DNA of 64,000 bases from assembly GCA_029972225.1 (NCBI GenBank), contig CP124756.1, positions 1,160,001-1,224,000 of the forward strand. The letters run 5' to 3'. This stretch comes from Candidatus Thiothrix putei. GTDB taxonomy: Bacteria > Pseudomonadota > Gammaproteobacteria > Thiotrichales > Thiotrichaceae. Below are positions 1 to 64,000 of the stretch, one piece after another (within the stretch, counting starts at the first letter, position 1; the number at the start of each line of letters is the position of its first letter). Position numbers and translations under genes: made by a program. The notes under the pieces are model-generated. The model saw only the letters and a program-made list of their open reading frames with translations. It had not been told where the DNA came from and made no database searches.

Positions 1-2139
1 ACCTGCGCGTTTTTGCTGTTCATGCCGCGTGAGCCAATTCGGGCTTATGTGGCGTATGAAATCGGTATTGCTCTTGACCGTCATCTAAATGACCAAAATC
101 TTGGTAAGCGTTTCCCCATTTTGCCGGTATATCCGGGGGCGCATTCCGGGCGAGTTGAATTGCCACAAGCCATTTGTACCTTCAATTACCGTGAATATGT
201 TTATGATGATGTGCAACAGATGGATGCCATCATCATGGATGCCCTCGGTAATATTTCCCCCGTAGGAGCCAGCCCCGCTGGCGATTCTTCTGATTTTATT
301 GAAACAGGGAAAGAATCGCCTGCGGGGCAGGCTCCTACAAGGGAGCAGCGTGAGGGGTATGATGTTTGGTTGTCGTGGGTGCTGACGAGGCGGGGTAATG
401 AGCTACAAGCAGAGGATGATGGGCGCAATATCAGCACTTTGTTTTGTGCTGGGCTGCCGGGTATCGACGCTACGCCGGAACAGTTGCTACCACTGGCGAT
501 TTGGTTATTGGGTGAGCAAGCAATAGACGGTATCAAAGGTCGGGTGCGCATCCTGACCGATGACCCTGAGCTTGCCCTGTTGCCGTGGCATCGTTTGCCG
601 CATCCGCAAACTGGAGTTCCACTATTAGAAATAGGCTGGATAGTGGAGATAGGTGCAGTCCGCAGTTATTCCCCAAAGTTTTTCAGTCTTACGCTAAATA
701 CACCGTTGTTGGTTATTCCGTCTCACCAGCGACATGAAATTGCAGGTGACCGACATTATGCACTGGTTCAACGCTTTTTTGAGGCATATTTAAATATTCA
801 TGTAATACCACGTGTTACTAGTCCGTTCGCATTGAAGCGTGAATTGCAGCTTCATAAACCTGATTTGATTTATGTGTTCTCAAGATTTAATGGCGTATTT
901 CTAGAGTTGGATTATGGTATAGACAGAGAGAACTCTATTTCTTTGGAGTATTTTGGTTTGTTAATAGAGGGTTTAGAAAAGCCTCCAGTTGTAGTAATGT
1001 TTTTAATCGGTGATTGTCTAAGTCATTATCCTTCTTTATTAATAAAGTCTTCTCGAATAGTGTGGATTCAAACCACATCTAGACCTAATAAAAAATCAGG
1101 AGATTTTGATGGGGATTTTGAAAAAGTATTAAATAAAATTTCATCTAAAAATGGAGATTTTATTGATTCGATATTAAAAGAAACCAATAAGGATAATCTT
1201 GGTGTGCATAACTTTGTGTGGGTTACTGGAAGAAGCCCTTGGGTTCAAGTAGTTGATCATAAAAACAAATACGCACTTATATTAAAAGCTGCATTATTGA
1301 AGGTTATATTAGGACGTGAATCATTAAAACATCATGTGGCTAGTGTGGTTTCTACACACTTATCTCAGCGTATTTCACTAAGTGCTTATCTTGTGACGGG
1401 GGATGTAAATGCTTGTCCGCATGACGTACCAGCACAAGTTCAATATCGACTTCAGTGGGGAGATAGAGAAAATAGTATTCCTACTATACAATTTTATTTT
1501 AATTTAGATATTGATGGCTCCGGTAAATATGTTAACTCATTAGATCAATATGTTTACAATATGCTAGATGATGCTATTGTTCAGGGGATATTATTTCGTT
1601 TTCCAAATGCTGAAGAAGTAATTAAACATGAATTGAAAAAACGAGGTTTGAATGAACAAAAATGTTGTGTATTTTTAAATTGGTTCTTATTGATTAATAA
1701 GAGCCAAGAATCCTCAGTGTCTGAGTGGATAAAGGTTTTGGGAAGAGTTATAAATGAATACTTCTCTCATGTTAGCTTGGATGAAGTGGTTTTGTTAAAT
1801 GCTATTTGTATACAGGTACAGGATGAGAAAAGTGTACAGGATGTACAGTCATTGGGAAACAATGCTTTAAGACATCTTCGTAATCTAAAAGGCTCTTCTA
1901 TTGAGCCTATTATTATCAAAGAGGGACTTGGCAGGCTAGATGCTGGTGATATTAGTGATTTTCTTGATGCTAATCAAGGTTATTGGCGGGGTGAATTAAG
2001 ATTAAAAGATTTCAATGTCGATTCGTGGGGATTTGCGCAATGGGTTGTTTCTAAAACTAATGGGGTTTTTGATGGAACAGTGAATCTGATTTGGCAGCAA
2101 TATCAATGTAATTATATGGAGTATTTTTTAAATGAATGA
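1..2139 (+). CDS. TIR/CHAT-like effector of a MoxR-vWA type conflict operon (5' partial)
   Basis: The frame is open to the left edge, so the N-terminus is missing; the first candidate starts inside the window are TTG at 13 and ATG at 22. The first 65 residues (LLFMPREP...AYVAYEIGIALDR, then FPILPVYPG...LPQAI) look like the C-terminal half of a TIR domain. From about residue 130 the text resembles a CHAT-type caspase fold: LLPWHRLPHP, then LLVIPSH, then KPDLIYVF and a Cys in IGDCLSH. The usual catalytic His (HGH-like) is not visible, so protease activity is doubtful. The last 300 residues are unassigned, with VTGDVNACPHDVP and an acidic C-terminus. The stop overlaps the next start by 8 bp. Bases 1-690 have host-like composition, while the rest is strongly AT-rich. 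The role as an effector or sensor of the operon is inference from family organisation. Confidence 0.6.
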   Translation, partial: TCAFLLFMPREPIRAYVAYEIGIALDRHLNDQNLGKRFPILPVYPGAHSGRVELPQAICTFNYREYVYDDVQQMDAIIMDALGNISPVGASPAGDSSDFIETGKESPAGQAPTREQREGYDVWLSWVLTRRGNELQAEDDGRNISTLFCAGLPGIDATPEQLLPLAIWLLGEQAIDGIKGRVRILTDDPELALLPWHRLPHPQTGVPLLEIGWIVEIGAVRSYSPKFFSLTLNTPLLVIPSHQRHEIAGDRHYALVQRFFEAYLNIHVIPRVTSPFALKRELQLHKPDLIYVFSRFNGVFLELDYGIDRENSISLEYFGLLIEGLEKPPVVVMFLIGDCLSHYPSLLIKSSRIVWIQTTSRPNKKSGDFDGDFEKVLNKISSKNGDFIDSILKETNKDNLGVHNFVWVTGRSPWVQVVDHKNKYALILKAALLKVILGRESLKHHVASVVSTHLSQRISLSAYLVTGDVNACPHDVPAQVQYRLQWGDRENSIPTIQFYFNLDIDGSGKYVNSLDQYVYNMLDDAIVQGILFRFPNAEEVIKHELKKRGLNEQKCCVFLNWFLLINKSQESSVSEWIKVLGRVINEYFSHVSLDEVVLLNAICIQVQDEKSVQDVQSLGNNALRHLRNLKGSSIEPIIIKEGLGRLDAGDISDFLDANQGYWRGELRLKDFNVDSWGFAQWVVSKTNGVFDGTVNLIWQQYQCNYMEYFLNE
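262..338. repeat. REP-like inverted repeat pair inside a coding region
   Basis: Two 26-nt arms face each other: 262-287 (begins GTAGGAGCCAGC) and 313-338 (ends CAGGCTCCTAC). Each arm also has an internal GC-rich palindrome. The pair is translated in frame as a Gly/Ala/Pro-rich linker between the TIR-like and CHAT-like parts of the first gene. A single related copy lies at 7240-7263. Confidence 0.8.
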
Positions 2140-3112
2140 TTTTTTTAATATTATTAATAAACCAGTGGATTGGAAAAAACATGATGAGGAGCATCTTGCT
2201 GATAAATTGAAAGCATTAGCTGCCAGTGTCTCTGTTGTGGAACAACGTGATTTAGATAGTGCCGCCGAACGTTTTCAACCTTCGCAAAATTTACTGAATG
2301 TAATCAATGCTATGTTAGCTGCCAGAGTTCCTTTATTGTTAACAGGAGAACCTGGAACAGGAAAAACACAGGTGGCATGGTTTATTCGTAGATTTTTTAA
2401 AATCCCATTGTTTGCTTACCAAGTTCATTCTAATAGTAAAGCAGCAGACATGAGATATGATTTTGATGCAGTAGCTTATTTGCGAGATGCTTACTTGGCT
2501 AAGTATACAGAAGCTGATGAGAATGTATTATATGATAATGAGTTTGACTGGCGTTCACAGCCAAAATATTTGAAGCAGGGGGTTTTATGGAAAGCCTATG
2601 AGTGTGAGAGTGAGTGTGTTTTGTTGATTGATGAAATTGATAAAGCACCACGCGACTTTCCAAATGATTTATTGCAAGAGTTAGATCAAAATAAATTTGA
2701 ACATCCATTTCATGGTGGGAAATATATTTCCCGCAGAGGAATGCCTCCTATTACAATTATTACAAGTAATGGAGAGCGGCGTTTACCTGATGCTTTTCTG
2801 CGTCGATGTATAGTGTTTAATATTGTTTTAACTAAAGATTTGCTGTTGGATATTATGACTGCTTGGCAGAGTACATTTCCCTATTTAGATCAAAGTGTAC
2901 AGAATATAGCATTAAGACGATTTTATGAAATTCGTAGTATTCCACAATTAAGTAAAAAGCCAGGAGCAGCAGAATTACTTTTATGGCTAAGTGTTTTGTC
3001 AGCACAAGGGGTTAAAATTAATCAATTAAAAGACGATGTGCCATTGAAACTATTACCAGCGCTTGCTTGTTTGATTAAAGATTATGATGATTATCAATTT
3101 CTAGGAGGCTAG
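2132..3112 (+). CDS. MoxR-family AAA+ ATPase
   Basis: This 326-residue AAA+ protein has Walker A GEPGTGKTQ near residue 72, Walker B VLLIDEIDKAP near 167, a sensor-1-like ITIITSNGERRLPDAFLRRC (the Asn and the Arg fingers are typical), and a C-terminal lid. The MoxR subgroup usually remodels or loads partner proteins that carry vWA domains. The start codon overlaps the stop of the preceding gene (ATGAATGA) and the stop abuts the ATG of the next gene, so the three genes are translationally coupled. That gene order is the basis for calling this the ATPase of a ternary conflict system. Base composition is AT-rich like its neighbours. Confidence 0.85.
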   Translation: MNDFFNIINKPVDWKKHDEEHLADKLKALAASVSVVEQRDLDSAAERFQPSQNLLNVINAMLAARVPLLLTGEPGTGKTQVAWFIRRFFKIPLFAYQVHSNSKAADMRYDFDAVAYLRDAYLAKYTEADENVLYDNEFDWRSQPKYLKQGVLWKAYECESECVLLIDEIDKAPRDFPNDLLQELDQNKFEHPFHGGKYISRRGMPPITIITSNGERRLPDAFLRRCIVFNIVLTKDLLLDIMTAWQSTFPYLDQSVQNIALRRFYEIRSIPQLSKKPGAAELLLWLSVLSAQGVKINQLKDDVPLKLLPALACLIKDYDDYQFLGG

Positions 3113-5029
3113 ATGCAATACAACATTAGTCTGGAGGTTTTTTTGGAACATGTACGTTTACGAGGTGTGTATGTTGGGCTATCTGAAGTACGAAAAATGC
3201 AAGCAATTTTCTCTCGAATGCCGCATTTATCACGTATAGATCTTTTAAGTGTTCTGCAATCTGTTCTGGCTAAAAATGAATTTCAGTTTGATATTATAAA
3301 AAATGTATTCGATCAACTGATTCCATACGAAATGAATGCCTCTGTAAGTATGTATGATAACCAAATAATTATTGATGCGAGTAGCACCCTAGGACAAGAG
3401 GTGAAAACTCATCACATGGATTTGAAACAAAAAAAGTCTAAAGATAAAAGTCTGTATATTCTTGTGTTTTTGACAGTTGTTTTTTTCGTTATTTTTAGTG
3501 GATGGGGGATGTTTGAGAATAATATAGTACAACCAGTAAATAATGTTTCTAATTTTGATACTGAGAATAATATTGATTTCATATTGTTGGTGTTGAGTCT
3601 GATATGTTTAGTTGTTTTGAGCTTAAAAATTTATAAAAATATAAACATAGAACCAGCAATGCTTGTTAAAATTAATCATCACGGTAAATCATTTATTCCA
3701 CCCGTAACAAATGGATTGAAAACCTATTTACTTGATGCTACGTCAAGAAAAAAGATTGAGTGGGAAATTGAATGCTATATTAATAATGATTTGTCTGCAT
3801 CATTAAGTATGGATGAGACTGTTCGCCTCTCAGCGATAAAGGGTATGCCAGCTATTTGTTTCAATCATCCTACTCATCAAAAAAAGCTTTGGTTATGGCA
3901 GGATCAGTTTAGTCAAAACTCTAATCTGTTTAATTTAGTAGATGAAATTTCAATATTATTAAAAAACATGAATATCCATTTTGATAGAGGGTATTTTCGA
4001 GGGGGTCTATCCTTCGTGAATAACCAACGAGGCGAGGTTATATGGTCATTATCAGCAAGGCAACAACATTTTAATGATTCAGATTTAATATTGGTTTTTT
4101 GTGATTCTGATAGTTTATTGTGGATGCGATCAGGAAGAGATGCAGCTTTTCAGGCGATTTCTAAAATGGATAATTTAGCATTTGTTAATTGTGATTCTCA
4201 TGGGTTAGATATATGTAAGCTCATTGCTGATGATGGAGTAAGATGTTTATTGCCAAATCAAATAGGAGATTGGATTGCTGGTAAAATTCATTATGCTAAA
4301 GTAAATAATTTAAATATATTTGATGATTTACATCGTCTGGCAGTGGCATGTTCATTACCTGAACGCCAAGTTATGGAGGATGAAATACGAGCTTTGCATG
4401 AGATATTGAAACTGAATTGCATATGGTTTTATGATGAGTTACAGCGATATGCTGAGAAAACTAGCTTTGGACTAGATTTTGAAAAGAGTAGAATGAGTTT
4501 GATGCAAGATTTTTCAAAAATGGCATTAATTGATAACAATGATTTTTATAAAATTTTAGACTTTTGGATAAAGCGTAATGTTGATATTAATGTTCAGTTG
4601 TTAAAGCAGGAGACTCCTCATCGTCCTTGGTCTGATTCACGTAGACAAAAGCTATTGGAGTTAGATATTGCTCTGTTAGAAATGTGGATAGATCCTGAAA
4701 AAGCGGCTAAAAAAATTTATGCTTTATGGTGTAATTCCGATCTTTCAGAGGTTGTTGAAAGTAGAATGCAGCCATATTCCTGTCAAGTTGTGAGTTCAAT
4801 AGTACCCGCAAAAAATGAAAAGCCGTTAGGTATTGAACTTCCATTTTCCTGGGCTGATTTGTCTATTGAAACACAGAAGCAGCTTGTATCGTCTGGTTTT
4901 AGTGGCATGAGTGATGATGGTTTTTGGTCAATTGATAAAGCAAGCCAAATAATACTAGGTATTTTGTTTGGTATTGTAATTATTTCCATAATACATATAT
5001 TTATAAGAGTCTTTTTGATAGAGTCCTAA
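3113..5029 (+). CDS. Membrane protein with divergent vWA-like core
   Basis: The protein has 638 residues and starts one base after the MoxR stop. Residues 1-75 (EVFLEHVRLRGVYVGLSEVRK... LQSVLAKNEFQFDIIKNVFDQLIP) resemble the helical N-terminus of CoxE-like vWA proteins. Two hydrophobic helices follow (about residues 116-137 and 150-175), and a third lies at the extreme C-terminus. Between them, KLWLWQDQFSQNSNLFNLVDEIS and DLILVFCDSDSLL occupy the positions of vWA strands 1 and 4, but the metal site DxSxS is degraded. I therefore infer a vWA fold that probably lacks a canonical MIDAS. By analogy with MoxR systems it would be the ATPase's membrane-bound partner. The 3' end overlaps the convergent next gene by 29 bp. 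Confidence 0.55.
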   Translation: MQYNISLEVFLEHVRLRGVYVGLSEVRKMQAIFSRMPHLSRIDLLSVLQSVLAKNEFQFDIIKNVFDQLIPYEMNASVSMYDNQIIIDASSTLGQEVKTHHMDLKQKKSKDKSLYILVFLTVVFFVIFSGWGMFENNIVQPVNNVSNFDTENNIDFILLVLSLICLVVLSLKIYKNINIEPAMLVKINHHGKSFIPPVTNGLKTYLLDATSRKKIEWEIECYINNDLSASLSMDETVRLSAIKGMPAICFNHPTHQKKLWLWQDQFSQNSNLFNLVDEISILLKNMNIHFDRGYFRGGLSFVNNQRGEVIWSLSARQQHFNDSDLILVFCDSDSLLWMRSGRDAAFQAISKMDNLAFVNCDSHGLDICKLIADDGVRCLLPNQIGDWIAGKIHYAKVNNLNIFDDLHRLAVACSLPERQVMEDEIRALHEILKLNCIWFYDELQRYAEKTSFGLDFEKSRMSLMQDFSKMALIDNNDFYKILDFWIKRNVDINVQLLKQETPHRPWSDSRRQKLLELDIALLEMWIDPEKAAKKIYALWCNSDLSEVVESRMQPYSCQVVSSIVPAKNEKPLGIELPFSWADLSIETQKQLVSSGFSGMSDDGFWSIDKASQIILGILFGIVIISIIHIFIRVFLIES

Positions 5030-6362
5030 TCCGCCAGAAATACAGTGCAAAACCCATTAGGAAGGTTAAGAAATTAGTAACATCTTGAAAATGACCAACA
5101 TGCATTGCTATACCTAAAACTGCAAAAAATGCCGATAAAGTGAAAATTCTCAAAAGTGCCATGCGCTTATCATGCCCGAGTTGCAATAGAATATGATGAA
5201 GATGTGTACGATCTGCCTTTAGGGGTGATTGCCCATGAATGAGTCTAACGATGATCACTCTCGCCATGTCCATCAAAGGAACAGCAATCAGCCATAAGGC
5301 GGTGGTAGCGGAAAAACTCAGTTTGCCTTCTGCCTGTGGCTGTGATCCTTGGATAAGCAGCCACACCACAGTAAATCCAATCAACATTGAGCCGGTATCG
5401 CCCATAAAAATCTTTGGCAATAATTTCTGATTTATCGACAAATTAGAAATTAAGTAAGGTATTAACGCACTAGCTAAGATTAAAGTCAGCTTCATGTTTG
5501 TTATATCGGCACTTAGGAAGAATAGGAAACCCATGCTAACAAATGTCACGAGTGCGGTAGTTCCAAGTAAGCCATCAATACCATCAATCATATTATAGGC
5601 ATTAATAGCAGCAATGACCGCCAATACCGTCACTGCATAGCCCAGTGCTCCCAAATTCACCTCACCAAAACTTAGAATATTTCCCAGATTATGAATGTAA
5701 TTATCACTCCCCACGCACATTAGCACAGCCACCAGACTTTGTACGAGCAATCGGAATTTAGCTGACAAATCTTTTGCATCATCAACTACCCCTAGGACAA
5801 CAATTAAGCTACTACACACAAGATAGGTCAGAGAGTTAGAATCAAGTGTCATAAACAAAAAAACACCAATTACTATGCCAATATAAATTGATGTTCCTCC
5901 AATTAATGTAATTGATCCGCTGTGATATTTTCTGTCTTTGTTGAAATTATCGACTAATCCTAATCTTTGTGCTATGGGGTTCAAAAATAAGATTGAGAAC
6001 AAAGTAGTCAACATGACAACTACTATTAAAGTAATAGTGTCTTTTAATATTGGTATCGCCATGTCTTTTGTCACTAAAATAATAAGTAATGCCAACATCA
6101 TTACCATTAAAATATAAAGTAGTTTTATATTAAAATTTATTATCATTTTTAATATGTTAAGAAGTATTTTTCTTGAAATGGCAGAGAGTGATTCTGTTTT
6201 GTATTGAATGGATTGCTTATGAGCTATGCTTGTTAATAGGATTAGAACTGTGAGTGTAAATGCTATATAAATAGAGTTGATTTTTATTAATGCTAGGCCA
6301 ATCAATATTCCTAATATCATACTCAATATGAGAGTTTGATATGTACTTTTCCTATTTTTCAT
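5001..6362 (-). CDS. WecA/MraY-like undecaprenyl-phosphate sugar-phosphate transferase
   Basis: This is a polytopic membrane enzyme of the glycosyltransferase-4 family, which moves a HexNAc-1-phosphate from UDP-sugar to undecaprenyl phosphate in polysaccharide assembly. Diagnostic motifs are DRKYHSGSITLIGG, VVDDAKDLSAKFRL, NAYNMIDGIDGLLG, KIFMGDTGSMLIGF and the cytoplasmic RTHLHHILLQLG. The family core needs about 350 residues; here an extra hydrophobic N-terminal block of about 100-130 residues precedes it. I chose the ATG at 6362. The frame is open upstream to a TTG at 6449 and neither start has a convincing Shine-Dalgarno. The 5' half is more AT-rich than the conserved 3' half. The 3' end overlaps the preceding convergent gene. 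The sugar specificity cannot be read from the sequence. Confidence 0.8.
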   Translation of the reverse strand: MKNRKSTYQTLILSMILGILIGLALIKINSIYIAFTLTVLILLTSIAHKQSIQYKTESLSAISRKILLNILKMIINFNIKLLYILMVMMLALLIILVTKDMAIPILKDTITLIVVVMLTTLFSILFLNPIAQRLGLVDNFNKDRKYHSGSITLIGGTSIYIGIVIGVFLFMTLDSNSLTYLVCSSLIVVLGVVDDAKDLSAKFRLLVQSLVAVLMCVGSDNYIHNLGNILSFGEVNLGALGYAVTVLAVIAAINAYNMIDGIDGLLGTTALVTFVSMGFLFFLSADITNMKLTLILASALIPYLISNLSINQKLLPKIFMGDTGSMLIGFTVVWLLIQGSQPQAEGKLSFSATTALWLIAVPLMDMARVIIVRLIHGQSPLKADRTHLHHILLQLGHDKRMALLRIFTLSAFFAVLGIAMHVGHFQDVTNFLTFLMGFALYFWRIRTLSKRLL

Positions 6363-6467
6363 TGCTTTTGTTACCAGTCTTGAGTTAGTGAAAAGTATGT
6401 CTCTTTGAGAATTTAGCAAAGCGCCATATTTGTTGTTGCGACTTCTCAATTTTTAGATGGTGTTTCA

Positions 6468-6947
6468 TCAAGTTTCACCCGCTCGTTCTAGCACAGCCAG
6501 ATAAACCGATTGTGAATACCACCGACCTTTGGCAATCATTTCATCCAGAATTGGCTTCACTGCCACAATTGAACCTTCATCTTTCGCTTTCAACAGAATC
6601 GATAGCGTCCTGACAACATGCAACCCTTCTCGGCGGGCAATAGCATAGCCAATGTTTTCATCAATGATGACTCTGGTAGCCTGTATCTCTTTTGCTAGAA
6701 GAATGGTTTCTGCCTCACCATGATCCAGCTCTTCCCGCAAACGGCTGCGTTCTGCCATATCCTGTACTGCACATACAGTAATAAAATCGGCATCAATTTC
6801 CCGATAGCCGTAAGATTGCTTTGCCTTGATTTCCCGATAAACCGCTTCAGCGATGATGATTTCACCAAAAACATCCCGCAGCAAATCAAGTCTGCCAACC
6901 GAACTGAGCGAAATGATCGGGGTGCTGTTACAGACAGTTATGGTCAT
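6468..6947 (-). CDS. DUF3368 PIN-domain toxin-like protein
   Basis: The 159 residues begin with CNSTPIISLSSVGRLDLL, then IIAEAVYREI, HGEAETILLAKE, and VIIDENIGYAIARREGLHVVRTLSILLKAKDEG. This is the standard DUF3368 PIN pattern with its conserved acidic residues, although the first acidic position reads N in CNSTPL-like context. PIN toxins are metal-dependent RNases. The start overlaps the stop of the UPF0175 gene upstream by 4 bp (ATGA), the usual antitoxin-toxin arrangement. The role as toxin of the pair is inferred from family and context. Confidence 0.8.
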   Translation of the reverse strand: MTITVCNSTPIISLSSVGRLDLLRDVFGEIIIAEAVYREIKAKQSYGYREIDADFITVCAVQDMAERSRLREELDHGEAETILLAKEIQATRVIIDENIGYAIARREGLHVVRTLSILLKAKDEGSIVAVKPILDEMIAKGRWYSQSVYLAVLERAGET

Positions 6948-7228
6948 AATTGTTTGGCATCTGCAAAAATATCATCAATTTCCTTATCCGTATAATCAAA
7001 CACAGGTTCCCCTTCCCGTTGCAGCTTTTCGATGAAATCCAGCTTCGCATAGCCAGCCAGTTCTGCGGCCTTGCCCAGCGACAATTTGCGCTTGCGGTAA
7101 AATAGCAGGGCTGACGAGAAGAGGATGTCCCGGATGAATTCATCCTTGTCCTCCTTAAGCGACGCTAAAATATCGCGTCTGATAGGGAAAGAAATATTGA
7201 TAAAGCGTTCTTCTAAAGCATTTTCCAT
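6944..7228 (-). CDS. UPF0175 antitoxin-like protein
   Basis: Starting at the ATG at 7228 gives MENALEERFINISFPIRRDILASL, 94 residues in all, with the UPF0175 core RKRKLSLGKAAELAGYAKLDFIEKLQREGEPVFDY. A longer reading up to 7294 would begin inside a REP-like sequence and has no family match. The short helix-turn-helix region suggests DNA binding and autoregulation. It is paired with the DUF3368 PIN gene that follows with a 4-bp overlap. Confidence 0.8.
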   Translation of the reverse strand: MENALEERFINISFPIRRDILASLKEDKDEFIRDILFSSALLFYRKRKLSLGKAAELAGYAKLDFIEKLQREGEPVFDYTDKEIDDIFADAKQL

Positions 7229-7239
7229 GACAGTCCCCT

Positions 7240-7263
7240 GTAGGAGCCAGCCTTGCTGGCGAT
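7240..7263. repeat. Single REP-like palindrome
   Basis: GTAGGAGCCAGCCTTGCTGG followed by CGAT has the same head as the pair inside the first gene (262-338) and the internal palindrome GCCAGC-CTT-GCTGGC. It lies just upstream of the UPF0175 start codon and so falls in that operon's promoter or leader. Confidence 0.7.
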
Positions 7264-7478
7264 AATCAAAGTAGCCTACACCCACCGATACCACTTCTCA
7301 ATCCTCCGATTCTTTCCCCCACGGTACACAAGCTAATCAAGTCGGGTTAGTTAGCAGCGCATACTGTGAAATGCGGTGCGGGTGGATGACTTTCCGGCGG
7401 AGTATTTTCGGGAAAAATTGCATACAATGAATGCGTTGCCTACAATGTTTAATACACACACTGTATGAGGTATTCGTT

Positions 7479-7736
7479 ATGGCAATGCTAACGATCCGTA
7501 ATTTGGATGATGATCTTAAGGCGCAATTGCGCATCCGTGCCGCGCAACATGGCTTGTCGATGGAGGAGGAAGTACGCCGCATCCTGCAACAAATTTTGTC
7601 GCCACAGACTCCGCAAAAAGGTTTTGGAACACGTGTACACCAGCGGGTAATGGCGTTGACGGGGGGCGTTGATTTAGTGTTGCCGGTGCGTTCTAGCCCA
7701 CGTGCTGCCCCTGATTTTTCTGGTGATCAGGCATGA
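7479..7736 (+). CDS. FitA-like ribbon-helix-helix antitoxin
   Basis: The 85-residue protein starts MAMLTIRNLDDDLKAQLRIRAAQHGLSMEEEVRRILQQIL, a canonical FitA/Arc-type ribbon-helix-helix, followed by a short C-terminal tail that would bind the toxin. The frame is open upstream to 7431, but the ATG at 7479 matches the family start exactly. The stop overlaps the toxin start by 4 bp (ATGA). Antitoxins of this type repress their own promoter, so an operator should lie in 7400-7478. Confidence 0.85.
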   Translation: MAMLTIRNLDDDLKAQLRIRAAQHGLSMEEEVRRILQQILSPQTPQKGFGTRVHQRVMALTGGVDLVLPVRSSPRAAPDFSGDQA

Positions 7737-8149
7737 TCTTACTGGATACCAATGTCATTTCCGAGTTGATGAAGGCAAAGCCTGAACCCAATGTCTTGGC
7801 ATGGGCAGATCAGCAACTGGATACGGATTTGTATTTTTCCGCCATTAGCAAGGGTGAGGTGGAATGGGGTATCGCATTGCTGGCAGACGGCAAACGCAAG
7901 CAGCACTTGGCGGATGCGGCTGTCGAAGTGTTTGCGATGTTTGAGGGGCGTTGTCTGGATTATGCCTGCCACGTTTCATCGTTTTACGTGGCTATTGCGC
8001 TGCATTCAAAGCAAGTTGGTCGCCCGATGAGTATTGAGGATATGCTGATTGCAGCGGTTGCGCAGGCTAATGGTGCAGTGCTGGCAACGCGCAATGTGAC
8101 CTATTTTGATTTTCTGCCGGGGTTGGTGTTGGTGAGTCCGTGGGTGTGA
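7733..8149 (+). CDS. FitB/VapC-like PIN-domain toxin
   Basis: The 138 residues start MILLDTNVISELMKAKPEPNV, with the acidic PIN residues in LLDTNVISE, the SAISKGEVEWGI segment, MSIEDMLIAAVAQANGAVLATRNVTYFD and the closing LVLVSPWV. All expected PIN acidic positions appear present, so it is probably an active RNase. It is translationally coupled to the FitA-like antitoxin upstream. Confidence 0.87.
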   Translation: MILLDTNVISELMKAKPEPNVLAWADQQLDTDLYFSAISKGEVEWGIALLADGKRKQHLADAAVEVFAMFEGRCLDYACHVSSFYVAIALHSKQVGRPMSIEDMLIAAVAQANGAVLATRNVTYFDFLPGLVLVSPWV

Positions 8150-8232
8150 TGCCAGCATTTTTGAATACTGTAGCACGCAGGGAATTTCCGCTATAATCAC
8201 CCCCTTTCCAACAGCCCAAGCCCGTGGACACC

Positions 8233-9825
<1,593 letters not shown>

Positions 9826-9836
9826 TCTTTTGAGCT

Positions 9837-9867
9837 AAAAAAAAGCTACACAGGGGAACCGGTAGCT
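9837..9867 (-). terminator. Probable intrinsic terminator for regulator A
   Basis: Read on the minus strand, AGCTAC pairs with GTAGCT around a GC-rich loop and is followed by eight T. It lies about 110 bp past the stop of the regulator A remnant. The upstream flank (CCCTCGCAAG) recurs before the hairpin at 13262-13285. Confidence 0.5.
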
Positions 9868-9900
9868 GTAACTTGCGAGGGATTTTTGTGTTTTTATGAC

Positions 9901-9940
9901 GAATTTAAACCAGAGTCCTGCACGACTCTGGTTTAAATTC
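9901..9940. terminator. Perfect 17-bp stem-loop after prfC
   Basis: GAATTTAAACCAGAGTC, a six-base loop CTGCAC, then the exact reverse complement. The outer half of the stem is A/T-rich on both sides, so it can act as a bidirectional terminator between prfC (+) and the convergent regulator A gene (-). It could also be a protein-binding palindrome. Confidence 0.55.
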
Positions 9941-9979
9941 TAGCAGCATAGTGTAGCGCCCGTAAGTAACGGCTGGCTG

Positions 9980-10221
9980 TTACCGTAAGTTCTGGGGTAG
10001 GTGTGACCAGATTTGCTGGATAATGCGGTTCGTTTGTTGCGGGAAATCGTGTGTCAGTTTACGACTGGTCTGCGCAAAATTAGGGTGTTTATTCTGCAAC
10101 TGCCGGTATTCCTTCGCTCCTTGTTCAAGCTTGTGATTACATTGATAAAATGCCGTGCGTAGCAGCGGTGTCCAGAGGTGGTTGAATCTGACCTTGTTAA
10201 TTTCCTGCATGGCTTTTAAAT
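9980..10221 (-). pseudogene. Regulator A, C-terminal fragment cut off by IS4
   Basis: In frame this reads LKAMQEINKVRFNHLWTPLL and about 65 further residues to a TAA at 9980. It matches the C-termini of paralogues B and C (EARKIRLKNIWGSLLRSAL in C). Joining it to the 11844-13151 part with one TAAAT copy gives ...HYREGRYLKAMQEINKVRF without a frameshift. It has no start codon or ribosome-binding site of its own apart from the internal ATG at 10210. Confidence 0.85.
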
Positions 10222-11843
10222 ACTCAACAGTCGTGACATTCCCCCAAAACCAAGCATGATGTTAGGCAGCAGCCTTACTGAACTGCTGTTTTAACACCTT
10301 GATTATGGGTATTTTCCCGCTGTTAGCGGTTCATGTTTGCCTATCATCGTCCTCATCGCCGTTGACGGCCGCGTTAATTCGCCACCAGAAGGCTTTGGGG
10401 GGAGAGCGCAGTAATTGCCGTGCCAGTAGTGGTGCTAAAATCTGTCGCACGGTGTTCTCGGAAGGCAATTCACGGGAACGGGTGCGCAAATACAAGACCT
10501 GCTGCTTCCAAAGCCCCTCATGGTACTTGAGGGAAAACAGTTGTAGCAAACCGGTGGCGATGCAGGCACACAACACAAAGGTTTCCATTGCCTGCCAGCA
10601 GGCCACCACCGTGGGGAGGTGCTGTGCTTGGGGGGCTTTGAGATGCCGATTGGCGGTAGGTCGCCGGGAATGGCGCGGCAGGTAACGGCTCCAGAAGTGG
10701 AAGCGGAATGCGCCCATGGTATTTTTCAGGGCATCAAACAAGGTTTCAATCCGGGTGCGTCGGCAGTACAGGGTGAGGATGGTTTCCGCGTCCAGCACCA
10801 AATCCGAACACATCAGCAGGATGGGGCCACGGGAAGTGACTGCCCAGACAAATTGCAGCGGCTGCCCTAACGGTTTCCACCACAGGGTATGGGACATCAG
10901 GCGTACCGACTCCTCCTTGCCATAAATGCACAGGGTCACTTCACGGAAAAAATCAGCATGGTCAAAGGCTTCCCACAACACCAGCTTCATCCCGTACTGG
11001 CGTTGCCGCCCACGCCTTCCCGGCGGTTTGGGTGGCGCAGGGAAGTAGGCCACATAGTTCTTTTTAGCGCGGGTGATGACCTGCACCAGTGGTTGTTGTA
11101 ACGCCACCGACCAAACCGAGCGTGCCAGCCGGAACACCGAAGCCGTGGCAAAGAACGCATCCAGCACCAGCCACACCGGGCGGTCATTCACCTGCGCAAA
11201 CGACAACGCCATCTGCACCACCCGTGTCCCCAGTTTGAGTGTCGGGTCGTTAGCATCCTCTTCCCCCAAATGCCGAAACCCCTGATGGATTTGCAAACTC
11301 AGCGGCAGGCAGAAACAGGCGGACAGGCTCCCCACCAACAACCCCACGGCTCCCCAACACTGCCCCCGGAAATAGTCCGGTTTGCTTTGGGTTTCCGAGG
11401 TTTCCCGCAAGGAAACGACCCCCGGCATCCGCCCACCATCCTTAACCACATGGGTATGGTCGCCCAGCACCACCAAACGCCCCGCCACCTCAACCAGCGG
11501 CGCATGGGACAACACCCACCGCTGCCAGCTCGCCCGTAACCGCTCAGGATGGTAAGACCCGGCACGAAAAAAATGGAGCAACCGATGGTAGCCCCGTTCA
11601 TCCGATAACCAGTAACGGCACATCGACGTGACCCCGCTCATCTCGGTCGCCGCTAAAAAGCTCAGGATGATGGCGCAAAACAATAGCCATGCTCGCTGGC
11701 GCGAAAATTCACTTTTAAAGTGGTGAAGGCTCTGGTATAGATCAACTAGCATGATGTCCCTTGGATAATAGGTCGCTGGTAACGCCTACTCTAAGGGATT
11801 TCGTGCTGCTTGGGGGAATGGGGAGAACTTATGACTGTTGAGT
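10222..11843 (-). mobile_element. IS4-family insertion element, complete, in regulator A
   Basis: The termini ACTCAACAGTC(G/A)T face each other at 10222 and 11843, with a further shared CATTCCCCCAA further in. A 5-bp direct repeat TAAAT flanks the element (10217-10221 and 11844-11848). The element is 1622 bp and carries one transposase gene. Intact ends and a perfect target duplication indicate a fairly recent insertion. Confidence 0.9.
10331..11752 (-). CDS. IS4-family DDE transposase
   Basis: The 473 residues show the three catalytic blocks in order: VVLGDHTHVVKDG (first Asp), VWLVLDAFFATA (second Asp), and YCRRTRIETLFDALKN (Glu in the Y-R-E type motif of the IS4 group). Length and layout are normal, and there is no frameshift. 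It is the only gene of the element. Confidence 0.9.
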   Translation of the reverse strand: MLVDLYQSLHHFKSEFSRQRAWLLFCAIILSFLAATEMSGVTSMCRYWLSDERGYHRLLHFFRAGSYHPERLRASWQRWVLSHAPLVEVAGRLVVLGDHTHVVKDGGRMPGVVSLRETSETQSKPDYFRGQCWGAVGLLVGSLSACFCLPLSLQIHQGFRHLGEEDANDPTLKLGTRVVQMALSFAQVNDRPVWLVLDAFFATASVFRLARSVWSVALQQPLVQVITRAKKNYVAYFPAPPKPPGRRGRQRQYGMKLVLWEAFDHADFFREVTLCIYGKEESVRLMSHTLWWKPLGQPLQFVWAVTSRGPILLMCSDLVLDAETILTLYCRRTRIETLFDALKNTMGAFRFHFWSRYLPRHSRRPTANRHLKAPQAQHLPTVVACWQAMETFVLCACIATGLLQLFSLKYHEGLWKQQVLYLRTRSRELPSENTVRQILAPLLARQLLRSPPKAFWWRINAAVNGDEDDDRQT

Positions 11844-13151
11844 TAAATAACGCCCCTCCCGATAATGGCAAATTGACAGGGGAATGTGATACCAGTTGGC
11901 GTAGGTTGGGCTGATGTCGATGCTATCCTGCATAAGCTGCGCCCCGGTTTGCCATTTACCTAAGCCGATGTAAATCAAACCGAGGTGAATATTCAGGTAA
12001 CTGTCTAGTGTGTTGAGCGCCTGTGCCTTTTCTAAGGCTATCTGGCAACATTCGCTGTCCCCGTTAAACAAGCAGGCTGCTGCGTGGTATGCGTGTGAAT
12101 AAGCATTAGCGGGAGCCAGTTCCAGCAAGGCATTCACCGCATGAACCACCTTGGTTTCAACGGATTCAATGACGTGGTATTTCAAGCCATATTCTGTGAG
12201 ACAATGATTGATGTAGACAAATAAGGCTGGTACGTCATTGGGGGCTTGCTCAATCCGTCGTCTGCAAGTTTCCCAACTGGCTCGAAAGGTTGTGGGAGAT
12301 GGCTTCCATAAGCATTGGCGTACTGCAACCAATACCTGATGCTGGGCAGCAATGGGTTTTCCTGAATCTAGTTGCTGACGTACCCAGTAGTGATGCGCCA
12401 CACCTGTTTCGTAGTTGAGGGTATCGTGAGCGATTCGCTTGAATATCGGGTTAATGCTTGCCGGTGTTGGGTAGCTTTTCTCCAATGGAAAATGGTGTCC
12501 CCATATAATCTGCCGATTCAACCCATGCACTAGACTGCATTTGAGGCTATAGCCTGATTCGGTGGGGTAAAGGTCAAAAAATAAAATGAAATCTGCGCCG
12601 GATTGTTGCCAGATGTCAGACTGCCACGATGTGTTTGCCAGTGTTACCTGACAAAAACTGAATTTTGCCAAGGCTGCTACATAATCATGAGCCAGACGGA
12701 CGATGAACGGCTCACTGCTTGCCTCTGTCATGAAACTGCGGGGGATGCAGACAATATTGGGACCTTGTGTCGTGCCATCGTCAACTTCAAGCGGGGCAGG
12801 TATAGCCTTGTTCTGCTGTAGGTGTTTCGTGAAAATCGGTTGGTAACTGCCGGTAGGAAGCGTGATACGTACTGCGTTAAAACGCCCCTCGGTTGCGTAA
12901 TAGTCTGCTAATTGTTTGCGCAAACGGCCTGCTTGTATGCGTACCAGCGGATTGTCGATGTCGTCAAAATGGGTACTTTTGCCTAGCCCTTGTACGGCGA
13001 TGCAATGCTGAGTGAGATGATCGGTGTGGCCTGCGAGGGTTTCTGTCACAATATAATGCAGAAATTTTTGCAAGGCTTTGCTGGAGCGAAAACAGCGGCT
13101 AGTGAGGATGCGCTCTAACTCTGATTGTACAGCGCTATGATCCGGCTTCAT
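11844..13151 (-). pseudogene. Regulator A, N-terminal and central part (TPR regulator broken by IS4)
   Basis: Residues 1-95 (SELERILTSRCFRSSKALQKFLHYIVTETL, IAVQGLGKSTHFDD, NPLVRIQAGRLRKQLADYY) form a domain found at the N-terminus of many TPR and signalling proteins and plausibly bind DNA. The rest is helical with TPR-like segments (NAYSHAYHAAACLFNGDSECCQIALEKAQALNTLDSYLNIHLGLIYIGLGKWQTGAQLMQ). The ATG at 13151 aligns residue for residue with the starts of paralogues B and C; the frame also has an ATG at 13175. After HYREGRY it runs into IS4 and stops at 11829. The restored protein would be 514 residues. Confidence 0.85.
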
Positions 13152-13252
13152 GGTGTGTAGGGGTAACATCAGCACTACTTACTCTATAAATCATGGCGAT
13201 AAGTATAACACTATTAGGAAAATGACTTGAAATTCAGGAAAAATTGCATTGA

Positions 13253-13285
13253 CGAAAAAAAGGCTATCAGTCGGGGCTGATAGCC
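13253..13285 (-). terminator. Hairpin plus T7 in the leader of regulator A / after the giant gene
   Basis: GGCTATCAG and CTGATAGCC form a perfect 9-bp stem with a six-base loop, followed on the minus strand by seven T. It lies 189 nt past the giant-gene stop and about 100 nt before the regulator A start. It may terminate the giant gene, or act as a leader attenuator of A, because the shared operator lies upstream of it. Confidence 0.75.
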
Positions 13286-13384
13286 TTCAGGGCTTGCGAG
13301 GGATAGTGTGTTTTTTAAAATTAATTACTAATAGAGTGTTAGTGTGTAAATCTTAACAACAGGTGAACAGTAACATCGTGTAAC

Positions 13385-13427
13385 CGTGAACAATAGTAAC
13401 CAAAACATGTTACCCAAAATGTTCACG
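13385..13427. promoter_or_regulatory. Candidate operator, site 1 (upstream of regulator A)
   Basis: The inner dyad GTAAC-N8-GTTAC is at 13396-13413, nested in outer arms CGTGAACA (13385-13392) and TGTTCACG (13420-13427). Extra GTAAC half-sites lie at 13370 and 13380, and GTGAACA recurs at 13363. The same dyad with the same spacing stands before the giant gene, regulator B and regulator C. It is the best conserved of the four and nearly matches site 4 over some 40 bp. Confidence 0.65.
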
Positions 13428-13473
13428 ACTAGGGGAGATCTATTCTCCCCTAGTAATTACTGTTCAGTTGCCA

Positions 13474-16400
13474 CTATTTGGGAAGCCCTCCATTAATGAC
13501 ATAGTTGGCCGCAAAAGTGGCATTGCCTGGGTGTAATAAGACGTTGCCCAACAGTGGGTTAATGTCATTATTGGGGCCTGCGTATAAGGTCAGACCGTCC
13601 AAGTTCACGTCGGTATTGTAGTACCCTTGCAAGCTGTAGTTGACGTTGGCGTCTGCATTGCCTGTCTGGGTCAGGATAGTTCCCAAGATCAGGTTGCTGT
13701 CATTACCAATGCCGTTAGCAATGATACTGCTGCTGGTATTGGCATCACCTGCCCACATCAGCGCCACTGTTTTGCCATCCATACGGTCATGGAGACCAAA
13801 CGTGATGGTTGCTGGTAAGGTGAAGTCTACTAGCTTCGCCGTATCACTGGATAATACCTGAGGCAACTTGGTGTTGACACCCAAGTGGTTACGGTGGCGT
13901 ACCGCGACGTGGTAGAGACCTGCTTTGATGCCGCTGAAGCCCAACGTTGCCGTGCCTGTGTCAGCATCCACAATGTCACCGTCCCGTTGTACGACCGCCG
14001 CTTTTGCTGCCACTACCTTGGTTGCCAACAGCGGGTCGCGCAGTTCCACCAGTACCCAGTCCGTCATGGCATCGTTGCCCGTTATGGCTTTGACGGCAGT
14101 GCTGAGTTTTTCCGTACCGACATGATTCCAAAGTGCACCACTGTAAGGTTGGTTATCAGGGATCAGCCCTTTGCTACGCAGCTTGTCGTGCATCGTGCCA
14201 TCGAGGCTATTGTAAGCCCCTTGCAGGAAGGCGCGTACCTCAATCTTGACATTGGAGGTATTGCTACAATCCTGTGGTGAGCCGTAATTGCCAACATAGT
14301 GGTTTTCACCCGCCGCCCCCCAGCCTACGTTGTTGAACTGGTTGCCGGGGTTAGTATTGGCAGAGTTTGGCAAGGTGTTGAAGGCATCCGTGTTCTCCAT
14401 CACGCTGACATTGCCGCTGCAATCGCTGTTGTTGGTGAAACTGAATACCTCGATTTCCTGTCCGGCTTTCCATCCAAAGGCACTGCTGCCGGTGGGTGAG
14501 AAGGTGAAGGACAGGTAGTCAGCTCCCAATGCCTCGGTCGGCGCATCACTACGGGAATTCAGTTCCCATTGCACACCGCTGACAGCACTCTTCAGGTCAG
14601 TGACCGCAAACTGGTTTGCGCCTGTTCCATGTGGCACTTTCAGGGTGATTTGCCCGGTCATGCTCAGGTTGTTGCTCGGTGTCGCTTGCGGGCGCATATA
14701 CACACGGTAGCGGTTGGAACCGGCATCACGGCGGACAGTGTATTCCAGTACCGGCTCGGATTCGCTGGTCACAGTCACGATGATCACGTGTGATGTACAG
14801 ACATTGCTGCTGTCGCAGGCTTTTAGTACCACGATGTAGGCATTGTCCTTGTTGGCATCCTTGGGGGCTTCATAGTCCGGTGGGGCTTTGAAGGTCAGTA
14901 TGCCAGTGGTCGGATCAAGGTTGAACAGGGCGTTATCCGTTACCCCGCTGTTGTCCAGCGTGTAGGTGACAGAACCATCGTCGGTTGCCTTGACTTCCAT
15001 GACTACACCCGTGCCGTTTTCACCATAAGCCACGCTGTTGCCGGAGGTGAATTGCGGGGCAGTGTTGGGCTTGCTGTTGGCATCCAGCGGGTCAGTGCCT
15101 GCGGTTTTTTCCGCAAGATTGCCGTAGCCATCAGCGTCGGAGTCGTTGTTCGGGGCAAGGTCATCGGCATCCAGCTCATCCTCTACGCCGTCGTTGTCAG
15201 CGTCAAGGATGGCGGATTCGAGCGCGTCGATTTTGCCGTCACCATCGGTGTCAATCGGGCTGGCAGGGTTTGCACCTACTTCCTCGCCGTCTTTTTTGCC
15301 GTCACCATCGGTGTCGTCTTTCAACGGGTCAGTACCTAGGGTCTTTTCACTGATGTTGCCGAGACCGTCCCCATCGGAGTCATTGTTGGGGTTGGCATCG
15401 TCGGCGTCGAGTTCATCCACCACGCCGTCATGGTCGCTGTCGGCTTTGGCGGATTCGAGCGCGTCGATTTTGCCGTCACCGTCGGTGTCCACTGGGGCGT
15501 TCAGGTTTGCGCCTACTTCGGTTTTGTCGTCCTTGCCGTCGCCATCGGTGTCAGCCAGCAGCGGATTGGTGCCAAGGGCGGCTTCTTCCGTGTCGAGCAG
15601 ACCGTCGTTGTCATCGTCAGTGTCTACCACATCGGCAATACCATCCCCGTCGGTGTCCACCGGCTTGCTGGTCGGGTCGAGTGGGTTGCTACCGGCGGCT
15701 TTTTCCACGCTGTTGGGGAAGCCGTCGCCATCACTGTCGTTGTCAGGGTTGGCGTCGTCGGCATCCAGCTCATCCACCACACCATCATTGTCACTGTCGA
15801 GGATGGCGGATTCGAGCGCGTCGATTTTGCCGTCACCGTCAGTGTCAACCGGGTTGCTGGGGTTTGCGCCCACTTCGGCTTTGTCGTTTTTGCCATCACC
15901 ATCGGTGTCAGCCTTGCTTGGGTCAGTGCCAAGGGTGGCTTCTTCCGCGTCGGTCAGACCGTCACTGTCGGCATCGGGCAGGTCAGCATCCAGCTCATCC
16001 ATAATGCCGTCACCGTCGGTGTCGATAATGGCGGATTCCACCGCGTCGATTTTGCCGTCACCATCGGTGTCAATCGGGCTGGCAGGGTTTGCACCTACTT
16101 CCTCGCCGTCTTTTTTGCCGTCACCATCGGTGTCGTCTTTCAACGGGTCAGTACCTAGGGTCTTTTCACTGATGTTGCCGAGACCGTCCCCATCGGAGTC
16201 ATTGTTGGGGTTGGCATCGTCGGCGTCGCGTTCATCTACCACACCGTCGTCATCGGCATCGAGGATGGCGGATTCGAGCGCGTCGATTTTGTTGTCACCG
16301 TCGGTGTCAACCGGGTTGGCAGGGTCTGCGCCCACTTCGATGCCGTCTTTCTTGCCGTCACCATCGGTGTCAGCCTTCAGCGGGTCAGTGCCGAGGGCTT

Positions 16401-19400
16401 TTTCTTGGTCATTGCTCAAGCCGTCATTGTCAGTGTCATTCGTGCCAGTGGTATCGTCGGCATCGAGTTCATCCACCACGCCGTCATTGTCACTGTCGAG
16501 GATGGCGGATTCGAGTGCGTCGATTTTGCTATCGCCGTCGGTGTCAATCGGGCTGGCAGGGTTTGCACCGACTTCATCGCCATCCTTCTTGCCGTCACCG
16601 TCGGTGTCATCGCTCAGCGGGTCAGTGCCGAGAGCTTTTTCCTGGTCATTGCTCAGGCCGTCATTGTCGGAGTCGTTGTTAGGGTTGGCATTGTCGGCAT
16701 CGAGTTCGTCCACTACGCCGTCATTGTCACTGTCGAGGATGGCGGATTCGAGCGCGTCAATAATGCCATCACCATCGGTATCCCCTGGTGAGTTGACATT
16801 AGTGCCTACTTCGTCCTTGTCGCTTTTGCCGTCACCGTCGGTGTCTGCCAGATTTGGATTGGTGCCAAGGGCGGCTTCTTCCGCATCTGTCAGGCCGTCG
16901 CCATCGGTATCGGTGGCTGCGGGTTTGCTGTCGGAGTCGCGGGGATCCGTACCCGCCAGCTTTTCGGTTGCATTGCTGAAACCGTCACCATCCGTGTCGT
17001 TGTTGGGGTTGGCGTCTTCAGCATCGAACTCATCCGCCACACCGTCATTGTCAGCGTCAAAGATGGCGGATTCGAGCGCGTCGATCTTGCCGTCACCATC
17101 GGTGTCAACCGGGTTGGCAGGGTCAGCACCGACTTCCGCCGCATCCATTTTGCCGTCACCGTCGGTGTCAGGGTTACGGGGGTTAGTCCCCAGGGTTTTT
17201 TCCTGGATGTTGCTCAAGCCGTCAGCGTCGAAATCGTTGTTGGGGTCAGCATCGTCAGCGTCGAACTCATCTGCCACACCGTCATCGTCGGCGTCGAAGA
17301 TGCTGGATTCGAGTGCGTCAATCTTGCCGTCACCATCGGTGTCGAGTGGGGAAGCAACATTGCCGATTTCAGCGAGGTCGTTTTCGCCGTCAGCGTCGGT
17401 GTCAGGGTTACGCGGGTCAGTGCCGAGGGCTTTTTCCTGCGCGTTGCTCAGACCATCGCCGTCAGTGTCGTTGTTGGGGTTGGCGTCGTCGGCATCGAAC
17501 TCATCTGCCACGCCGTCAGCGTCGGCGTCGAGGATGCTGGATTCGAGTGCGTCGATTTTGCCATCACCATCCGTGTCGGTAGGCGTGGCAATGTCTGCCC
17601 CGACTTCTACTGCATCCAGCTTGCCGTCGCCGTCGGTGTCATCGCTTAGCGGGTTAGTGCCGAGGGCTTTTTCTTGCGCGTTGCTCAGGTCGTCGCCGTC
17701 GGAGTCGTTGCCGCCAGTGGTGTCATCGGCATCCAGCTCATCCATTACGCCGTCATTGTCACTGTCGAGAATGGCGGATTCGAGCGCGTCGATTTTGCCA
17801 TCACCATCGGTGTCAATCGGGTGGGCAGGGTCAGCACCGACTTCATCACCATCCTTTCTGCCGTCAGCGTCGGTGTCGTCTTTCAGCGGGTTAGTGCCGA
17901 GGGCTTTTTCTTGGGCATTGGTCAGACCGTCGTTGTCAGAGTCGTTGCCGCCAGTGGTGTCATCAGCATCCAGCTCATCCACCACACCATCATTGTCGCT
18001 ATCGAGGGTGCTGGATTCGAGCGCATCGATTTTGCCATCACCATCGGTGTCAATCGGGTTGTTGATGTCTGAACCGACTTCTTCGCCGTCGGGTTTGCCG
18101 TCGCCGTCAGTGTCTGCCAGGTTGGGGTCAGTGCCGAGAATGGCTTCTTGGCTGTCAGTCAGACCGTCACTGTCGCTGTCACCATCAACCGCAGCCTTGA
18201 CAGTCACGGTGGTGGTGTTGGATTTCAGGGGCTTGGGCATGAAAGCCGTGGGGCTGTCTTCCGGGGTGATTTCTGCCGCTGTCACCATCTGGGTATCCAG
18301 TGCCAGGTCGTTGCTGTTGGCCTGGATGGTCAGGGTGGATGTTCCCACAGGTACGGTCATGCCGACGATTTGCAGGTTGCTTTCGGCTGCGTAATCACCA
18401 ATCACAGTACCGCCGTTGCTGTTGGTCAGAGTGTTGGCAACGAAGCTGGAGCCTGCCCAAGGTGCAGTACGGAAGTTCACTTTAACCGGGTTACTTTCAG
18501 TGTTGTTGAACGTAACCGTGTAAGTGAACGTGCCGTTTTGTGGCACGGTGGCTTTGTCCGCTGTCATGGAAACGGCAACGTTAGCGGTCGCGTAAGGTTG
18601 CGCACTGATCACCACCGGGGTGGGGTCAGCACCGCCTGCCTGTGCCGGGTCATCGGACAGGTAGTGGTTGCCATTGACCGTGAAGCCCGCCTGGTTTTGG
18701 AATGTGCCTTGTGCCGCAGCGGTAGCATCCAGCATCAGATAAGACTTGCCGGGTGGCAGGGTAATGGTGGTGCTGAAGTTCTGGCTGTCTTTGTAGTCAT
18801 TGGTATCAGCCAATGTCAGACCTGTTGCCAGTGAATCATCCGCCCATTTCAAGCCTGCGGGCAGGGTATCGCTGAAGTTAACGGTTTTTGCACCGCAACT
18901 CAGGTTTTCCAGCTCGAATTTGAAGGTGACATTATCGCCCACGAAATTGCTGCCACCGGATACCAGTTTACGGATGTAAACATTGTCCGGGGCTGGCGGC
19001 GGTGGTGCGGTCTGACATTGCACATCAATACCTTTCACCTGAATGTCGTTGAACATGTGGGAAATGTTGTAGGTGTTGATGAGGGTGTAGTCGATCTGCA
19101 CGGTGTCTACCGGGCGGTCAAAGTTGATGAACACGCGCCCAGGATTCAGGCAATTCCAGCCCAGTGTGCCGCCTTTGGCTTCGTCAATCGCGGGCAAGGT
19201 TGCCGCCCACTTGGTGTAGTATGGGGTTTTCGCCAGTGACAGTTTGGGGGAAACGGTAGTGCCGCCCAGTTTGCCGGTGATTTTCAGGTGATCCTGGTTG
19301 ACGTAGTAGTCCACGTCGCACACTTCCATGCTGACACTCATCGCCGGTTTGTCCATCGCCATTTTGAAGGTGATGGGTTGTGCGCCTTGCGCAGACGTTG

Positions 19401-22400
19401 ACCAACGTGGAATCCAGATGCTCTTCCAGTATTGGACGGGGTAATAGTCCACCTGTTGCAGACCGAGGTTGCCCGCTTTGCCGTACCAGATGTCATCGCC
19501 TGCTGCATCAATGGTAAAAGTAAAGGTTTGGTCGCCTTTGGTGATGGTCTTGCTGTTCGTACCCCAAGCCCAGCCTTCCGTAAACCAGTCGATGCTCTTG
19601 TTGCCGCCAGTACAGATATTGGCAGGCAGGGAAGTATTGCCCGCAAAGGTGATGTACTTGGCGCTGTTGGCCGGGAGGTTGTAAGAGGTCAGGAACTTGC
19701 CATCCACAGTTGCCGTAACCGGCACGGATTCGTAGGTGGTGAAGTCGGCATCGTCAGATACCAGCATGAAAATCTGGGCGCTGGTGTTGAACGGCAGGGA
19801 ATCCAGTTGCAACTGGACACTGCCCACATTGCCGGTTTCCTGCACTTTCCAGATGCGCTGGACACGCTTCTCGGTGACACCGGGAGGCGCACACTGGGCA
19901 ACGTTCATATCCACCAGCACGCTGTCATCGAGGCCGTTGTCGCCCCACACCAGATAACTGGCGTTGTTGGCGAAGCTGTTGGCATTGTCAGCGTTGGTGG
20001 CGGCAATGCTGCCCAGGCCAACGGTCAACTGCCTGCCAGCATTGACGGATTTGGACTGCTTCTGGTTGAGGTTGGAAGCGTCGTCGCGGGCAATACCGGC
20101 CACGTTGTTGTGGTAAGCAGTGCTGGCGGTTTTGTCCCATACCTTGGTCGTGCCATCTGCCGCGATGTAGTCATCGGTCAGGGTGATGCCGTACTTGATG
20201 GCGAGGTAAGTGTTTACCTGCATCATTTCGGTATCGCTCAAGTCGCGGTTGTAGACGATGCTCTCGGTCATCAGGCCGTTCAATGGTTCACCTGCGCCGT
20301 CGGTTTCCGCACCGATGTTCAGGTTGTTGTTGCCACCGGAAGCCGGGAATGTACCGTCCGCGCCCGTGAACGTTTGCACATTGGCAAGGCCGTCGTAACC
20401 CAGACGCACATCCTTGGGGCTGGCGTTGTTGGCACGGGTGTGCATGATGGTGGGCGTATTCACGGTAACGCTATTGGCGTGATCCATGTGCAAGGTGGTG
20501 ATGTCGTCAATGTAGGTGTTGGGTTTGTCGTTGTACCAGTGCATCGACGGGTAATCCGCCGCACCAGAGAAGGACACCAGCGTCTTGTAACCACCCGACG
20601 TAGTGCGGTTGGTGGAGACAGATACCATCGTGACGGGATCAGTCTGGCTGGTCAGGGTCTTGTTGCCGCTGTTGGTGGCACTCAATACCTGCGCACCAGC
20701 AAAATCTACCGCTGGGTTGAAGTTCAACGCATTGGCAATGTAGTTAGGCTGGCGGGTTACAACCGCTTGGCTCACATCGTTCTTGGCTGGGCTGCTGTCT
20801 GCCCAAGTGGTGACATCCGCGTTATTGATGGTGGTGGATGTACCGGAATCGGCTTTCAACCATAAGCCTAAGCCATTGGCAACGCCGCCCGGTGCAGTTA
20901 GTTCGGCACCAAAGGTGAAATATTGCCCATTGGCAAAGTCCACCGTAGCAACGCCGTTGCTGGTGGCAATTTCAGTTACGCCCGTAGCGAAGGTTGGGTC
21001 ATTGCTGACCAACAAGTGTTTTGCACCTGCTGCTTGCACTTTGACTTCCCCAATCGTGCCGCTTTCTTGCACTTTCCACACGCGGTTCATGCGGTAGTAG
21101 CCGGTAGTCGGGGTATAGCTGTTAGGTGCGTAAGTGGTGGCGTAGCCTGTTGTGCCGTTGTTGCCGCCCCAGACCAGATAGCTGGAATCTGCTGCAAAAG
21201 TGCCGGTATTCGCCGCATTGGTTGCGGCAATTTCCCCTAGCCCGATGACGGGCTGGAAACCGGCGTTGACAGAACGTGACTGTTTCTGCTTCAGCGCGGA
21301 GGCATCATCACGCCCGATACCGGCGATGTCATAACCGTAAGCCGTGTTGGTGGTGGCATCCCAGATTACGCTGCCATCGTTGGCGACGTAGTTGTATTGG
21401 TTGCCGTTGTTACGCACATGCCCATTGCCTTGCCCCAAAGTAACGCCGTACTTGATGGCGAAGTAGGAGTTGACCTGCGCCATTTCGGCAGCACTCAGGT
21501 CACGGTTGTAGGCCGCAAATTCGGGGATGCGCCCTTTCCACAATTCCACTCCCGTGCCATTCAGCGGGCGGTCTGCACCGATGGTGGCATTGGTGAGCAT
21601 ATATTGCTGGAAGGTTAGGCCATCAACGATGGGGCTCCAGTTCGGGTCATCCTTGAAACCGTCCGTCCAGGTATAGAAACGGTCTGTTGTCGCACTGTTT
21701 TTGGAATGGAAACCGACGATTTGTGGTTGCGCATGTTGGGTACTGCCATCGCTGGTGAAGTTTGTGCCGTTCCAGTAGCCGTTTGCTCCGCCTGCTGGAG
21801 AATATTTGGTGCCTTTACCCATGCTGCCGCGATCACCCAGATGAGGGGCACTGTGGGATTGCCCACCAACAGCATAAGGGATCCAGCCGTTGTCCCCGGT
21901 TGCGCCACCTTGCTTGTAGAGGCCGAAATAGTCCACGAATTTTTCAGCACCGAAGATTTTACGGTAAGCGGTGCTTGGGTCTTCGTCCACACCGACCGAC
22001 ATGAAAGTGTAAGGGGAATTGCTGGCCATCAGGGCTGTATCGTTGCCCAGATAGTCGCCTGTGCCGTCGAAATCCACTACAGGGTTGTAGTTCAGCAGTT
22101 TGCTGGCATCGGTGCTGTAGAAGGTCGGCTGGGCGGTGGCAGTGGCTTGCGTGAAGTTGTAGCTATTGGCAGATTGGTCAAGCCAACTGGAGACGGCGGC
22201 ACCATCGGCACCGCTGATGCCTGCATCGGCCTTGACCCAGCTCGCCAGACCGTCAGCTACGCCGCCCGGTGCGGTGCTGACTTCGCCGTTAAGGGGCGTA
22301 ACCGCTGGGTTGTTGTCCGGGTCATTGCTGGTAACTTCCAGGCTGGCTGACTTTTTGCCAAACACGGTGTTGGTGAATTGCATGTCCACAGTACAGGCTT

Positions 22401-22572
22401 CATTGGCATTGAGTGTTAATCCATCGCTACACGTGGTGTTGGTAATACTGAAAGTGGCAGCATTCGTGCCTGTGATGCTAAGTGGAGAACTGCCCAGCAC
22501 CAATGGAGCTACGGTATCAGCAACCGATGCACCCGATGTGAAATTGGTGACATCAACAGGGTAAACGGTCAT
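13474..22572 (-). pseudogene. Giant TSP3-repeat surface protein, C-terminal 3029 residues (5' end cut off by IS66)
   Basis: Order from the N-terminus: an ASH/choice-of-anchor-D-like domain (residues ~5-95); two ~400-residue lectin-like modules, each with WLKAD/WVKAD...[20 protein letters not shown]; a region with [11 protein letters not shown]-type features; and a DUF11-like domain ([34 protein letters not shown]). Next come about twelve 78-residue thrombospondin-3-like Ca-binding units ([13 protein letters not shown]...[15 protein letters not shown]) plus shorter ones. A cadherin-like domain follows ([35 protein letters not shown]), then a C-terminal [14 protein letters not shown] module with an NTDVNLDG Ca loop. 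The only nearby ATG (22572) lies inside the IS66 end, so the fragment has no signal peptide. Joined with 24935-26199 it makes a 3447-residue secreted protein. Confidence 0.85.
15164..18180 (-). repeat. Tandem ~235-bp TSP3-type coding repeats
   Basis: About twelve full units of 78-79 codons and three short ones, all in frame within the giant gene and rich in Asp codons. Copies at 15223-15409 and 16042-16228 look identical over about 187 bp (offset 819 bp = 273 codons), which points to recent internal duplication or gene conversion. Calcium binding by the DxDxDG loops is expected from the family. Confidence 0.8.
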
Positions 22573-24188
22573 TCTAGCCCGTCGTTGATATCCGCAAACA
22601 AATCCGAGCGCAATGGCTTATCCGCAAACCGTTGTTTCCAACATCTTGGCGTAAGGTCTTGCACCTGAGAAGCGGGATGCTCACTAACGCGCAACAGAAC
22701 ATCCATCAGATAGACATACGGGTTAATGTCATGCAGGCGGCAGGTGGTGATCAGGCTTTGGATGATGCCCACGTGTTCCGCGCCGAGTTCTGTCCAGCAG
22801 AACAACCAGTTTTTCCTGCCCATGGGGATGGGCCGCAGGGCGCGTTCGATGTGGTTGGTATCCATTGGCACGTCGGGATCTTCCAGAAACACGCGCAGTT
22901 CGTGTTCGCGGCGGATGACATAACCAAGGGCTTTGGTCAGCGGGTTGGAGGGGACTAAATCGGTACGTTGTAATTGGGTTTGGCACCATTCAAAGAACTG
23001 GTCGACCAACGGCTTGCTGTGGGTGAGGCGGTAGGTACGTTTGGCTTCCCCGTCGAGTTTTTTCTCGTTAATCTGGGCTTCGTGCTGATAGAGTGCCGCG
23101 ATAGTGTCAAGGGCTTGGCGTACTGCTTGTGGTTCAGCGGTTTCGGCGGCAATGAAGGTGCGACGGCTGTGTACCCAGCATTGGGCATGGGTAATCTTGT
23201 CATTGGCGTTGACGTAACTGGCATAAGCACGGTAACCGTCGCTGAGCAGTGTGCCGCTGAACTGTTGGCGAAGAGTCTTTTCAATGTGTTGCCGCCCACG
23301 GCTGGCGGAGAAGGTGAAGACGATTTCGTCCTGATCCCCGTACAGCGGCCAGAAGTAGCCTTGCTTCATCTTGCCGTTGCCTGCGGGGCTGGCTTTGATG
23401 GGGGTTTCGTCCATCGCCAGCAGCTTGCTTTGCAGTACACTGGCGAGTTGCGCTTCGGCAATGGGTTTGAGCAGGTCGATGGCACGTTTCACCGCATTGG
23501 TCAGCGTCGTGCGGCTGAGGGTGATCCCCGCTTGGGTCAGGCGTTGGTGCTGGCGGTACAACGGCAGGTGGTACTGGAACTTGTCCACCAACATCCCCAC
23601 CAAAAAGCTGACATCGGTGACACTACGTTCCAGCACGTTGGCGGGTGCAGGGCTGGGAAGTGGTGGGTTGCTGAGCGAAGCCGAAGCACTGCCCTTACGT
23701 TTGATGACCGGGCGCTCGTATTGCAGGATGAGGTAGCTGGCAGGGCGTTGCGCCACCCGATGGGTCACCTGGGTGCCGATCACCTCATACTGGTCAGCCT
23801 CTTCCCCCTGAAGTTCCGGCGGGGTGAGGTGAATCACCTTGACCGGGACATCGGCGGTAAAGCGTAACCCGCTGTCATTCACGCAGTCATCGGGGCGCAG
23901 CTTGGGGGCTTTGCCGCGTTGGTAGGTGACGGTAATGCTTTCACCCTCGGGTGCGGCAACTGGGGCGACTGCGGGGGCAAACAACGGCAACTGCGCCACC
24001 GGTATCTCAACCGGACGCTTTTCCGATTTGCTGCCAAAGACATGTTGCCTGAACCACGCCAATTGGCGTTTCAATTCAGCTATATCCTGTTTCAGGGCAG
24101 CATTTTCCTCACGCAACGCCAGCATTTCCGCCACAATCGGCGGCATGGGAACGCTGGTGTCAGACGGGGTGGATGGCTTTAAAATCAT
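22569..24188 (-). CDS. tnpC: IS66 transposase TnpC
   Basis: A 539-residue IS66 transposase: N-terminal coiled coil ([37 protein letters not shown]), DDE blocks around [24 protein letters not shown] and [30 protein letters not shown], and the usual C-terminal tail reaching the IS end. The start overlaps the tnpB stop by 4 bp. No frameshift is seen. Confidence 0.93.
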
Positions 24189-24559
24189 GGGCTTATTGTA
24201 CCAGAATGTGGCTGCACAGGATACTGGTAACGCTTGAATTGTCTGGATTTTTGCACCTCAATGCCCGCCAAAATCAACTGCAAATCCGTCCGGGTCAGTT
24301 CGCGCTGCCCGCTGGTTGTCGGCTGCACCCGGTATTGGCCCTGCTCCAGGCGTTGGCTCCATAAGCAATAGCCGCTGGGTTCAAAATAGAGGATCTTCAT
24401 CTGGGTTTTACGTAGGTTCACAAACACGAAATAATGCCCACTCAGGGGATTTTGCCCTAACTGGTTTTTCACCAAAGCGGTCAGCCCCGTAAAGCTTTTG
24501 CGCATGTCGGTGGCTTGGGTGCATAGCCAGATGCGGGCGGTGGCTGCGGGGGCAAACAT
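24185..24559 (-). CDS. tnpB: IS66 accessory protein TnpB
   Basis: 124 residues with the IS66 Orf2 signature: RIWLCTQATDMRKSFTGLTALV, DPLSGHYFVFVN-like QNPLSGHYFVFVNLRKTQMKILYFEPSGYCLWSQRLEQGQY. It sits between tnpA and tnpC with start/stop overlaps on both sides. It is needed for transposition in studied IS66 elements. It is unrelated to the RNA-guided TnpB at 30416. Confidence 0.92.
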   Translation of the reverse strand: MFAPAATARIWLCTQATDMRKSFTGLTALVKNQLGQNPLSGHYFVFVNLRKTQMKILYFEPSGYCLWSQRLEQGQYRVQPTTSGQRELTRTDLQLILAGIEVQKSRQFKRYQYPVQPHSGTISP

Positions 24560-24849
24560 CAGCGTTGGCTCAGGCGTAGTTCAACACCATTCCCCAAACT
24601 CAGCACAATGTGCCAGCCTTGCCCCAGCGCGGCATGACCCGCCGATAATGCTCCCAAGTCGATGAAGGTATTGGCGGGAACGGCTGGTTCCTCCACGCCA
24701 TCTGCGGAGCGTAGACGCTGCCGCCATTGGCAAAAACTGGCGTAACCGATACTGTGCTGTTCACAAAATGCCGGGGCGGATAAGCCGCTGGCTTGCCATT
24801 GGCTGATGAGGGTTTGCCATTCGCTGGCACGGCGGTGAGGGCGTTTCAT
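24559..24849 (-). CDS. tnpA: IS66 accessory protein TnpA
   Basis: 96 residues with a helix-turn-helix pattern (WQTLISQWQASGLSAPAFCEQHSIGYASFCQWRQRLR) typical of IS66 Orf1. It is the first gene of the element, begins about 85 bp inside the right terminus, and its stop abuts the tnpB start. Confidence 0.9.
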   Translation of the reverse strand: MKRPHRRASEWQTLISQWQASGLSAPAFCEQHSIGYASFCQWRQRLRSADGVEEPAVPANTFIDLGALSAGHAALGQGWHIVLSLGNGVELRLSQR

Positions 24850-24930
24850 TGAGGTTTCCTTCGGTTGTTCAGGTTGGAAACCAGTTTAGGACGTGGAAAT
24901 CGCGAGGGCTAGACGTGCTGAAATGGTCGC

Positions 24931-26199
24931 TTACTCAACAGGCGCAGTGCGTTGTGTTGCTGTGCCGTCACCCAATTGGTTGTAATCGTTGTAACCCCAG
25001 CATTTGATACCGCCAGCGGTGGTAGTGGCACAGGTATGGGAGGCATCCGCAAAGGATTCTACATCAATATCGCTAATACCGCTGGTCAGACCCGATACAT
25101 CAACGGGGGCGTTACGACCTGTCGTCGTGCCATCACCCACTACACCGTAAGCATTGTAACCCCAGCATTTAGCGCCACCGTTTACCACGGCACAAGTGTG
25201 GCGACGGCCGGTATCAATGACGGTTACGCCACTGGTCAAACCCGTTACCTGTGTCGGGGTTAAACGTTCCGTGCTAGTACTATCACCAATGGCGCCATGT
25301 TCGTTATTACCCCAGCACTTGGCACTGCCACCCAGTTCAATCGCACAAGAGCGCAGTTGCCCCGCACTGACGGCAATGGCATTGCTTAAACCGCTAACCA
25401 CAACGGGGACATTGCTATTGGTTTTTGTGCCATTACCCAACTGCCCGTAGGCGTTTTGCCCCCAGCATTTCACCGCACCGTTATCACGGGTCACAGCACA
25501 GGCATGATCACTACCGACTGATAAACTAAGCACATCGGTCAAACCCTGCACACTAACGGGCGTTATCCGTTGTGTGGTTGTGCCATCACCTAATTGACCA
25601 GAAGGGTTACGTCCCCAACACTTAACGGTTTCATCGGCTAATAGCGCACAGGAGAAGCGTTCACCTACACTGATAGCAGTCGCATTATTGATCCCTGACA
25701 CACTGACCGGTTTTGAACGTTGTGTGGTCGTGCCGTCACCCAATTCACCGTTAGCATTATTACCCCAGCATTGTACTGAGCGATCTGCCAGTAACGCACA
25801 GCTATGGTAAGCCCCGGAAGCGACTTGTTTTGCGGTGGTAATATCGGCAACAGGATTCGCGGTAGACCGCTGTGTGGTCGTGCCGTCCCCTAACTGATTG
25901 TAGTTATTCAACCCCCAGCATTTTACCGTGCCATCAGCCGCGACCGCGCAGGAATGCAAGTAACCCGCGCTCACTGTGGCAGGCATGGGGTTGTAATTCA
26001 GTACCCTAGCAGTGAGAGCACTATCGCCACCTTTACCGATGAAGCCGAAATCTGCGGTGGCAGGTTGCAGCACAAGATTCGGTGCTTGCGCAAAGGCCAG
26101 CACCGGAAACAGGACGGTAGTGAACAGGAACAGGAGGGAATGCCACAGCGACACCCTCCTGCTCTCTGATTGCTGGGATGGTAATGGTTGTTTCATCAT
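24931..26199 (-). pseudogene. Giant surface protein, N-terminal part: signal peptide plus seven-blade RCC1 propeller
   Basis: The start at 26199 gives MMKQPLPSQQ, then a signal peptide (WHSLLFLFTTVLFPVLAFAQA), a short ASH-like strand set (NLVLQPATADFGFIGKGG) and seven RCC1-type repeats with the core HSCAV..DGTVKCWG.N.Y.QLGDGTTTQR, each with a conserved Cys pair. Seven repeats would close one beta-propeller. The frame ends at a TAA made by the IS66 terminus. Removing IS66 and one TCAACAGG copy gives [20 protein letters not shown], in frame with the C-terminal part. As it stands it could still be secreted as a free propeller of 422 residues. The candidate operator at 26369 lies upstream. Confidence 0.85.
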
Positions 26200-26368
26200 G
26201 CCACCTATACGCTTTACTTATTGCCAGATGATTCGATCAAAAATTTTTACTTCTTCTAACCATTATTTAATCAAATGCGCGTGATCGGCAATAAAAAGCC
26301 GACGAACGCTAATAATTTTAATTAATTGATTGTGGCTGGATACTAATTGATTTGTTTGTTTTGGATAA

Positions 26369-26386
26369 GTAACGCTTATTTGTTAC
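26369..26386. promoter_or_regulatory. Candidate operator, site 2 (upstream of the giant surface gene)
   Basis: GTAAC GCTTATTT GTTAC: the same 5-8-5 dyad as at the three regulators, 170 bp before the giant-gene start and 14 bp after the regulator B stop. Between it and the start lies a short hairpin (CGGC...GCCG near 26290-26305). Confidence 0.6.
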
Positions 26387-26399
26387 CAATGTGGGCTAT

Positions 26400-27779
26400 T
26401 TAGCGTGCGTTTTTGGCTTGCGTTGACAACATATTGTGCAAGGACGTGTCCCACACATGCTTCAATTTGATCTTCTGCGCCTCTTGCCGTGCTTCCAGAT
26501 AACGACCTTCACGGTAGTGAAGCTGGCTCAAAGGAATATGATACCAGTCTGGGTAAAAAGGACTGATTTCTATGCTTTGTTGGATAAGTGGTAGCCCTAT
26601 TTGCGTTTGACCTAAGCCAAGGTGGATGACGCCTGCCAGCACATTAAGGTGTACATCCAGAGGGTTGATGGCTTGTGCTTGCTGCACTGCTTCCAGACAC
26701 ATGTCGTGTTCTTCTAACAACAGGCAAGACAGCGCATAGTATAAGTGTGAGTAGGCATTGCCCGGTGCCAGTTGCAGCAATGCATCCGCTACATAGGCAA
26801 GACGTTCCTCCAGCGTTTCAATTTGCTGGTATTTCAATAAGTAGTCGGTACGGCAGTAGTCGGCATACACAATCATTGCCTGTACGTCATTGGGTGCTTG
26901 TGCCAAACGTTTTTCGCAGATTTGCAAACTGGTGCGAAACGCTTGTGGTGATCTCTCCCATGATTGTTGACGTAAGGCCAGCATCACTTGATGGTGCGCT
27001 GCTATCGGTTTACCTGAATCCAAGAGATGACGCGCCCAAACATGATGTGCCACGCCTTGCTCATAGCCTAAGGTATCGTGAGCGATACGTTTGAAAATAG
27101 GTTCAAGCAATGTTTGCGAGGTGTCATGCTGATTCAGAGGGAAACTTTGCGCCCATACAACCTGTTCGGTTGGGGTGTGTATTAAGCTACATTTTAGGCT
27201 GTAGCGTTCCGCTGGTGCGGTGTGTAAGTCCAAAAATAAAGCAAAATCCGTGTTGTATTGCTGCACCGTGGCATTGGTTTGCCAGCGTGTTTCATCCGCA
27301 AATACCACTTGGCAACCATTAAAGCGCGTGAGTATATTCACGTAATCGCGGGTTAGGCGTGCAATGAATGACCAACTAGTGGCATCATCCATGACAAAAG
27401 TACGCGGAATACAAACGATGCTAGGTCCTTGAGATAAGCTGGAGGGAATCTCTTCTAACGTTATCGGTTGATACACGGCCTAGGTTGTTTGGTGGGTAAA
27501 CGTAGCATGGTAGCCCCGTGTTGCCATCTCAATACGGATGGGATTAAAACGACCCTCGGTTGTATAATATTCGCCCAGTAACTTGCGCAAACGCCCCGCT
27601 TGTATGCGGATTAGGGGATCGGTCGCACTGTTAAAATCAGAAGATTTCCCTAAACCTTCTACAGCAATGGTGTATTGAGTGATTTTTGCGGCATTATCGG
27701 CGAGTGTTTGGGTAACGACGTAATGTAGAAAAAGTCGTAATATTCTCCGTGAACGAAAATGACGGCTTTTTAAAACACT
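26400..27779 (-). pseudogene. Regulator B, main part (nonsense codon and IS insertion)
   Basis: This is a paralogue of A and C. Read from 27779 it gives VLKSRHFRSRRILRLFLHYVV, IAVEGLGKSSDFNSATDPLIRIQAGRLRKLLGEYY, then a TAG at 27480-27482 where A and C have the linker. It continues open from there as YQPITLEEIPSS through the TPR-like half to the TAG stop at 26400 (NAR end). A GTG at 27476 just after the nonsense codon could in principle restart a 358-residue C-terminal protein. The first 14 codons are separated by the IS at 27780. The restored length is 472 residues counting the TAG. Confidence 0.85.
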
Positions 27780-29161
27780 GAGCCACTTGCAAAATTACAT
27801 TTTCAGCGTAAACCTTCCTTCATCTGAAGGAAAAAAGAAGTGTGGGCTGCCGTTTTCGGCGATAATAGAAGCGTCAAAACAACCATTAAGCCCACGCTAT
27901 GAATTCTACCGAACGCGCCCTGATTGCACAACGCTGGAGTTTGCTGCAAATTGAAATACTACCTTGCTTCAATGATGCCTTTGGCACATTGACCCCCAAG
28001 CTTGAAAAACTCATTCACGTACTGGAGCTGACGCGCATTGAAGATTTTGTGCGCTCTTTTCGTGATGGGTCTGGACGGCCAGCGACGGAGCGATCTTGGT
28101 TTGCCAATGCTTTTGTCGCCAAAAGCGTGCTCAATATTGTCAATACGCGAGCACTCATTGACCGGCTGCAAAACGATCGCTCCCTGCGACGCATCTGCGG
28201 GTTTCCCCTGACCAAGAAACTGCCTTCCGAATCCACCTTTTCACGTGCCTTCGCTGAATTTGCTGAACAGCGTTTAGCGGAACGTGTGCATGAAACGTTG
28301 GTGAAAACGTATTTGGGCGATGCGCTGATCGGCCACCTGTGTCGGGATTCAACAGCCATTGAGGCACGTGAACGGCCTGTTGCCGAGGAAAAGCCAAAGA
28401 AAAAACAAGGGCAAACACGGATTCAGCGCCAACGGGAACAGTCACTTCAGCAAGCACTCGATGAGATACCGGTTCAGTGTAACCGGGGGACGAAGAAGAA
28501 TGCCCAAGGCTACAAGCACAGTTGGAACGGCTACAAACTGCATATCGATACCGCCGATTGTGGTGTCCCGATAGCAGCCATTCTGTCTTCCGCCTCGTTT
28601 CACGACAGCGGGGCAGCCATCCCACTCTCTCAAATCAGTGCCCAACGTGTCACCAGTCTCTACGACCTGATGGATGCAGCCTATTGCAGTGCTGATTTGC
28701 ACGAATACAGCCGTCATCTGGGGCATGTCCCTCTGATTGATCACAATCCTCGCGGCGGACAGAAAGAAGCGTTTGAACCTGCTGATGCCGAGCGTTACAA
28801 AATTCGCAGCACCGTAGAACGAACCAATGCCCGCCTGAAGGATGAATTTGGTGGTCGGAATGTGTGGGTGCAAGGTGCGCAAAAAGTTTACAGCCACTTG
28901 ATGTTTGGGATTTTGGTGTTGAGTGCTGATCAACTGATGCGTGTCTTGTTATAAAGCGACTGGGTTTGAAAAAACACGGGAAGACTGACTGAAAAACAGG
29001 AGCAGTCGCATCGGTATGGGTGAAATTTAGCAAAAGTTACGGTAAAACTGAAAAAGCTCAGGTTTCGTTGGTCAAATTGAGTAAAAAATCGGCTGAATAT
29101 GCGGCGTTCGGTCAATGCTGAAAATTGAGCAACTCAGTTTGTCGGATTTTGCAAGTCGCTC
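27780..29161 (+). mobile_element. IS5/IS1182-like element in regulator B
   Basis: The terminal inverted repeat GAGC(C/G)ACTTGCAAAAT is at 27780 and 29161, with a 4-bp direct repeat CACT at 27776-27779 and 29162-29165. The element is 1382 bp with one transposase gene on the plus strand, opposite to regulator B. Removal restores SELDSVLKSRHFRS across the junction. Confidence 0.87.
27899..28954 (+). CDS. DDE transposase with DUF772-like N-terminus (IS5/IS1182-like)
   Basis: A 351-residue protein with the N-terminal block LRRICGFPLTKKLPSESTFSRAF (InsH/DUF772 type). Then come GHLCRDSTAIEARERP (first Asp), PIAAILSSASFHDSGAAIPL and YDLMDAAYCS (second Asp), and YKIRSTVERTNARLKDEFGG (Glu). It appears intact. 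The exact family (IS5 against IS1182) is not settled by eye. Confidence 0.88.
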   Translation: MNSTERALIAQRWSLLQIEILPCFNDAFGTLTPKLEKLIHVLELTRIEDFVRSFRDGSGRPATERSWFANAFVAKSVLNIVNTRALIDRLQNDRSLRRICGFPLTKKLPSESTFSRAFAEFAEQRLAERVHETLVKTYLGDALIGHLCRDSTAIEARERPVAEEKPKKKQGQTRIQRQREQSLQQALDEIPVQCNRGTKKNAQGYKHSWNGYKLHIDTADCGVPIAAILSSASFHDSGAAIPLSQISAQRVTSLYDLMDAAYCSADLHEYSRHLGHVPLIDHNPRGGQKEAFEPADAERYKIRSTVERTNARLKDEFGGRNVWVQGAQKVYSHLMFGILVLSADQLMRVLL

Positions 29162-29204
29162 CACTGTCTAGTTCCGATAACGCTAATTCTTTATTAATAC
29201 TCAT
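29162..29204 (-). pseudogene. Regulator B, first 14 codons
   Basis: MSINKELALSELDS, starting at ATG 29204 and running into the IS at 29161. It aligns exactly with MKPDHSAVQSELER of A and MQRDNTAIRAELGR of C, which fixes the true starts of all three paralogues. Confidence 0.8.
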
Positions 29205-29237
29205 TTAAGCTTCAAGACTTTTAATTAAATTAAACGC

Positions 29238-29259
29238 TGACACACCCAATGATGTGTCA
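29238..29259. promoter_or_regulatory. Leader hairpin upstream of regulator B
   Basis: TGACACA and TGTGTCA are arms around an eight-base loop, 34 nt before the start codon and downstream of the operator at 29347. There is no T-tract, so it is not a classical terminator; it may be an RNA leader structure or a further binding site. Confidence 0.4.
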
Positions 29260-29346
29260 TGATTAATACTGTTTTTAATTTATCTTGGTATAGAAACAGC
29301 CAAGCGCCAATGCGGTAATAGTTACAAAACAGATGGGGCTATATAA

Positions 29347-29364
29347 GTAACCGCAAATTGTTAC
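29347..29364. promoter_or_regulatory. Candidate operator, site 3 (upstream of regulator B)
   Basis: GTAAC CGCAAATT GTTAC, again the 5-8-5 dyad, 143 bp before the regulator B start and 39 bp after the regulator C stop. A partial copy (GTAATAGTTAC) lies nearby at 29315-29325. Confidence 0.6.
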
Positions 29365-29402
29365 TAAAGCTTAGAGCAATTGTGGTGTCATCGACACGTT
29401 TT

Positions 29403-30268
29403 TTAGTGCTGTTTTTGATTAAGTGTGGGGAGGACAACTTCTTGCACAAGCTGTTTGACGACAGGGTTCGTCGTTTGGGTGAAACCATAGGATAACTGTT
29501 GACCTTGCTGGATGAGATCGGGGTAGTCTTGTGCCAGGGTCATTAGCTCTTTGTCCGCTTTGCCCCATTGCTGATTGCGTTGGCAGAGTGCGCTACGCAA
29601 GAGTGACCCCCAGATATTTTTCAAGCGAATTTTACGGGCTTCTTTCAGGGCAATGGCGTAATGACCCAATCGGTAATGGTGTACGCACAGCGGGATGTGA
29701 TACCAGTCGGCATAAATGGGGCTGAGGTTAATGCAATCCTGAATGTATTGTCCTCCTGTTTGCCACTCGTCTAAGTCCATGTAAATTAAACCAATGGTGA
29801 CGTTCAGGTGGGTATCCAGTGGGTTGATGGCTTGCGCTGTTTCGATGGCTTGTAAGCATAAAGCCCGTTCACCAACCAGAAGGTAAAACGCCGCGAGAAA
29901 TACGTGGGAATATACATTGTTGGGTGCTAATTGCATCAGTGTTTGAATAAATTCAGCTAAGAAACCGATGGGTAACGACATTTCATTGAATTTTTGCAAG
30001 TACTCGTTGCGGTACATGTCGGCATAAACCAGCATGGCTTGCACATCGTCGGGAAATGCTTCCAACCGTTGCTCGCAGGTACGCAGAACCTGGCAGAATT
30101 GTGGTGCTGTCAGCACCCACTGATGCTGACGCAGGGCTAACACGACCTGATAATGGGAAGGGATCGGTTTACCACTGGCTAATAGTTGACGTGCCCAGAA
30201 ATCCTGTGCCAAGCCACGTTCGTAGTTGAGAGTGTCATTGGTAATGCGCCGGAATATGGGGGTTTGAA
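29403..30268 (-). pseudogene. Regulator C, C-terminal part
   Basis: In frame from the TnpB-element junction: LQTPIFRRITNDTLNYERGLAQDFWARQLLASGKPIPSHYQVVLALRQ, then TPR-like helices to a TAA at 29403. It matches regulator A at LNYETGVAHHYWVRQQLDSGKPIAAQHQVLVAVRQ. Translation could start only at an internal ATG (30212). Confidence 0.85.
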
Positions 30269-31661
30269 ACAGTTACCATAAAATCTATCTAAATCTATTC
30301 AAACTTTATCATTTTGGTTAGGTTTATAAAAGCGTAGTGCCGTTTATCCGTAAAAGATAGCAGCAAAAGCACGGATGACTAGACAACTATCACACCGTGC
30401 TGCATTCTGTTTGCCATGATCATCAGCCACAAAATCCGCCTTGACCCCAACCATAAGCAAGCGACGTACTTGGCGAAAGCCGCTGGTACAGCACGGTTCG
30501 CCTACAACTGGGCGTTGGCAGAATGGCAAACCCAATACGCCGCATGGAAAGACGATAACACCCAGCCAAAACCCAACCAAATGGGCTTGCGCCGCCAATT
30601 GAACGCCATCAAACGCGAACAATTCCCCTGGATGCTGGAAGTCACCAAAAACGCCCCACAAATGGCAATTATCCAACTCGGCGCAGCTTTCAAGAACTTC
30701 TTTGCGGGGCGAGCCAAGTACCCGCAATTCAAAAAGAAAGGTAAAAGCCGCGACAGTTTCACCCTCACCAACGACCAGTTCAGCCTTGACGGTTGCCGCA
30801 TCCGCATTCCCAACCTTGGGGTAGTACGGATGCGGGAAACGTTACGCTTTTCCGGTAAAATTCTCTCTGCCACGATTTCCCGCACCGCTGACCAGTGGTT
30901 CGCCAGCATCACCGTGGATACCGACCAACATCATCTCCCGCCTGCCAAAAACCAAGGCACGGTAGGGGTGGATTTGGGCGTATCTGCACTGGCAACCCTA
31001 TCAACGGGGGAAAAAGTGGTTGGGGCAAAGCCGCATAAAGCCTTGCTTTCCCGCCTAAAACGGCTCTCGCGCAGCCTGTCCCGCAAGGTCAAAAGCAGTG
31101 CCAACCGCCACAAGGCGAAGCAGAAGCTGGCAACACTTCACGCACGTATTGCCAACATTCGCCAAGACAGTTTGCACCAACTCACTACGGATTTAACCCG
31201 CCGTTTTCACACCATCGGTATTGAAGATTTGAACGTGTCGGGTATGGTGAAAAATCGCCATTTATCCCGTGCCATCAGTGATATGGGGTTTTTCGAGTTT
31301 CGCCGTCAACTGGAATACAAGGCGGAAATGCGCGGTGCGGTGGTCGTGGTGGCTGATCGGTTTTTTGCCTCCAGCAAAACCTGTTCTGCTGCTGGCTGTG
31401 GGCATAAAGTGGACAAGCTGCCACTGTCGGTGCGTGAATGGACTTGCCCCGTTTGCGGTGCAGTCCATGACCGTGACGTAAATGCCGCCAAGAATTTAGA
31501 AGAATACGCCGTGAGTTACACGGTGTCTGCCTGTGGAGGGGAAGGCTCTGGTCTTGGGCGCAAGCCGAAGACGAAACCAGCCCCCGTGAAGCAGGAATTC
31601 AACACCATGACTACTTTTAGTTAGCTATAGGTAGATTTGGGTAGGTTTGAAATAACGGTAA
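30269..31661 (+). mobile_element. IS200/IS605-type element with a lone TnpB, in regulator C
   Basis: There are no terminal inverted repeats and no target duplication. The left end follows TTTGAA, which would be the target and TAM for this family. The right end keeps a similar AGGTTTGAA stretch. No TnpA transposase is present, so the element is non-autonomous. The boundaries were set by restoring the regulator C frame (A-M-L-Q-T-P-I-F) and are accurate to about one or two bases. Confidence 0.75.
30416..31624 (+). CDS. tnpB: RNA-guided endonuclease TnpB (IS200/IS605 OrfB)
   Basis: 402 residues. The N-terminal part resembles OrfB_IS605 (MIISHKIRLDPNHKQATYLAKAAGTARFAYNWAL). The RuvC catalytic residues are visible as GVDLGVSALATLS (Asp), GIEDLNVSGM (Glu) and HDRDVNAAKNL (Asp), and the zinc finger as CSAAGC...CPVC. 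All key residues are intact, so nuclease activity is likely. In characterised members an omega-RNA is transcribed from the right end of the element and extends into the flank, here regulator C from 31662 on. Confidence 0.92.
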   Translation: MIISHKIRLDPNHKQATYLAKAAGTARFAYNWALAEWQTQYAAWKDDNTQPKPNQMGLRRQLNAIKREQFPWMLEVTKNAPQMAIIQLGAAFKNFFAGRAKYPQFKKKGKSRDSFTLTNDQFSLDGCRIRIPNLGVVRMRETLRFSGKILSATISRTADQWFASITVDTDQHHLPPAKNQGTVGVDLGVSALATLSTGEKVVGAKPHKALLSRLKRLSRSLSRKVKSSANRHKAKQKLATLHARIANIRQDSLHQLTTDLTRRFHTIGIEDLNVSGMVKNRHLSRAISDMGFFEFRRQLEYKAEMRGAVVVVADRFFASSKTCSAAGCGHKVDKLPLSVREWTCPVCGAVHDRDVNAAKNLEEYAVSYTVSACGGEGSGLGRKPKTKPAPVKQEFNTMTTFS

Positions 31662-32133
31662 GCATGGCTGGAGCAGGGTAGCTGTCGCTCAGCGGAAATG
31701 TTTGCGCCCACACAATCTGTCGGGTCGGGCTGTGTACTAAGCTACTTTTCAGGCTATACCCTTGTGGTTCAGGGTATAAGTCAAAAAATAACGCAAAATC
31801 TGCACTGTATTTATGCCATGCGGCTTCCGGCCAGTGTGTGTTTTGCTCTGGTGTCTCATCAGCAAGCATGATCTGGCAAAAGTTGAATGCGGAAGCAGCT
31901 TTGACATAATCCTGAGTCAAGCGAGCAATAAAAGACCATCCCTTACTGGTATCCATTAAAAAATGACGCGGGATACAAACAATGCCGGGGCCTTGGGATT
32001 GATTTGACGGTGATTCTTCTGCAATGACGGTGTTCGTGGCGGTGGGGCTGGCATGTTGGGTAAAGATTGGCTGGTAAGTACCGGTAGGTAAGACAATACG
32101 CAACGGATTAAAACGGCCTTCAGTGGCGTAATA
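31662..32133 (-). pseudogene. Regulator C, central part
   Basis: Between IS630 and the TnpB element, in frame: YATEGRFNPLRIVLPTGTYQPIFTQ, then GPGIVCIPRHFLMDTSKGWSFIARLTQDYVKAASAFNFCQIMLADETPEQ and FALFFDLYPEPQGYSLKSSLVHSPTRQIVWAQTFPLSDSYPAPAML. It matches the middle of A and B. The open frame reads into IS630 at one end and into the TnpB element at the other, where it stops at 31621. Confidence 0.85.
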
Positions 32134-32137
32134 TACT

Positions 32138-32719
32138 TCAACCGCCCATAATTGCAGATTCCTCAAAGGTCTGAAAGTTGAGAGTCAGCAAGGAGTCCAA
32201 GGCTTTTTTATGCGTAGTGTGGGTTTGTGCCAAACAGGCATCAATGGCCTGCGCAAACGCGGTAAAGTTTTCATGGTAACGTGAATACAGGCATTCCTTC
32301 TTCACAAACTTCCAGAGGCGCTCAATCAGGTTCAGGTTGGGGGAATAAGCGGGTAGGAACAACAGTTCGATCCCGAGTGTTTGGGCGAATGTTTGTACCA
32401 GGCTACAGCGCTGGTAACGGGCATTGTCCATCACCAAGGTCACCGGGACATCCAGGGCCAATGCCTTGATTTGCCGAAGCAACTGACAAACACTTTGGGA
32501 GTTGATGTAACTGTCATTGGTCACGGTGACCAGTTCATGGGTGACTGCATTCAACGCACCGAGGACATTGTAGCGCTGGCGTCCGGCAGGGGCGCGGATG
32601 AACAGCCGGGTGAAACACCACAGGAACCCCAGAAACGGGGCCAGGACAAAATGGGCGGCGTCGACAAAGAAAACGGCGCGTTTTCCGGCCTTGGCCTCCT
32701 CAAGACGCGGCTCCAGCTC
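32138..32719 (-). CDS. IS630 transposase, DDE half (orfB frame)
   Basis: In this frame from the A7 run: ELEPRLEEAKAGKRAVFFVDAAHFV (first Asp), VPVTLVMDNARYQRC (second Asp), LLFLPAYSPNLNLIERLWKFVKKECLYSRYH (final Glu). An internal ATG at 32554 would give only 138 residues without the first Asp, so a functional enzyme needs a frameshift from orfA. Confidence 0.85.
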   Translation of the reverse strand, partial: ELEPRLEEAKAGKRAVFFVDAAHFVLAPFLGFLWCFTRLFIRAPAGRQRYNVLGALNAVTHELVTVTNDSYINSQSVCQLLRQIKALALDVPVTLVMDNARYQRCSLVQTFAQTLGIELLFLPAYSPNLNLIERLWKFVKKECLYSRYHENFTAFAQAIDACLAQTHTTHKKALDSLLTLNFQTFEESAIMGG

Positions 32720-33233
32720 TTTTTTTAAAAGTCTCCTGGGCAGCAGGGTCGGCTTTCGCCGGTATCATCCCCACCTTCCTGACGGACAAACCCAAGTCAT
32801 GCAGGAATAGCCGCACGGCTTCCCGCTTGAGTTCAAGGCCGGTTAAGCGCTGTATATCAGCGATCGCCTGACTGATCCGGGTCGGTGGATGCTTCTCAAA
32901 ATGTTTCTTCAGGGGCTCACGGAAAGGTTCCAACCGGCGGGTTGGGCGACGGAAATCCAGTTGTTCCAAGGCAGCGATCCCACCTTGTTGGTAACGTTTC
33001 AAATAACGGGTGACCGTCGTTGAACTCACCTGTGCCAGCCGTTCAATGTCCCCATGCGCCATTCCCTGGCTTTTTAGCCACAACACTTCCATCCGTTGGC
33101 GGACGCGAGGGTGGGCATGGCGGTAACGCCCCTCATTCAAGGCGGTTTGATCGGATTCGCTGAAGTCTATCTGGATCATGGAAAGGACGACCGGTTGCCA
33201 ATAACAGCCGTACTTTGCTTGAGGGCTTCTCAT
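32700..33233 (-). CDS. IS630 transposase, helix-turn-helix half (orfA frame)
   Basis: 177 residues with the IS630 N-terminal double HTH: HPRVRQRMEVLWLKSQGMAHGDIERLAQVSSTTVTRYLKRYQQGGIAALEQL, and ISQAIADIQRLTGLELKREAVRLFLHDLGLSVRK. It reads into seven consecutive A (TTTT then A7, at 32720-32726 on the minus strand) and stops shortly after. A +1 slip (or loss of one A) joins it to the DDE half. Programmed frameshifting and simple mutation cannot be told apart here. Confidence 0.85.
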   Translation of the reverse strand: MRSPQAKYGCYWQPVVLSMIQIDFSESDQTALNEGRYRHAHPRVRQRMEVLWLKSQGMAHGDIERLAQVSSTTVTRYLKRYQQGGIAALEQLDFRRPTRRLEPFREPLKKHFEKHPPTRISQAIADIQRLTGLELKREAVRLFLHDLGLSVRKVGMIPAKADPAAQETFKKRAGAAS

Positions 33234-33261
33234 TATTCAACAGCTATTCACGGGCAAAGTA

Positions 33262-33512
33262 TAGTTTTCTAATTGTTTACGTAAGCGTCCTGCCTGCATT
33301 CGTATCAATGGATCAATGCCAGCATCAAAATCGGCGGGTTTACCCAAACCCTCTACCGCAATAGAATATTGATCAATGTTGGCTTGGCTTTCCCCTAACG
33401 CTCTTTCAACAATATACGACAAGAATTTTTGCAGCATCCTATACGAACGGAAGCCGCGACTCTCAAGTATGCGCCCTAATTCAGCACGGATGGCGGTGTT
33501 ATCTCTCTGCAT
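33262..33512 (-). pseudogene. Regulator C, N-terminal part
   Basis: MQRDNTAIRAELGRILESRG, then FRSYRMLQKFLSYIVERALGESQANIDQYSIAVEGLGKPADFDAGIDPLIRMQAGRLRKQLENY, interrupted at IS630. The ATG at 33512 aligns with the A and B starts; the frame is open further up to 33599 but those residues include the leader hairpin. The restored C protein would be 528 residues. Confidence 0.85.
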
Positions 33513-33545
33513 GAGAGCCATTCTATCTCTACATTCATCTTTTTC

Positions 33546-33580
33546 AAAAAAAAGCCATCCAGCAACGTTTTCTGGATAGC
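33546..33580 (-). terminator. Attenuator-like hairpin plus T8 in the leader of regulator C
   Basis: On the minus strand GCTATCCAG and CTGGATGGC pair (one G-U) and are followed by eight T, only 34 nt before the regulator C start. No minus-strand gene lies upstream (trxC diverges), so it cannot be an ordinary terminator of a preceding gene. A TTTACACACT motif occurs upstream both here and before the hairpin in the regulator A leader. Confidence 0.65.
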
Positions 33581-33670
33581 CACTTAACTTTAAGGACAAA
33601 GACTTGAAGGTTAGAGAGTGTGTAAATGCTTACAGCCCTGAATGCTAACAGGTCAATCATTGAAGCAATA

Positions 33671-33699
33671 GTAACAGATATTTGTTATAAACAATGTTC
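33671..33699. promoter_or_regulatory. Candidate operator, site 4 (upstream of regulator C)
   Basis: GTAAC AGATATTT GTTAT at 33671-33688, preceded by TGAAGCAATA and followed by TGTTCA (33694-33699). It mirrors site 1, including its outer arm. It lies 159 bp upstream of the regulator C start and 75-100 bp upstream of divergent trxC, so it might touch that promoter too. Confidence 0.6.
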
Positions 33700-33773
33700 A
33701 GCGGCGATGCTTTAAAATGGGGAAGTTCAGCCCATATTGGCTCTATTGAAATCATTGCGTTTGAGGATAAAAC

Positions 33774-34208
33774 ATGAGTAACCTATTGAATTTAGTATGC
33801 CCTGCGTGCAGTGTCACCAATCGCATTCCAGCAGAGCGCCTTGGCGAACACGCTAAATGTGGTAAGTGTGGCAGCGCTTTGTTTAACGGACACCCGACTG
33901 AGCTAACCGCTGCCAATTTCGCCAAGCACATCAGCCGCAATGATATTCCGGTGTTGGTAGACTTTTGGGCACCCTGGTGTGGGCCATGCCGGATGATGGC
34001 TCCAGCTTTTGAACAAGCGGCTGGGCAACTAGAGCCGCAAGTGCGTTTCACCAAATTGAATACCGAAGATCATCAGATGGTGGGAGCGCATTACAATATT
34101 CGTAGCATTCCTACGATGGTGTTGTTCCGGGGCGGGCAAGAAATTGCGCGTCAGTCTGGTGCAATGGGGGCGGCGGATATTGAGCGTTGGGTGCGTAGCC
34201 AGCTTTAA
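33774..34208 (+). CDS. trxC: Thioredoxin 2
   Basis: A cytoplasmic disulfide reductase of 144 residues. It has the extra N-terminal zinc-binding segment (CPACSVTNRIP...CGKCGSALF, two CxxC pairs) that separates TrxC from TrxA, the active site WAPWCGPC near residue 68, and cis-Pro in RSIPTMVLF. A good ribosome-binding site (TTGAGGAT) lies 7 nt before the ATG. The gene is transcribed alone or with the following lrgAB-like pair. Confidence 0.95.
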   Translation: MSNLLNLVCPACSVTNRIPAERLGEHAKCGKCGSALFNGHPTELTAANFAKHISRNDIPVLVDFWAPWCGPCRMMAPAFEQAAGQLEPQVRFTKLNTEDHQMVGAHYNIRSIPTMVLFRGGQEIARQSGAMGAADIERWVRSQL

Positions 34209-34255
34209 TCCGCGTATACTCTGTGGTTATTCATTATGGCTACAGAGGTTTTCTT

Positions 34256-34630
34256 ATGTCCCCGAATTTTCTTAACGGCATCACGTTGTTGTTGGTTTAT
34301 CAATTAGTGGGCGAAGTCAGCACGCGCTTGCTGAATTGGCCTGTACCAGGGCCAGTATTGGGTATGCTGTTATTATTCATCACTTTATTGCTGAGCGATG
34401 GCTTGGCGTCTGTAGTGGAGCCTGCCTCCAGTGCCTTGCTGAGCCATTTGTCGTTGCTGTTTGTGCCTGCTGGTGTAGGGGTGATGGTGCATGTTGGGCG
34501 TATCGGCTCGGCATGGTTGCCGATCAGTATGGCATTGATTTTCGGTACACTCATCACAATGGCAGTGACGGCTTGGGTGATGGTGGGAATGCAACGCTTG
34601 TTGGGGAGGAAGTCTACACATGATGCCTGA
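34256..34630 (+). CDS. lrgA: CidA/LrgA family holin-like membrane protein
   Basis: A 124-residue protein with four hydrophobic helices: NFLNGITLLLVYQLVGEVSTRLLNWPVPGPVLGMLLLFI is the family signature (PGPVLGM), and SHLSLLFVPAGVGVMVH follows. The ATG at 34256 (after a GAGG site) is preferred to the frame-open ATG at 34223. In Staphylococcus this family controls murein hydrolase activity and also transports small metabolites. The stop overlaps the lrgB start by about 11 bp. Confidence 0.88.
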   Translation: MSPNFLNGITLLLVYQLVGEVSTRLLNWPVPGPVLGMLLLFITLLLSDGLASVVEPASSALLSHLSLLFVPAGVGVMVHVGRIGSAWLPISMALIFGTLITMAVTAWVMVGMQRLLGRKSTHDA

Positions 34631-35345
34631 TACAAATCTGGAACAAGTTTGGGTTTACCTGTCTGCCTCGCCGTTGTTTGGTTTGACCATGACCTTAATT
34701 GCCTACGGCATCGCTTACCGGGTGTATGTATGGAGTAAAGCGAATCCCTTGCTGAATCCGGTGGTAACGGCGGTGATTTTACTCATTGCCTTGTTAGTAC
34801 TGACGGATACGCCGTATCAGGATTATTTCGAAGGCGGGCAATTTGTGCATTTTTTACTAGGGCCTGCGACAGTGGCATTGGCTATTCCGCTGTATCGGCA
34901 ATTGGGTAAGTTGAAAATGCTGTGGTTGCCGGTGTTAGTGGCTTTGTTGGTTGGCGTGACAGTGGGCGGTGTTAGTGCCGTGGGGATCGCATGGTTATTA
35001 GGGGCAGATACGCCAATTTTACTATCGCTTGCTCCAAAGTCGGTCACAGCGCCTGTGGCTATGGGGATTGCGGAGCGCATCGGCGGTATTCCGTCACTCA
35101 CTGCGGTGTTGGTTGTGATGACGGGGGTTATTGGCGCGGTGTTGGGGACGAAATTGTTCGATGTGTTACGTATTCGGGATTGCAGTGCGCGTGGGATTGC
35201 GATGGGCGTAGCGGCACACGGTATTGGTACGGCACGTGCGTTTCAAGTGAGTACGGAAATGGGCGCTTTTGCGGGGTTGGCAATGGCATTGTCCGCATTG
35301 CTGGCGTCAGTCATTTTGCCGTGGTTGTTAGGGTGGATGAGGTAA
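34620..35345 (+). CDS. lrgB: LrgB/CidB family membrane protein
   Basis: 241 residues and mostly hydrophobic, with the LrgB signature SLAPKSVTAPVAMGIAERIGGIPSLTAVLVVMTGVIGAVLG and ARGIAMGVAAHGIGTARAFQ. It is partnered with the LrgA-like gene upstream and overlaps it. An ATG three bases further (34623) is an alternative start. Confidence 0.92.
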   Translation: MMPDTNLEQVWVYLSASPLFGLTMTLIAYGIAYRVYVWSKANPLLNPVVTAVILLIALLVLTDTPYQDYFEGGQFVHFLLGPATVALAIPLYRQLGKLKMLWLPVLVALLVGVTVGGVSAVGIAWLLGADTPILLSLAPKSVTAPVAMGIAERIGGIPSLTAVLVVMTGVIGAVLGTKLFDVLRIRDCSARGIAMGVAAHGIGTARAFQVSTEMGAFAGLAMALSALLASVILPWLLGWMR

Positions 35346-35352
35346 GGCAGTG

Positions 35353-35691
35353 ATGGTTTTGAATAAAACCTTGGCGGCGTGGGGAACACCTGCGTTTCAG
35401 GCGGTTTTTAAAGCGGAAGTGCAAGCATTGGGGGCGGAAGCCTTACCCTTGCAAGCCGGATTGGCGCATAGCAGTCAAGTTGTTGGTGATGAAATAACCA
35501 TCATGGTATTGGATGCGACAGAAACACCCACACAGCTTCAAGTTCGCACTGGTATTTTTTATGCCGGAGTGATTGTCGGCAGTTGTTGTGCGGATGACCC
35601 CAGCCCTTTGTGTGAGCAGCCCGAATATTGCGAACTGCGCATTGAGATTGAGAAGTCAGGTGCTGGGGCAACAGTTACCCTAGTGGGTTAG
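35353..35691 (+). CDS. Hypothetical protein, 112 residues
   Basis: I do not recognise the family. The protein is soluble in character (no signal peptide or membrane segment) and has a Cys-rich stretch GSCCADDPSPLCEQPEYCELRIEIE that might bind metal. It starts 8 bp after lrgB (GTG 35350 or ATG 35353), so it is probably co-transcribed with it. The 3' end overlaps the convergent next gene by 4 bp. Confidence 0.6.
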   Translation: MVLNKTLAAWGTPAFQAVFKAEVQALGAEALPLQAGLAHSSQVVGDEITIMVLDATETPTQLQVRTGIFYAGVIVGSCCADDPSPLCEQPEYCELRIEIEKSGAGATVTLVG

Positions 35692-36098
35692 GGCGTGGTG
35701 GCACTGACTTGCGGTGCGGCGTCCATTTTGGTTAATTGGATCGGCAAGGATTGCTCCGCATTGTCATAATAGCCGTTAAGTTTTGCTGTATTGCCCCCCG
35801 CTTCACTGATCATGAGGTAGAAGCGGTGTTGTTGTTGCGCATCCGCTAAGTACAGAAAGGGGGATGTATTGAGTTGCCCGTTGAGATAGCTTGGGCTGGT
35901 CGCTGTGTATGTTTTGCCGTTAAGGGTAAAACTGGCGGCTTGTGGGGTGATTTTCAGGGAGAGATTCGGCGATAGGGTGCTCCATTCACCGTCATAGGCC
36001 GCCGTTTCTTCGGCAAAAGCGGTACTGCTGAGTATTGTGCTTGTCAGTAAATAACTACAGACACGCACGACGGTTTTGAACCGTTGTTCCTTTTTCAT
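35688..36098 (-). CDS. Secreted hypothetical protein
   Basis: 136 residues with a signal peptide (MKKEQRFKTVVRVCSYLLTS then TILSSTAFAEE, cleavage likely after AFA). The mature part is rich in beta strands and polar residues (YDGEWSTLSPNLSLKITPQAASFTLNGKTYTATS). I do not recognise a family. It has its own ribosome-binding site (AGGAG before ATG 36098) and diverges from the transporter at 36179. Confidence 0.6.
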   Translation of the reverse strand: MKKEQRFKTVVRVCSYLLTSTILSSTAFAEETAAYDGEWSTLSPNLSLKITPQAASFTLNGKTYTATSPSYLNGQLNTSPFLYLADAQQQHRFYLMISEAGGNTAKLNGYYDNAEQSLPIQLTKMDAAPQVSATTP

Positions 36099-36178
36099 GA
36101 TGTTCTCCTAGCGATTTGGGTATTATTCGTTTAAAACTATTTTAGTTGATTTATACCGATAAAGGGAAACAGGGAACC

Positions 36179-37432
36179 ATGAATTTGAGCGTAACCACTC
36201 GCCAACGTTGGGCTTGGGCATTTTATGATTGGGCTAACTCGGCTTTTATTACCACGGTAATGGTGGCGTTCTTCCCGATTTTCTTTCGTCAGTATTGGGC
36301 GAAGGGGCTACCGTCAGAAGATATTACCTTGCATTTAGGCACGGCGAACGCCATGGCTAGTCTTTCCATTATGTTGCTGGCGCCATTTCTGGGGACAGTT
36401 GCGGATCAGGGGGGGATCAAAAAGCCTATGATGGCAGGGTTCGTTACCTTGGGGGTATGCGCGACGTTGGGATTGACGCTGGTAGGTGAAAGCCAGTGGC
36501 AATGGGCGATGTTTGCCTTTGTATTAGCCGTGGTGGGATTTTTAGGGGCGAATATTTTTTACGATTCGTTGCTCGTGGACGTGGCTGAGGAAAAGGATTT
36601 TAACCGGGTATCTGCACTGGGTTACGGTTTGGGGTATTTGGGCGGAGGGTTGTTGTTTGCTTTATGTGTTTTGCTGACCTTAAAGCCGGAGTGGTTTGGG
36701 TTGGAAGATAAAGTAGCTGCTGTGCGTTGGGCCTTTGGGGTGACAGCATTGTGGTGGGCAGTATTTTCGGTGCCTCTCTGGTGGTGGGTACGGGAACGTG
36801 TGCCTGTGCAAGCTGTGCGTCCGCCCTTGTTCACCTTGTTGCGTCAATCGGTGCGACAGTTAGTGGCAACCTTTCGGCATATTCGTCAGTTGCGTGTGGT
36901 TTGGCTATTTTTGTTGGCGTATTGGTTTTACATCGACGGCGTGGATACCGTGATTCTGATGTCGGTGGATTATGGCAAAGCGATTGGTTTTGCAGATGAT
37001 GGTTTGATTACGGCTTTGTTGATTACGCAATTTATCGCGTTTCCTGCGGCCTTAGCCTTTGGTTGGGTGGGCAACAGAATAGGTGCTAAGCGTGGGATTT
37101 TGTTGGGGCTAGCAGGCTATGTGGTGATTACCGTGATGGCATCACAGATGACGAATGCTCATGAGTTTTATTGGCTGGCAGGCGTGGTGGGCTTGGTACA
37201 AGGTGGAGTGCAGGCATTGAGTCGCTCCTTGTATGCGAGTTTGATTCCTGTTGAACAAGCAGCAGAGTTTTTTGGTTTTTATAATATGCTGGGGAAATTT
37301 GCGGCCATTATAGGGCCATTATTGGTTGCATGGGTCGGGGCTTTGACGAATTCGCCCCGTTCAGGCTTACTGGCGGTGCTACTGTTGTTTGGTCTGGGGG
37401 CTTGGCTATTATGGAAAGTGCCGCGCCGTTAG
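36179..37432 (+). CDS. UMF1-family MFS transporter
   Basis: 417 residues and 11-12 hydrophobic helices. The start RQRWAWAFYDWANSAFITTVMVAFFPIFF is the hallmark of the UMF1/Atg22-like MFS family; later come ANIFYDSLLVDVA and GLVQGGVQALSRSLYASLIPVEQAAEFFGFYN. The ATG at 36179 follows AGGGAACC and matches the family start; the upstream ATG at 36146 would add an unconvincing leader. The substrate is not predictable; amino-acid export or uptake has been suggested for relatives. Confidence 0.87.
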   Translation: MNLSVTTRQRWAWAFYDWANSAFITTVMVAFFPIFFRQYWAKGLPSEDITLHLGTANAMASLSIMLLAPFLGTVADQGGIKKPMMAGFVTLGVCATLGLTLVGESQWQWAMFAFVLAVVGFLGANIFYDSLLVDVAEEKDFNRVSALGYGLGYLGGGLLFALCVLLTLKPEWFGLEDKVAAVRWAFGVTALWWAVFSVPLWWWVRERVPVQAVRPPLFTLLRQSVRQLVATFRHIRQLRVVWLFLLAYWFYIDGVDTVILMSVDYGKAIGFADDGLITALLITQFIAFPAALAFGWVGNRIGAKRGILLGLAGYVVITVMASQMTNAHEFYWLAGVVGLVQGGVQALSRSLYASLIPVEQAAEFFGFYNMLGKFAAIIGPLLVAWVGALTNSPRSGLLAVLLLFGLGAWLLWKVPRR

Positions 37433-37449
37433 TTGCAAACAACCAGAAG

Positions 37450-37467
37450 TCGGGGGATTTCCCCCGA
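37450..37467. terminator. GC-rich hairpin between convergent genes
   Basis: TCGGGGGA-TT-TCCCCCGA, a perfect 8-bp stem 18 bp after the MFS stop and before the convergent small gene. No T-tract is present, so its strength as a terminator is uncertain. Confidence 0.5.
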
Positions 37468-37507
37468 TAAGTTATGGCAAGCTAATGCTTGATTCAGCTC
37501 AGTATTT

Positions 37508-37765
37508 TTAAGCCGGTAGCAAATGCTTCGTTTGATGACTGGCATGAATCGGTTGTTGCGCCGGGAGTGGTCTGCCGACCATGTGGCCTGTTTCATCATA
37601 ACGGTAAATGAGAGTGCCTTTTTGGACATTGATGGCGTTGGGGCTGAAGCCTTTGAGGCCATCTTCAGGCCAACGTCCCGGTGCTGAAACGGAAGTAATT
37701 TGTTTGCCATTATGGTCATAAATGTAGATGAGAGTGCCTTTTTGTACGGCATATCCGATGCTCAT
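37508..37765 (-). CDS. Small protein with two copies of a VQKGTLIYxYD motif
   Basis: 85 residues: MSIGYAVQKGTLIYIYDHNG, then KQITSVSAPGRWPEDGLKGFSPNAINVQKGTLIYRYDETGHMVGRP. The two halves each predict a short beta hairpin, so this is a duplicated motif. A strong ribosome-binding site (AGGAAGAGGAAACAGAT before the ATG) supports expression. Similar short repeats occur in other gammaproteobacterial hypotheticals as far as I recall; the function is unknown. The longer overlapping minus frame at 37429-37752 is a shadow. Confidence 0.65.
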   Translation of the reverse strand: MSIGYAVQKGTLIYIYDHNGKQITSVSAPGRWPEDGLKGFSPNAINVQKGTLIYRYDETGHMVGRPLPAQQPIHASHQTKHLLPA

Positions 37766-37929
37766 ATCTGTTTCCTCTTCCTAGTGGTAATGTTTTTATA
37801 TTATTGCGCTGGGGCTTAGCTGTTAAAGTTTGTCATATCAGTGCGCTCTCTGAAGTGAAAACAGACTAACGTAGGGTTGCCCCTTGTGTTAGCAGCAATA
37901 ACCAGTGGTAAGATAGTGCCTTTATGTAA

Positions 37930-39222
<1,293 letters not shown>

Positions 39223-39247
39223 TAAGTCAGTGAAATAGTGTGCTAAC

Positions 39248-39261
39248 TTGATTCTGCGCAA
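39248..39261 (+). promoter_or_regulatory. Weak FNR/ANR-like site before ccoG
   Basis: TTGAT-TCTG-CGCAA matches the left half of TTGAT-N4-ATCAA fully and three of five bases of the right half, 76 bp before the ccoG start. Cbb3 assembly genes are often under FNR/ANR control, which is why I list it; the match alone is weak. Confidence 0.3.
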
Positions 39262-39336
39262 TGTAAACCGCGCAGGGTCGGGTATGATGCAGGCTTTTCA
39301 CCCCGTCCGGCAAAGCCAACGATTGGATATTGCAAC

Positions 39337-40737
39337 ATGAGTATTGAACAAGCCATCCAGCCTAAAGCCTCTCTTCAACCGCGTTCGGTAGAAGGGCGTT
39401 TTCGTAACATTAAAACCGGCATTTTGTTGCTGGGCTATGCGGTGTTTTTTTTATTGCCTTGGATTCGCTGGGAACGTGCCGTGGGGCCTGATCAGGCGAT
39501 CTTGTTTGATATTCCTGGGCGGCGTTATTACATGTTCGACTTGGTGATGCACGCGCAGGATATTTTCTGGCTGACGGCGTTGTTATTCCTTGCAGCGGTA
39601 TTGTTATTCTTTGTGACCACGCTGTTTGGGCGGGTGTTCTGCGGGTATTTCTGTTTCCAAACTTTGTGGACGGACGCATTCCGCTGGATTGAGCGCTGGG
39701 TGCAAGGCGACCGGGTAGCACGGTTGCGTTTGGATAAGCAGCCGTGGAATGCGGAAAAGATTCGCAAGGTCGGTCTGACTCATGCCTTGTGGCTGTTGTT
39801 GGCGATGTGGACAGGGTTGAGTTTTGGCCTGTACTGGGGAGATGCGTTTGAACTGACGGCTGGCTTTTTTACCGGCACAGCGCCCTCGGCACTATACGGC
39901 ACCGTCATTATTTTGATGACCACCACTTACCTGACGGCGGGTTGGGCGAAGGAATATGTGTGCTTGCACATGTGTCCTTACTCACGTTTCCAAAGCGTTA
40001 TGTTTGACCAAGATACCATGATTGTGTCGTATGATATGAATCGGGGTGAAGGTACTACTGGGCGTGCTAAGCCGGTGAAAGAGTTGCGCGATCAGGCGTT
40101 CCGTCAGGAGAAAGGTCATGGTGACTGCGTGGACTGTGGTTTGTGTGTGCAAGTTTGCCCCACCGGTATCGACATTCGTAACGGTTTGCAAATCGGTTGT
40201 ATTCACTGTGCGCTGTGTATTGATGCCTGCGACGGCATTATGGATAAGCAGGGCTGGAAACGTGGTTTGATCCGTTACACCTCTGAACACGGTTTGGAAG
40301 GTAAGAAAACTAAAATACTCAAATTGCGCACAGTGGGGTACGGTTTGGCGACGTTGCTGGCAACGATTTATCTGGTGTGGAGCATTGTCAGCAGCAAACA
40401 ACTGGAAGTGACCGCTGTTCAAATCCGTAGTCCCTTGTACGTTACCTTGTCAGATGGGCGTATTCAAAACAGCTACGAAGTCAAAATTAACAACAAAACC
40501 ATGGAGGCAGCGCGTTATACCTTGGCAATCGAGGGGCTGCCTAATGCTGAAATGGAATTACAGATCAATGATTTGAGCGTGAAACCGGATTCAACACTGC
40601 GCGTCTTGGCAAAAGTCCGCTATACTATGCAGCCTGGTGAGGCAGGCAAAAATCACGACTTCCAGTTCAGGCTCACGCCTTTGGAAGGTAAGGTGGTAGA
40701 GCCGGTCATCATCCCTTCACACTTTATGACTCCGTAA
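39337..40737 (+). CDS. ccoG: Cytochrome cbb3 oxidase accessory protein CcoG
   Basis: A membrane iron-sulfur protein that reduces copper during cbb3 oxidase assembly. 466 residues: helices near 30-50, 85-105, 155-180 and 190-210; the membrane CxxxCP-like motif CLHMCPYSRFQSVMFD; two 4Fe-4S clusters CVDCGLCVQVCPTGIDIRNGLQIGCIHCALCIDAC; a further helix; and a periplasmic Ig-like C-terminus. It is the first gene of ccoG-fixH-ccoI-ccoS, with only 6 bp to fixH. The structural ccoNOP genes are outside the window. Confidence 0.95.
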   Translation: MSIEQAIQPKASLQPRSVEGRFRNIKTGILLLGYAVFFLLPWIRWERAVGPDQAILFDIPGRRYYMFDLVMHAQDIFWLTALLFLAAVLLFFVTTLFGRVFCGYFCFQTLWTDAFRWIERWVQGDRVARLRLDKQPWNAEKIRKVGLTHALWLLLAMWTGLSFGLYWGDAFELTAGFFTGTAPSALYGTVIILMTTTYLTAGWAKEYVCLHMCPYSRFQSVMFDQDTMIVSYDMNRGEGTTGRAKPVKELRDQAFRQEKGHGDCVDCGLCVQVCPTGIDIRNGLQIGCIHCALCIDACDGIMDKQGWKRGLIRYTSEHGLEGKKTKILKLRTVGYGLATLLATIYLVWSIVSSKQLEVTAVQIRSPLYVTLSDGRIQNSYEVKINNKTMEAARYTLAIEGLPNAEMELQINDLSVKPDSTLRVLAKVRYTMQPGEAGKNHDFQFRLTPLEGKVVEPVIIPSHFMTP

Positions 40738-40743
40738 GGTTGC

Positions 40744-41565
40744 ATGGAAAATCAAAACATAGCATTCACACTAGGGGTAGGCGTACTGGCTTCGCTTGCC
40801 CTATTTGTGTTGTTTTACAAAGTCTTGAAACGCCCCGGTAAACTGGCTTCGTTACTGACCTTTTTGGTGGTATTGGCGGTTTACGTACCATTAGCCGTGT
40901 TGTATTGGGCAAGTTTGGATGTGTTCGCCATCCACTTTGCCTTTTTCACCATGGCGGCGGTATTGCCGGGTATTATTGTTGGCAATCGGCGTGGCTCAGA
41001 TACCGATGGTGGCAGGTTGCATTGGGGGCCGGGGATTATCATTGGCTTTTTCATGATCCTCGTGATTGTGGATTCCACGATTATTACCTTGGCAAACAGT
41101 GGTGCAAGTGCTGACTTTATCCGCAAGTTTTTGCCGGAACCGCGCCGTGAAAGTGCACAAAATGTCACCTCGGCTTTTCCTGGTACTGTATCCAACGACT
41201 ACCAGAAAAAATATGACTTGTATAACAACTACATTGGTCAGTTGAAAACGCAGCAGGAACGCGGTTGGCAGGTTGCTGATGGTTGGTTGGAAAAGCCGCA
41301 GCCGAACAAGGTCAGCATGTTCCGTATCCACGTGACCGATAAAGCAGGTCAAGCGGTTACCAGTGGAAATGTACAAGTATCATTTCTACGACCTTCCAAT
41401 AAAGCGATGGATATAACGTTGGACTTGCCGGAAGCAGCGCCCGGTTTCTATGGTCAGCCGATTGCTTTGCCTGCACCGGGGGCTTGGAATATGGTCATGA
41501 CCATCAGACGTGGCGATGAAGTTCATGAGGTTAAAGGTGAAACGTGGGTCGGCGACCAACCGTGA
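40744..41565 (+). CDS. fixH: FixH-family cbb3 oxidase assembly protein, enlarged
   Basis: 273 residues. The C-terminal 110 residues (NDYQKKYDLYNNYIGQLKTQQERGWQVADGW... VTDKAGQAVTSGNVQVSFLRPSNKAMDITLDLPEAAPGFYGQPIALPAPGAWNMVMTI) are the periplasmic FixH domain. The N-terminal half adds three or more hydrophobic helices; typical FixH has one and about 170 residues, so this is an extended form. It sits between ccoG and ccoI with gaps of 6 bp each, which supports a role in copper delivery to the oxidase. Confidence 0.85.
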   Translation: MENQNIAFTLGVGVLASLALFVLFYKVLKRPGKLASLLTFLVVLAVYVPLAVLYWASLDVFAIHFAFFTMAAVLPGIIVGNRRGSDTDGGRLHWGPGIIIGFFMILVIVDSTIITLANSGASADFIRKFLPEPRRESAQNVTSAFPGTVSNDYQKKYDLYNNYIGQLKTQQERGWQVADGWLEKPQPNKVSMFRIHVTDKAGQAVTSGNVQVSFLRPSNKAMDITLDLPEAAPGFYGQPIALPAPGAWNMVMTIRRGDEVHEVKGETWVGDQP

Positions 41566-41571
41566 GTTTGT

Positions 41572-44004
41572 ATGACTGAAACTGCCTTGCAGGTCGCACC
41601 CGGCGATTGTTTCCATTGTGGGCAGCCGATTCCCCCCGGATCGCATTATTTTGTCCGCATTGACCACCAGCCGCGTGAGATGTGCTGCACGGGCTGTCAG
41701 GCAGTGGCGACGGCAATTGTCGAAAATAACCTCACTGATTATTACCGTTTCCGTACCGAAATCAGCGATAGACCTGATGATTTAGTGCCAGAAGCGCTGC
41801 GTCAGTTACAAGTGTACGATGCCCCTGAATTGCAGAAATCCTTTGTGCGTGAGACGGGTACAAATATCCGCGAAGCCTCGCTAATTCTGGAAGGCATTGT
41901 CTGTGCTGCTTGTGTTTGGCTCAATGAGCATCACGTCAAGCAACTCGATGGGGTGCTGGATTTCCGCATCAACTATTCCACCCACCGCGCTACCTTGAAA
42001 TGGGATAATGAACGCTTGCATTTGAGCCAAGTGTTGCAAGCTATTTCCGAAATCGGTTATCACGCCCACCCCTTTGATCCCGGTCGGCTTGAATCCCTGC
42101 AAAAAAAAGAAAAATCCGCTGCGTTGCGCCGCATTGCGATCGCGGGTTTGGGCATGATGCAGGTGATGATGATTGCGGTGGCCATGTATATCGGTGCGGT
42201 ATCGGATATGGATACCGGAATGCGCGATTTTTTGCGCTGGATTAGTCTGGTGATGACCACGCCTGTGGTGTTTTATTCTGCAAGGGTGTTTTTCAGCTCG
42301 GCTTGGCGTGATTTGCGGCGCGGGCGCTTTGGCATGGATGTGCCAGTATCATTGGCAATCGCGATTGCGTTTACTGCCAGTGTTTGGGCAACATTCACGG
42401 GGGGCGGCGAGGTCTATTTTGACTCGGTGACGATGTTCACGTTTTTTCTGCTGACCGGTCGCTATTTGGAAATGGCAGCGCGGCATAAATCCGGTCAGGT
42501 GGCGGAGGAATTGGTACGCTTAATGCCTGCCACGGCAACGCGTTTGCGTGATGGCGAACAGGAAGTGATTCCGGTCAGTCAGCTTGAACTGGGTGATCAG
42601 GTGTTGATCAAACCGGGCGAGGTCGTACCAGCGGATGGTGTCGTTACCGATGGTACGAGTAGCACCAATGAATCGTTACTGACGGGTGAAAGTTTGCCTT
42701 GCCACAAACAATGTGGCGATGCGTTGGTCGGCGGTACGGTGAATATGGAAAGCCCGTTGACGATGCGCGTCGATAAAGTCGGCGACAGTACCGTGCTGGC
42801 GGCCATCATCCGTTTACTGGAACGGGCGCAAGCCGAAAAACCGGAATTGGCACGCTTGGCGGAAAAAGTGGCTTCGCGCTTTGTGCCGCTGATTTTAGTG
42901 ACAGCTTTGGCAGTGTTTGCTTGGTGGTATCAACACCAACCCACGGAAGCGTTTTGGATTGCGTTGTCTGTATTGGTGATTACTTGCCCGTGTGCTTTCT
43001 CCTTGGCAACGCCAGCCGCTTTGACTGCTGCCACAGGTTTACTCACGTCTAAAGGTGTGTTGACGACCCGTGGTCATGCTTTGGAAACTTTGGCGCGAAT
43101 CAATCACATTATTTTTGATAAAACCGGCACGCTTACGCACGGGCATTTGGAAGTGGTTGACGTGCAAACCTTGGGCGCTGATTCAACCGCCGTATGCCAG
43201 CAACTAGCGGCTGGGCTGGAAATGGCTTCAGAACACCCGGTTGCTCACGCGATTGTACGTCTGAGTGATAGCCCTGCCAGTGTCGTTGATCTGACGGCAG
43301 AATCTGGGCGCGGCGTGAAAGGCGTGTATGCAGGCAAGCATTACCGTATTGGTACGCACGCATTTGTCGAAGAATTGACGGGCTGTCAATTGCCTGAGAA
43401 AGTGTCAGCCGCTGGTGAGCGTTCACAAATTTTTCTCGGCTCAGACGCTGGCTGGTTAGCGGTGTTTAGCCTTGCGGATCAGTTACGCGCTGAAGCGGCA
43501 CAAATGGTGGCAGAGTTGCAAGCCATGGGGGTCACAGTGACCTTACTCAGTGGTGATTCCCCGAACGTTGTGGCAGCGGTTGCGCAGCAATTGGGTATTG
43601 CTCATGCACACGGTGGTCAATTGCCAGATGCCAAGTTAGCGTATTTGCGTGATTTGCAAGCTCAAGGCGCGGTAGTGGCAATGGTCGGCGATGGGGTGAA
43701 TGATGCCCCTGTGTTGGCGGGTGCACCCGTGTCGATTGCGATGGGCAGTGGCTCACAATTGGCGCAAGCCAGTGCCGATATGGTGTTATTGTCAGAAAAT
43801 TTGCGGCAGCTACCGTTTGCTGTGCGTACTGCGCGGCGGATGCAAACCATCATAAAACAGAACTTTTTATGGACGATTGCCTATAATCTGGTGGCGATTC
43901 CTTTGGCGGCGACCGGCATGATTGCGCCATGGATGGCAGCAATTGGCATGTCAGCAAGTTCTTTAGTGGTGGTGCTTAATTCATTACGCCTGAAAAATGA
44001 GTAA
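41572..44004 (+). CDS. ccoI: Copper-exporting P-type ATPase for cbb3 oxidase (CcoI/FixI)
   Basis: 810 residues. The N-terminus has a Cys-rich zinc-ribbon-like region (CFHCGQPIPPG, CCTGCQAV) and one heavy-metal-associated domain (VCAACVWLNEHHV, CxxC). The P-type core shows TGES, CPC in VITCPCAFSLATPAALTA (the copper site), phosphorylation site DKTGTLTHG, SEHPVAHAI and GDGVNDAPVLAGAPVSIAM. It pumps copper towards the periplasm for the oxidase active site. The ATG follows a GAG-containing ribosome-binding site; downstream is ccoS. Confidence 0.95.
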   Translation: MTETALQVAPGDCFHCGQPIPPGSHYFVRIDHQPREMCCTGCQAVATAIVENNLTDYYRFRTEISDRPDDLVPEALRQLQVYDAPELQKSFVRETGTNIREASLILEGIVCAACVWLNEHHVKQLDGVLDFRINYSTHRATLKWDNERLHLSQVLQAISEIGYHAHPFDPGRLESLQKKEKSAALRRIAIAGLGMMQVMMIAVAMYIGAVSDMDTGMRDFLRWISLVMTTPVVFYSARVFFSSAWRDLRRGRFGMDVPVSLAIAIAFTASVWATFTGGGEVYFDSVTMFTFFLLTGRYLEMAARHKSGQVAEELVRLMPATATRLRDGEQEVIPVSQLELGDQVLIKPGEVVPADGVVTDGTSSTNESLLTGESLPCHKQCGDALVGGTVNMESPLTMRVDKVGDSTVLAAIIRLLERAQAEKPELARLAEKVASRFVPLILVTALAVFAWWYQHQPTEAFWIALSVLVITCPCAFSLATPAALTAATGLLTSKGVLTTRGHALETLARINHIIFDKTGTLTHGHLEVVDVQTLGADSTAVCQQLAAGLEMASEHPVAHAIVRLSDSPASVVDLTAESGRGVKGVYAGKHYRIGTHAFVEELTGCQLPEKVSAAGERSQIFLGSDAGWLAVFSLADQLRAEAAQMVAELQAMGVTVTLLSGDSPNVVAAVAQQLGIAHAHGGQLPDAKLAYLRDLQAQGAVVAMVGDGVNDAPVLAGAPVSIAMGSGSQLAQASADMVLLSENLRQLPFAVRTARRMQTIIKQNFLWTIAYNLVAIPLAATGMIAPWMAAIGMSASSLVVVLNSLRLKNE

Positions 44005-44044
44005 TTTCAGTCTATAATGTCATGTTTGGTTAGGATGCAATACG

Positions 44045-44257
44045 ATGGAAGCTTTATACCTACTGATTCCGATTGCACTCGGCGTAATGGTTGTGGTCGT
44101 CGTCGCCTTCATTTACACCGTTAAGAGTGGGCAGTATGACGATCTTGAAGGGCCTGCGCATCGTATTTTAATGGATGATGATGACCCACGGATTCCGGGT
44201 AATCAGTCTGCTACCCCTGTAAAGACTGACGATAAGATCAAGGAAAAAAATCCTTAG
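44045..44257 (+). CDS. ccoS: Cbb3 oxidase maturation protein CcoS
   Basis: 70 residues: [20 protein letters not shown] and [27 protein letters not shown], a single transmembrane segment followed by the classic CcoS signature [15 protein letters not shown]. It is the last gene of the maturation operon, 40 bp after ccoI. Confidence 0.95.
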
Positions 44258-44538
44258 GGCTTTTGAGTACAAGAAATATAAGTGCGCCGCTTGTCGCCAC
44301 TTATCACCTCTACATCATTTTATTCATAAAGCTGAACATATCATTAACCATAATGCGAAAATTGTTCTATGCTATCTATAACAAAATCCTCTGGTAGCAA
44401 CTGGTAGGTTTTTTTGATAGATTTTTTTAAACATTGATCAGTAGTAAATATCCGGGAATGGATAACCGGAACAGGGATGGCAAGGATGGATTCTCTGTGG
44501 GGTTTGCTAGGACTGGTAATAGGAGAATAGGTAATCAT
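44258..44538. other. Intergenic region between ccoS and the LysR gene
   Basis: 281 bp. It holds an inverted repeat ATAAGTG ... CACTTAT at 44278-44304 that may end the cco transcript, and an AT-rich stretch with short poly-T runs likely to contain the LysR promoter. I see no coding sequence. Confidence 0.4.
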
Positions 44539-45447
44539 ATGGCTGATAGAAGATTACAAGTCTTTCATGCTGTTGCTCGGCTATTGAGCTTCACCAAGGC
44601 GGCAGAAGTGCTGCACATGACGCAACCGGCGGTCACATTTCAGATCCGTCAGTTGGAAGATCAGTTTGACACCCGTCTGTTTGACCGGACGCATAATCGC
44701 GTTTCCCTCACAGAAGCTGGGAAAATCACATTCGAGTACTCCGAGCGTATTTTCGAGCAATACAGCGAAATGGAAAATGCCATTCGTGAAATGACGAATG
44801 ACATCAGTGGTTCATTGACCATCGGTGCGAGCACGACCATTTCTGAATACATGCTGCCGTCATTGTTGGGTGAGTTCAATTCCAAAAACCCGGATGTCAG
44901 ATTGCGTCTGCGTGTTTCCAATACTGAGGGCATTGTTTCCATGGTGGAAAACAACGTCATTGACCTTGGTGTTGTCGAAGGTATGGTCAATAACAAAAAC
45001 CTGTTGGTAGAAGTCTGCCGTCAGGATGAGTTGGTGCTGATCGTTCCGCCGACGCACGCACTGGCGAGCAAAGCAGCGGTTAAACTGAAAGATGTGTTGG
45101 AATACCCGTTCATCTGCCGTGAAGAAGGTTCAGGCACACGTGAAGTGGTTCTCGACTACCTGTATGCCTTAGGCATGGACAAACACGCGATGAATGCTTG
45201 TTTGGAACTGGGTAGCCCAGAAGCGGTAAAAGGTGCAGTTGAAGCAGGCATGGGTGTTTCCATTGTCTCTAGTGCTAGCATCGGTAAAGAACTGAAACTC
45301 GGTTCACTGGTTGCTATCCCGCTTGATCCGCCACTGACTCGTGACTTCTCTTTTGTGCGCCAGCGTCAAAAGTTCAAAGTCCGTGCGATGGAAGAGCTGC
45401 TGGAGTTTGCACGCAGTTATTGCGAAAACCTCAAAAAGCAGAAATAA
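44539..45447 (+). CDS. LysR-family transcriptional regulator
   Basis: 302 residues: N-terminal winged HTH (LQVFHAVARLLSFTKAAEVLHMTQPAVTFQIRQLEDQFDTRLFDRTHNRVSLTEAG) and a C-terminal periplasmic-binding-like effector domain (GSLTIGASTTISEYMLPSLLGEF ... GSPEAVKGAVEAGMGVSIVS). The ATG at 44539 has a Shine-Dalgarno-like AGGAGAATAGG; the frame is open upstream but non-homologous. It looks closest to the CysL/CbbR-type branch. The target is not evident from neighbours. Confidence 0.9.
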   Translation: MADRRLQVFHAVARLLSFTKAAEVLHMTQPAVTFQIRQLEDQFDTRLFDRTHNRVSLTEAGKITFEYSERIFEQYSEMENAIREMTNDISGSLTIGASTTISEYMLPSLLGEFNSKNPDVRLRLRVSNTEGIVSMVENNVIDLGVVEGMVNNKNLLVEVCRQDELVLIVPPTHALASKAAVKLKDVLEYPFICREEGSGTREVVLDYLYALGMDKHAMNACLELGSPEAVKGAVEAGMGVSIVSSASIGKELKLGSLVAIPLDPPLTRDFSFVRQRQKFKVRAMEELLEFARSYCENLKKQK

Positions 45448-45494
45448 AATCCGCATTGGGTGCAGCGTGACGCGCTGTACCCCGGATTATTTGC

Positions 45495-45905
45495 ATGACA
45501 CAGGAAACCCCCATGTTACCCGGTATGCCACAATCAACCGGCTCTGCCGAAGAAAAGCGTCTTCGCAAGCTATACCGCGACATGAGTTCAAACGATCAGG
45601 CAACCCTGCTGCGGTTCGCCGAGTTTCTCGCAGGCTCACCTACGCCTGAGTCTGAACCCATGACCGAATTTCCCACCCCCGAAGCTATTCCACGCCCCGA
45701 ACAGGAAAATGTGGTCAAAGCGATTAAGCGTTTGACGGCTACTTACCCGATGATTCCGCGTGAGCGTTTATTGAATGAAACCTCTAGCCTGATGACCGCG
45801 CATGTGATTCATGGCAAGTCAGCGACGGTGGTAATTGATGAACTGGAAGTGATGTTTGCACAGCATTACACCACGCTGAAGACTGAATTCGAGCAAAAAG
45901 CGTAG
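45495..45905 (+). CDS. Conserved hypothetical protein, 136 residues
   Basis: A soluble, helical, Pro-rich protein in the middle: LRKLYRDMSSNDQATLLRFAEFLAG, a linker with several TPE/PRPE, then VVKAIKRLTATYPMIPRERLLNETSSLMTAHVIHGKSATVVIDELEVMFAQHY. I do not recognise a named family. It lies 47 bp after the LysR gene and is probably co-transcribed. The TAG stop is provided by the first bases of a REP element. Confidence 0.65.
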   Translation: MTQETPMLPGMPQSTGSAEEKRLRKLYRDMSSNDQATLLRFAEFLAGSPTPESEPMTEFPTPEAIPRPEQENVVKAIKRLTATYPMIPRERLLNETSSLMTAHVIHGKSATVVIDELEVMFAQHYTTLKTEFEQKA

Positions 45906-45976
45906 GTCGGGCTTCAGCCCGACATTTCCGTAATAGCAAGCATTCACGCTGATTGTCGGACTAAAGTCCGACCTAC
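45902..45976. repeat. REP/BIME-type repeat pair overlapping two stop codons
   Basis: GTAGGTCGGG-CTTCAG-CCCGACA (45902-45924) and its inverted partner TGTCGGACTAAAGTCCGACC followed by TAC (45954-45976), separated by 29 bp. Each has an inner GC-rich hairpin. The GTAG head supplies the TAG stop of the 45495 gene on one strand and of uvrB on the other. Confidence 0.85.
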
Positions 45977-47994
45977 TCCAGCCCGAAGACTCGCGCGCGG
46001 ATGTGTCCAATCTGATCACGGACTGAGGCTGCTTGTTCAAACTCCAGATTTTTGGCGTGCTGGAACATTTTTTCTTCCAGCTTTTTGATCTGCTTAATGG
46101 CTTGATCGGGCGTTAAGCTGCGGTATTCAGCCGCTTCTTCTGCTACTTTCTTTTCGCCGCGTGTTTTGCCTTTGCCCTTGGTGGCATTGGCGTAAGCGCC
46201 TTCCATGACATCGGCAATGCGCTTGCGAATGGTTTGCGGGGTAATCCCCTGCGCTTCATTGTGGGCAAGCTGTTTGGCGCGGCGGCGGCTGGTTTCATCC
46301 ATTGCTTTGCGCATGGAATCGGTGATTTTATCGGCGTACAAAATCGCTTTTCCTTCGGCATTGCGGGCGGCGCGTCCGATGGTTTGAATCAGGGAGCGCT
46401 CGGAACGCAGGAAACCTTCTTTGTCAGCATCCAGAATCGCCACTAGTGAAACTTCTGGTATATCAAGACCTTCCCGCAGCAAGTTAATGCCAATTAATGC
46501 ATCGAACTCGCCTTTGCGCAAGTCGCGGATGATTTCGACGCGCTCTACGGTGTCGATGTCGGAGTGCAGGTAGCGCACCTTGATATTGTGTTCCATCAGG
46601 TAATCGGTGAGGTCTTCCGCCATGCGCTTGGTCAGGGTTGTGACCAGTACGCGCTCATTACGTTTGGCGCGTTCGCTGATTTCGGACATGACGTTATCGA
46701 CTTGCGAAATGATCGGGCGAATTTCCACTTCGGGGTCAACGAGTCCAGTCGGGCGCACCACTTGTTCGGCGATATTGTCGGAATGTTCCAGCTCGTATGT
46801 GCCGGGGGTGGCGGAAACGTGGATGGCTTGCGGAATCAGTTTCTCGAATTCGTCAAAGCGCAGCGGGCGGTTGTCGAGTGCCGAGGGCAGGCGGAAACCG
46901 TAATCGACCAGTGTGCTTTTGCGGGAATAGTCGCCTTTGTACATGCCGCCGAATTGCGGGATGGTGACGTGGGCTTCGTCGATAAACACGATAGCATTGC
47001 GTGGCAGGTAATCGAACAGACACGGCGGTGGTTCACCCGCAGGGCGTTTCGAGAGGTAGCGCGAATAGTTTTCGATGCCGGAACAGTAGCCGGTTTCGAC
47101 GATCATTTCGATGTCGTATTGGGTACGCTGTTCGAGGCGTTGCGCTTCCACTAAGCGGTCGTTTTCGCGCAAGACTTTGAGGCGCTCTTTGAGTTCGGCT
47201 TTGATGTGGTCGATGGCGGCTAACAGCACTTCGCGTGGGGTGACGTAGTGCGTTTTCGGGTAAACCGTGAGGCGTGGCACGCGGCGCAGCACTTCGCCCG
47301 TCAGCGGGTCGAAATAGCTGAGGTTTTCGATTTCATCGTCGAAGAGTTCGATGCGAATCGCTTCTTTGTCGGATTCGGCAGGATGCACGTCGATGACTTC
47401 GCCGCGTACCCGAAACGTACCGCGTTGCAGGTCGAGGTCGTTGCGGGTGTATTGCATTTCGGCGAGGCGACGCAGCAGGGTGCGTTGGTCGATACGGTCG
47501 CCGCGCACCAGAATCAGCAGCATTTTCAAATACGATTCGGGGTCGCCCAGACCGTAAATGGATGAAACCGTGGCGATAATAATGACATCTTTGCGCTCGA
47601 ACAGGTTGCGGGTGGCAGACAGGCGCATTTGTTCGATGTGGTCATTGATGGCGGAATCTTTTTCGATGTACACGTCTTTGGACGGCACATACGCTTCCGG
47701 CTGGTAATAATCGAAGTACGAAACGAAGTATTCCACCGCATTGTTGGGGAAGAATTCTTTCATTTCGCCGTAAAGCTGTGCCGCCAGCGTTTTATTGTGT
47801 ACCAGAATAATCGCGGGGCGCTGGGTTTGCTGGATGATATTCGCCATCGTGAAGGTTTTGCCCGAACCGGTCACGCCCAGCAAGGTTTGGTGCAGCAAGC
47901 CGTCGTTTAAGCCATTGACCAGCGAGCGAATCGCTTCCGGTTGGTCGCCAGCGGGCTGGTAGGTGGTGTGGATCTGGAAGGTTTGTTCCGTCAT
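45973..47994 (-). CDS. uvrB: Excinuclease ABC subunit B
   Basis: The damage-verifying helicase of nucleotide excision repair. 673 residues from ATG 47994 ([22 protein letters not shown]); a GTG five codons upstream (48009) is possible, but the ATG has the better AGGCATCCTCC context. Visible are Walker [11 protein letters not shown], the beta-hairpin region [12 protein letters not shown], the helicase motifs IDEAH, TATPGTYE-like [37 protein letters not shown] and QTIGRAARN, and a C-terminal UVR motif ([24 protein letters not shown]). Complete and normal. Confidence 0.97.
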
Positions 47995-48122
47995 GGAGGA
48001 TGCCTGCACAATCGTGACTGAGCATCAAGCCTAGTCAATACATTGAGAAATGGCAATTGACACCTCTACGAATACCCTCTACTTTCGAGTGAGTCTAAGC
48101 AAAATAATGAGGAGTAGAGCGT

Positions 48123-49232
48123 ATGAAATGCCGTGCAGCCGTGGCGTGGGAGCCAAAAAAACCACTGGTGATTGAAGAGATTGAAGTTGAAAAGCCGCGT
48201 GAAGGCGAAGTCCTGTTGCGGGTGGTGGCTTCGGGCGTGTGTCATACCGATGCTTTTACCTTGTCCGGCGATGATCCTGAAGGCGCATTTCCGTGCATCC
48301 TCGGTCACGAAGGTGGATGTATTGTCGAAGAATGCGGCCCTGGGGTGAAAAACCTTAAACCGGGCGATCATGTTATCCCGCTATACATCCCTGAATGCGG
48401 TGAATGTGAATATTGTCATTCCACCAAATCGAATTTGTGCCAATCCATCGCTTCGACGGTGTGGACGGGTTACATGCCAGACCATACGCGCCGTTTTACC
48501 TGCAAAGGGCAGCCGATTTATCACTACATGGGCTGTTCCACGTTCTCGGAATACACGGTTGTGCCGGAAATTGCGTTGGCAAAAATCAACCCTGCTGCAC
48601 CCTTGGACAAGGTGTGCTTGCTGGGTTGTGGCGTGACCACAGGCATTGGCGCGGTGCTGAATACGGCGAAAGTTGAGCCGGGTTCTACCGTGGCGGTGTT
48701 TGGTTTGGGCGGAATCGGCTTGTCGTGCATCCAAGGCGCGGTCATGGCGAAAGCAGGGCGCATTATTGCCATCGACATTAACCCCGGCAAGTGGGCAATG
48801 GCGCAAGCACTGGGCGCGACCGATTTTGTTAACCCCAAAGACGTGAACGGTTCGATCAGCGAATACATCAAGGAAATCACCAACGGTGGCGTGGATTATT
48901 CCTTCGAGTGCATCGGCAATGTCCACGTGATGCGCGATGCGTTGGAATGCACCCACATGGGTTGGGGCGTTTCCACGGTGATAGGGGTTGCGGGGGCTGG
49001 GCAGGAAATTGCTACCCGTCCGTTCAACCTTGTGGTGGGGCGTACTTGGAAAGGCACTGCCTTTGGCGGCGTGAAAGGGCGTACCGAATTGCCCGGTTAC
49101 GTGGAGCGTTACCTGAGCGGCGAAATCGAGCTGGATAGTATGGTTACGCACACCATGCCGCTGGATGACATCAACCGTGCGTTTGATTTGATGCACAGCG
49201 GCGAAAGCATCCGTTCCGTGATTATTTTCTAA
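48123..49232 (+). CDS. frmA: S-(hydroxymethyl)glutathione dehydrogenase (class III alcohol dehydrogenase)
   Basis: Oxidises S-hydroxymethylglutathione, formed from formaldehyde and glutathione, with NAD. 369 residues: catalytic zinc ligands in [28 protein letters not shown], structural zinc [15 protein letters not shown], and nucleotide site [29 protein letters not shown]. The start [15 protein letters not shown] is standard, with AGGAG 10 nt upstream. It is followed 9 bp later by S-formylglutathione hydrolase, the next step in the pathway. Confidence 0.97.
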
Positions 49233-49241
49233 GGATCGCGC

Positions 49242-50078
49242 ATGAAGCTGATTGAAAGTGTTAAAGAATTCGGTGGCTACCTCAACCGTTACACCCATTA
49301 TTCGGTGGCGTGCCATTGTGAGATGACGTTTTCGGTGTACTTGCCGCCACAGGCTGCGCACGGCAATGTGCCTGCGCTGTATTGGCTGTCGGGATTGACC
49401 TGTACCGATGATAATTTTCGGGTGAAGGCGGGTGCGCAACGTTACGCTGCCGAGCAGGGCATTGCGCTGATTATTCCTGATACCAGTCCGCGTGGTGATG
49501 ACGTGCCGGATGTGCCGGAACGTTATGATCTGGGGCAAGGTGCAGGATTCTATGTCAACGCGATTCAGCCGCCGTGGGATAAGCATTTCCGCATGTACGA
49601 TTATGTGGTGGAGGAATTGCCTCATTTGGTGGAGACGCATTTGCCGCTGATTCCGGGGGTGAAATCCATCAGCGGGCATTCGATGGGAGGGCACGGTGCA
49701 TTGATTGCCGCGCTGAAAAATCCCGATGCTTACCGTTCGGTGTCGGCGTTTGCGCCGATTTGCCACCCGCTGAATGGTGCGTGGGGTAAGGGCTGTTTCG
49801 CGGCGTATTTGGGTGAAAATGCCACGTTGTGGGAGGCGTATGATGCAACGTGCTTGGTGCAGGCGGGGGCGCATGTGCCGGAGATCTTGATTGATCAAGG
49901 CACGGCGGATGAGTTTCTGGTGGAGGGGCAATTGCTGCCGGAGGTGTTCCAAGCGGCTTGTTTGCAGGCTGAGCAGCCGTTGTCATTGCGGATGCAGGCG
50001 GGGTATGACCATAGCTACCATTTTATCGCTACGTTTATGGGTGAACATATTGCTTGGCACGCTAGGGCGTTAGTCTGA
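49242..50078 (+). CDS. fghA: S-formylglutathione hydrolase
   Basis: Hydrolyses S-formylglutathione to formate and glutathione, downstream of frmA. 278 residues: alpha/beta hydrolase with nucleophile motif ISGHSMGGHGALIAAL, SGLTCTDDNFRVKAGAQRYA near the N-terminus, Asp in LIDQGTADEFL and His in AGYDHSYHFIATF. The stop codon lies within the inverted repeat at 50077. Confidence 0.96.
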   Translation: MKLIESVKEFGGYLNRYTHYSVACHCEMTFSVYLPPQAAHGNVPALYWLSGLTCTDDNFRVKAGAQRYAAEQGIALIIPDTSPRGDDVPDVPERYDLGQGAGFYVNAIQPPWDKHFRMYDYVVEELPHLVETHLPLIPGVKSISGHSMGGHGALIAALKNPDAYRSVSAFAPICHPLNGAWGKGCFAAYLGENATLWEAYDATCLVQAGAHVPEILIDQGTADEFLVEGQLLPEVFQAACLQAEQPLSLRMQAGYDHSYHFIATFMGEHIAWHARALV

Positions 50079-50161
50079 ACTAGGATTTTCAAGATTAAAG
50101 GATTTCCATGATGGGCGCTCCGACTATCCTGCCCATCCTTTAATCCTAGAAATCCTAGTTC
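50077..50161. repeat. Long inverted repeat at the end of fghA
   Basis: GAACTAGGATTTTCAAGATT followed by AAAGGAT (50077-50103) faces its near-perfect complement (50135-50161), one or two mismatches in 27 bp, around a 31-base spacer. It resembles dispersed AGGATT...AAAGGATGG repeats seen in many bacterial genomes and may also end frmA-fghA and queE transcripts. Confidence 0.75.
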
Positions 50162-50182
50162 AAAACAAATGATGAAGACGAT

Positions 50183-50824
50183 TTAAGCTATCCCCAACCA
50201 CTTGTGGGTTTGCACACTCAACTTCCATTGCGGGTATTGCATACAATACGCAATCGCCGCTTTGGTGTTTTGCGCTTGTGCCGCTCCATCCATTGCTTGC
50301 AGGTAGAAATGCTGGAAATCCAGCCCTGCAAAGCGTTCTGGCATGGCGAGCGGCTGCGGGTATACCAACTTCAGTTCATTGCCATGCGTTAGTACGATCT
50401 CGCTGTCGGCTTTGGGGCTGACGCAGAGCCAGTCGATGCCTGCGGGGGCGGGTTTCGTGCCATTGGTTTCTACGGCAATCTCGAAGCCTTCTTGGTGTAA
50501 AGCGTCGATCAGGGCTTTATCCAATTGCAATAGCGGTTCGCCGCCGGTGAAGACGATGAAACGGTTCATGTCTTGTTTTACGCCGATCCACCATGCTTGA
50601 ATGATCGCCGCGACCAGTGCCTTGGCATCGCGGAATTTGCCGCCGTTGATCCCATCCACGCCTACAAAATCGGTGTCGCAGAAGTTGCACACGGCTTTGG
50701 CGCGGTCGGCTTCTAGCCCTGACCATAGGTTGCAGCCAGCGAAGCGGCAAAAGATGGCGGGGCGACCGGCGTGGAAGCCTTCGCCTTGCAGGGTGTAGAA
50801 AATTTCTTTGACGGAATAGGTCAT
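50183..50824 (-). CDS. queE: 7-carboxy-7-deazaguanine synthase
   Basis: A radical-SAM enzyme converting 6-carboxytetrahydropterin to 7-carboxy-7-deazaguanine in queuosine/preQ0 synthesis. 213 residues from ATG 50824 (MTYSVKEIFYTLQGEGFHAGRPAIFCRFAGCNLWSG). The cluster Cys lie in CRFAGCNLW...AVCNFCDTDF, an enlarged loop typical of QueE; FTGGEPLLQLD and ETNGT follow. The start overlaps the queD stop by 4 bp, so both steps are coupled. Confidence 0.94.
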   Translation of the reverse strand: MTYSVKEIFYTLQGEGFHAGRPAIFCRFAGCNLWSGLEADRAKAVCNFCDTDFVGVDGINGGKFRDAKALVAAIIQAWWIGVKQDMNRFIVFTGGEPLLQLDKALIDALHQEGFEIAVETNGTKPAPAGIDWLCVSPKADSEIVLTHGNELKLVYPQPLAMPERFAGLDFQHFYLQAMDGAAQAQNTKAAIAYCMQYPQWKLSVQTHKWLGIA

Positions 50825-51909
50825 ACAGGCAGTCCCGGTTCGTGTGCGCCCCATGATAATACCACGCCGCAGCCCGGTGTTTCGTACAGGTCGATGCGGT
50901 CGAGTTGTGGCAAGCCTGCGGTGGCTTGGGCGCGTATCCAGCGGGCAACGCTGGCGGGGTCGGGTTCGTCTAGCCCGGTTAGGTCGTTGAGGTTGTGGTG
51001 GTCGAGCTGTTGGTAGATCGGCTTGAATTGCGTTTTTACGTCGCCGTAATCGATTGTCCAGCCCATTACGGTGTCGAGCGGGGCGGTGAGGTGCAGGCGG
51101 AGTAAGTAGCTGTGTCCGTGCAGGCGGCGCACGCTGTCAGAGGAGTCGGCGCGGGTCAGGGTTAGGGCGCTTTCAAAGCGTTGGTCTTTCCAGATGCGGT
51201 AATGTTGCCCGTCGTAGTGGCTGCCTGCGGTGACGGTTTCGTAGACGCTGACCCATGAGAGCGCGTCGAGTTCGGGCTTGAGGCGTTCCCATAGCCATGC
51301 GGCGAGGGTTTCGCTGGTGGGGTTGTCCAAGCCTTGGATGTCGTTGAGGCAGTGGTGGTGCAATTGGTCGTGCAGCGGTTGCCAGACGGCTTTGATGCGG
51401 TCGAAGTCTACGCCCATGTCTTGCGCTTGCAGGTTTTGGTTGGCGTGGAGGATGACTTCGAAACCGTGGCCGTGCATCCGTCCGCATTGGTGTCCGGGGG
51501 CGACGTTGGGGAGGCGGTGTGCGGCTTCAAATCGGAAGCGTCGCCAGATGTGGGCGTTGTCAGCAAGGTCGAGGTCTGCGCCTTGGTGCAAGGTGCTTTG
51601 CACGCCGACTGAAGCGACGCTGGGAAGGGCAAGGCGGGCGCGTATCCAACGGGCGAGGTTTTCATCCGTGGGCATCGGTAGGAATTGGTTGAGGTCGTTG
51701 TAGTCGAGCGGCGCAACGCTGTGGGCGAGCTGTTGGCGTAGGGCTTCGACGGAGCTTGTACCGATGGCGCGGACTTTGGCGAGAAAGCTGTGTCCGTGCA
51801 GGCGGCGGGCGGGGTGTGCGGCGGAAAGGGGGGATTGCCCTAGGGCATTTTCGACGCGGCAGGCGGCTTCAAAGGGGGCGGCGGCGACGTAAAACAGAGT
51901 TTCGTTCAT
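50821..51909 (-). CDS. queD: Triple-domain 6-carboxytetrahydropterin synthase-like protein
   Basis: 362 residues containing three successive PTPS/QueD units of about 120 residues, each with an HGH motif: ARRLHGHSF (~39), CGRMHGHGFEV (~146) and VRRLHGHSYLL (~265). Only the middle unit has the zinc His in FRFEAAHRLPN plus the catalytic Cys before HGH and the closing YETVTAGSHY. Units 1 and 3 have EAACRVEN and ESALTLTR in place of AAH, and Arg in place of Cys. So the middle unit probably catalyses and the outer two are structural or form the hexamer within fewer chains. Coupled to queE. Normal QueD has about 120 residues. Confidence 0.88.
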   Translation of the reverse strand: MNETLFYVAAAPFEAACRVENALGQSPLSAAHPARRLHGHSFLAKVRAIGTSSVEALRQQLAHSVAPLDYNDLNQFLPMPTDENLARWIRARLALPSVASVGVQSTLHQGADLDLADNAHIWRRFRFEAAHRLPNVAPGHQCGRMHGHGFEVILHANQNLQAQDMGVDFDRIKAVWQPLHDQLHHHCLNDIQGLDNPTSETLAAWLWERLKPELDALSWVSVYETVTAGSHYDGQHYRIWKDQRFESALTLTRADSSDSVRRLHGHSYLLRLHLTAPLDTVMGWTIDYGDVKTQFKPIYQQLDHHNLNDLTGLDEPDPASVARWIRAQATAGLPQLDRIDLYETPGCGVVLSWGAHEPGLPV

Positions 51910-52065
51910 GGGGTGGAGGGGGCTTGCTGGGAATCAAGCGGGAATTATGGCGTAGGCGGGGGCGTTGCGCTATGTTTTCGGTATACTCGACAGACTTGCA
52001 TAAAATTAACTGTAACCTGTTGTGTTACATTGCTTGGCGGATTATAGTAGCTAAAAGGAAGCAAG

Positions 52066-52344
52066 ATGATCATTAGCTTTATTCATAAAGGGTTAGAACG
52101 CTTTTACCTGACAGGTAGTAAAGCAGGTATTCAACCTGAACACGCTCCGAAATTGCGTCGAATTCTGACCGTTTTGGAAACAGCCCAGATACCAGATGAT
52201 ATGGATTTGCCCGGCTACCGACTTCATCCCCTGCAAGGCAATAGACAAGGAACATGGTCTGTTAGGGTCAGCGGTAACTGGCGTATTACGTTTCAATTTA
52301 CTGAGCAGAATGTTGAACTTGTCGATTATGAAGACTATCACTGA
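52066..52344 (+). CDS. higB: HigB-type RelE-fold toxin
   Basis: 92 residues: [90 protein letters not shown], the full HigB pattern including the conserved [14 protein letters not shown] ribosome-dependent mRNA interferase in studied cases. Good RBS (AAGGAAG). Antitoxin gene 11 bp downstream; toxin-first order is normal for higBA. Confidence 0.93.
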
Positions 52345-52355
52345 GGAAATACGAT

Positions 52356-52619
52356 ATGCCGATGTATGATCCTGCCCATCCGGGTGAAATCCTTGGAGAA
52401 GATATTCTCAAAGAGTTAAATATAACCATTACCGCAGCCGCTGAAAAACTTGGCATTAGCCGGAAGACACTTTCTGCTATCGTTAATGGTCATGCCCCCA
52501 TTACAGCAGAAACCGCTATCAAATTGGAGAAAGTATTTGGCAAGCCTGATGCTGAGCATTGGCTACGTATGCAAATGACTTATGATTTGTACCATGCTCG
52601 TCAGAAAATGGCGGCATAA
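52356..52619 (+). CDS. higA: HigA-type HTH antitoxin
   Basis: 87 residues: [78 protein letters not shown] helix-turn-helix of the HigA/VapI type. Binds HigB and represses the operon in known cases. Ends 3 bp before the convergent DUF2283 gene. Confidence 0.93.
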
Positions 52620-52621
52620 TG

Positions 52622-52903
52622 TCAAATCTGGCGGGTGCGGTGGTGGGTAAGATCGGTATATTCGACAGGCTTGCAAAGCTGATCTATCGGCACGGGTGTG
52701 CCTGTATGCTGCAAGAAGCCGCGCAATGATTTTGCTGGATAAAGTCCCTTTTCTTTGGCTTCGAGTATGACAATCTGAACGATATTGCCGTCTTTATCGT
52801 AGCTGATATTGATATTCCAGCTCTGCGAGACTTCACGGACAATCGGGTTATTGTTGAACCGTTGAACAAGGATGTCATCATCTTCGTAGTATTTAATGTT
52901 CAT
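52622..52903 (-). CDS. DUF2283 protein
   Basis: 93 residues: MNIKYYEDDDILVQRFNNNP, IVREVSQSWNINISYDKDGNIVQIVILEAKEKGL is the DUF2283 core, with a C-terminal extension. These proteins often sit beside DUF4258 or other toxin-like genes as the putative antitoxin; here the upstream minus-strand partner is missing, and only a short fragment reading CANTRKFVYGADTWERRL is left at about 52923-52976. Confidence 0.7.
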   Translation of the reverse strand: MNIKYYEDDDILVQRFNNNPIVREVSQSWNINISYDKDGNIVQIVILEAKEKGLYPAKSLRGFLQHTGTPVPIDQLCKPVEYTDLTHHRTRQI

Positions 52904-53032
52904 CGTTTAACTCCCAGTTGATCATAGCCGTCTTTCCCACGTATCAGCGCCGTAGACAAACTTTCTCGTGTTAGCGCATGACGGAATCATCTTTATTCGG
53001 TCATCGAGCAACTTGTTGGTGCAAAATCATTA

Positions 53033-53419
53033 TCACCAAATAATCTGGACAGGATAATGCTTGAAAACCCCATCACCACTCAGAAACACCATTTCCTCAA
53101 CATTGGCTTGGGCAATCAGAAGACGATCAAACGGGTCTTTATGAACATCAGGTAAAGCAGCAACCCCCAACACATGGGCTGTCTGTATCGGTAAAATCTG
53201 AATGGCATTTTTTTGCACTTGTTCTGAGACCAGCCTATCCAACGGCAGATGAAGTTCCAATTTGCCTAATTGATGCTTTATCTGCATCTCCCAAATGCTG
53301 GAAACGCTCAAAAATATCTCATTTTGAGTATCTTCACACAGTGCCAGCACCTTGGCGGGAAGTTTGTTTGGTTGGCTGTCCCACCATAAAAATGTGTGGG
53401 TATCTAACAGCAGCCTCAT
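53033..53419 (-). CDS. PIN-domain toxin (VapC-like, PIN_Sll0205 type)
   Basis: 128 residues: MRLLLDTHTFLWWDSQPNKLPAKVLAL, then SVSSIWEMQIKHQLGKLELHLPLDRLV, LPDVHKDPFDRLLIAQANVEEMVFLSGDGVFKHYPVQIIW. The acidic residues (D6, E43, D98, D101 and D118 approx.) are in place. The start overlaps the antitoxin stop by 4 bp. Confidence 0.9.
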   Translation of the reverse strand: MRLLLDTHTFLWWDSQPNKLPAKVLALCEDTQNEIFLSVSSIWEMQIKHQLGKLELHLPLDRLVSEQVQKNAIQILPIQTAHVLGVAALPDVHKDPFDRLLIAQANVEEMVFLSGDGVFKHYPVQIIW

Positions 53420-53640
53420 TCTGTACCCAGCCAGAAATCGTCTGATAAGGGCGCATCGAAATCAGCAGTCATCACCGCACAACCAGCGTGTAAGCCAGCC
53501 TGACGTGTTGTTGGCACAGCAGATTGGGCAAGGGGCGCACTGTATTTATTGAACAGAAATTCAACAAAATTAAGTATTTCTCGTTGAACACTCTCCGGCA
53601 AACGGCGGGTGTGTTCAGTGATTAGCTCTACTGTACCCAT
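53416..53640 (-). CDS. DUF2281-type antitoxin
   Basis: 74 residues: MGTVELITEHTRRLPESVQREILNFVEFLFNKY is the DUF2281 pattern, followed by a toxin-binding tail (DFDAPLSDDFWLG). It is coupled to the PIN toxin by a 4-bp overlap. Confidence 0.85.
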   Translation of the reverse strand: MGTVELITEHTRRLPESVQREILNFVEFLFNKYSAPLAQSAVPTTRQAGLHAGCAVMTADFDAPLSDDFWLGTE

Positions 53641-53670
53641 AATGGTATCACTCCAGCTATTTCTCTTGGA

Positions 53671-53883
53671 TCAGTATAGCCAAGGATACCCCTGTTGACC
53701 ATTCTCGGTGTGGCACGAACCTTCCCGCGTATCAGCGCGGCGCACGAATCCAATATTTTCGGCGTTTGAATCTGGCATGGATTTTCTCAGGTTAGCACAT
53801 GAGGAACTTATACCATCGGTAAATGAAAATTCGGCGCGGAGTTTACAGACGAATTCAGAAGTAGGGTTTTCAGTGTCTTTCAT
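53671..53883 (-). CDS. Possible small protein of unknown function
   Basis: From ATG 53883 (with AGAGGA 8-14 nt upstream) a 70-residue frame reads MKDTENPTSEFVCKLRAEFS, SCANLRKSMPDSNAENIGFVRRADTREG. A related fragment (CANTRKFVYGADT) sits at about 52930-52976. No family recognised; it lies between the queD remnant and the DUF2281 antitoxin and could be debris. Confidence 0.3.
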   Translation of the reverse strand: MKDTENPTSEFVCKLRAEFSFTDGISSSCANLRKSMPDSNAENIGFVRRADTREGSCHTENGQQGYPWLY

Positions 53884-53929
53884 CGGGTCATTCCTCTTAG
53901 GTTGCTTTGGGCATATTCCATCGCGGGAG

Positions 53930-54150
53930 TATGGTGCAATTGGTCGTGCAACGGTTGCCAGACGGCGGCAAGGTGGTCGAAGTCTACGCCCATGTCTTGC
54001 GCTTGCAGGTTTTGGTTGGCGTGGAGGATGACCTCGAAACCGTGGCCGTGCATCCGTCCGCATTGGTGTCCGGGGGCGACGCTGGGCAGGGCGAGGCGGG
54101 CGCGTATCCAACGGCGAGGTTTTCATCCGTGGGCATCGGCAGGAATTGGT
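53930..54150 (-). pseudogene. Scrambled partial copy of queD
   Basis: About 150 bp (53933-54085) match queD 51357-51510 almost base for base, including the CGRMHGHGFEVILHANQNLQAQDMGVDF region. The next ~65 bp match queD 51620-51690 (NQFLPMPTDENLA...RARLALP). The intervening 110 bp are deleted and the frame is broken at the joint. It is therefore a dead duplicate, not an independent gene. Confidence 0.8.
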
Positions 54151-54226
54151 TGATGAAAGCGCATGCGGGAATGCGCGTTGTGGCGTGAACCTTGCTACTA
54201 TCGGGCAAAACGAACGAGGTAGGTTT

Positions 54227-55270
54227 ATGCACACACAGCACCACGATTTGATCCAAACCATCCAACGCAATTGCCATATTGCCGACGCACGCCACGCGGG
54301 TGATTACACCTTATGCGTGTATTTGCTGAAAATGCGCGAATTTTACCGCTGGGAAAAAGGCATCCTCCTCAGCGAAGTCGTGACCAGCGATGACGTGGGC
54401 GAATGGCTCACTCAGCGCGAAGCCGTGTGGGATGCGCTGGATACACAAGATTACGCCCCGTTACCGCTCAATGGCAGCGGTGAACACGACCCGTTTGCCA
54501 ATGAAACCATCAACGCCGCGTTGAATAGCGCAGGGTTGGTCTACAGCGCTGGTTACGGTCGGCGTTGCCGCCCGCTGTTTTTCCTGGCGGAACTGGAACA
54601 AGTGATCGAACAAGATGGTTACACCATTCTGGTCGCAGGGCGAGAACTGGCGCGGGATGTGGAAGCGCCACCCGCCATGAATCAAGGCAAACAGGTCTTC
54701 ATTCGCCGCGAATCCTTACGCCGCATGGTGTGGGAAAAAGTTGACGAATGGCGTTGGAGCGGGCTGGATAACCCGATGGGCCGTGCGTTGGCGCACTACG
54801 ATTTCGATGCGGATGTGGAAGCGGCGTTGGATGCAATGGCGGCGGCTGAAATTCAAACCGTGATTGCGCACGAAATCGGCGAAGTGAAAGCGGGGCAAGC
54901 CTTGGGTGATGCGGCATGGCAAACCATGTTGTTTGCTTTGCCGCCGTCGCACGCTGACATTATGTTGCGGGCGGTGCGTGATTTACTGGCGGATTGTTTG
55001 CATACCTTGCCGGAATTGTTGGTGCGTGGGAACGCTGCGTCGATCCATTTTTATTTCGGCAATCTGGCAGCGATGCGCAAGAAACTGGCTCCGCAGTTGG
55101 TGGCGGCGTATCAGCATTGGCATGAGACGGGCGATGCGGAGAAGATTGCTGCGTATGCGGAGTGGGGGCGTGAGCATTGGGCAACGGTTGGGCGCAAGGC
55201 GTTGGCGGTGTTTCAGGCTAAGGGTGTGGCGGCGTTGGCGGAGATTGAGGCGATGGTGTCTTGTGGATAA
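54227..55270 (+). CDS. Conserved hypothetical protein (Sfum_1244-like)
   Basis: 347 residues from ATG 54227 (AGGTAGG upstream): MHTQHHDLIQTIQRNCHIADARHAGDYTLCVYLLKMREFYRWEKGILLSEVV, later RRESLRRMVWEKVDEWRW, THEIGE-like IAHEIGEVKAGQALGD, and a helical C-terminus. I associate it with the family named after Sfum_1244 from memory; there is no known function. The IAHEIGE motif looks like a metalloprotease HExxH fragment but lacks the second His. The upstream in-frame ATG at 54146 falls in the queD debris and is unlikely. Confidence 0.7.
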   Translation: MHTQHHDLIQTIQRNCHIADARHAGDYTLCVYLLKMREFYRWEKGILLSEVVTSDDVGEWLTQREAVWDALDTQDYAPLPLNGSGEHDPFANETINAALNSAGLVYSAGYGRRCRPLFFLAELEQVIEQDGYTILVAGRELARDVEAPPAMNQGKQVFIRRESLRRMVWEKVDEWRWSGLDNPMGRALAHYDFDADVEAALDAMAAAEIQTVIAHEIGEVKAGQALGDAAWQTMLFALPPSHADIMLRAVRDLLADCLHTLPELLVRGNAASIHFYFGNLAAMRKKLAPQLVAAYQHWHETGDAEKIAAYAEWGREHWATVGRKALAVFQAKGVAALAEIEAMVSCG

Positions 55271-55481
55271 AACCTTCAATGACACTACGCTAAGTTCGCG
55301 CCCAGCACTCGCTGCCAGCTTGTTTCGTGATGGTTTGATGTCATTAGGCAAAGCAACCCAATTTAGCGGATTAAGCATGAGCGCTTTCATCACGCATTTG
55401 GCGAGTTTTGGCATTGAAATTGCCCGACCCGATGAAACTACCGCACATGAAACTCAAGATTTGTCGGCATGGCTGTCATAA
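55263..55481 (+). CDS. UPF0175-like antitoxin, second copy
   Basis: From GTG 55263: MDKTFNDTTLSSRPALAASL, FRDGLMSLGKATQFSGLSMSAFITHLASFGIEIARPDETTAHETQDLSAWLS, 72 residues; the LGKAxxxxGLSxxxFIxxLxxxGI pattern is UPF0175. It begins inside the end of the preceding gene. Its partner PIN gene is broken (next entry), so the antitoxin is an orphan. Confidence 0.65.
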   Translation: MDKTFNDTTLSSRPALAASLFRDGLMSLGKATQFSGLSMSAFITHLASFGIEIARPDETTAHETQDLSAWLS

Positions 55482-55706
55482 TCAGCGACATTGGTCCGCT
55501 CTATTGGCATTTGCGGGCATTCATCAGCTAATGATTCTGCAACAACTGTTTACTTGCAACGCAAGTTGGCATTTGTCGGTACGGTGAAAGTGTTATGGAT
55601 AGCAGAGCAGCGGCATTTGATAAATGATGCAGCCGTGCTGTTAGATGCGATGGCGGCAAATGGTTATTACTTGTCCCGCCAATTGTTGCAGCAAATCAGC
55701 GAGTGA
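55471..55706 (+). pseudogene. Remnant of a DUF3368 PIN toxin
   Basis: Starts MAVIISDIGPL overlapping the antitoxin stop, then a one-base shift gives LLAFAGIHQLMILQQLF. The centre is missing, and the tail VGTVKVLWIAEQRHLINDAAVLLDAMAANGYYLSRQLLQQISE is the DUF3368 C-terminus. Both a frameshift and an internal deletion of some 60-80 codons are needed to explain it. Confidence 0.7.
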
Positions 55707-55775
55707 AGTTAGTGAGACTCTTGCCAACTGCAACTAACGTAGTCGGGCAGTGTCATTGGGTATCTCTTGTGATAC

Positions 55776-55937
55776 GACGCGGTGGTGCTTCTAATTGTGG
55801 TTCTGAACCTCCCGATAAATCGAGGTGTCGGGCGCACACTTACTTTGGATGATATTCGGCATTATCAGAAAATCATTGTGGCGTTGAAAGAAACTGACCG
55901 TCTGATGCAAGAAATTGATCAGGCATGGAAACCTTAA
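55776..55937 (+). pseudogene. C-terminal fragment of an unidentified protein
   Basis: An open frame after a TGA reads VVLLIVVLNLPINRGVGRTL, TLDDIRHYQKIIVALKETDRLMQEIDQAWKP and stops at 55937. The DDIRHYQKIIVALKET..LM.EID pattern recalls the C-terminus of large N6-adenine DNA methyltransferase/restriction proteins, from memory; weak. There is no start codon. Confidence 0.35.
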
Positions 55938-55939
55938 AC

Positions 55940-56156
55940 ATGTTAGCAGTAAACTCTTTGCGGGAACGTTTGGTAGAAGAAGCTTACCAGATTAGTGATA
56001 CCAAATTTGCGGAACTATTGGATGAGTTAAAACATTGCATCCGCCAACCAAACCTTGGAAGCCGTGTTGGAAAAAACCGTGGATGTATTGCACCTGCGCG
56101 GACTCACCAACTCACGCCTGAAAGCCCGTATCGAACAGGAAGCCGTTTATGTATGA
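55940..56156 (+). pseudogene. Broken gene upstream of the HEPN remnant
   Basis: MLAVNSLRERLVEEAYQISD TKFAELLDEL from 55940 in one frame, then in another frame QTLEAVLEKTVDVLHLRGLTNSRLKARIEQEAVYV ending TGA 56154-56156, overlapping the HEPN start. The EQEAVYV end is what nucleotidyltransferase (MNT) antitoxins often have before HEPN/DUF86 toxins, so this may be an MNT remnant; weak. Confidence 0.35.
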
Positions 56157-56485
56157 CCGTGAACTGCTGATTGAAAAGCTGCAAACCTTGCTGGCAGCAC
56201 TGCGCCGCATCCCTCGCCGTTTTGCTTCAATCACTGAACCTTCCGATTTCTATCTGACGGAAGACGGCGAGGATAAGCTGGATGCCATTTGCATGATTTT
56301 AATTGCAGAGCAGGTGAAGAGCTGAAAAATATCGACCGTAAAACCGAAGGTAAACTTTTCCCGCAATACCCAGCGGTAAGATGGCGTGGGGCAATGGGAA
56401 TGCGGGATGTGCTGGCACACACCTACTTCCATGTTGACGCAGAACAGTTATTCAATATCTGTAAAAATGACATTCCCACCATGAT
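56149..56485 (+). pseudogene. Frameshifted HEPN-domain (DUF86-type) toxin
   Basis: ATG 56149: MYDRELLIEKLQTLLAALRR, EPSDFYLTEDGEDKLDAICMILIA; after a one-base shift near 56310 it continues AGEELKNIDRKTEGKLFPQYPAVRWRGAMGMRDVLAHTYFHVDAEQLFNICKNDIPTM. The RNase motif R-D-V-L-A-H (Rx4H) is intact. One indel inactivates it; the 3' end merges into the next fragment. Confidence 0.75.
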
Positions 56486-56605
56486 TGCGGCATCATTGCC
56501 CAGCCCGGCAGAATCCGTTTCCACATTCGCCCAGCTAGAAAAAACCTGTTCAGCGGTCGGGCTGCGCAAGCGGTTTTGCGTACAGATGAATAGGGCGCGG
56601 ATCAT
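56483..56605 (-). pseudogene. N-terminal fragment of a low-molecular-weight phosphatase-like protein
   Basis: MIRALFICTQNRLRSPTAEQ, VFSSWANVETDSAGLGNDA: the LFICxxNRxRSPTAE phosphate loop of the low-molecular-weight tyrosine phosphatase family. It covers only about 41 codons before homology ends at the HEPN remnant, so the C-terminal two thirds are gone. Confidence 0.6.
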
Positions 56606-56621
56606 TGCGGGTGACTCATGA

Positions 56622-57764
56622 TTAACGAAATGGCGGAAATCCATCAAAAAACGGGTCAAACCCAAAGTCTGGTTCAGGCAAGCGCACGTTTTTCAGCCAA
56701 GCTTTAAGGTATTTCACATCCTTAAATAGCCGCAAATCTTGCTGGATACGTTTAATTTCTGCCTGCATCGTTTGAATGTCTTGCTTGAGTAACATCGCCA
56801 GGCGTTTGGGGGAAAGCGGTTCAAACGGTGGAATTTGCACCATCATGCGGATTTGGTCTTCTTTAAGCATGACTTCTTCTTGTAATTCAGCCAGTTGGTC
56901 ACTGAGGACTTTGTTGTAATGCTTGAGGCGTTCGGCACTCAGGCTGCTGAGTTTGCTTTGGTCGATTTGCTCAACCGCGAGTTGTAATTCCAGCAGTTTC
57001 AGCAAATCTTTATTGGCGTAAGCGACGGTTACTTGCTGCATCAGTTCGGTTTTGCGTTCGCGTTCTATCGGGTCTTGTTCGCGGTCGGGGTGCAAGGCAC
57101 TGGTGAGTTGGCGGTAAACGGCTTGGATGGATTTGCTGACATTGGCGGCTTCTTCCGCATCCTTGGCTTCTTTTGCCAGTTGTTTGGCGGATTTTTTGCG
57201 TTGGGGGCGGGCAGCAGCAGCGGCTTCTGCCTCGGCTTCGCGCTGTTTGACCTTTTCGGCGAGGCGTTCGGCGGTTGCTTGCGGGTTTTGCAAGTCGAAT
57301 TCATCATCGTCCAGGCTTATCCCGAATTCTTTTTCAAGCATGGATTTCATGAACTCGTTTGCCATCATTTGTTCTTCTTCCGCTTCGGTATCGTAGTCGC
57401 TGGCGGTGTATTTGTTATACATGGCTTTTAACTCGTCGTCGTCACCGCTGCGTAGCAATTCTTCGCAGAGTTCCACGATGAGGTGCGTGAGTTTTTCTTG
57501 TTGGGTTTTGGTGAATTTATTGGCGGTGAATTGCTGATCCAGCAGGTGAGCCATTGCCGTTTGCTGTTCCTTCATGCTTTGTTTTAACGGCTCTAGCTTG
57601 TCGACGGCATCGGTGCGGCAACGCTCGAACGTTTCCTGCCACTCTGCCAAGAGTTGTTTTTGCGCGTCGATCTTTTTGATGAGGCTGTTGAACTTCTTTT
57701 GTGCGGGTGACAGTACCGCTTGTGCGGGAGCGGTGTGAATGTGGACAACTTTTTTGCTGGACAT
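56622..57764 (-). CDS. J-domain-like protein with long helical region
   Basis: 380 residues. An N-terminal helical/coiled-coil part (residues 20-190, many K/E/Q), then a J-domain-like segment at about 205-255: ISKSIQAVYRQLTSALHPDREQDPIERERKTELMQQVTVAYANKDLLKLLELQ, with the HPD motif essential for stimulating DnaK. Then a second coiled coil (SDQLAELQEEVMLKEDQIRMMV) and a tail ending FDPFFDGFPPFR. A co-chaperone role is inferred from HPD; the partner is unknown. A good isolated gene, diverging from the hydrolase at 57897. Confidence 0.75.
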   Translation of the reverse strand: MSSKKVVHIHTAPAQAVLSPAQKKFNSLIKKIDAQKQLLAEWQETFERCRTDAVDKLEPLKQSMKEQQTAMAHLLDQQFTANKFTKTQQEKLTHLIVELCEELLRSGDDDELKAMYNKYTASDYDTEAEEEQMMANEFMKSMLEKEFGISLDDDEFDLQNPQATAERLAEKVKQREAEAEAAAAARPQRKKSAKQLAKEAKDAEEAANVSKSIQAVYRQLTSALHPDREQDPIERERKTELMQQVTVAYANKDLLKLLELQLAVEQIDQSKLSSLSAERLKHYNKVLSDQLAELQEEVMLKEDQIRMMVQIPPFEPLSPKRLAMLLKQDIQTMQAEIKRIQQDLRLFKDVKYLKAWLKNVRLPEPDFGFDPFFDGFPPFR

Positions 57765-57896
57765 GGGGCTTCCTAATACTGATTTTAGCGGTAGTGTGGC
57801 ATCAGATGACGCTTTGTTCCAGCAGGAAATCTGGGGAAAGTTTCGTTTGGTCAGGAATGCACTGGCAGTCGTGAGAAAACGACCTAAACTTGCAGA

Positions 57897-60242
57897 ATGT
57901 TACGAAAATTTCTGAAGATTGTGCTTATTCTGGCCTTATTGCTGTTTTTGGTGCAAATCGGTTTGCACTTATATCGTACTTGGCAGGATAAGGTGGAAAC
58001 GTTACCAACGGGGCAAGTGCGAAAGCCTGCTACCTCAGTGGTATCACTGTTGGGAATTAATACCAACGAAATCAGCTATAACGATGCCAGTCTGCCGTTT
58101 GTTGATTTGTTTCGTTCTGCCAATCCGTTTCAGGAAAATGTGCTGCGCTTGAAGGCAGAGTCTGTCACCTACGATATCAATGGCTGGTCGAATAATCTCA
58201 ACGGCGGTGAGGCCGGTACGCGCTTTCTCGGTGAATTGCCCGCCGATGCACTGCCTGCTGGTGAATACACGGTGCTGTATGACGGTGAGGGGGAAATCCG
58301 TTATGGTAATGATGCCAAGCTGATTACGCATTCGCCGGGGCGCGACACCATTACACTGGAAGCGGGTGTGAATGCACGTTTGGATGCTAGTCTCGTGATC
58401 GCTCGCAGTAATCCAGCGGATTATGTGCGCAATATCCGTATCTTACCGCCCGGTGGTATCTGCCAACACAATCCGTTTCAGCGGGTGACGGATGCATCGG
58501 CTTGTGCGGGGGATGCGGGTATGTATTTGTCGTTCGCGGATCACTACGCCGAGATTGTCTTCAACCCTGACTACCTGGATTTTATGAAAGATTTTCAGGC
58601 AATCCGCTTCATGCCAATGTCAGGCATTACCCGCAACCCTGAGGCGCATTGGCAGGAGCGCCCCAGCATGGATGAAGCCACTTGGGGCGGTACGTATGGT
58701 GCTCGCGGCGCACCGCTGGAAATTATGGTGGAACTTGCCAACCGTTTGCAAAAGGATGCTTGGTTCAACCTGCCGCACGCGGCTGACGACGACTATGTGC
58801 GCAAATATGCCACCTATGTGCGCGACCATCTTAACCCTGAACTGAAAATCTACCTCGAATATTCCAATGAAATTTGGAATACCAACTTTAACCACGGCGA
58901 ATATACCCAGAAAAAAGGCATTGAAATGGCGTTGGGGCTGAATGCTGCCGACGTGGGTTATGAGTATTACACCATCCGCGCCCGCGAGATTTTTGCCATG
59001 TGGGAACAGGTATTCGGTGGGCGGGAACGTTTCGTGCGCGTGCTGGGCGCTTGGGATACGCGCCCTGATTTTGCTGAAAAAGTGCTGAGTTACGATGACA
59101 CGTATCAGTCGGTGGATGCGTTGGCAATTGCGCCGTATTTCGGCGGTAATATCAAAGGCTATCGTGAAGCAGAAACCGTGGAAGATATTTTTCACCTGAC
59201 CACAGCGCCGGACTCTTACCGTTCATTGCCGGAAGTATTGGAAAAAGTGCAGCGTCATGCGCAACTGGCGCAACAGTTTGGAGTGACATTGCTAGGCTAC
59301 GAAGGTGGGCAGGGCTTGGTGGATTGGGCAACCCGCAAGCCGGATCAGCACCCGAATCCGCTATTTTTCGCTGCTAACCGTGATCCGCGCATGGGACAAC
59401 TTTACACCGAATTTCTGGAAGGGTGGCAACGGGCAGGCGGGCAATTGATGATGCTGTTTTCCGCGCCCCGTGTTTGCCAATGGTACGGTTGTTGGGGGCT
59501 AAAGGAACACATTCGTCAACCGCGTGAACAAGCGCCGAAATACGCCGCCGTGTTGGATTTTATGGCGACACACGCACCTCAGCCTTTACCTGTGCCACAG
59601 AAGCCAGCCCATAATCCATTAGCCATTGCCCCGCGTAATCCAAATGACCCCGTGATTGTGTGGCGACCAGCATTTGACCCAGAGCGGGTATTTGTCATCG
59701 AAAACCCGATTACTTTGGATTTATTGCTGGAAGGGTCGGCGTGGGATAAACGTAACCTGTTTGGGAAATGGCAAGGGCGCTGGGATGACGATTTCCTGTT
59801 CCTGACCGTGCGCGTATACGACAGCAAACGGGTGTTTGATTCGGCGCATCCGGCGGATGATGATTCCGTGGGGTTTTTGATTGACACGGATAATAGCCGC
59901 GATGCCACGCTGGACGGCAAGCACGATTTCCACCTGATTTTTGCCTGTGATCGTGAGCAAGTGGTGTTGGGGAAAAATTCTGCGCCACTGTCTGCGGAAG
60001 CGTTGCGCAGTATCCGTTTTGATACGCGGGCGTTTTACGACGGTTACGTGTTGGAGGCGTGGATTCCTTGGCAAGCCTTGGGCATGAACCCTGCTATTAA
60101 AGATCGTGTAAGCGTCAATGTGGAAGTGAACGATGATGACGATGGCGGCACACGCGATGGCAAAATCGCGTGGATGGCGCAAGACAAACAAGCCCTAACC
60201 GACCCACGCCAGTGGGGTGTGGTGCTATTTAGTGGTCGGTGA
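57897..60242 (+). CDS. Membrane-anchored glycoside-hydrolase-like protein with CBM9-like C-terminus
   Basis: 781 residues: an N-terminal transmembrane anchor (KFLKIVLILALLLFLVQIGLHLY); a large (beta/alpha)-type region with YLEYSNEIWNTNFNH (candidate acid/base Glu) and LLGYEGGQGLVDW (candidate second Glu) at about residues 322 and 467; and a CBM9-like domain at ~585-780 (WDKRNLFGKWQGRWDDDFLFLTVRVYDSK...DSVGFLIDTDNSRDATLDGKHDFHLIF...GYVLEAWIPWQALGM...VEVNDDDDGGTRDGKIAWMA). Such proteins probably act on extracellular polysaccharide in the periplasm. The substrate is unknown. Overlaps the next convergent gene by 18 bp. Confidence 0.75.
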   Translation: MLRKFLKIVLILALLLFLVQIGLHLYRTWQDKVETLPTGQVRKPATSVVSLLGINTNEISYNDASLPFVDLFRSANPFQENVLRLKAESVTYDINGWSNNLNGGEAGTRFLGELPADALPAGEYTVLYDGEGEIRYGNDAKLITHSPGRDTITLEAGVNARLDASLVIARSNPADYVRNIRILPPGGICQHNPFQRVTDASACAGDAGMYLSFADHYAEIVFNPDYLDFMKDFQAIRFMPMSGITRNPEAHWQERPSMDEATWGGTYGARGAPLEIMVELANRLQKDAWFNLPHAADDDYVRKYATYVRDHLNPELKIYLEYSNEIWNTNFNHGEYTQKKGIEMALGLNAADVGYEYYTIRAREIFAMWEQVFGGRERFVRVLGAWDTRPDFAEKVLSYDDTYQSVDALAIAPYFGGNIKGYREAETVEDIFHLTTAPDSYRSLPEVLEKVQRHAQLAQQFGVTLLGYEGGQGLVDWATRKPDQHPNPLFFAANRDPRMGQLYTEFLEGWQRAGGQLMMLFSAPRVCQWYGCWGLKEHIRQPREQAPKYAAVLDFMATHAPQPLPVPQKPAHNPLAIAPRNPNDPVIVWRPAFDPERVFVIENPITLDLLLEGSAWDKRNLFGKWQGRWDDDFLFLTVRVYDSKRVFDSAHPADDDSVGFLIDTDNSRDATLDGKHDFHLIFACDREQVVLGKNSAPLSAEALRSIRFDTRAFYDGYVLEAWIPWQALGMNPAIKDRVSVNVEVNDDDDGGTRDGKIAWMAQDKQALTDPRQWGVVLFSGR

Positions 60243-60758
60243 GGCATTGATCAAGCGTGGTTTGGTTTTCGTTTTGGGTAGCAGTTCCATTTTGGCTTTT
60301 TCCTGGCGAATGCGTAACACATAGCCGCCCAGTGCGCCCCCAGCCGTGGTCAACATCAGCAACCCTAGCGTGATGAATTGCGTGAGCAACAACAAGCCAC
60401 CAATACCGGCAGCCCCCGCAAACGCCATGCCCACTTTGATATTGGCTTGGGTCGAGGTGCGGCGTACTTCCTGAATGGTTTCCTGATGCGCTTGTTTAAT
60501 CACGCGGTGTTTGGCGCGTTCGGCATTGACGCGCAGCGCTTCGCGTTCTTTGGCGTGGCATTCTTGCAAGCGGCTGATTTCATCTTTGTTGTGGTGTGCC
60601 GCCATTGAACTGAACCACGCGGCGGTGAGTACGCCCACAATGCCAACGGGAATCACCAGTCGCAACCAGCCCCAGCCGCTCAATTCGGCGGGCGCAATCA
60701 ATACCAATACCACGGTTATGACTTGTAGCAATAAAATGCCGGGTAGAAATTTCAGCAC
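60225..60758 (-). CDS. Hypothetical membrane protein with central coiled coil
   Basis: 177 residues: two N-terminal hydrophobic helices (LPGILLLQVITVVLVLIAPA; LRLVIPVGIVGVLTAAWFSS), a charged helix (HHNKDEISRLQECHAKEREALRVNAERAKHRVIKQAHQETIQEVRR), and a second hydrophobic pair. No family recognised. Its 3' end overlaps the hydrolase gene; it diverges from the MazG-like gene. Confidence 0.6.
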   Translation of the reverse strand: MLKFLPGILLLQVITVVLVLIAPAELSGWGWLRLVIPVGIVGVLTAAWFSSMAAHHNKDEISRLQECHAKEREALRVNAERAKHRVIKQAHQETIQEVRRTSTQANIKVGMAFAGAAGIGGLLLLTQFITLGLLMLTTAGGALGGYVLRIRQEKAKMELLPKTKTKPRLINASPTTK

Positions 60759-60832
60759 TGTGAGTGTCCTTTTCTTCTGTCAGGTTCGGATTCGGGGATT
60801 ATAATGCTTGTTGGATTCAACAGGACATTACC

Positions 60833-61189
60833 ATGCTGCCGAAAGACCTTGTGGATGAACTCATGCACTTCCGCGCCGAGCGTGATTGGGCGCAGTTCCA
60901 CACCCCGCGCAACCTTGCGATTTCGCTCTCTTTAGAGGCGGGCGAGGTGTTGGAATTGTTCCAGTGGGAAGACCGTCGTGGTACGGCGTTGGATCACATT
61001 ATGCCGCAGTTGCGGGATGAAGTGGCAGATGTGGCGACTTACCTGACGTATTTGTGTGCGGATTTGGGGATTGATCTGGAAGCGGCGGTGCGCGAGAAGA
61101 TGGTGCAAAATCGGCGTAAATATCCGGTGGCATTGGCGAAAGGGTCGGCGAAGAAATATACCGAATTGCGGGCAGGAGACGAAGCATGA
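60833..61189 (+). CDS. MazG-like nucleotide pyrophosphohydrolase
   Basis: 118 residues from ATG 60833: [45 protein letters not shown]...[27 protein letters not shown]. The ExxE...ExxD Mg-binding pattern (LEAGEVLE and DEVADVATY) and size match the RS21-C6/MazG-like group that hydrolyses dNTPs such as dCTP analogues. The stop overlaps the dnaE start by 4 bp, so nucleotide-pool sanitation is coupled to the replicative polymerase. Confidence 0.85.
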
Positions 61190-64000
61190 CCCCATTCGTC
61201 CACCTCCGCCTCCACACCGAATATTCGTTGGTTGATAGCACCATCCGCATCAAACCACTGATGAAAGTCGCCGCGAGCAAAGACTTACCCGCTCTCGCGA
61301 TTACCGACCAAAACAACTTTTTCGGCTTGGTGAAATTCTACAAAGCCGCAATGGGTGCAGGCATCAAACCCATCTTCGGTCTGGATCTGTTGCTGGCAGA
61401 TGAACAAGGCACGGATACCTTGTTTCACACGATTTTGCTATGCCAAAACAACACCGGCTACCGTAACCTCACCAAGCTCGTATCCCGCGCCTACCAACAA
61501 GGGCAGGTACTGGGCGTGCCGCGAGTGCAACGCGAGTGGATCAAGGAATTCAGCGAAGGCGTAATCATGCTCTCCGGCGGACGCGAGGGCGATATAGGTC
61601 AAGCCTTGCTCTCCGGCAATCAAGAACTCGCCGACAAGCGCCTGCAAGAATGGTTGGAAACTTTCCCCGATCGTTACTATTTAGAACTGCAACGCACCGG
61701 ACGCGATGGCGAAGAAGACTACATCCACGCAGCCATCGACCTTGCCCTTGCACACGACATCCCCGTGGTCGCCACCAATGACGTGCGTTTCATTGCCGAA
61801 TCCGATTTTGCTTCCCACGAAGCGCGGGTTTGTATTCGTGACGGCTACGTGCTGGCTGACCCCAAACGCCCCAAACGCTACAGCCCGCAGCAATATTTGC
61901 GCACGGGCGACGAAATGGCGGAATTGTTTGCTGATATTCCCAGCGCGATCAGTAACACGGTCGAAATTGCTAAACGCTGCAATGTGTCACTGACCTTGGG
62001 TAAAAATTACCTGCCACAATTCCCGATTCCTGAGGGCATGACCGAAGCGGAGTATTTTTGCAAAGTCAGTGAGGAGGGTTTGGAAGAACGCCTCGATTTC
62101 CTGCTCGGTGACAAATACCCGCGTGGTACGCCTGCCTTCATCGAAAAGCGCAAAGTGTACGACGAACGCCTAAAAATCGAACTCGACGTAATCAATAAAA
62201 TGGGGTTTCCCGGCTACTTCTTGATCGTTGCGGATTTCATCCAGTGGGCGAAGGATAACGGCATTCCGGTCGGCCCTGGGCGGGGGTCGGGTGCGGGTTC
62301 ATTGGTGGCGTATGCGTTGAAAATCACCGACCTTGATCCGTTGGCTTACGACTTGCTGTTTGAACGCTTCCTCAACCCTGAGCGCGTGTCCATGCCTGAC
62401 TTCGACATTGACTTTTGCATGGATAACCGCGACAAAGTAATTGATTATGTTGCCAGAACTTACGGGCGTAATCAGGTTTCGCAAATCATCACTTACGGTT
62501 CGATGGCGGCGAAAGCGGTAGTGCGTGACGTCGGGCGGGTGTTGGGGCATCCCTACGGGTTTGTGGATCGGATTGCCAAACTGATTCCGTTTACCATTGG
62601 CATCACCTTGGAAGACGCGCTGGGGCGTACCCCCAAGTCCGAAAAAGATTCCGAATTGGTATCCCCCGACCTGATCGACTTGTATAACAAGGATGAAGAA
62701 GTTAAGTCGTTGTTGGATTTGGCGATTTCTTTAGAAGGCTTGTCGCGTAACACCGGTAAACACGCGGGTGGGGTATTGATTTCCCCGACCGATTTGACCG
62801 ATTTCACCGCGATTTGCTGCGAAGAAAACGGCGAAGGCGTGGTGTCGCAATTCGACAAAAACGACGTGGAAGAGGTCGGGCTGGTCAAGTTCGACTTTTT
62901 GGGCTTGCGCAACCTCACCATTATCGACTGGGCGTTGCAAACTATTAACCGCCAGCAAGCGGCGAAAGGCTTGCCGCCGGTCGACATTAACCGCATTCCG
63001 TTGGATGACAAAGCCAGCTTCGATCTGCTCAAGGCGCAAAAAACCACCGCTGTATTTCAGCTTGAATCACGCGGCATGAAAGACCTGATCCGCCGCTTGC
63101 AACCGGACGTGTTCGAGGATGTGGTGGCATTGGTGGCACTGTTCCGCCCCGGTCCGTTGCAATCGGGGATGGTGGACGATTTTATCAACCGCAAAAAAGG
63201 CATTGCCAAGGTCGAATACCCGCATCCGAGCCTAGAGCAAATTCTCAAACCGACCTACGGCGTTATTGTTTACCAAGAACAGGTTATGCAGATTGCGCAA
63301 GTCCTTGCCCAATACACGCTGGGTGGTGCGGACATGTTGCGCCGTGCAATGGGTAAAAAGAAACCGGAGGAGATGGCAAAACAACGTTCCATTTTCATGG
63401 AGGGGGCGCGAAACAATCATGTCGATGAAAATCAGGCTGGCTATATATTTGATTTAATGGAAAAATTCGCGGAATATGGTTTCAACAAATGTGTGGTCGC
63501 TTCTACTTGTATCATGAATGCTGATACAGGGTTTATGACTACCGTTGGGGAGCTGTTCAAAAACCGACGGGCTTTCACCATCCATGCCTTGAGTGATGAT
63601 TGGAAATTACATAAACGTCAAGTGGTGGATGTTATGTGGAACGGGCGCAAACCCGTTTATGAACTGCGCACCCGTTTGGGCAAACGTATTACGGCTACCG
63701 CCAATCACCCGTTCCGTACCTTGCATGGCTGGAAAAACTTGGGCGATTTGCAAGTCGGGGAACGCATTGCCGTACCGCGCTGCTTGCCTGTTAGCGGACT
63801 GTCGCATTGGTCTCAGCATGAGTTGATTACGCTTGCTGGGCTGTTATCGGAAGGCAATACCTGCCACCCCTCATCCTTGTATTTCTTCAATAATAACCGT
63901 CAGATGATTGATGATTTCGCGGCAGCAGTGGCGGAGTTCCCCGATACTGTCGCCCGCATTGATACCCGCAGCAATGGGCGGCTTGAGGTTTGTGTCAATA
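61186..64000 (+). CDS. dnaE: DNA polymerase III alpha subunit with intein (3' partial)
   Basis: ATG 61186: [28 protein letters not shown] domain at residues 1-280; polymerase active site with [24 protein letters not shown] near residue 405 (catalytic Asp pair) and [11 protein letters not shown] (third Asp). The extein reaches FAEYGFNK (residue 768) and is then interrupted by an intein (next entry) that is still open at 64000; the expected C-extein continuation SHSAAYA is beyond the edge. The replicative subunit is essential, so the intein must splice. Confidence 0.95.
63490..64000 (+). other. LAGLIDADG intein inside DnaE (5' part)
   Basis: Starts at Cys TGT 63490 directly after [28 protein letters not shown] is splicing block [31 protein letters not shown] is block B with the TxxH motif, and [13 protein letters not shown] near 63820-63855 is the first LAGLIDADG-like motif. 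So a splicing domain plus homing endonuclease is present; the end is outside the window. The insertion point is next to, but not identical with, the cyanobacterial split-DnaE site, as I recall it. Confidence 0.9.

Follow-up and report, generated by a model that had tools for sequence, protein, structure and literature searches.

On balance, the hairpin in the leader of regulator gene C seems to end a small RNA (sRNA) some 90 nt long rather than to switch gene C. A regulated promoter, made of the palindrome GTWAC-N8-GTWAC and an extended -10 and lying 60-100 nt upstream, would start this RNA, and the intrinsic terminator would end it at about 90 nt. The trxC-prfC interval would hold several copies, this one among them, of an RNA whose main copy is probably transcribed by a neighbouring ECF sigma factor. 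In such an RNA an unpaired C-rich box before the terminator, CUCCCUCGCAA, would pair with purine-rich, Shine-Dalgarno-like mRNA sequence near ribosome binding sites, in the manner of a trans-acting sRNA; the C-type RNA would be a copy that kept the promoter, the 5' motif and the terminator and lost the box. Production of the RNAs, their ends, their action and targets and the descent of the C type are read from sequence throughout.

The stem and eight T that the original prediction placed 34 nt ahead of the C start codon were recovered on the minus strand of the window (the whole 64-kb stretch analysed) as GGCTATCCAG-AAAACGTTG-CTGGATGGC followed by eight T (33581-33546). The arms GGCTATCCAG and CTGGATGGCT pair 33581-33572 with 33562-33553 in a 10-bp stem, and the T run occupies 33553-33546. 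The ATG of C at 33512 lies 33-34 nt past the hairpin; an alternative in-frame ATG is found at 33521. As also predicted, only the divergent trxC (33774, plus strand) lies upstream, and the A leader carries a comparable hairpin with seven T, AAGGCTATCAG-CCCCGA-CTGATAGCCTT at 13287-13260 with its T run through 13255. When a perfect stem of at least 8 bp plus at least seven T was demanded, these two hairpins were the only ones on both strands of the window, and 20 dinucleotide shuffles of the window gave none. A looser terminator scan of the window found no excess of terminators and overlooked the C hairpin owing to its 9-nt loop. The C stem is retained in four of four relatives with a variable loop; two one-sided changes and no compensatory ones were seen across them, and the alignment documents conservation of the stem, not covariation. 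That the C hairpin is a real transcription stop, terminating a leader-like RNA early, is well supported by these features, and this part of the original prediction stands. The purpose it assigned to the stop, attenuation of the regulator, is unsupported in view of gene-less copies and of leaders with neither leader peptide nor antiterminator, as set out below.

Both leaders lie behind a promoter-like module in which the palindrome GTWAC-N8-GTWAC is followed, after about 23 nt, by a -10 hexamer. With up to one mismatch allowed, the window holds 14 palindrome sites where 4.2 are expected, a number that no shuffle out of 100 reached; the palindrome stands upstream of the C and A leaders, of B and of a gene for an RCC1-like protein, and also behind A. 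Among the 17 modules that the window and its relatives provide, some of them orthologues and hence not independent cases, TANNNT occurs at one fixed distance from the palindrome in 15 (the best unrelated offset reaches 5), and TG precedes it in most. The common motif said to precede both hairpins was confirmed: TTTACACACT matches exactly at 33626-33617 and 13350-13341 and nowhere else in the window. Taken alone it is not beyond chance, with 4 sites at one mismatch against 3.8 expected in the window; the composite GTTAC-N18-22-TGNTANNNT-N5-25-ACACACT has exactly two occurrences in the window and is absent from all 100 shuffles. TTTACACACT sits equally far behind the module in the C and A leaders, so that it would fall close to the 5' end of the RNA, about 90 nt long, that the hairpin ends. 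Its use as a -35 box was ruled out, the fixed -10 being upstream of it. The similarity of the C and A leaders was matched by 1 of 500 shuffles over the whole leader and by 0 of 500 when the terminator was removed; the C leader resembles the A leader beyond chance, and the main family copy (see below) not.

In five other Thiothrix genomes the cluster starts behind divergent trxC, as in the window, and in four of the relatives (G012, G005, G001 and G009) an ORF of 47-48 codons (MTGTNLSTCPKCGSPARRIRPNWWQRLFSQKIRYRCQCCGKRFWRGG in G012) stands between the same hairpin and the regulator gene. Aligned with G012, the window is missing about 200 nt, the ORF included. The product of about 48 aa has the appearance of a small zinc ribbon, with weak Pfam similarity; between G012 and G005, 16 codon differences in it are silent and 5 change the amino acid. 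Small ORFs of this type (CPxC...CxxC) occur in the trxC-prfC clusters of relatives, at times away from gene C, and are absent from the window. Since the relatives carry the ORF between hairpin and C, the 34-nt spacing is, on this comparison, a secondary product of deletion and not a conserved arrangement. The deletion also set TTGAAA and TAGAAT 16 bp apart at 33547-33520 (10 of 12 consensus positions), which may be a new promoter or chance. This match, right after a terminator that adjoins the divergent promoter, would suit a hairpin that only insulates, blocking stray transcription from the trxC side while the regulator is read from a later promoter. We consider such an insulator improbable: a conserved promoter module 60-100 nt upstream feeds the terminator, the 5' motif between them is conserved, and the match, made by a local deletion, may be fortuitous (11 promoter-like sites against 9.3 expected). 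A transcription start between hairpin and start codon, which the original prediction had set against itself, gave a divided answer. A-type leaders carry extended -10-like sites at this place by sequence, TGTTATACT in the window and its counterparts TGGTATAAC and TGGTATACC after the terminator in relatives, but no convincing, conserved promoter precedes the ORF in the relatives of C.

Table 1. Coordinates of the leaders, predicted RNAs and associated features (window positions unless a locus is named).
Feature	Position	Strand	Remark
Intrinsic terminator, C leader	33546..33581	-	10-bp stem, 9-nt loop, 8 T
TTTACACACT in C leader	33617..33626	-	near predicted 5' end of short RNA
Predicted extended -10 (TG-T-TAGCAT), C leader	33642..33650	-	predicted start about 33635
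Palindrome ATAAC-N8-GTTAC, predicted regulator site before C	33671..33688	-	closest relative has GTAAC
Predicted short RNA, C type, about 90 nt	33546..33635	-	inferred from promoter and terminator
Deletion point of zinc-ribbon ORF	33533		
Regulator C, N-terminal part	33237..33521	-	rest at 32166-31621 and about 30260-29403
Promoter palindrome before B	29347..29364	-	
Promoter palindrome before RCC1-like protein gene	26369..26386	-	
Promoter module of A leader RNA	13367..13413	-	
Box CCCTCGCAAG and terminator, A leader, family member	13255..13302	-	R1 match
Second extended -10-like site TGTTATACT, between A terminator and start codon	13202..13210	-	
Stand-alone copy behind gene A	9837..9983	-	palindrome, extended -10 TGCTAGAAT, 5' hairpin, box CCCTCGCAAG, terminator
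Zinc-ribbon ORF in relatives	L046:18314-18174, L047:7500-7357, L049:2400-2543, L048:6049-6192, L052:3248-3391, L050:997-1125		

By sequence, the A leader and the copy at 9983-9837 belong to an RNA family of the Thiotrichaceae that consists of the box CUCCCUCGCAA plus a terminator. A pattern search for the box with a T run was positive in 16 of 16 Thiothrix genomes and found nothing with the reversed control. The common, or main, copy, which all 16 carry, sits between an ECF sigma gene and fbp and is transcribed divergently from the sigma gene. A covariance model (R1) built from 14 main copies only contains three base pairs with changes on both sides; it matches the A leader (E 5e-4 in 143 kb; E 0.0145 in the complete genome of 4.28 Mb) and also finds main copies throughout the family, other genera included. 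In those genera the sigma gene is constant and the downstream gene varies: fbp follows the main copy in two genera, the glutathione synthetase gene gshB in two, and a convergent bioF-like aminotransferase gene in another. The sequence GAACC-N16-CGAC stands ahead of the RNA in 25 of 28 loci, against an expectation of about 0.004 per kb, and in 16 loci it precedes the sigma gene as well. Among 369 genomes of the class the exact family pattern matched two genomes, both from the family itself. The loose-pattern matches listed from a collection of 84,980 genomes comprise 80 loci, 8 of them with a T run behind the stem; among the matches listed, all 8 adjoin an ECF sigma gene, seven carrying Thiothrix, Cocleimonas or Thiotrichaceae names and the last (L168), filed as Proteobacteria, being identical to a locus of the family set. 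The main locus of one Thiothrix genome (G007) is identical to that of Thiothrix fructosivorans. Covariance-model searches of Rfam gave no match above threshold for the C leader, the A leader or the box family.

Two further elements surround the main RNA. TATAAT just before the box is constant in Thiothrix and two near genera, where a second start is possible on sequence grounds; as a family-wide promoter it was rejected, being absent from the copies of other genera and from the A, stand-alone and G013 copies. In most Thiothrix genomes the main RNA's terminator is immediately followed by TTTACAA and, about 16 nt on, by ATATCAT (L066:1541-1614 and equivalents), possibly the fbp promoter.

The stand-alone copy has its box at 9881-9872, with box and terminator spanning 9881-9837; it has no downstream gene on its strand, prfC being convergent. 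A long perfect inverted repeat, AATTTAAACCAGAGTC...GACTCTGGTTTAAATT, lies at 9945-9900, directly after its extended -10. The box CCCTCGCAAG also precedes the terminator in the orthologous A leaders of G005, G001 and G009, which were located through homology of the genes, without use of the box. In G014 the trxC-prfC interval lacks a regulator gene and contains a box-type copy, and in G006 two copies follow trxC. A-type copies with no downstream gene, together with a sigma-linked main copy whose neighbour varies, argue for a stand-alone sRNA and not a cis attenuator.

Attenuation, in which polymerase would halt at the hairpin unless a signal permits read-through into the regulator gene (and the zinc-ribbon ORF where present), is to us rather unlikely. 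The terminator does lie between a conserved promoter and a gene, for C in five genomes and likewise for A, and after the C hairpin the ORF and gene C follow directly in relatives, with no convincing second promoter. Against this, neither an ATG leader peptide nor a conserved antiterminator was found in the C or A leader, and Rfam holds no riboswitch that matches them. Moreover, the family includes the gene-less copies just described (9983-9837, and that between trxC and prfC in G014), the genes behind main copies change from fbp to gshB to a convergent aminotransferase, A-type leaders have a promoter-like site past the terminator, and the 34-nt spacing at C stems from deletion. Attenuation confined to C is possible on sequence grounds but not supported. 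The predicted RNAs, by comparison, each have their own promoter module and their own terminator, and neither the C nor the A leader contains an ATG.

Whether the C-type RNA itself belongs to the family was judged from the box and from models. The box CCCTCGCAA stands in the A leader and at 9881-9872, but the C leader and the C orthologues lack it before the terminator, and the C leader is absent among R1 matches up to E 10. In the covariance search in relatives that the original prediction had proposed, a C-type model (R3), run on 40 sampled genomes of the family, gave strong matches only in the window and G012. The position of C beside trxC is that of the box-type copies in G014 and G006, which makes a diverged copy reasonable. 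The C-type RNA may thus be, at best, a diverged relative with the same promoter and 5' motif, its own terminator and a lost box. In all cases found it precedes the ORF and gene C; independence from the downstream gene is seen for the A-type family only.

A, B and C are paralogues, and none is whole in this strain. Two insertions, an IS630-like transposase gene pair (32138-33233) and a TnpB-type gene (30416-31624), divide C into three pieces. In B the N-terminus is missing and a TAG interrupts the reading frame, and in A a transposase gene (10331-11752) has entered near the C-terminus, leaving the tail readable at about 10180-9980. With gene C broken, its control is hardly a present function. 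The C leader could accordingly be a functionless relic, the leader of a gene destroyed by insertion sequences, a reading that we hold possible although doubtful. It is favoured by the damage to all three genes (C split by two IS elements, A cut by a third, B carrying a stop codon and missing its N-terminus), by the decay of the leader half-site to ATAAC and by the loss of the zinc-ribbon ORF. The C terminator and -10 are, however, still intact, and the A-leader and stand-alone copies are identical to those of G012 across the RNA, except for one T in the stand-alone terminator run.

At least five transposase loci broke the cluster (10331-11752, 22569-24849, 27899-28954, 30416-31624 and 32138-33233). 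The prfC-trxC interval (8224-34208) is variable in Thiothrix, some genomes having regulator copies, RNA copies and adhesin-like and RCC1-like genes, and G014 having the RNA copy alone. It contains an ORF of 3032 aa (13474-22572) with many calcium-binding-type DxDGDG repeats; its start abuts an IS66-type element, so the ORF may be truncated. Behind trxC, two genes at 34223-35345 overlap and encode small membrane proteins that look like LrgA/LrgB (CidA/CidB).

The name regulator for C is plausible, from a structure model, and not proven. No Pfam family covers its N-terminal domain. AlphaFold2 modelled this domain with a pLDDT of 91, and the 20 best structural matches are all OmpR-family DNA-binding domains (Z 6.1-7.5); Foldseek alone gave a best E of 0.25, which is not significant. 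Regulators of the HilA type have an OmpR-like winged helix at the N-terminus and a TPR region behind it. The predicted C protein would share this order with HilA/CadC/ToxR-type proteins, and differs in a domain that is not in Pfam and in structural similarity that is moderate (best Z 7.5).

A wider scheme can be put forward only tentatively, as an unlikely one in its entirety. An sRNA controlled by an ECF sigma factor would have been copied into the trxC-prfC interval and put under another regulator, perhaps the local winged-helix TPR proteins; the copies would act on the same targets as the main sRNA or compete with it for them, and the C type would carry a new pairing box, UUUGUCCU. A search for complements of the box before start codons gave 38 matches against 19 for the reversed control, a twofold excess that is not usable as a target list. 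If the preferred reading of a short RNA is true, it would bring to the filamentous sulfur bacteria a sigma-linked family of small RNAs that is found neither in Rfam nor in the papers searched, and would present sRNA copies relocated under a second regulator beside genes for surface proteins and regulators. Our literature search found no work on Thiothrix sRNAs and no described sRNA for filamentous sulfur bacteria.

Alphaproteobacterial CcsR/cuckoo RNAs and NfeR1 carry anti-Shine-Dalgarno loops, with a C-rich unpaired motif before the terminator stem. Like them, the Thiotrichaceae box is C-rich and predicted to be unpaired before a terminator stem; unlike them, its motif is CUCCCUCGCAA, it is a single box, it occurs in another bacterial class and its pairing is predicted. 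The terms cuckoo RNA, sRNA and anti-Shine-Dalgarno occur in PMC10746234. With attenuators and terminating riboswitches the C and A leaders share the order of promoter, short leader, intrinsic terminator and gene, but they have no leader peptide, conserved antiterminator or Rfam family, and the downstream gene is not constant. A terminator before a gene says little in favour of attenuation until copies elsewhere have been looked at. The nearest known systems are the sigma-E (RpoE)-dependent sRNAs MicA, RybB and MicL of enterobacteria (PMC8103513). In contrast to these, the Thiotrichaceae family has no Rfam match and a different box; its main copy and the sigma gene are immediate, divergent neighbours, and its extra copies stand behind a promoter that is unrelated.
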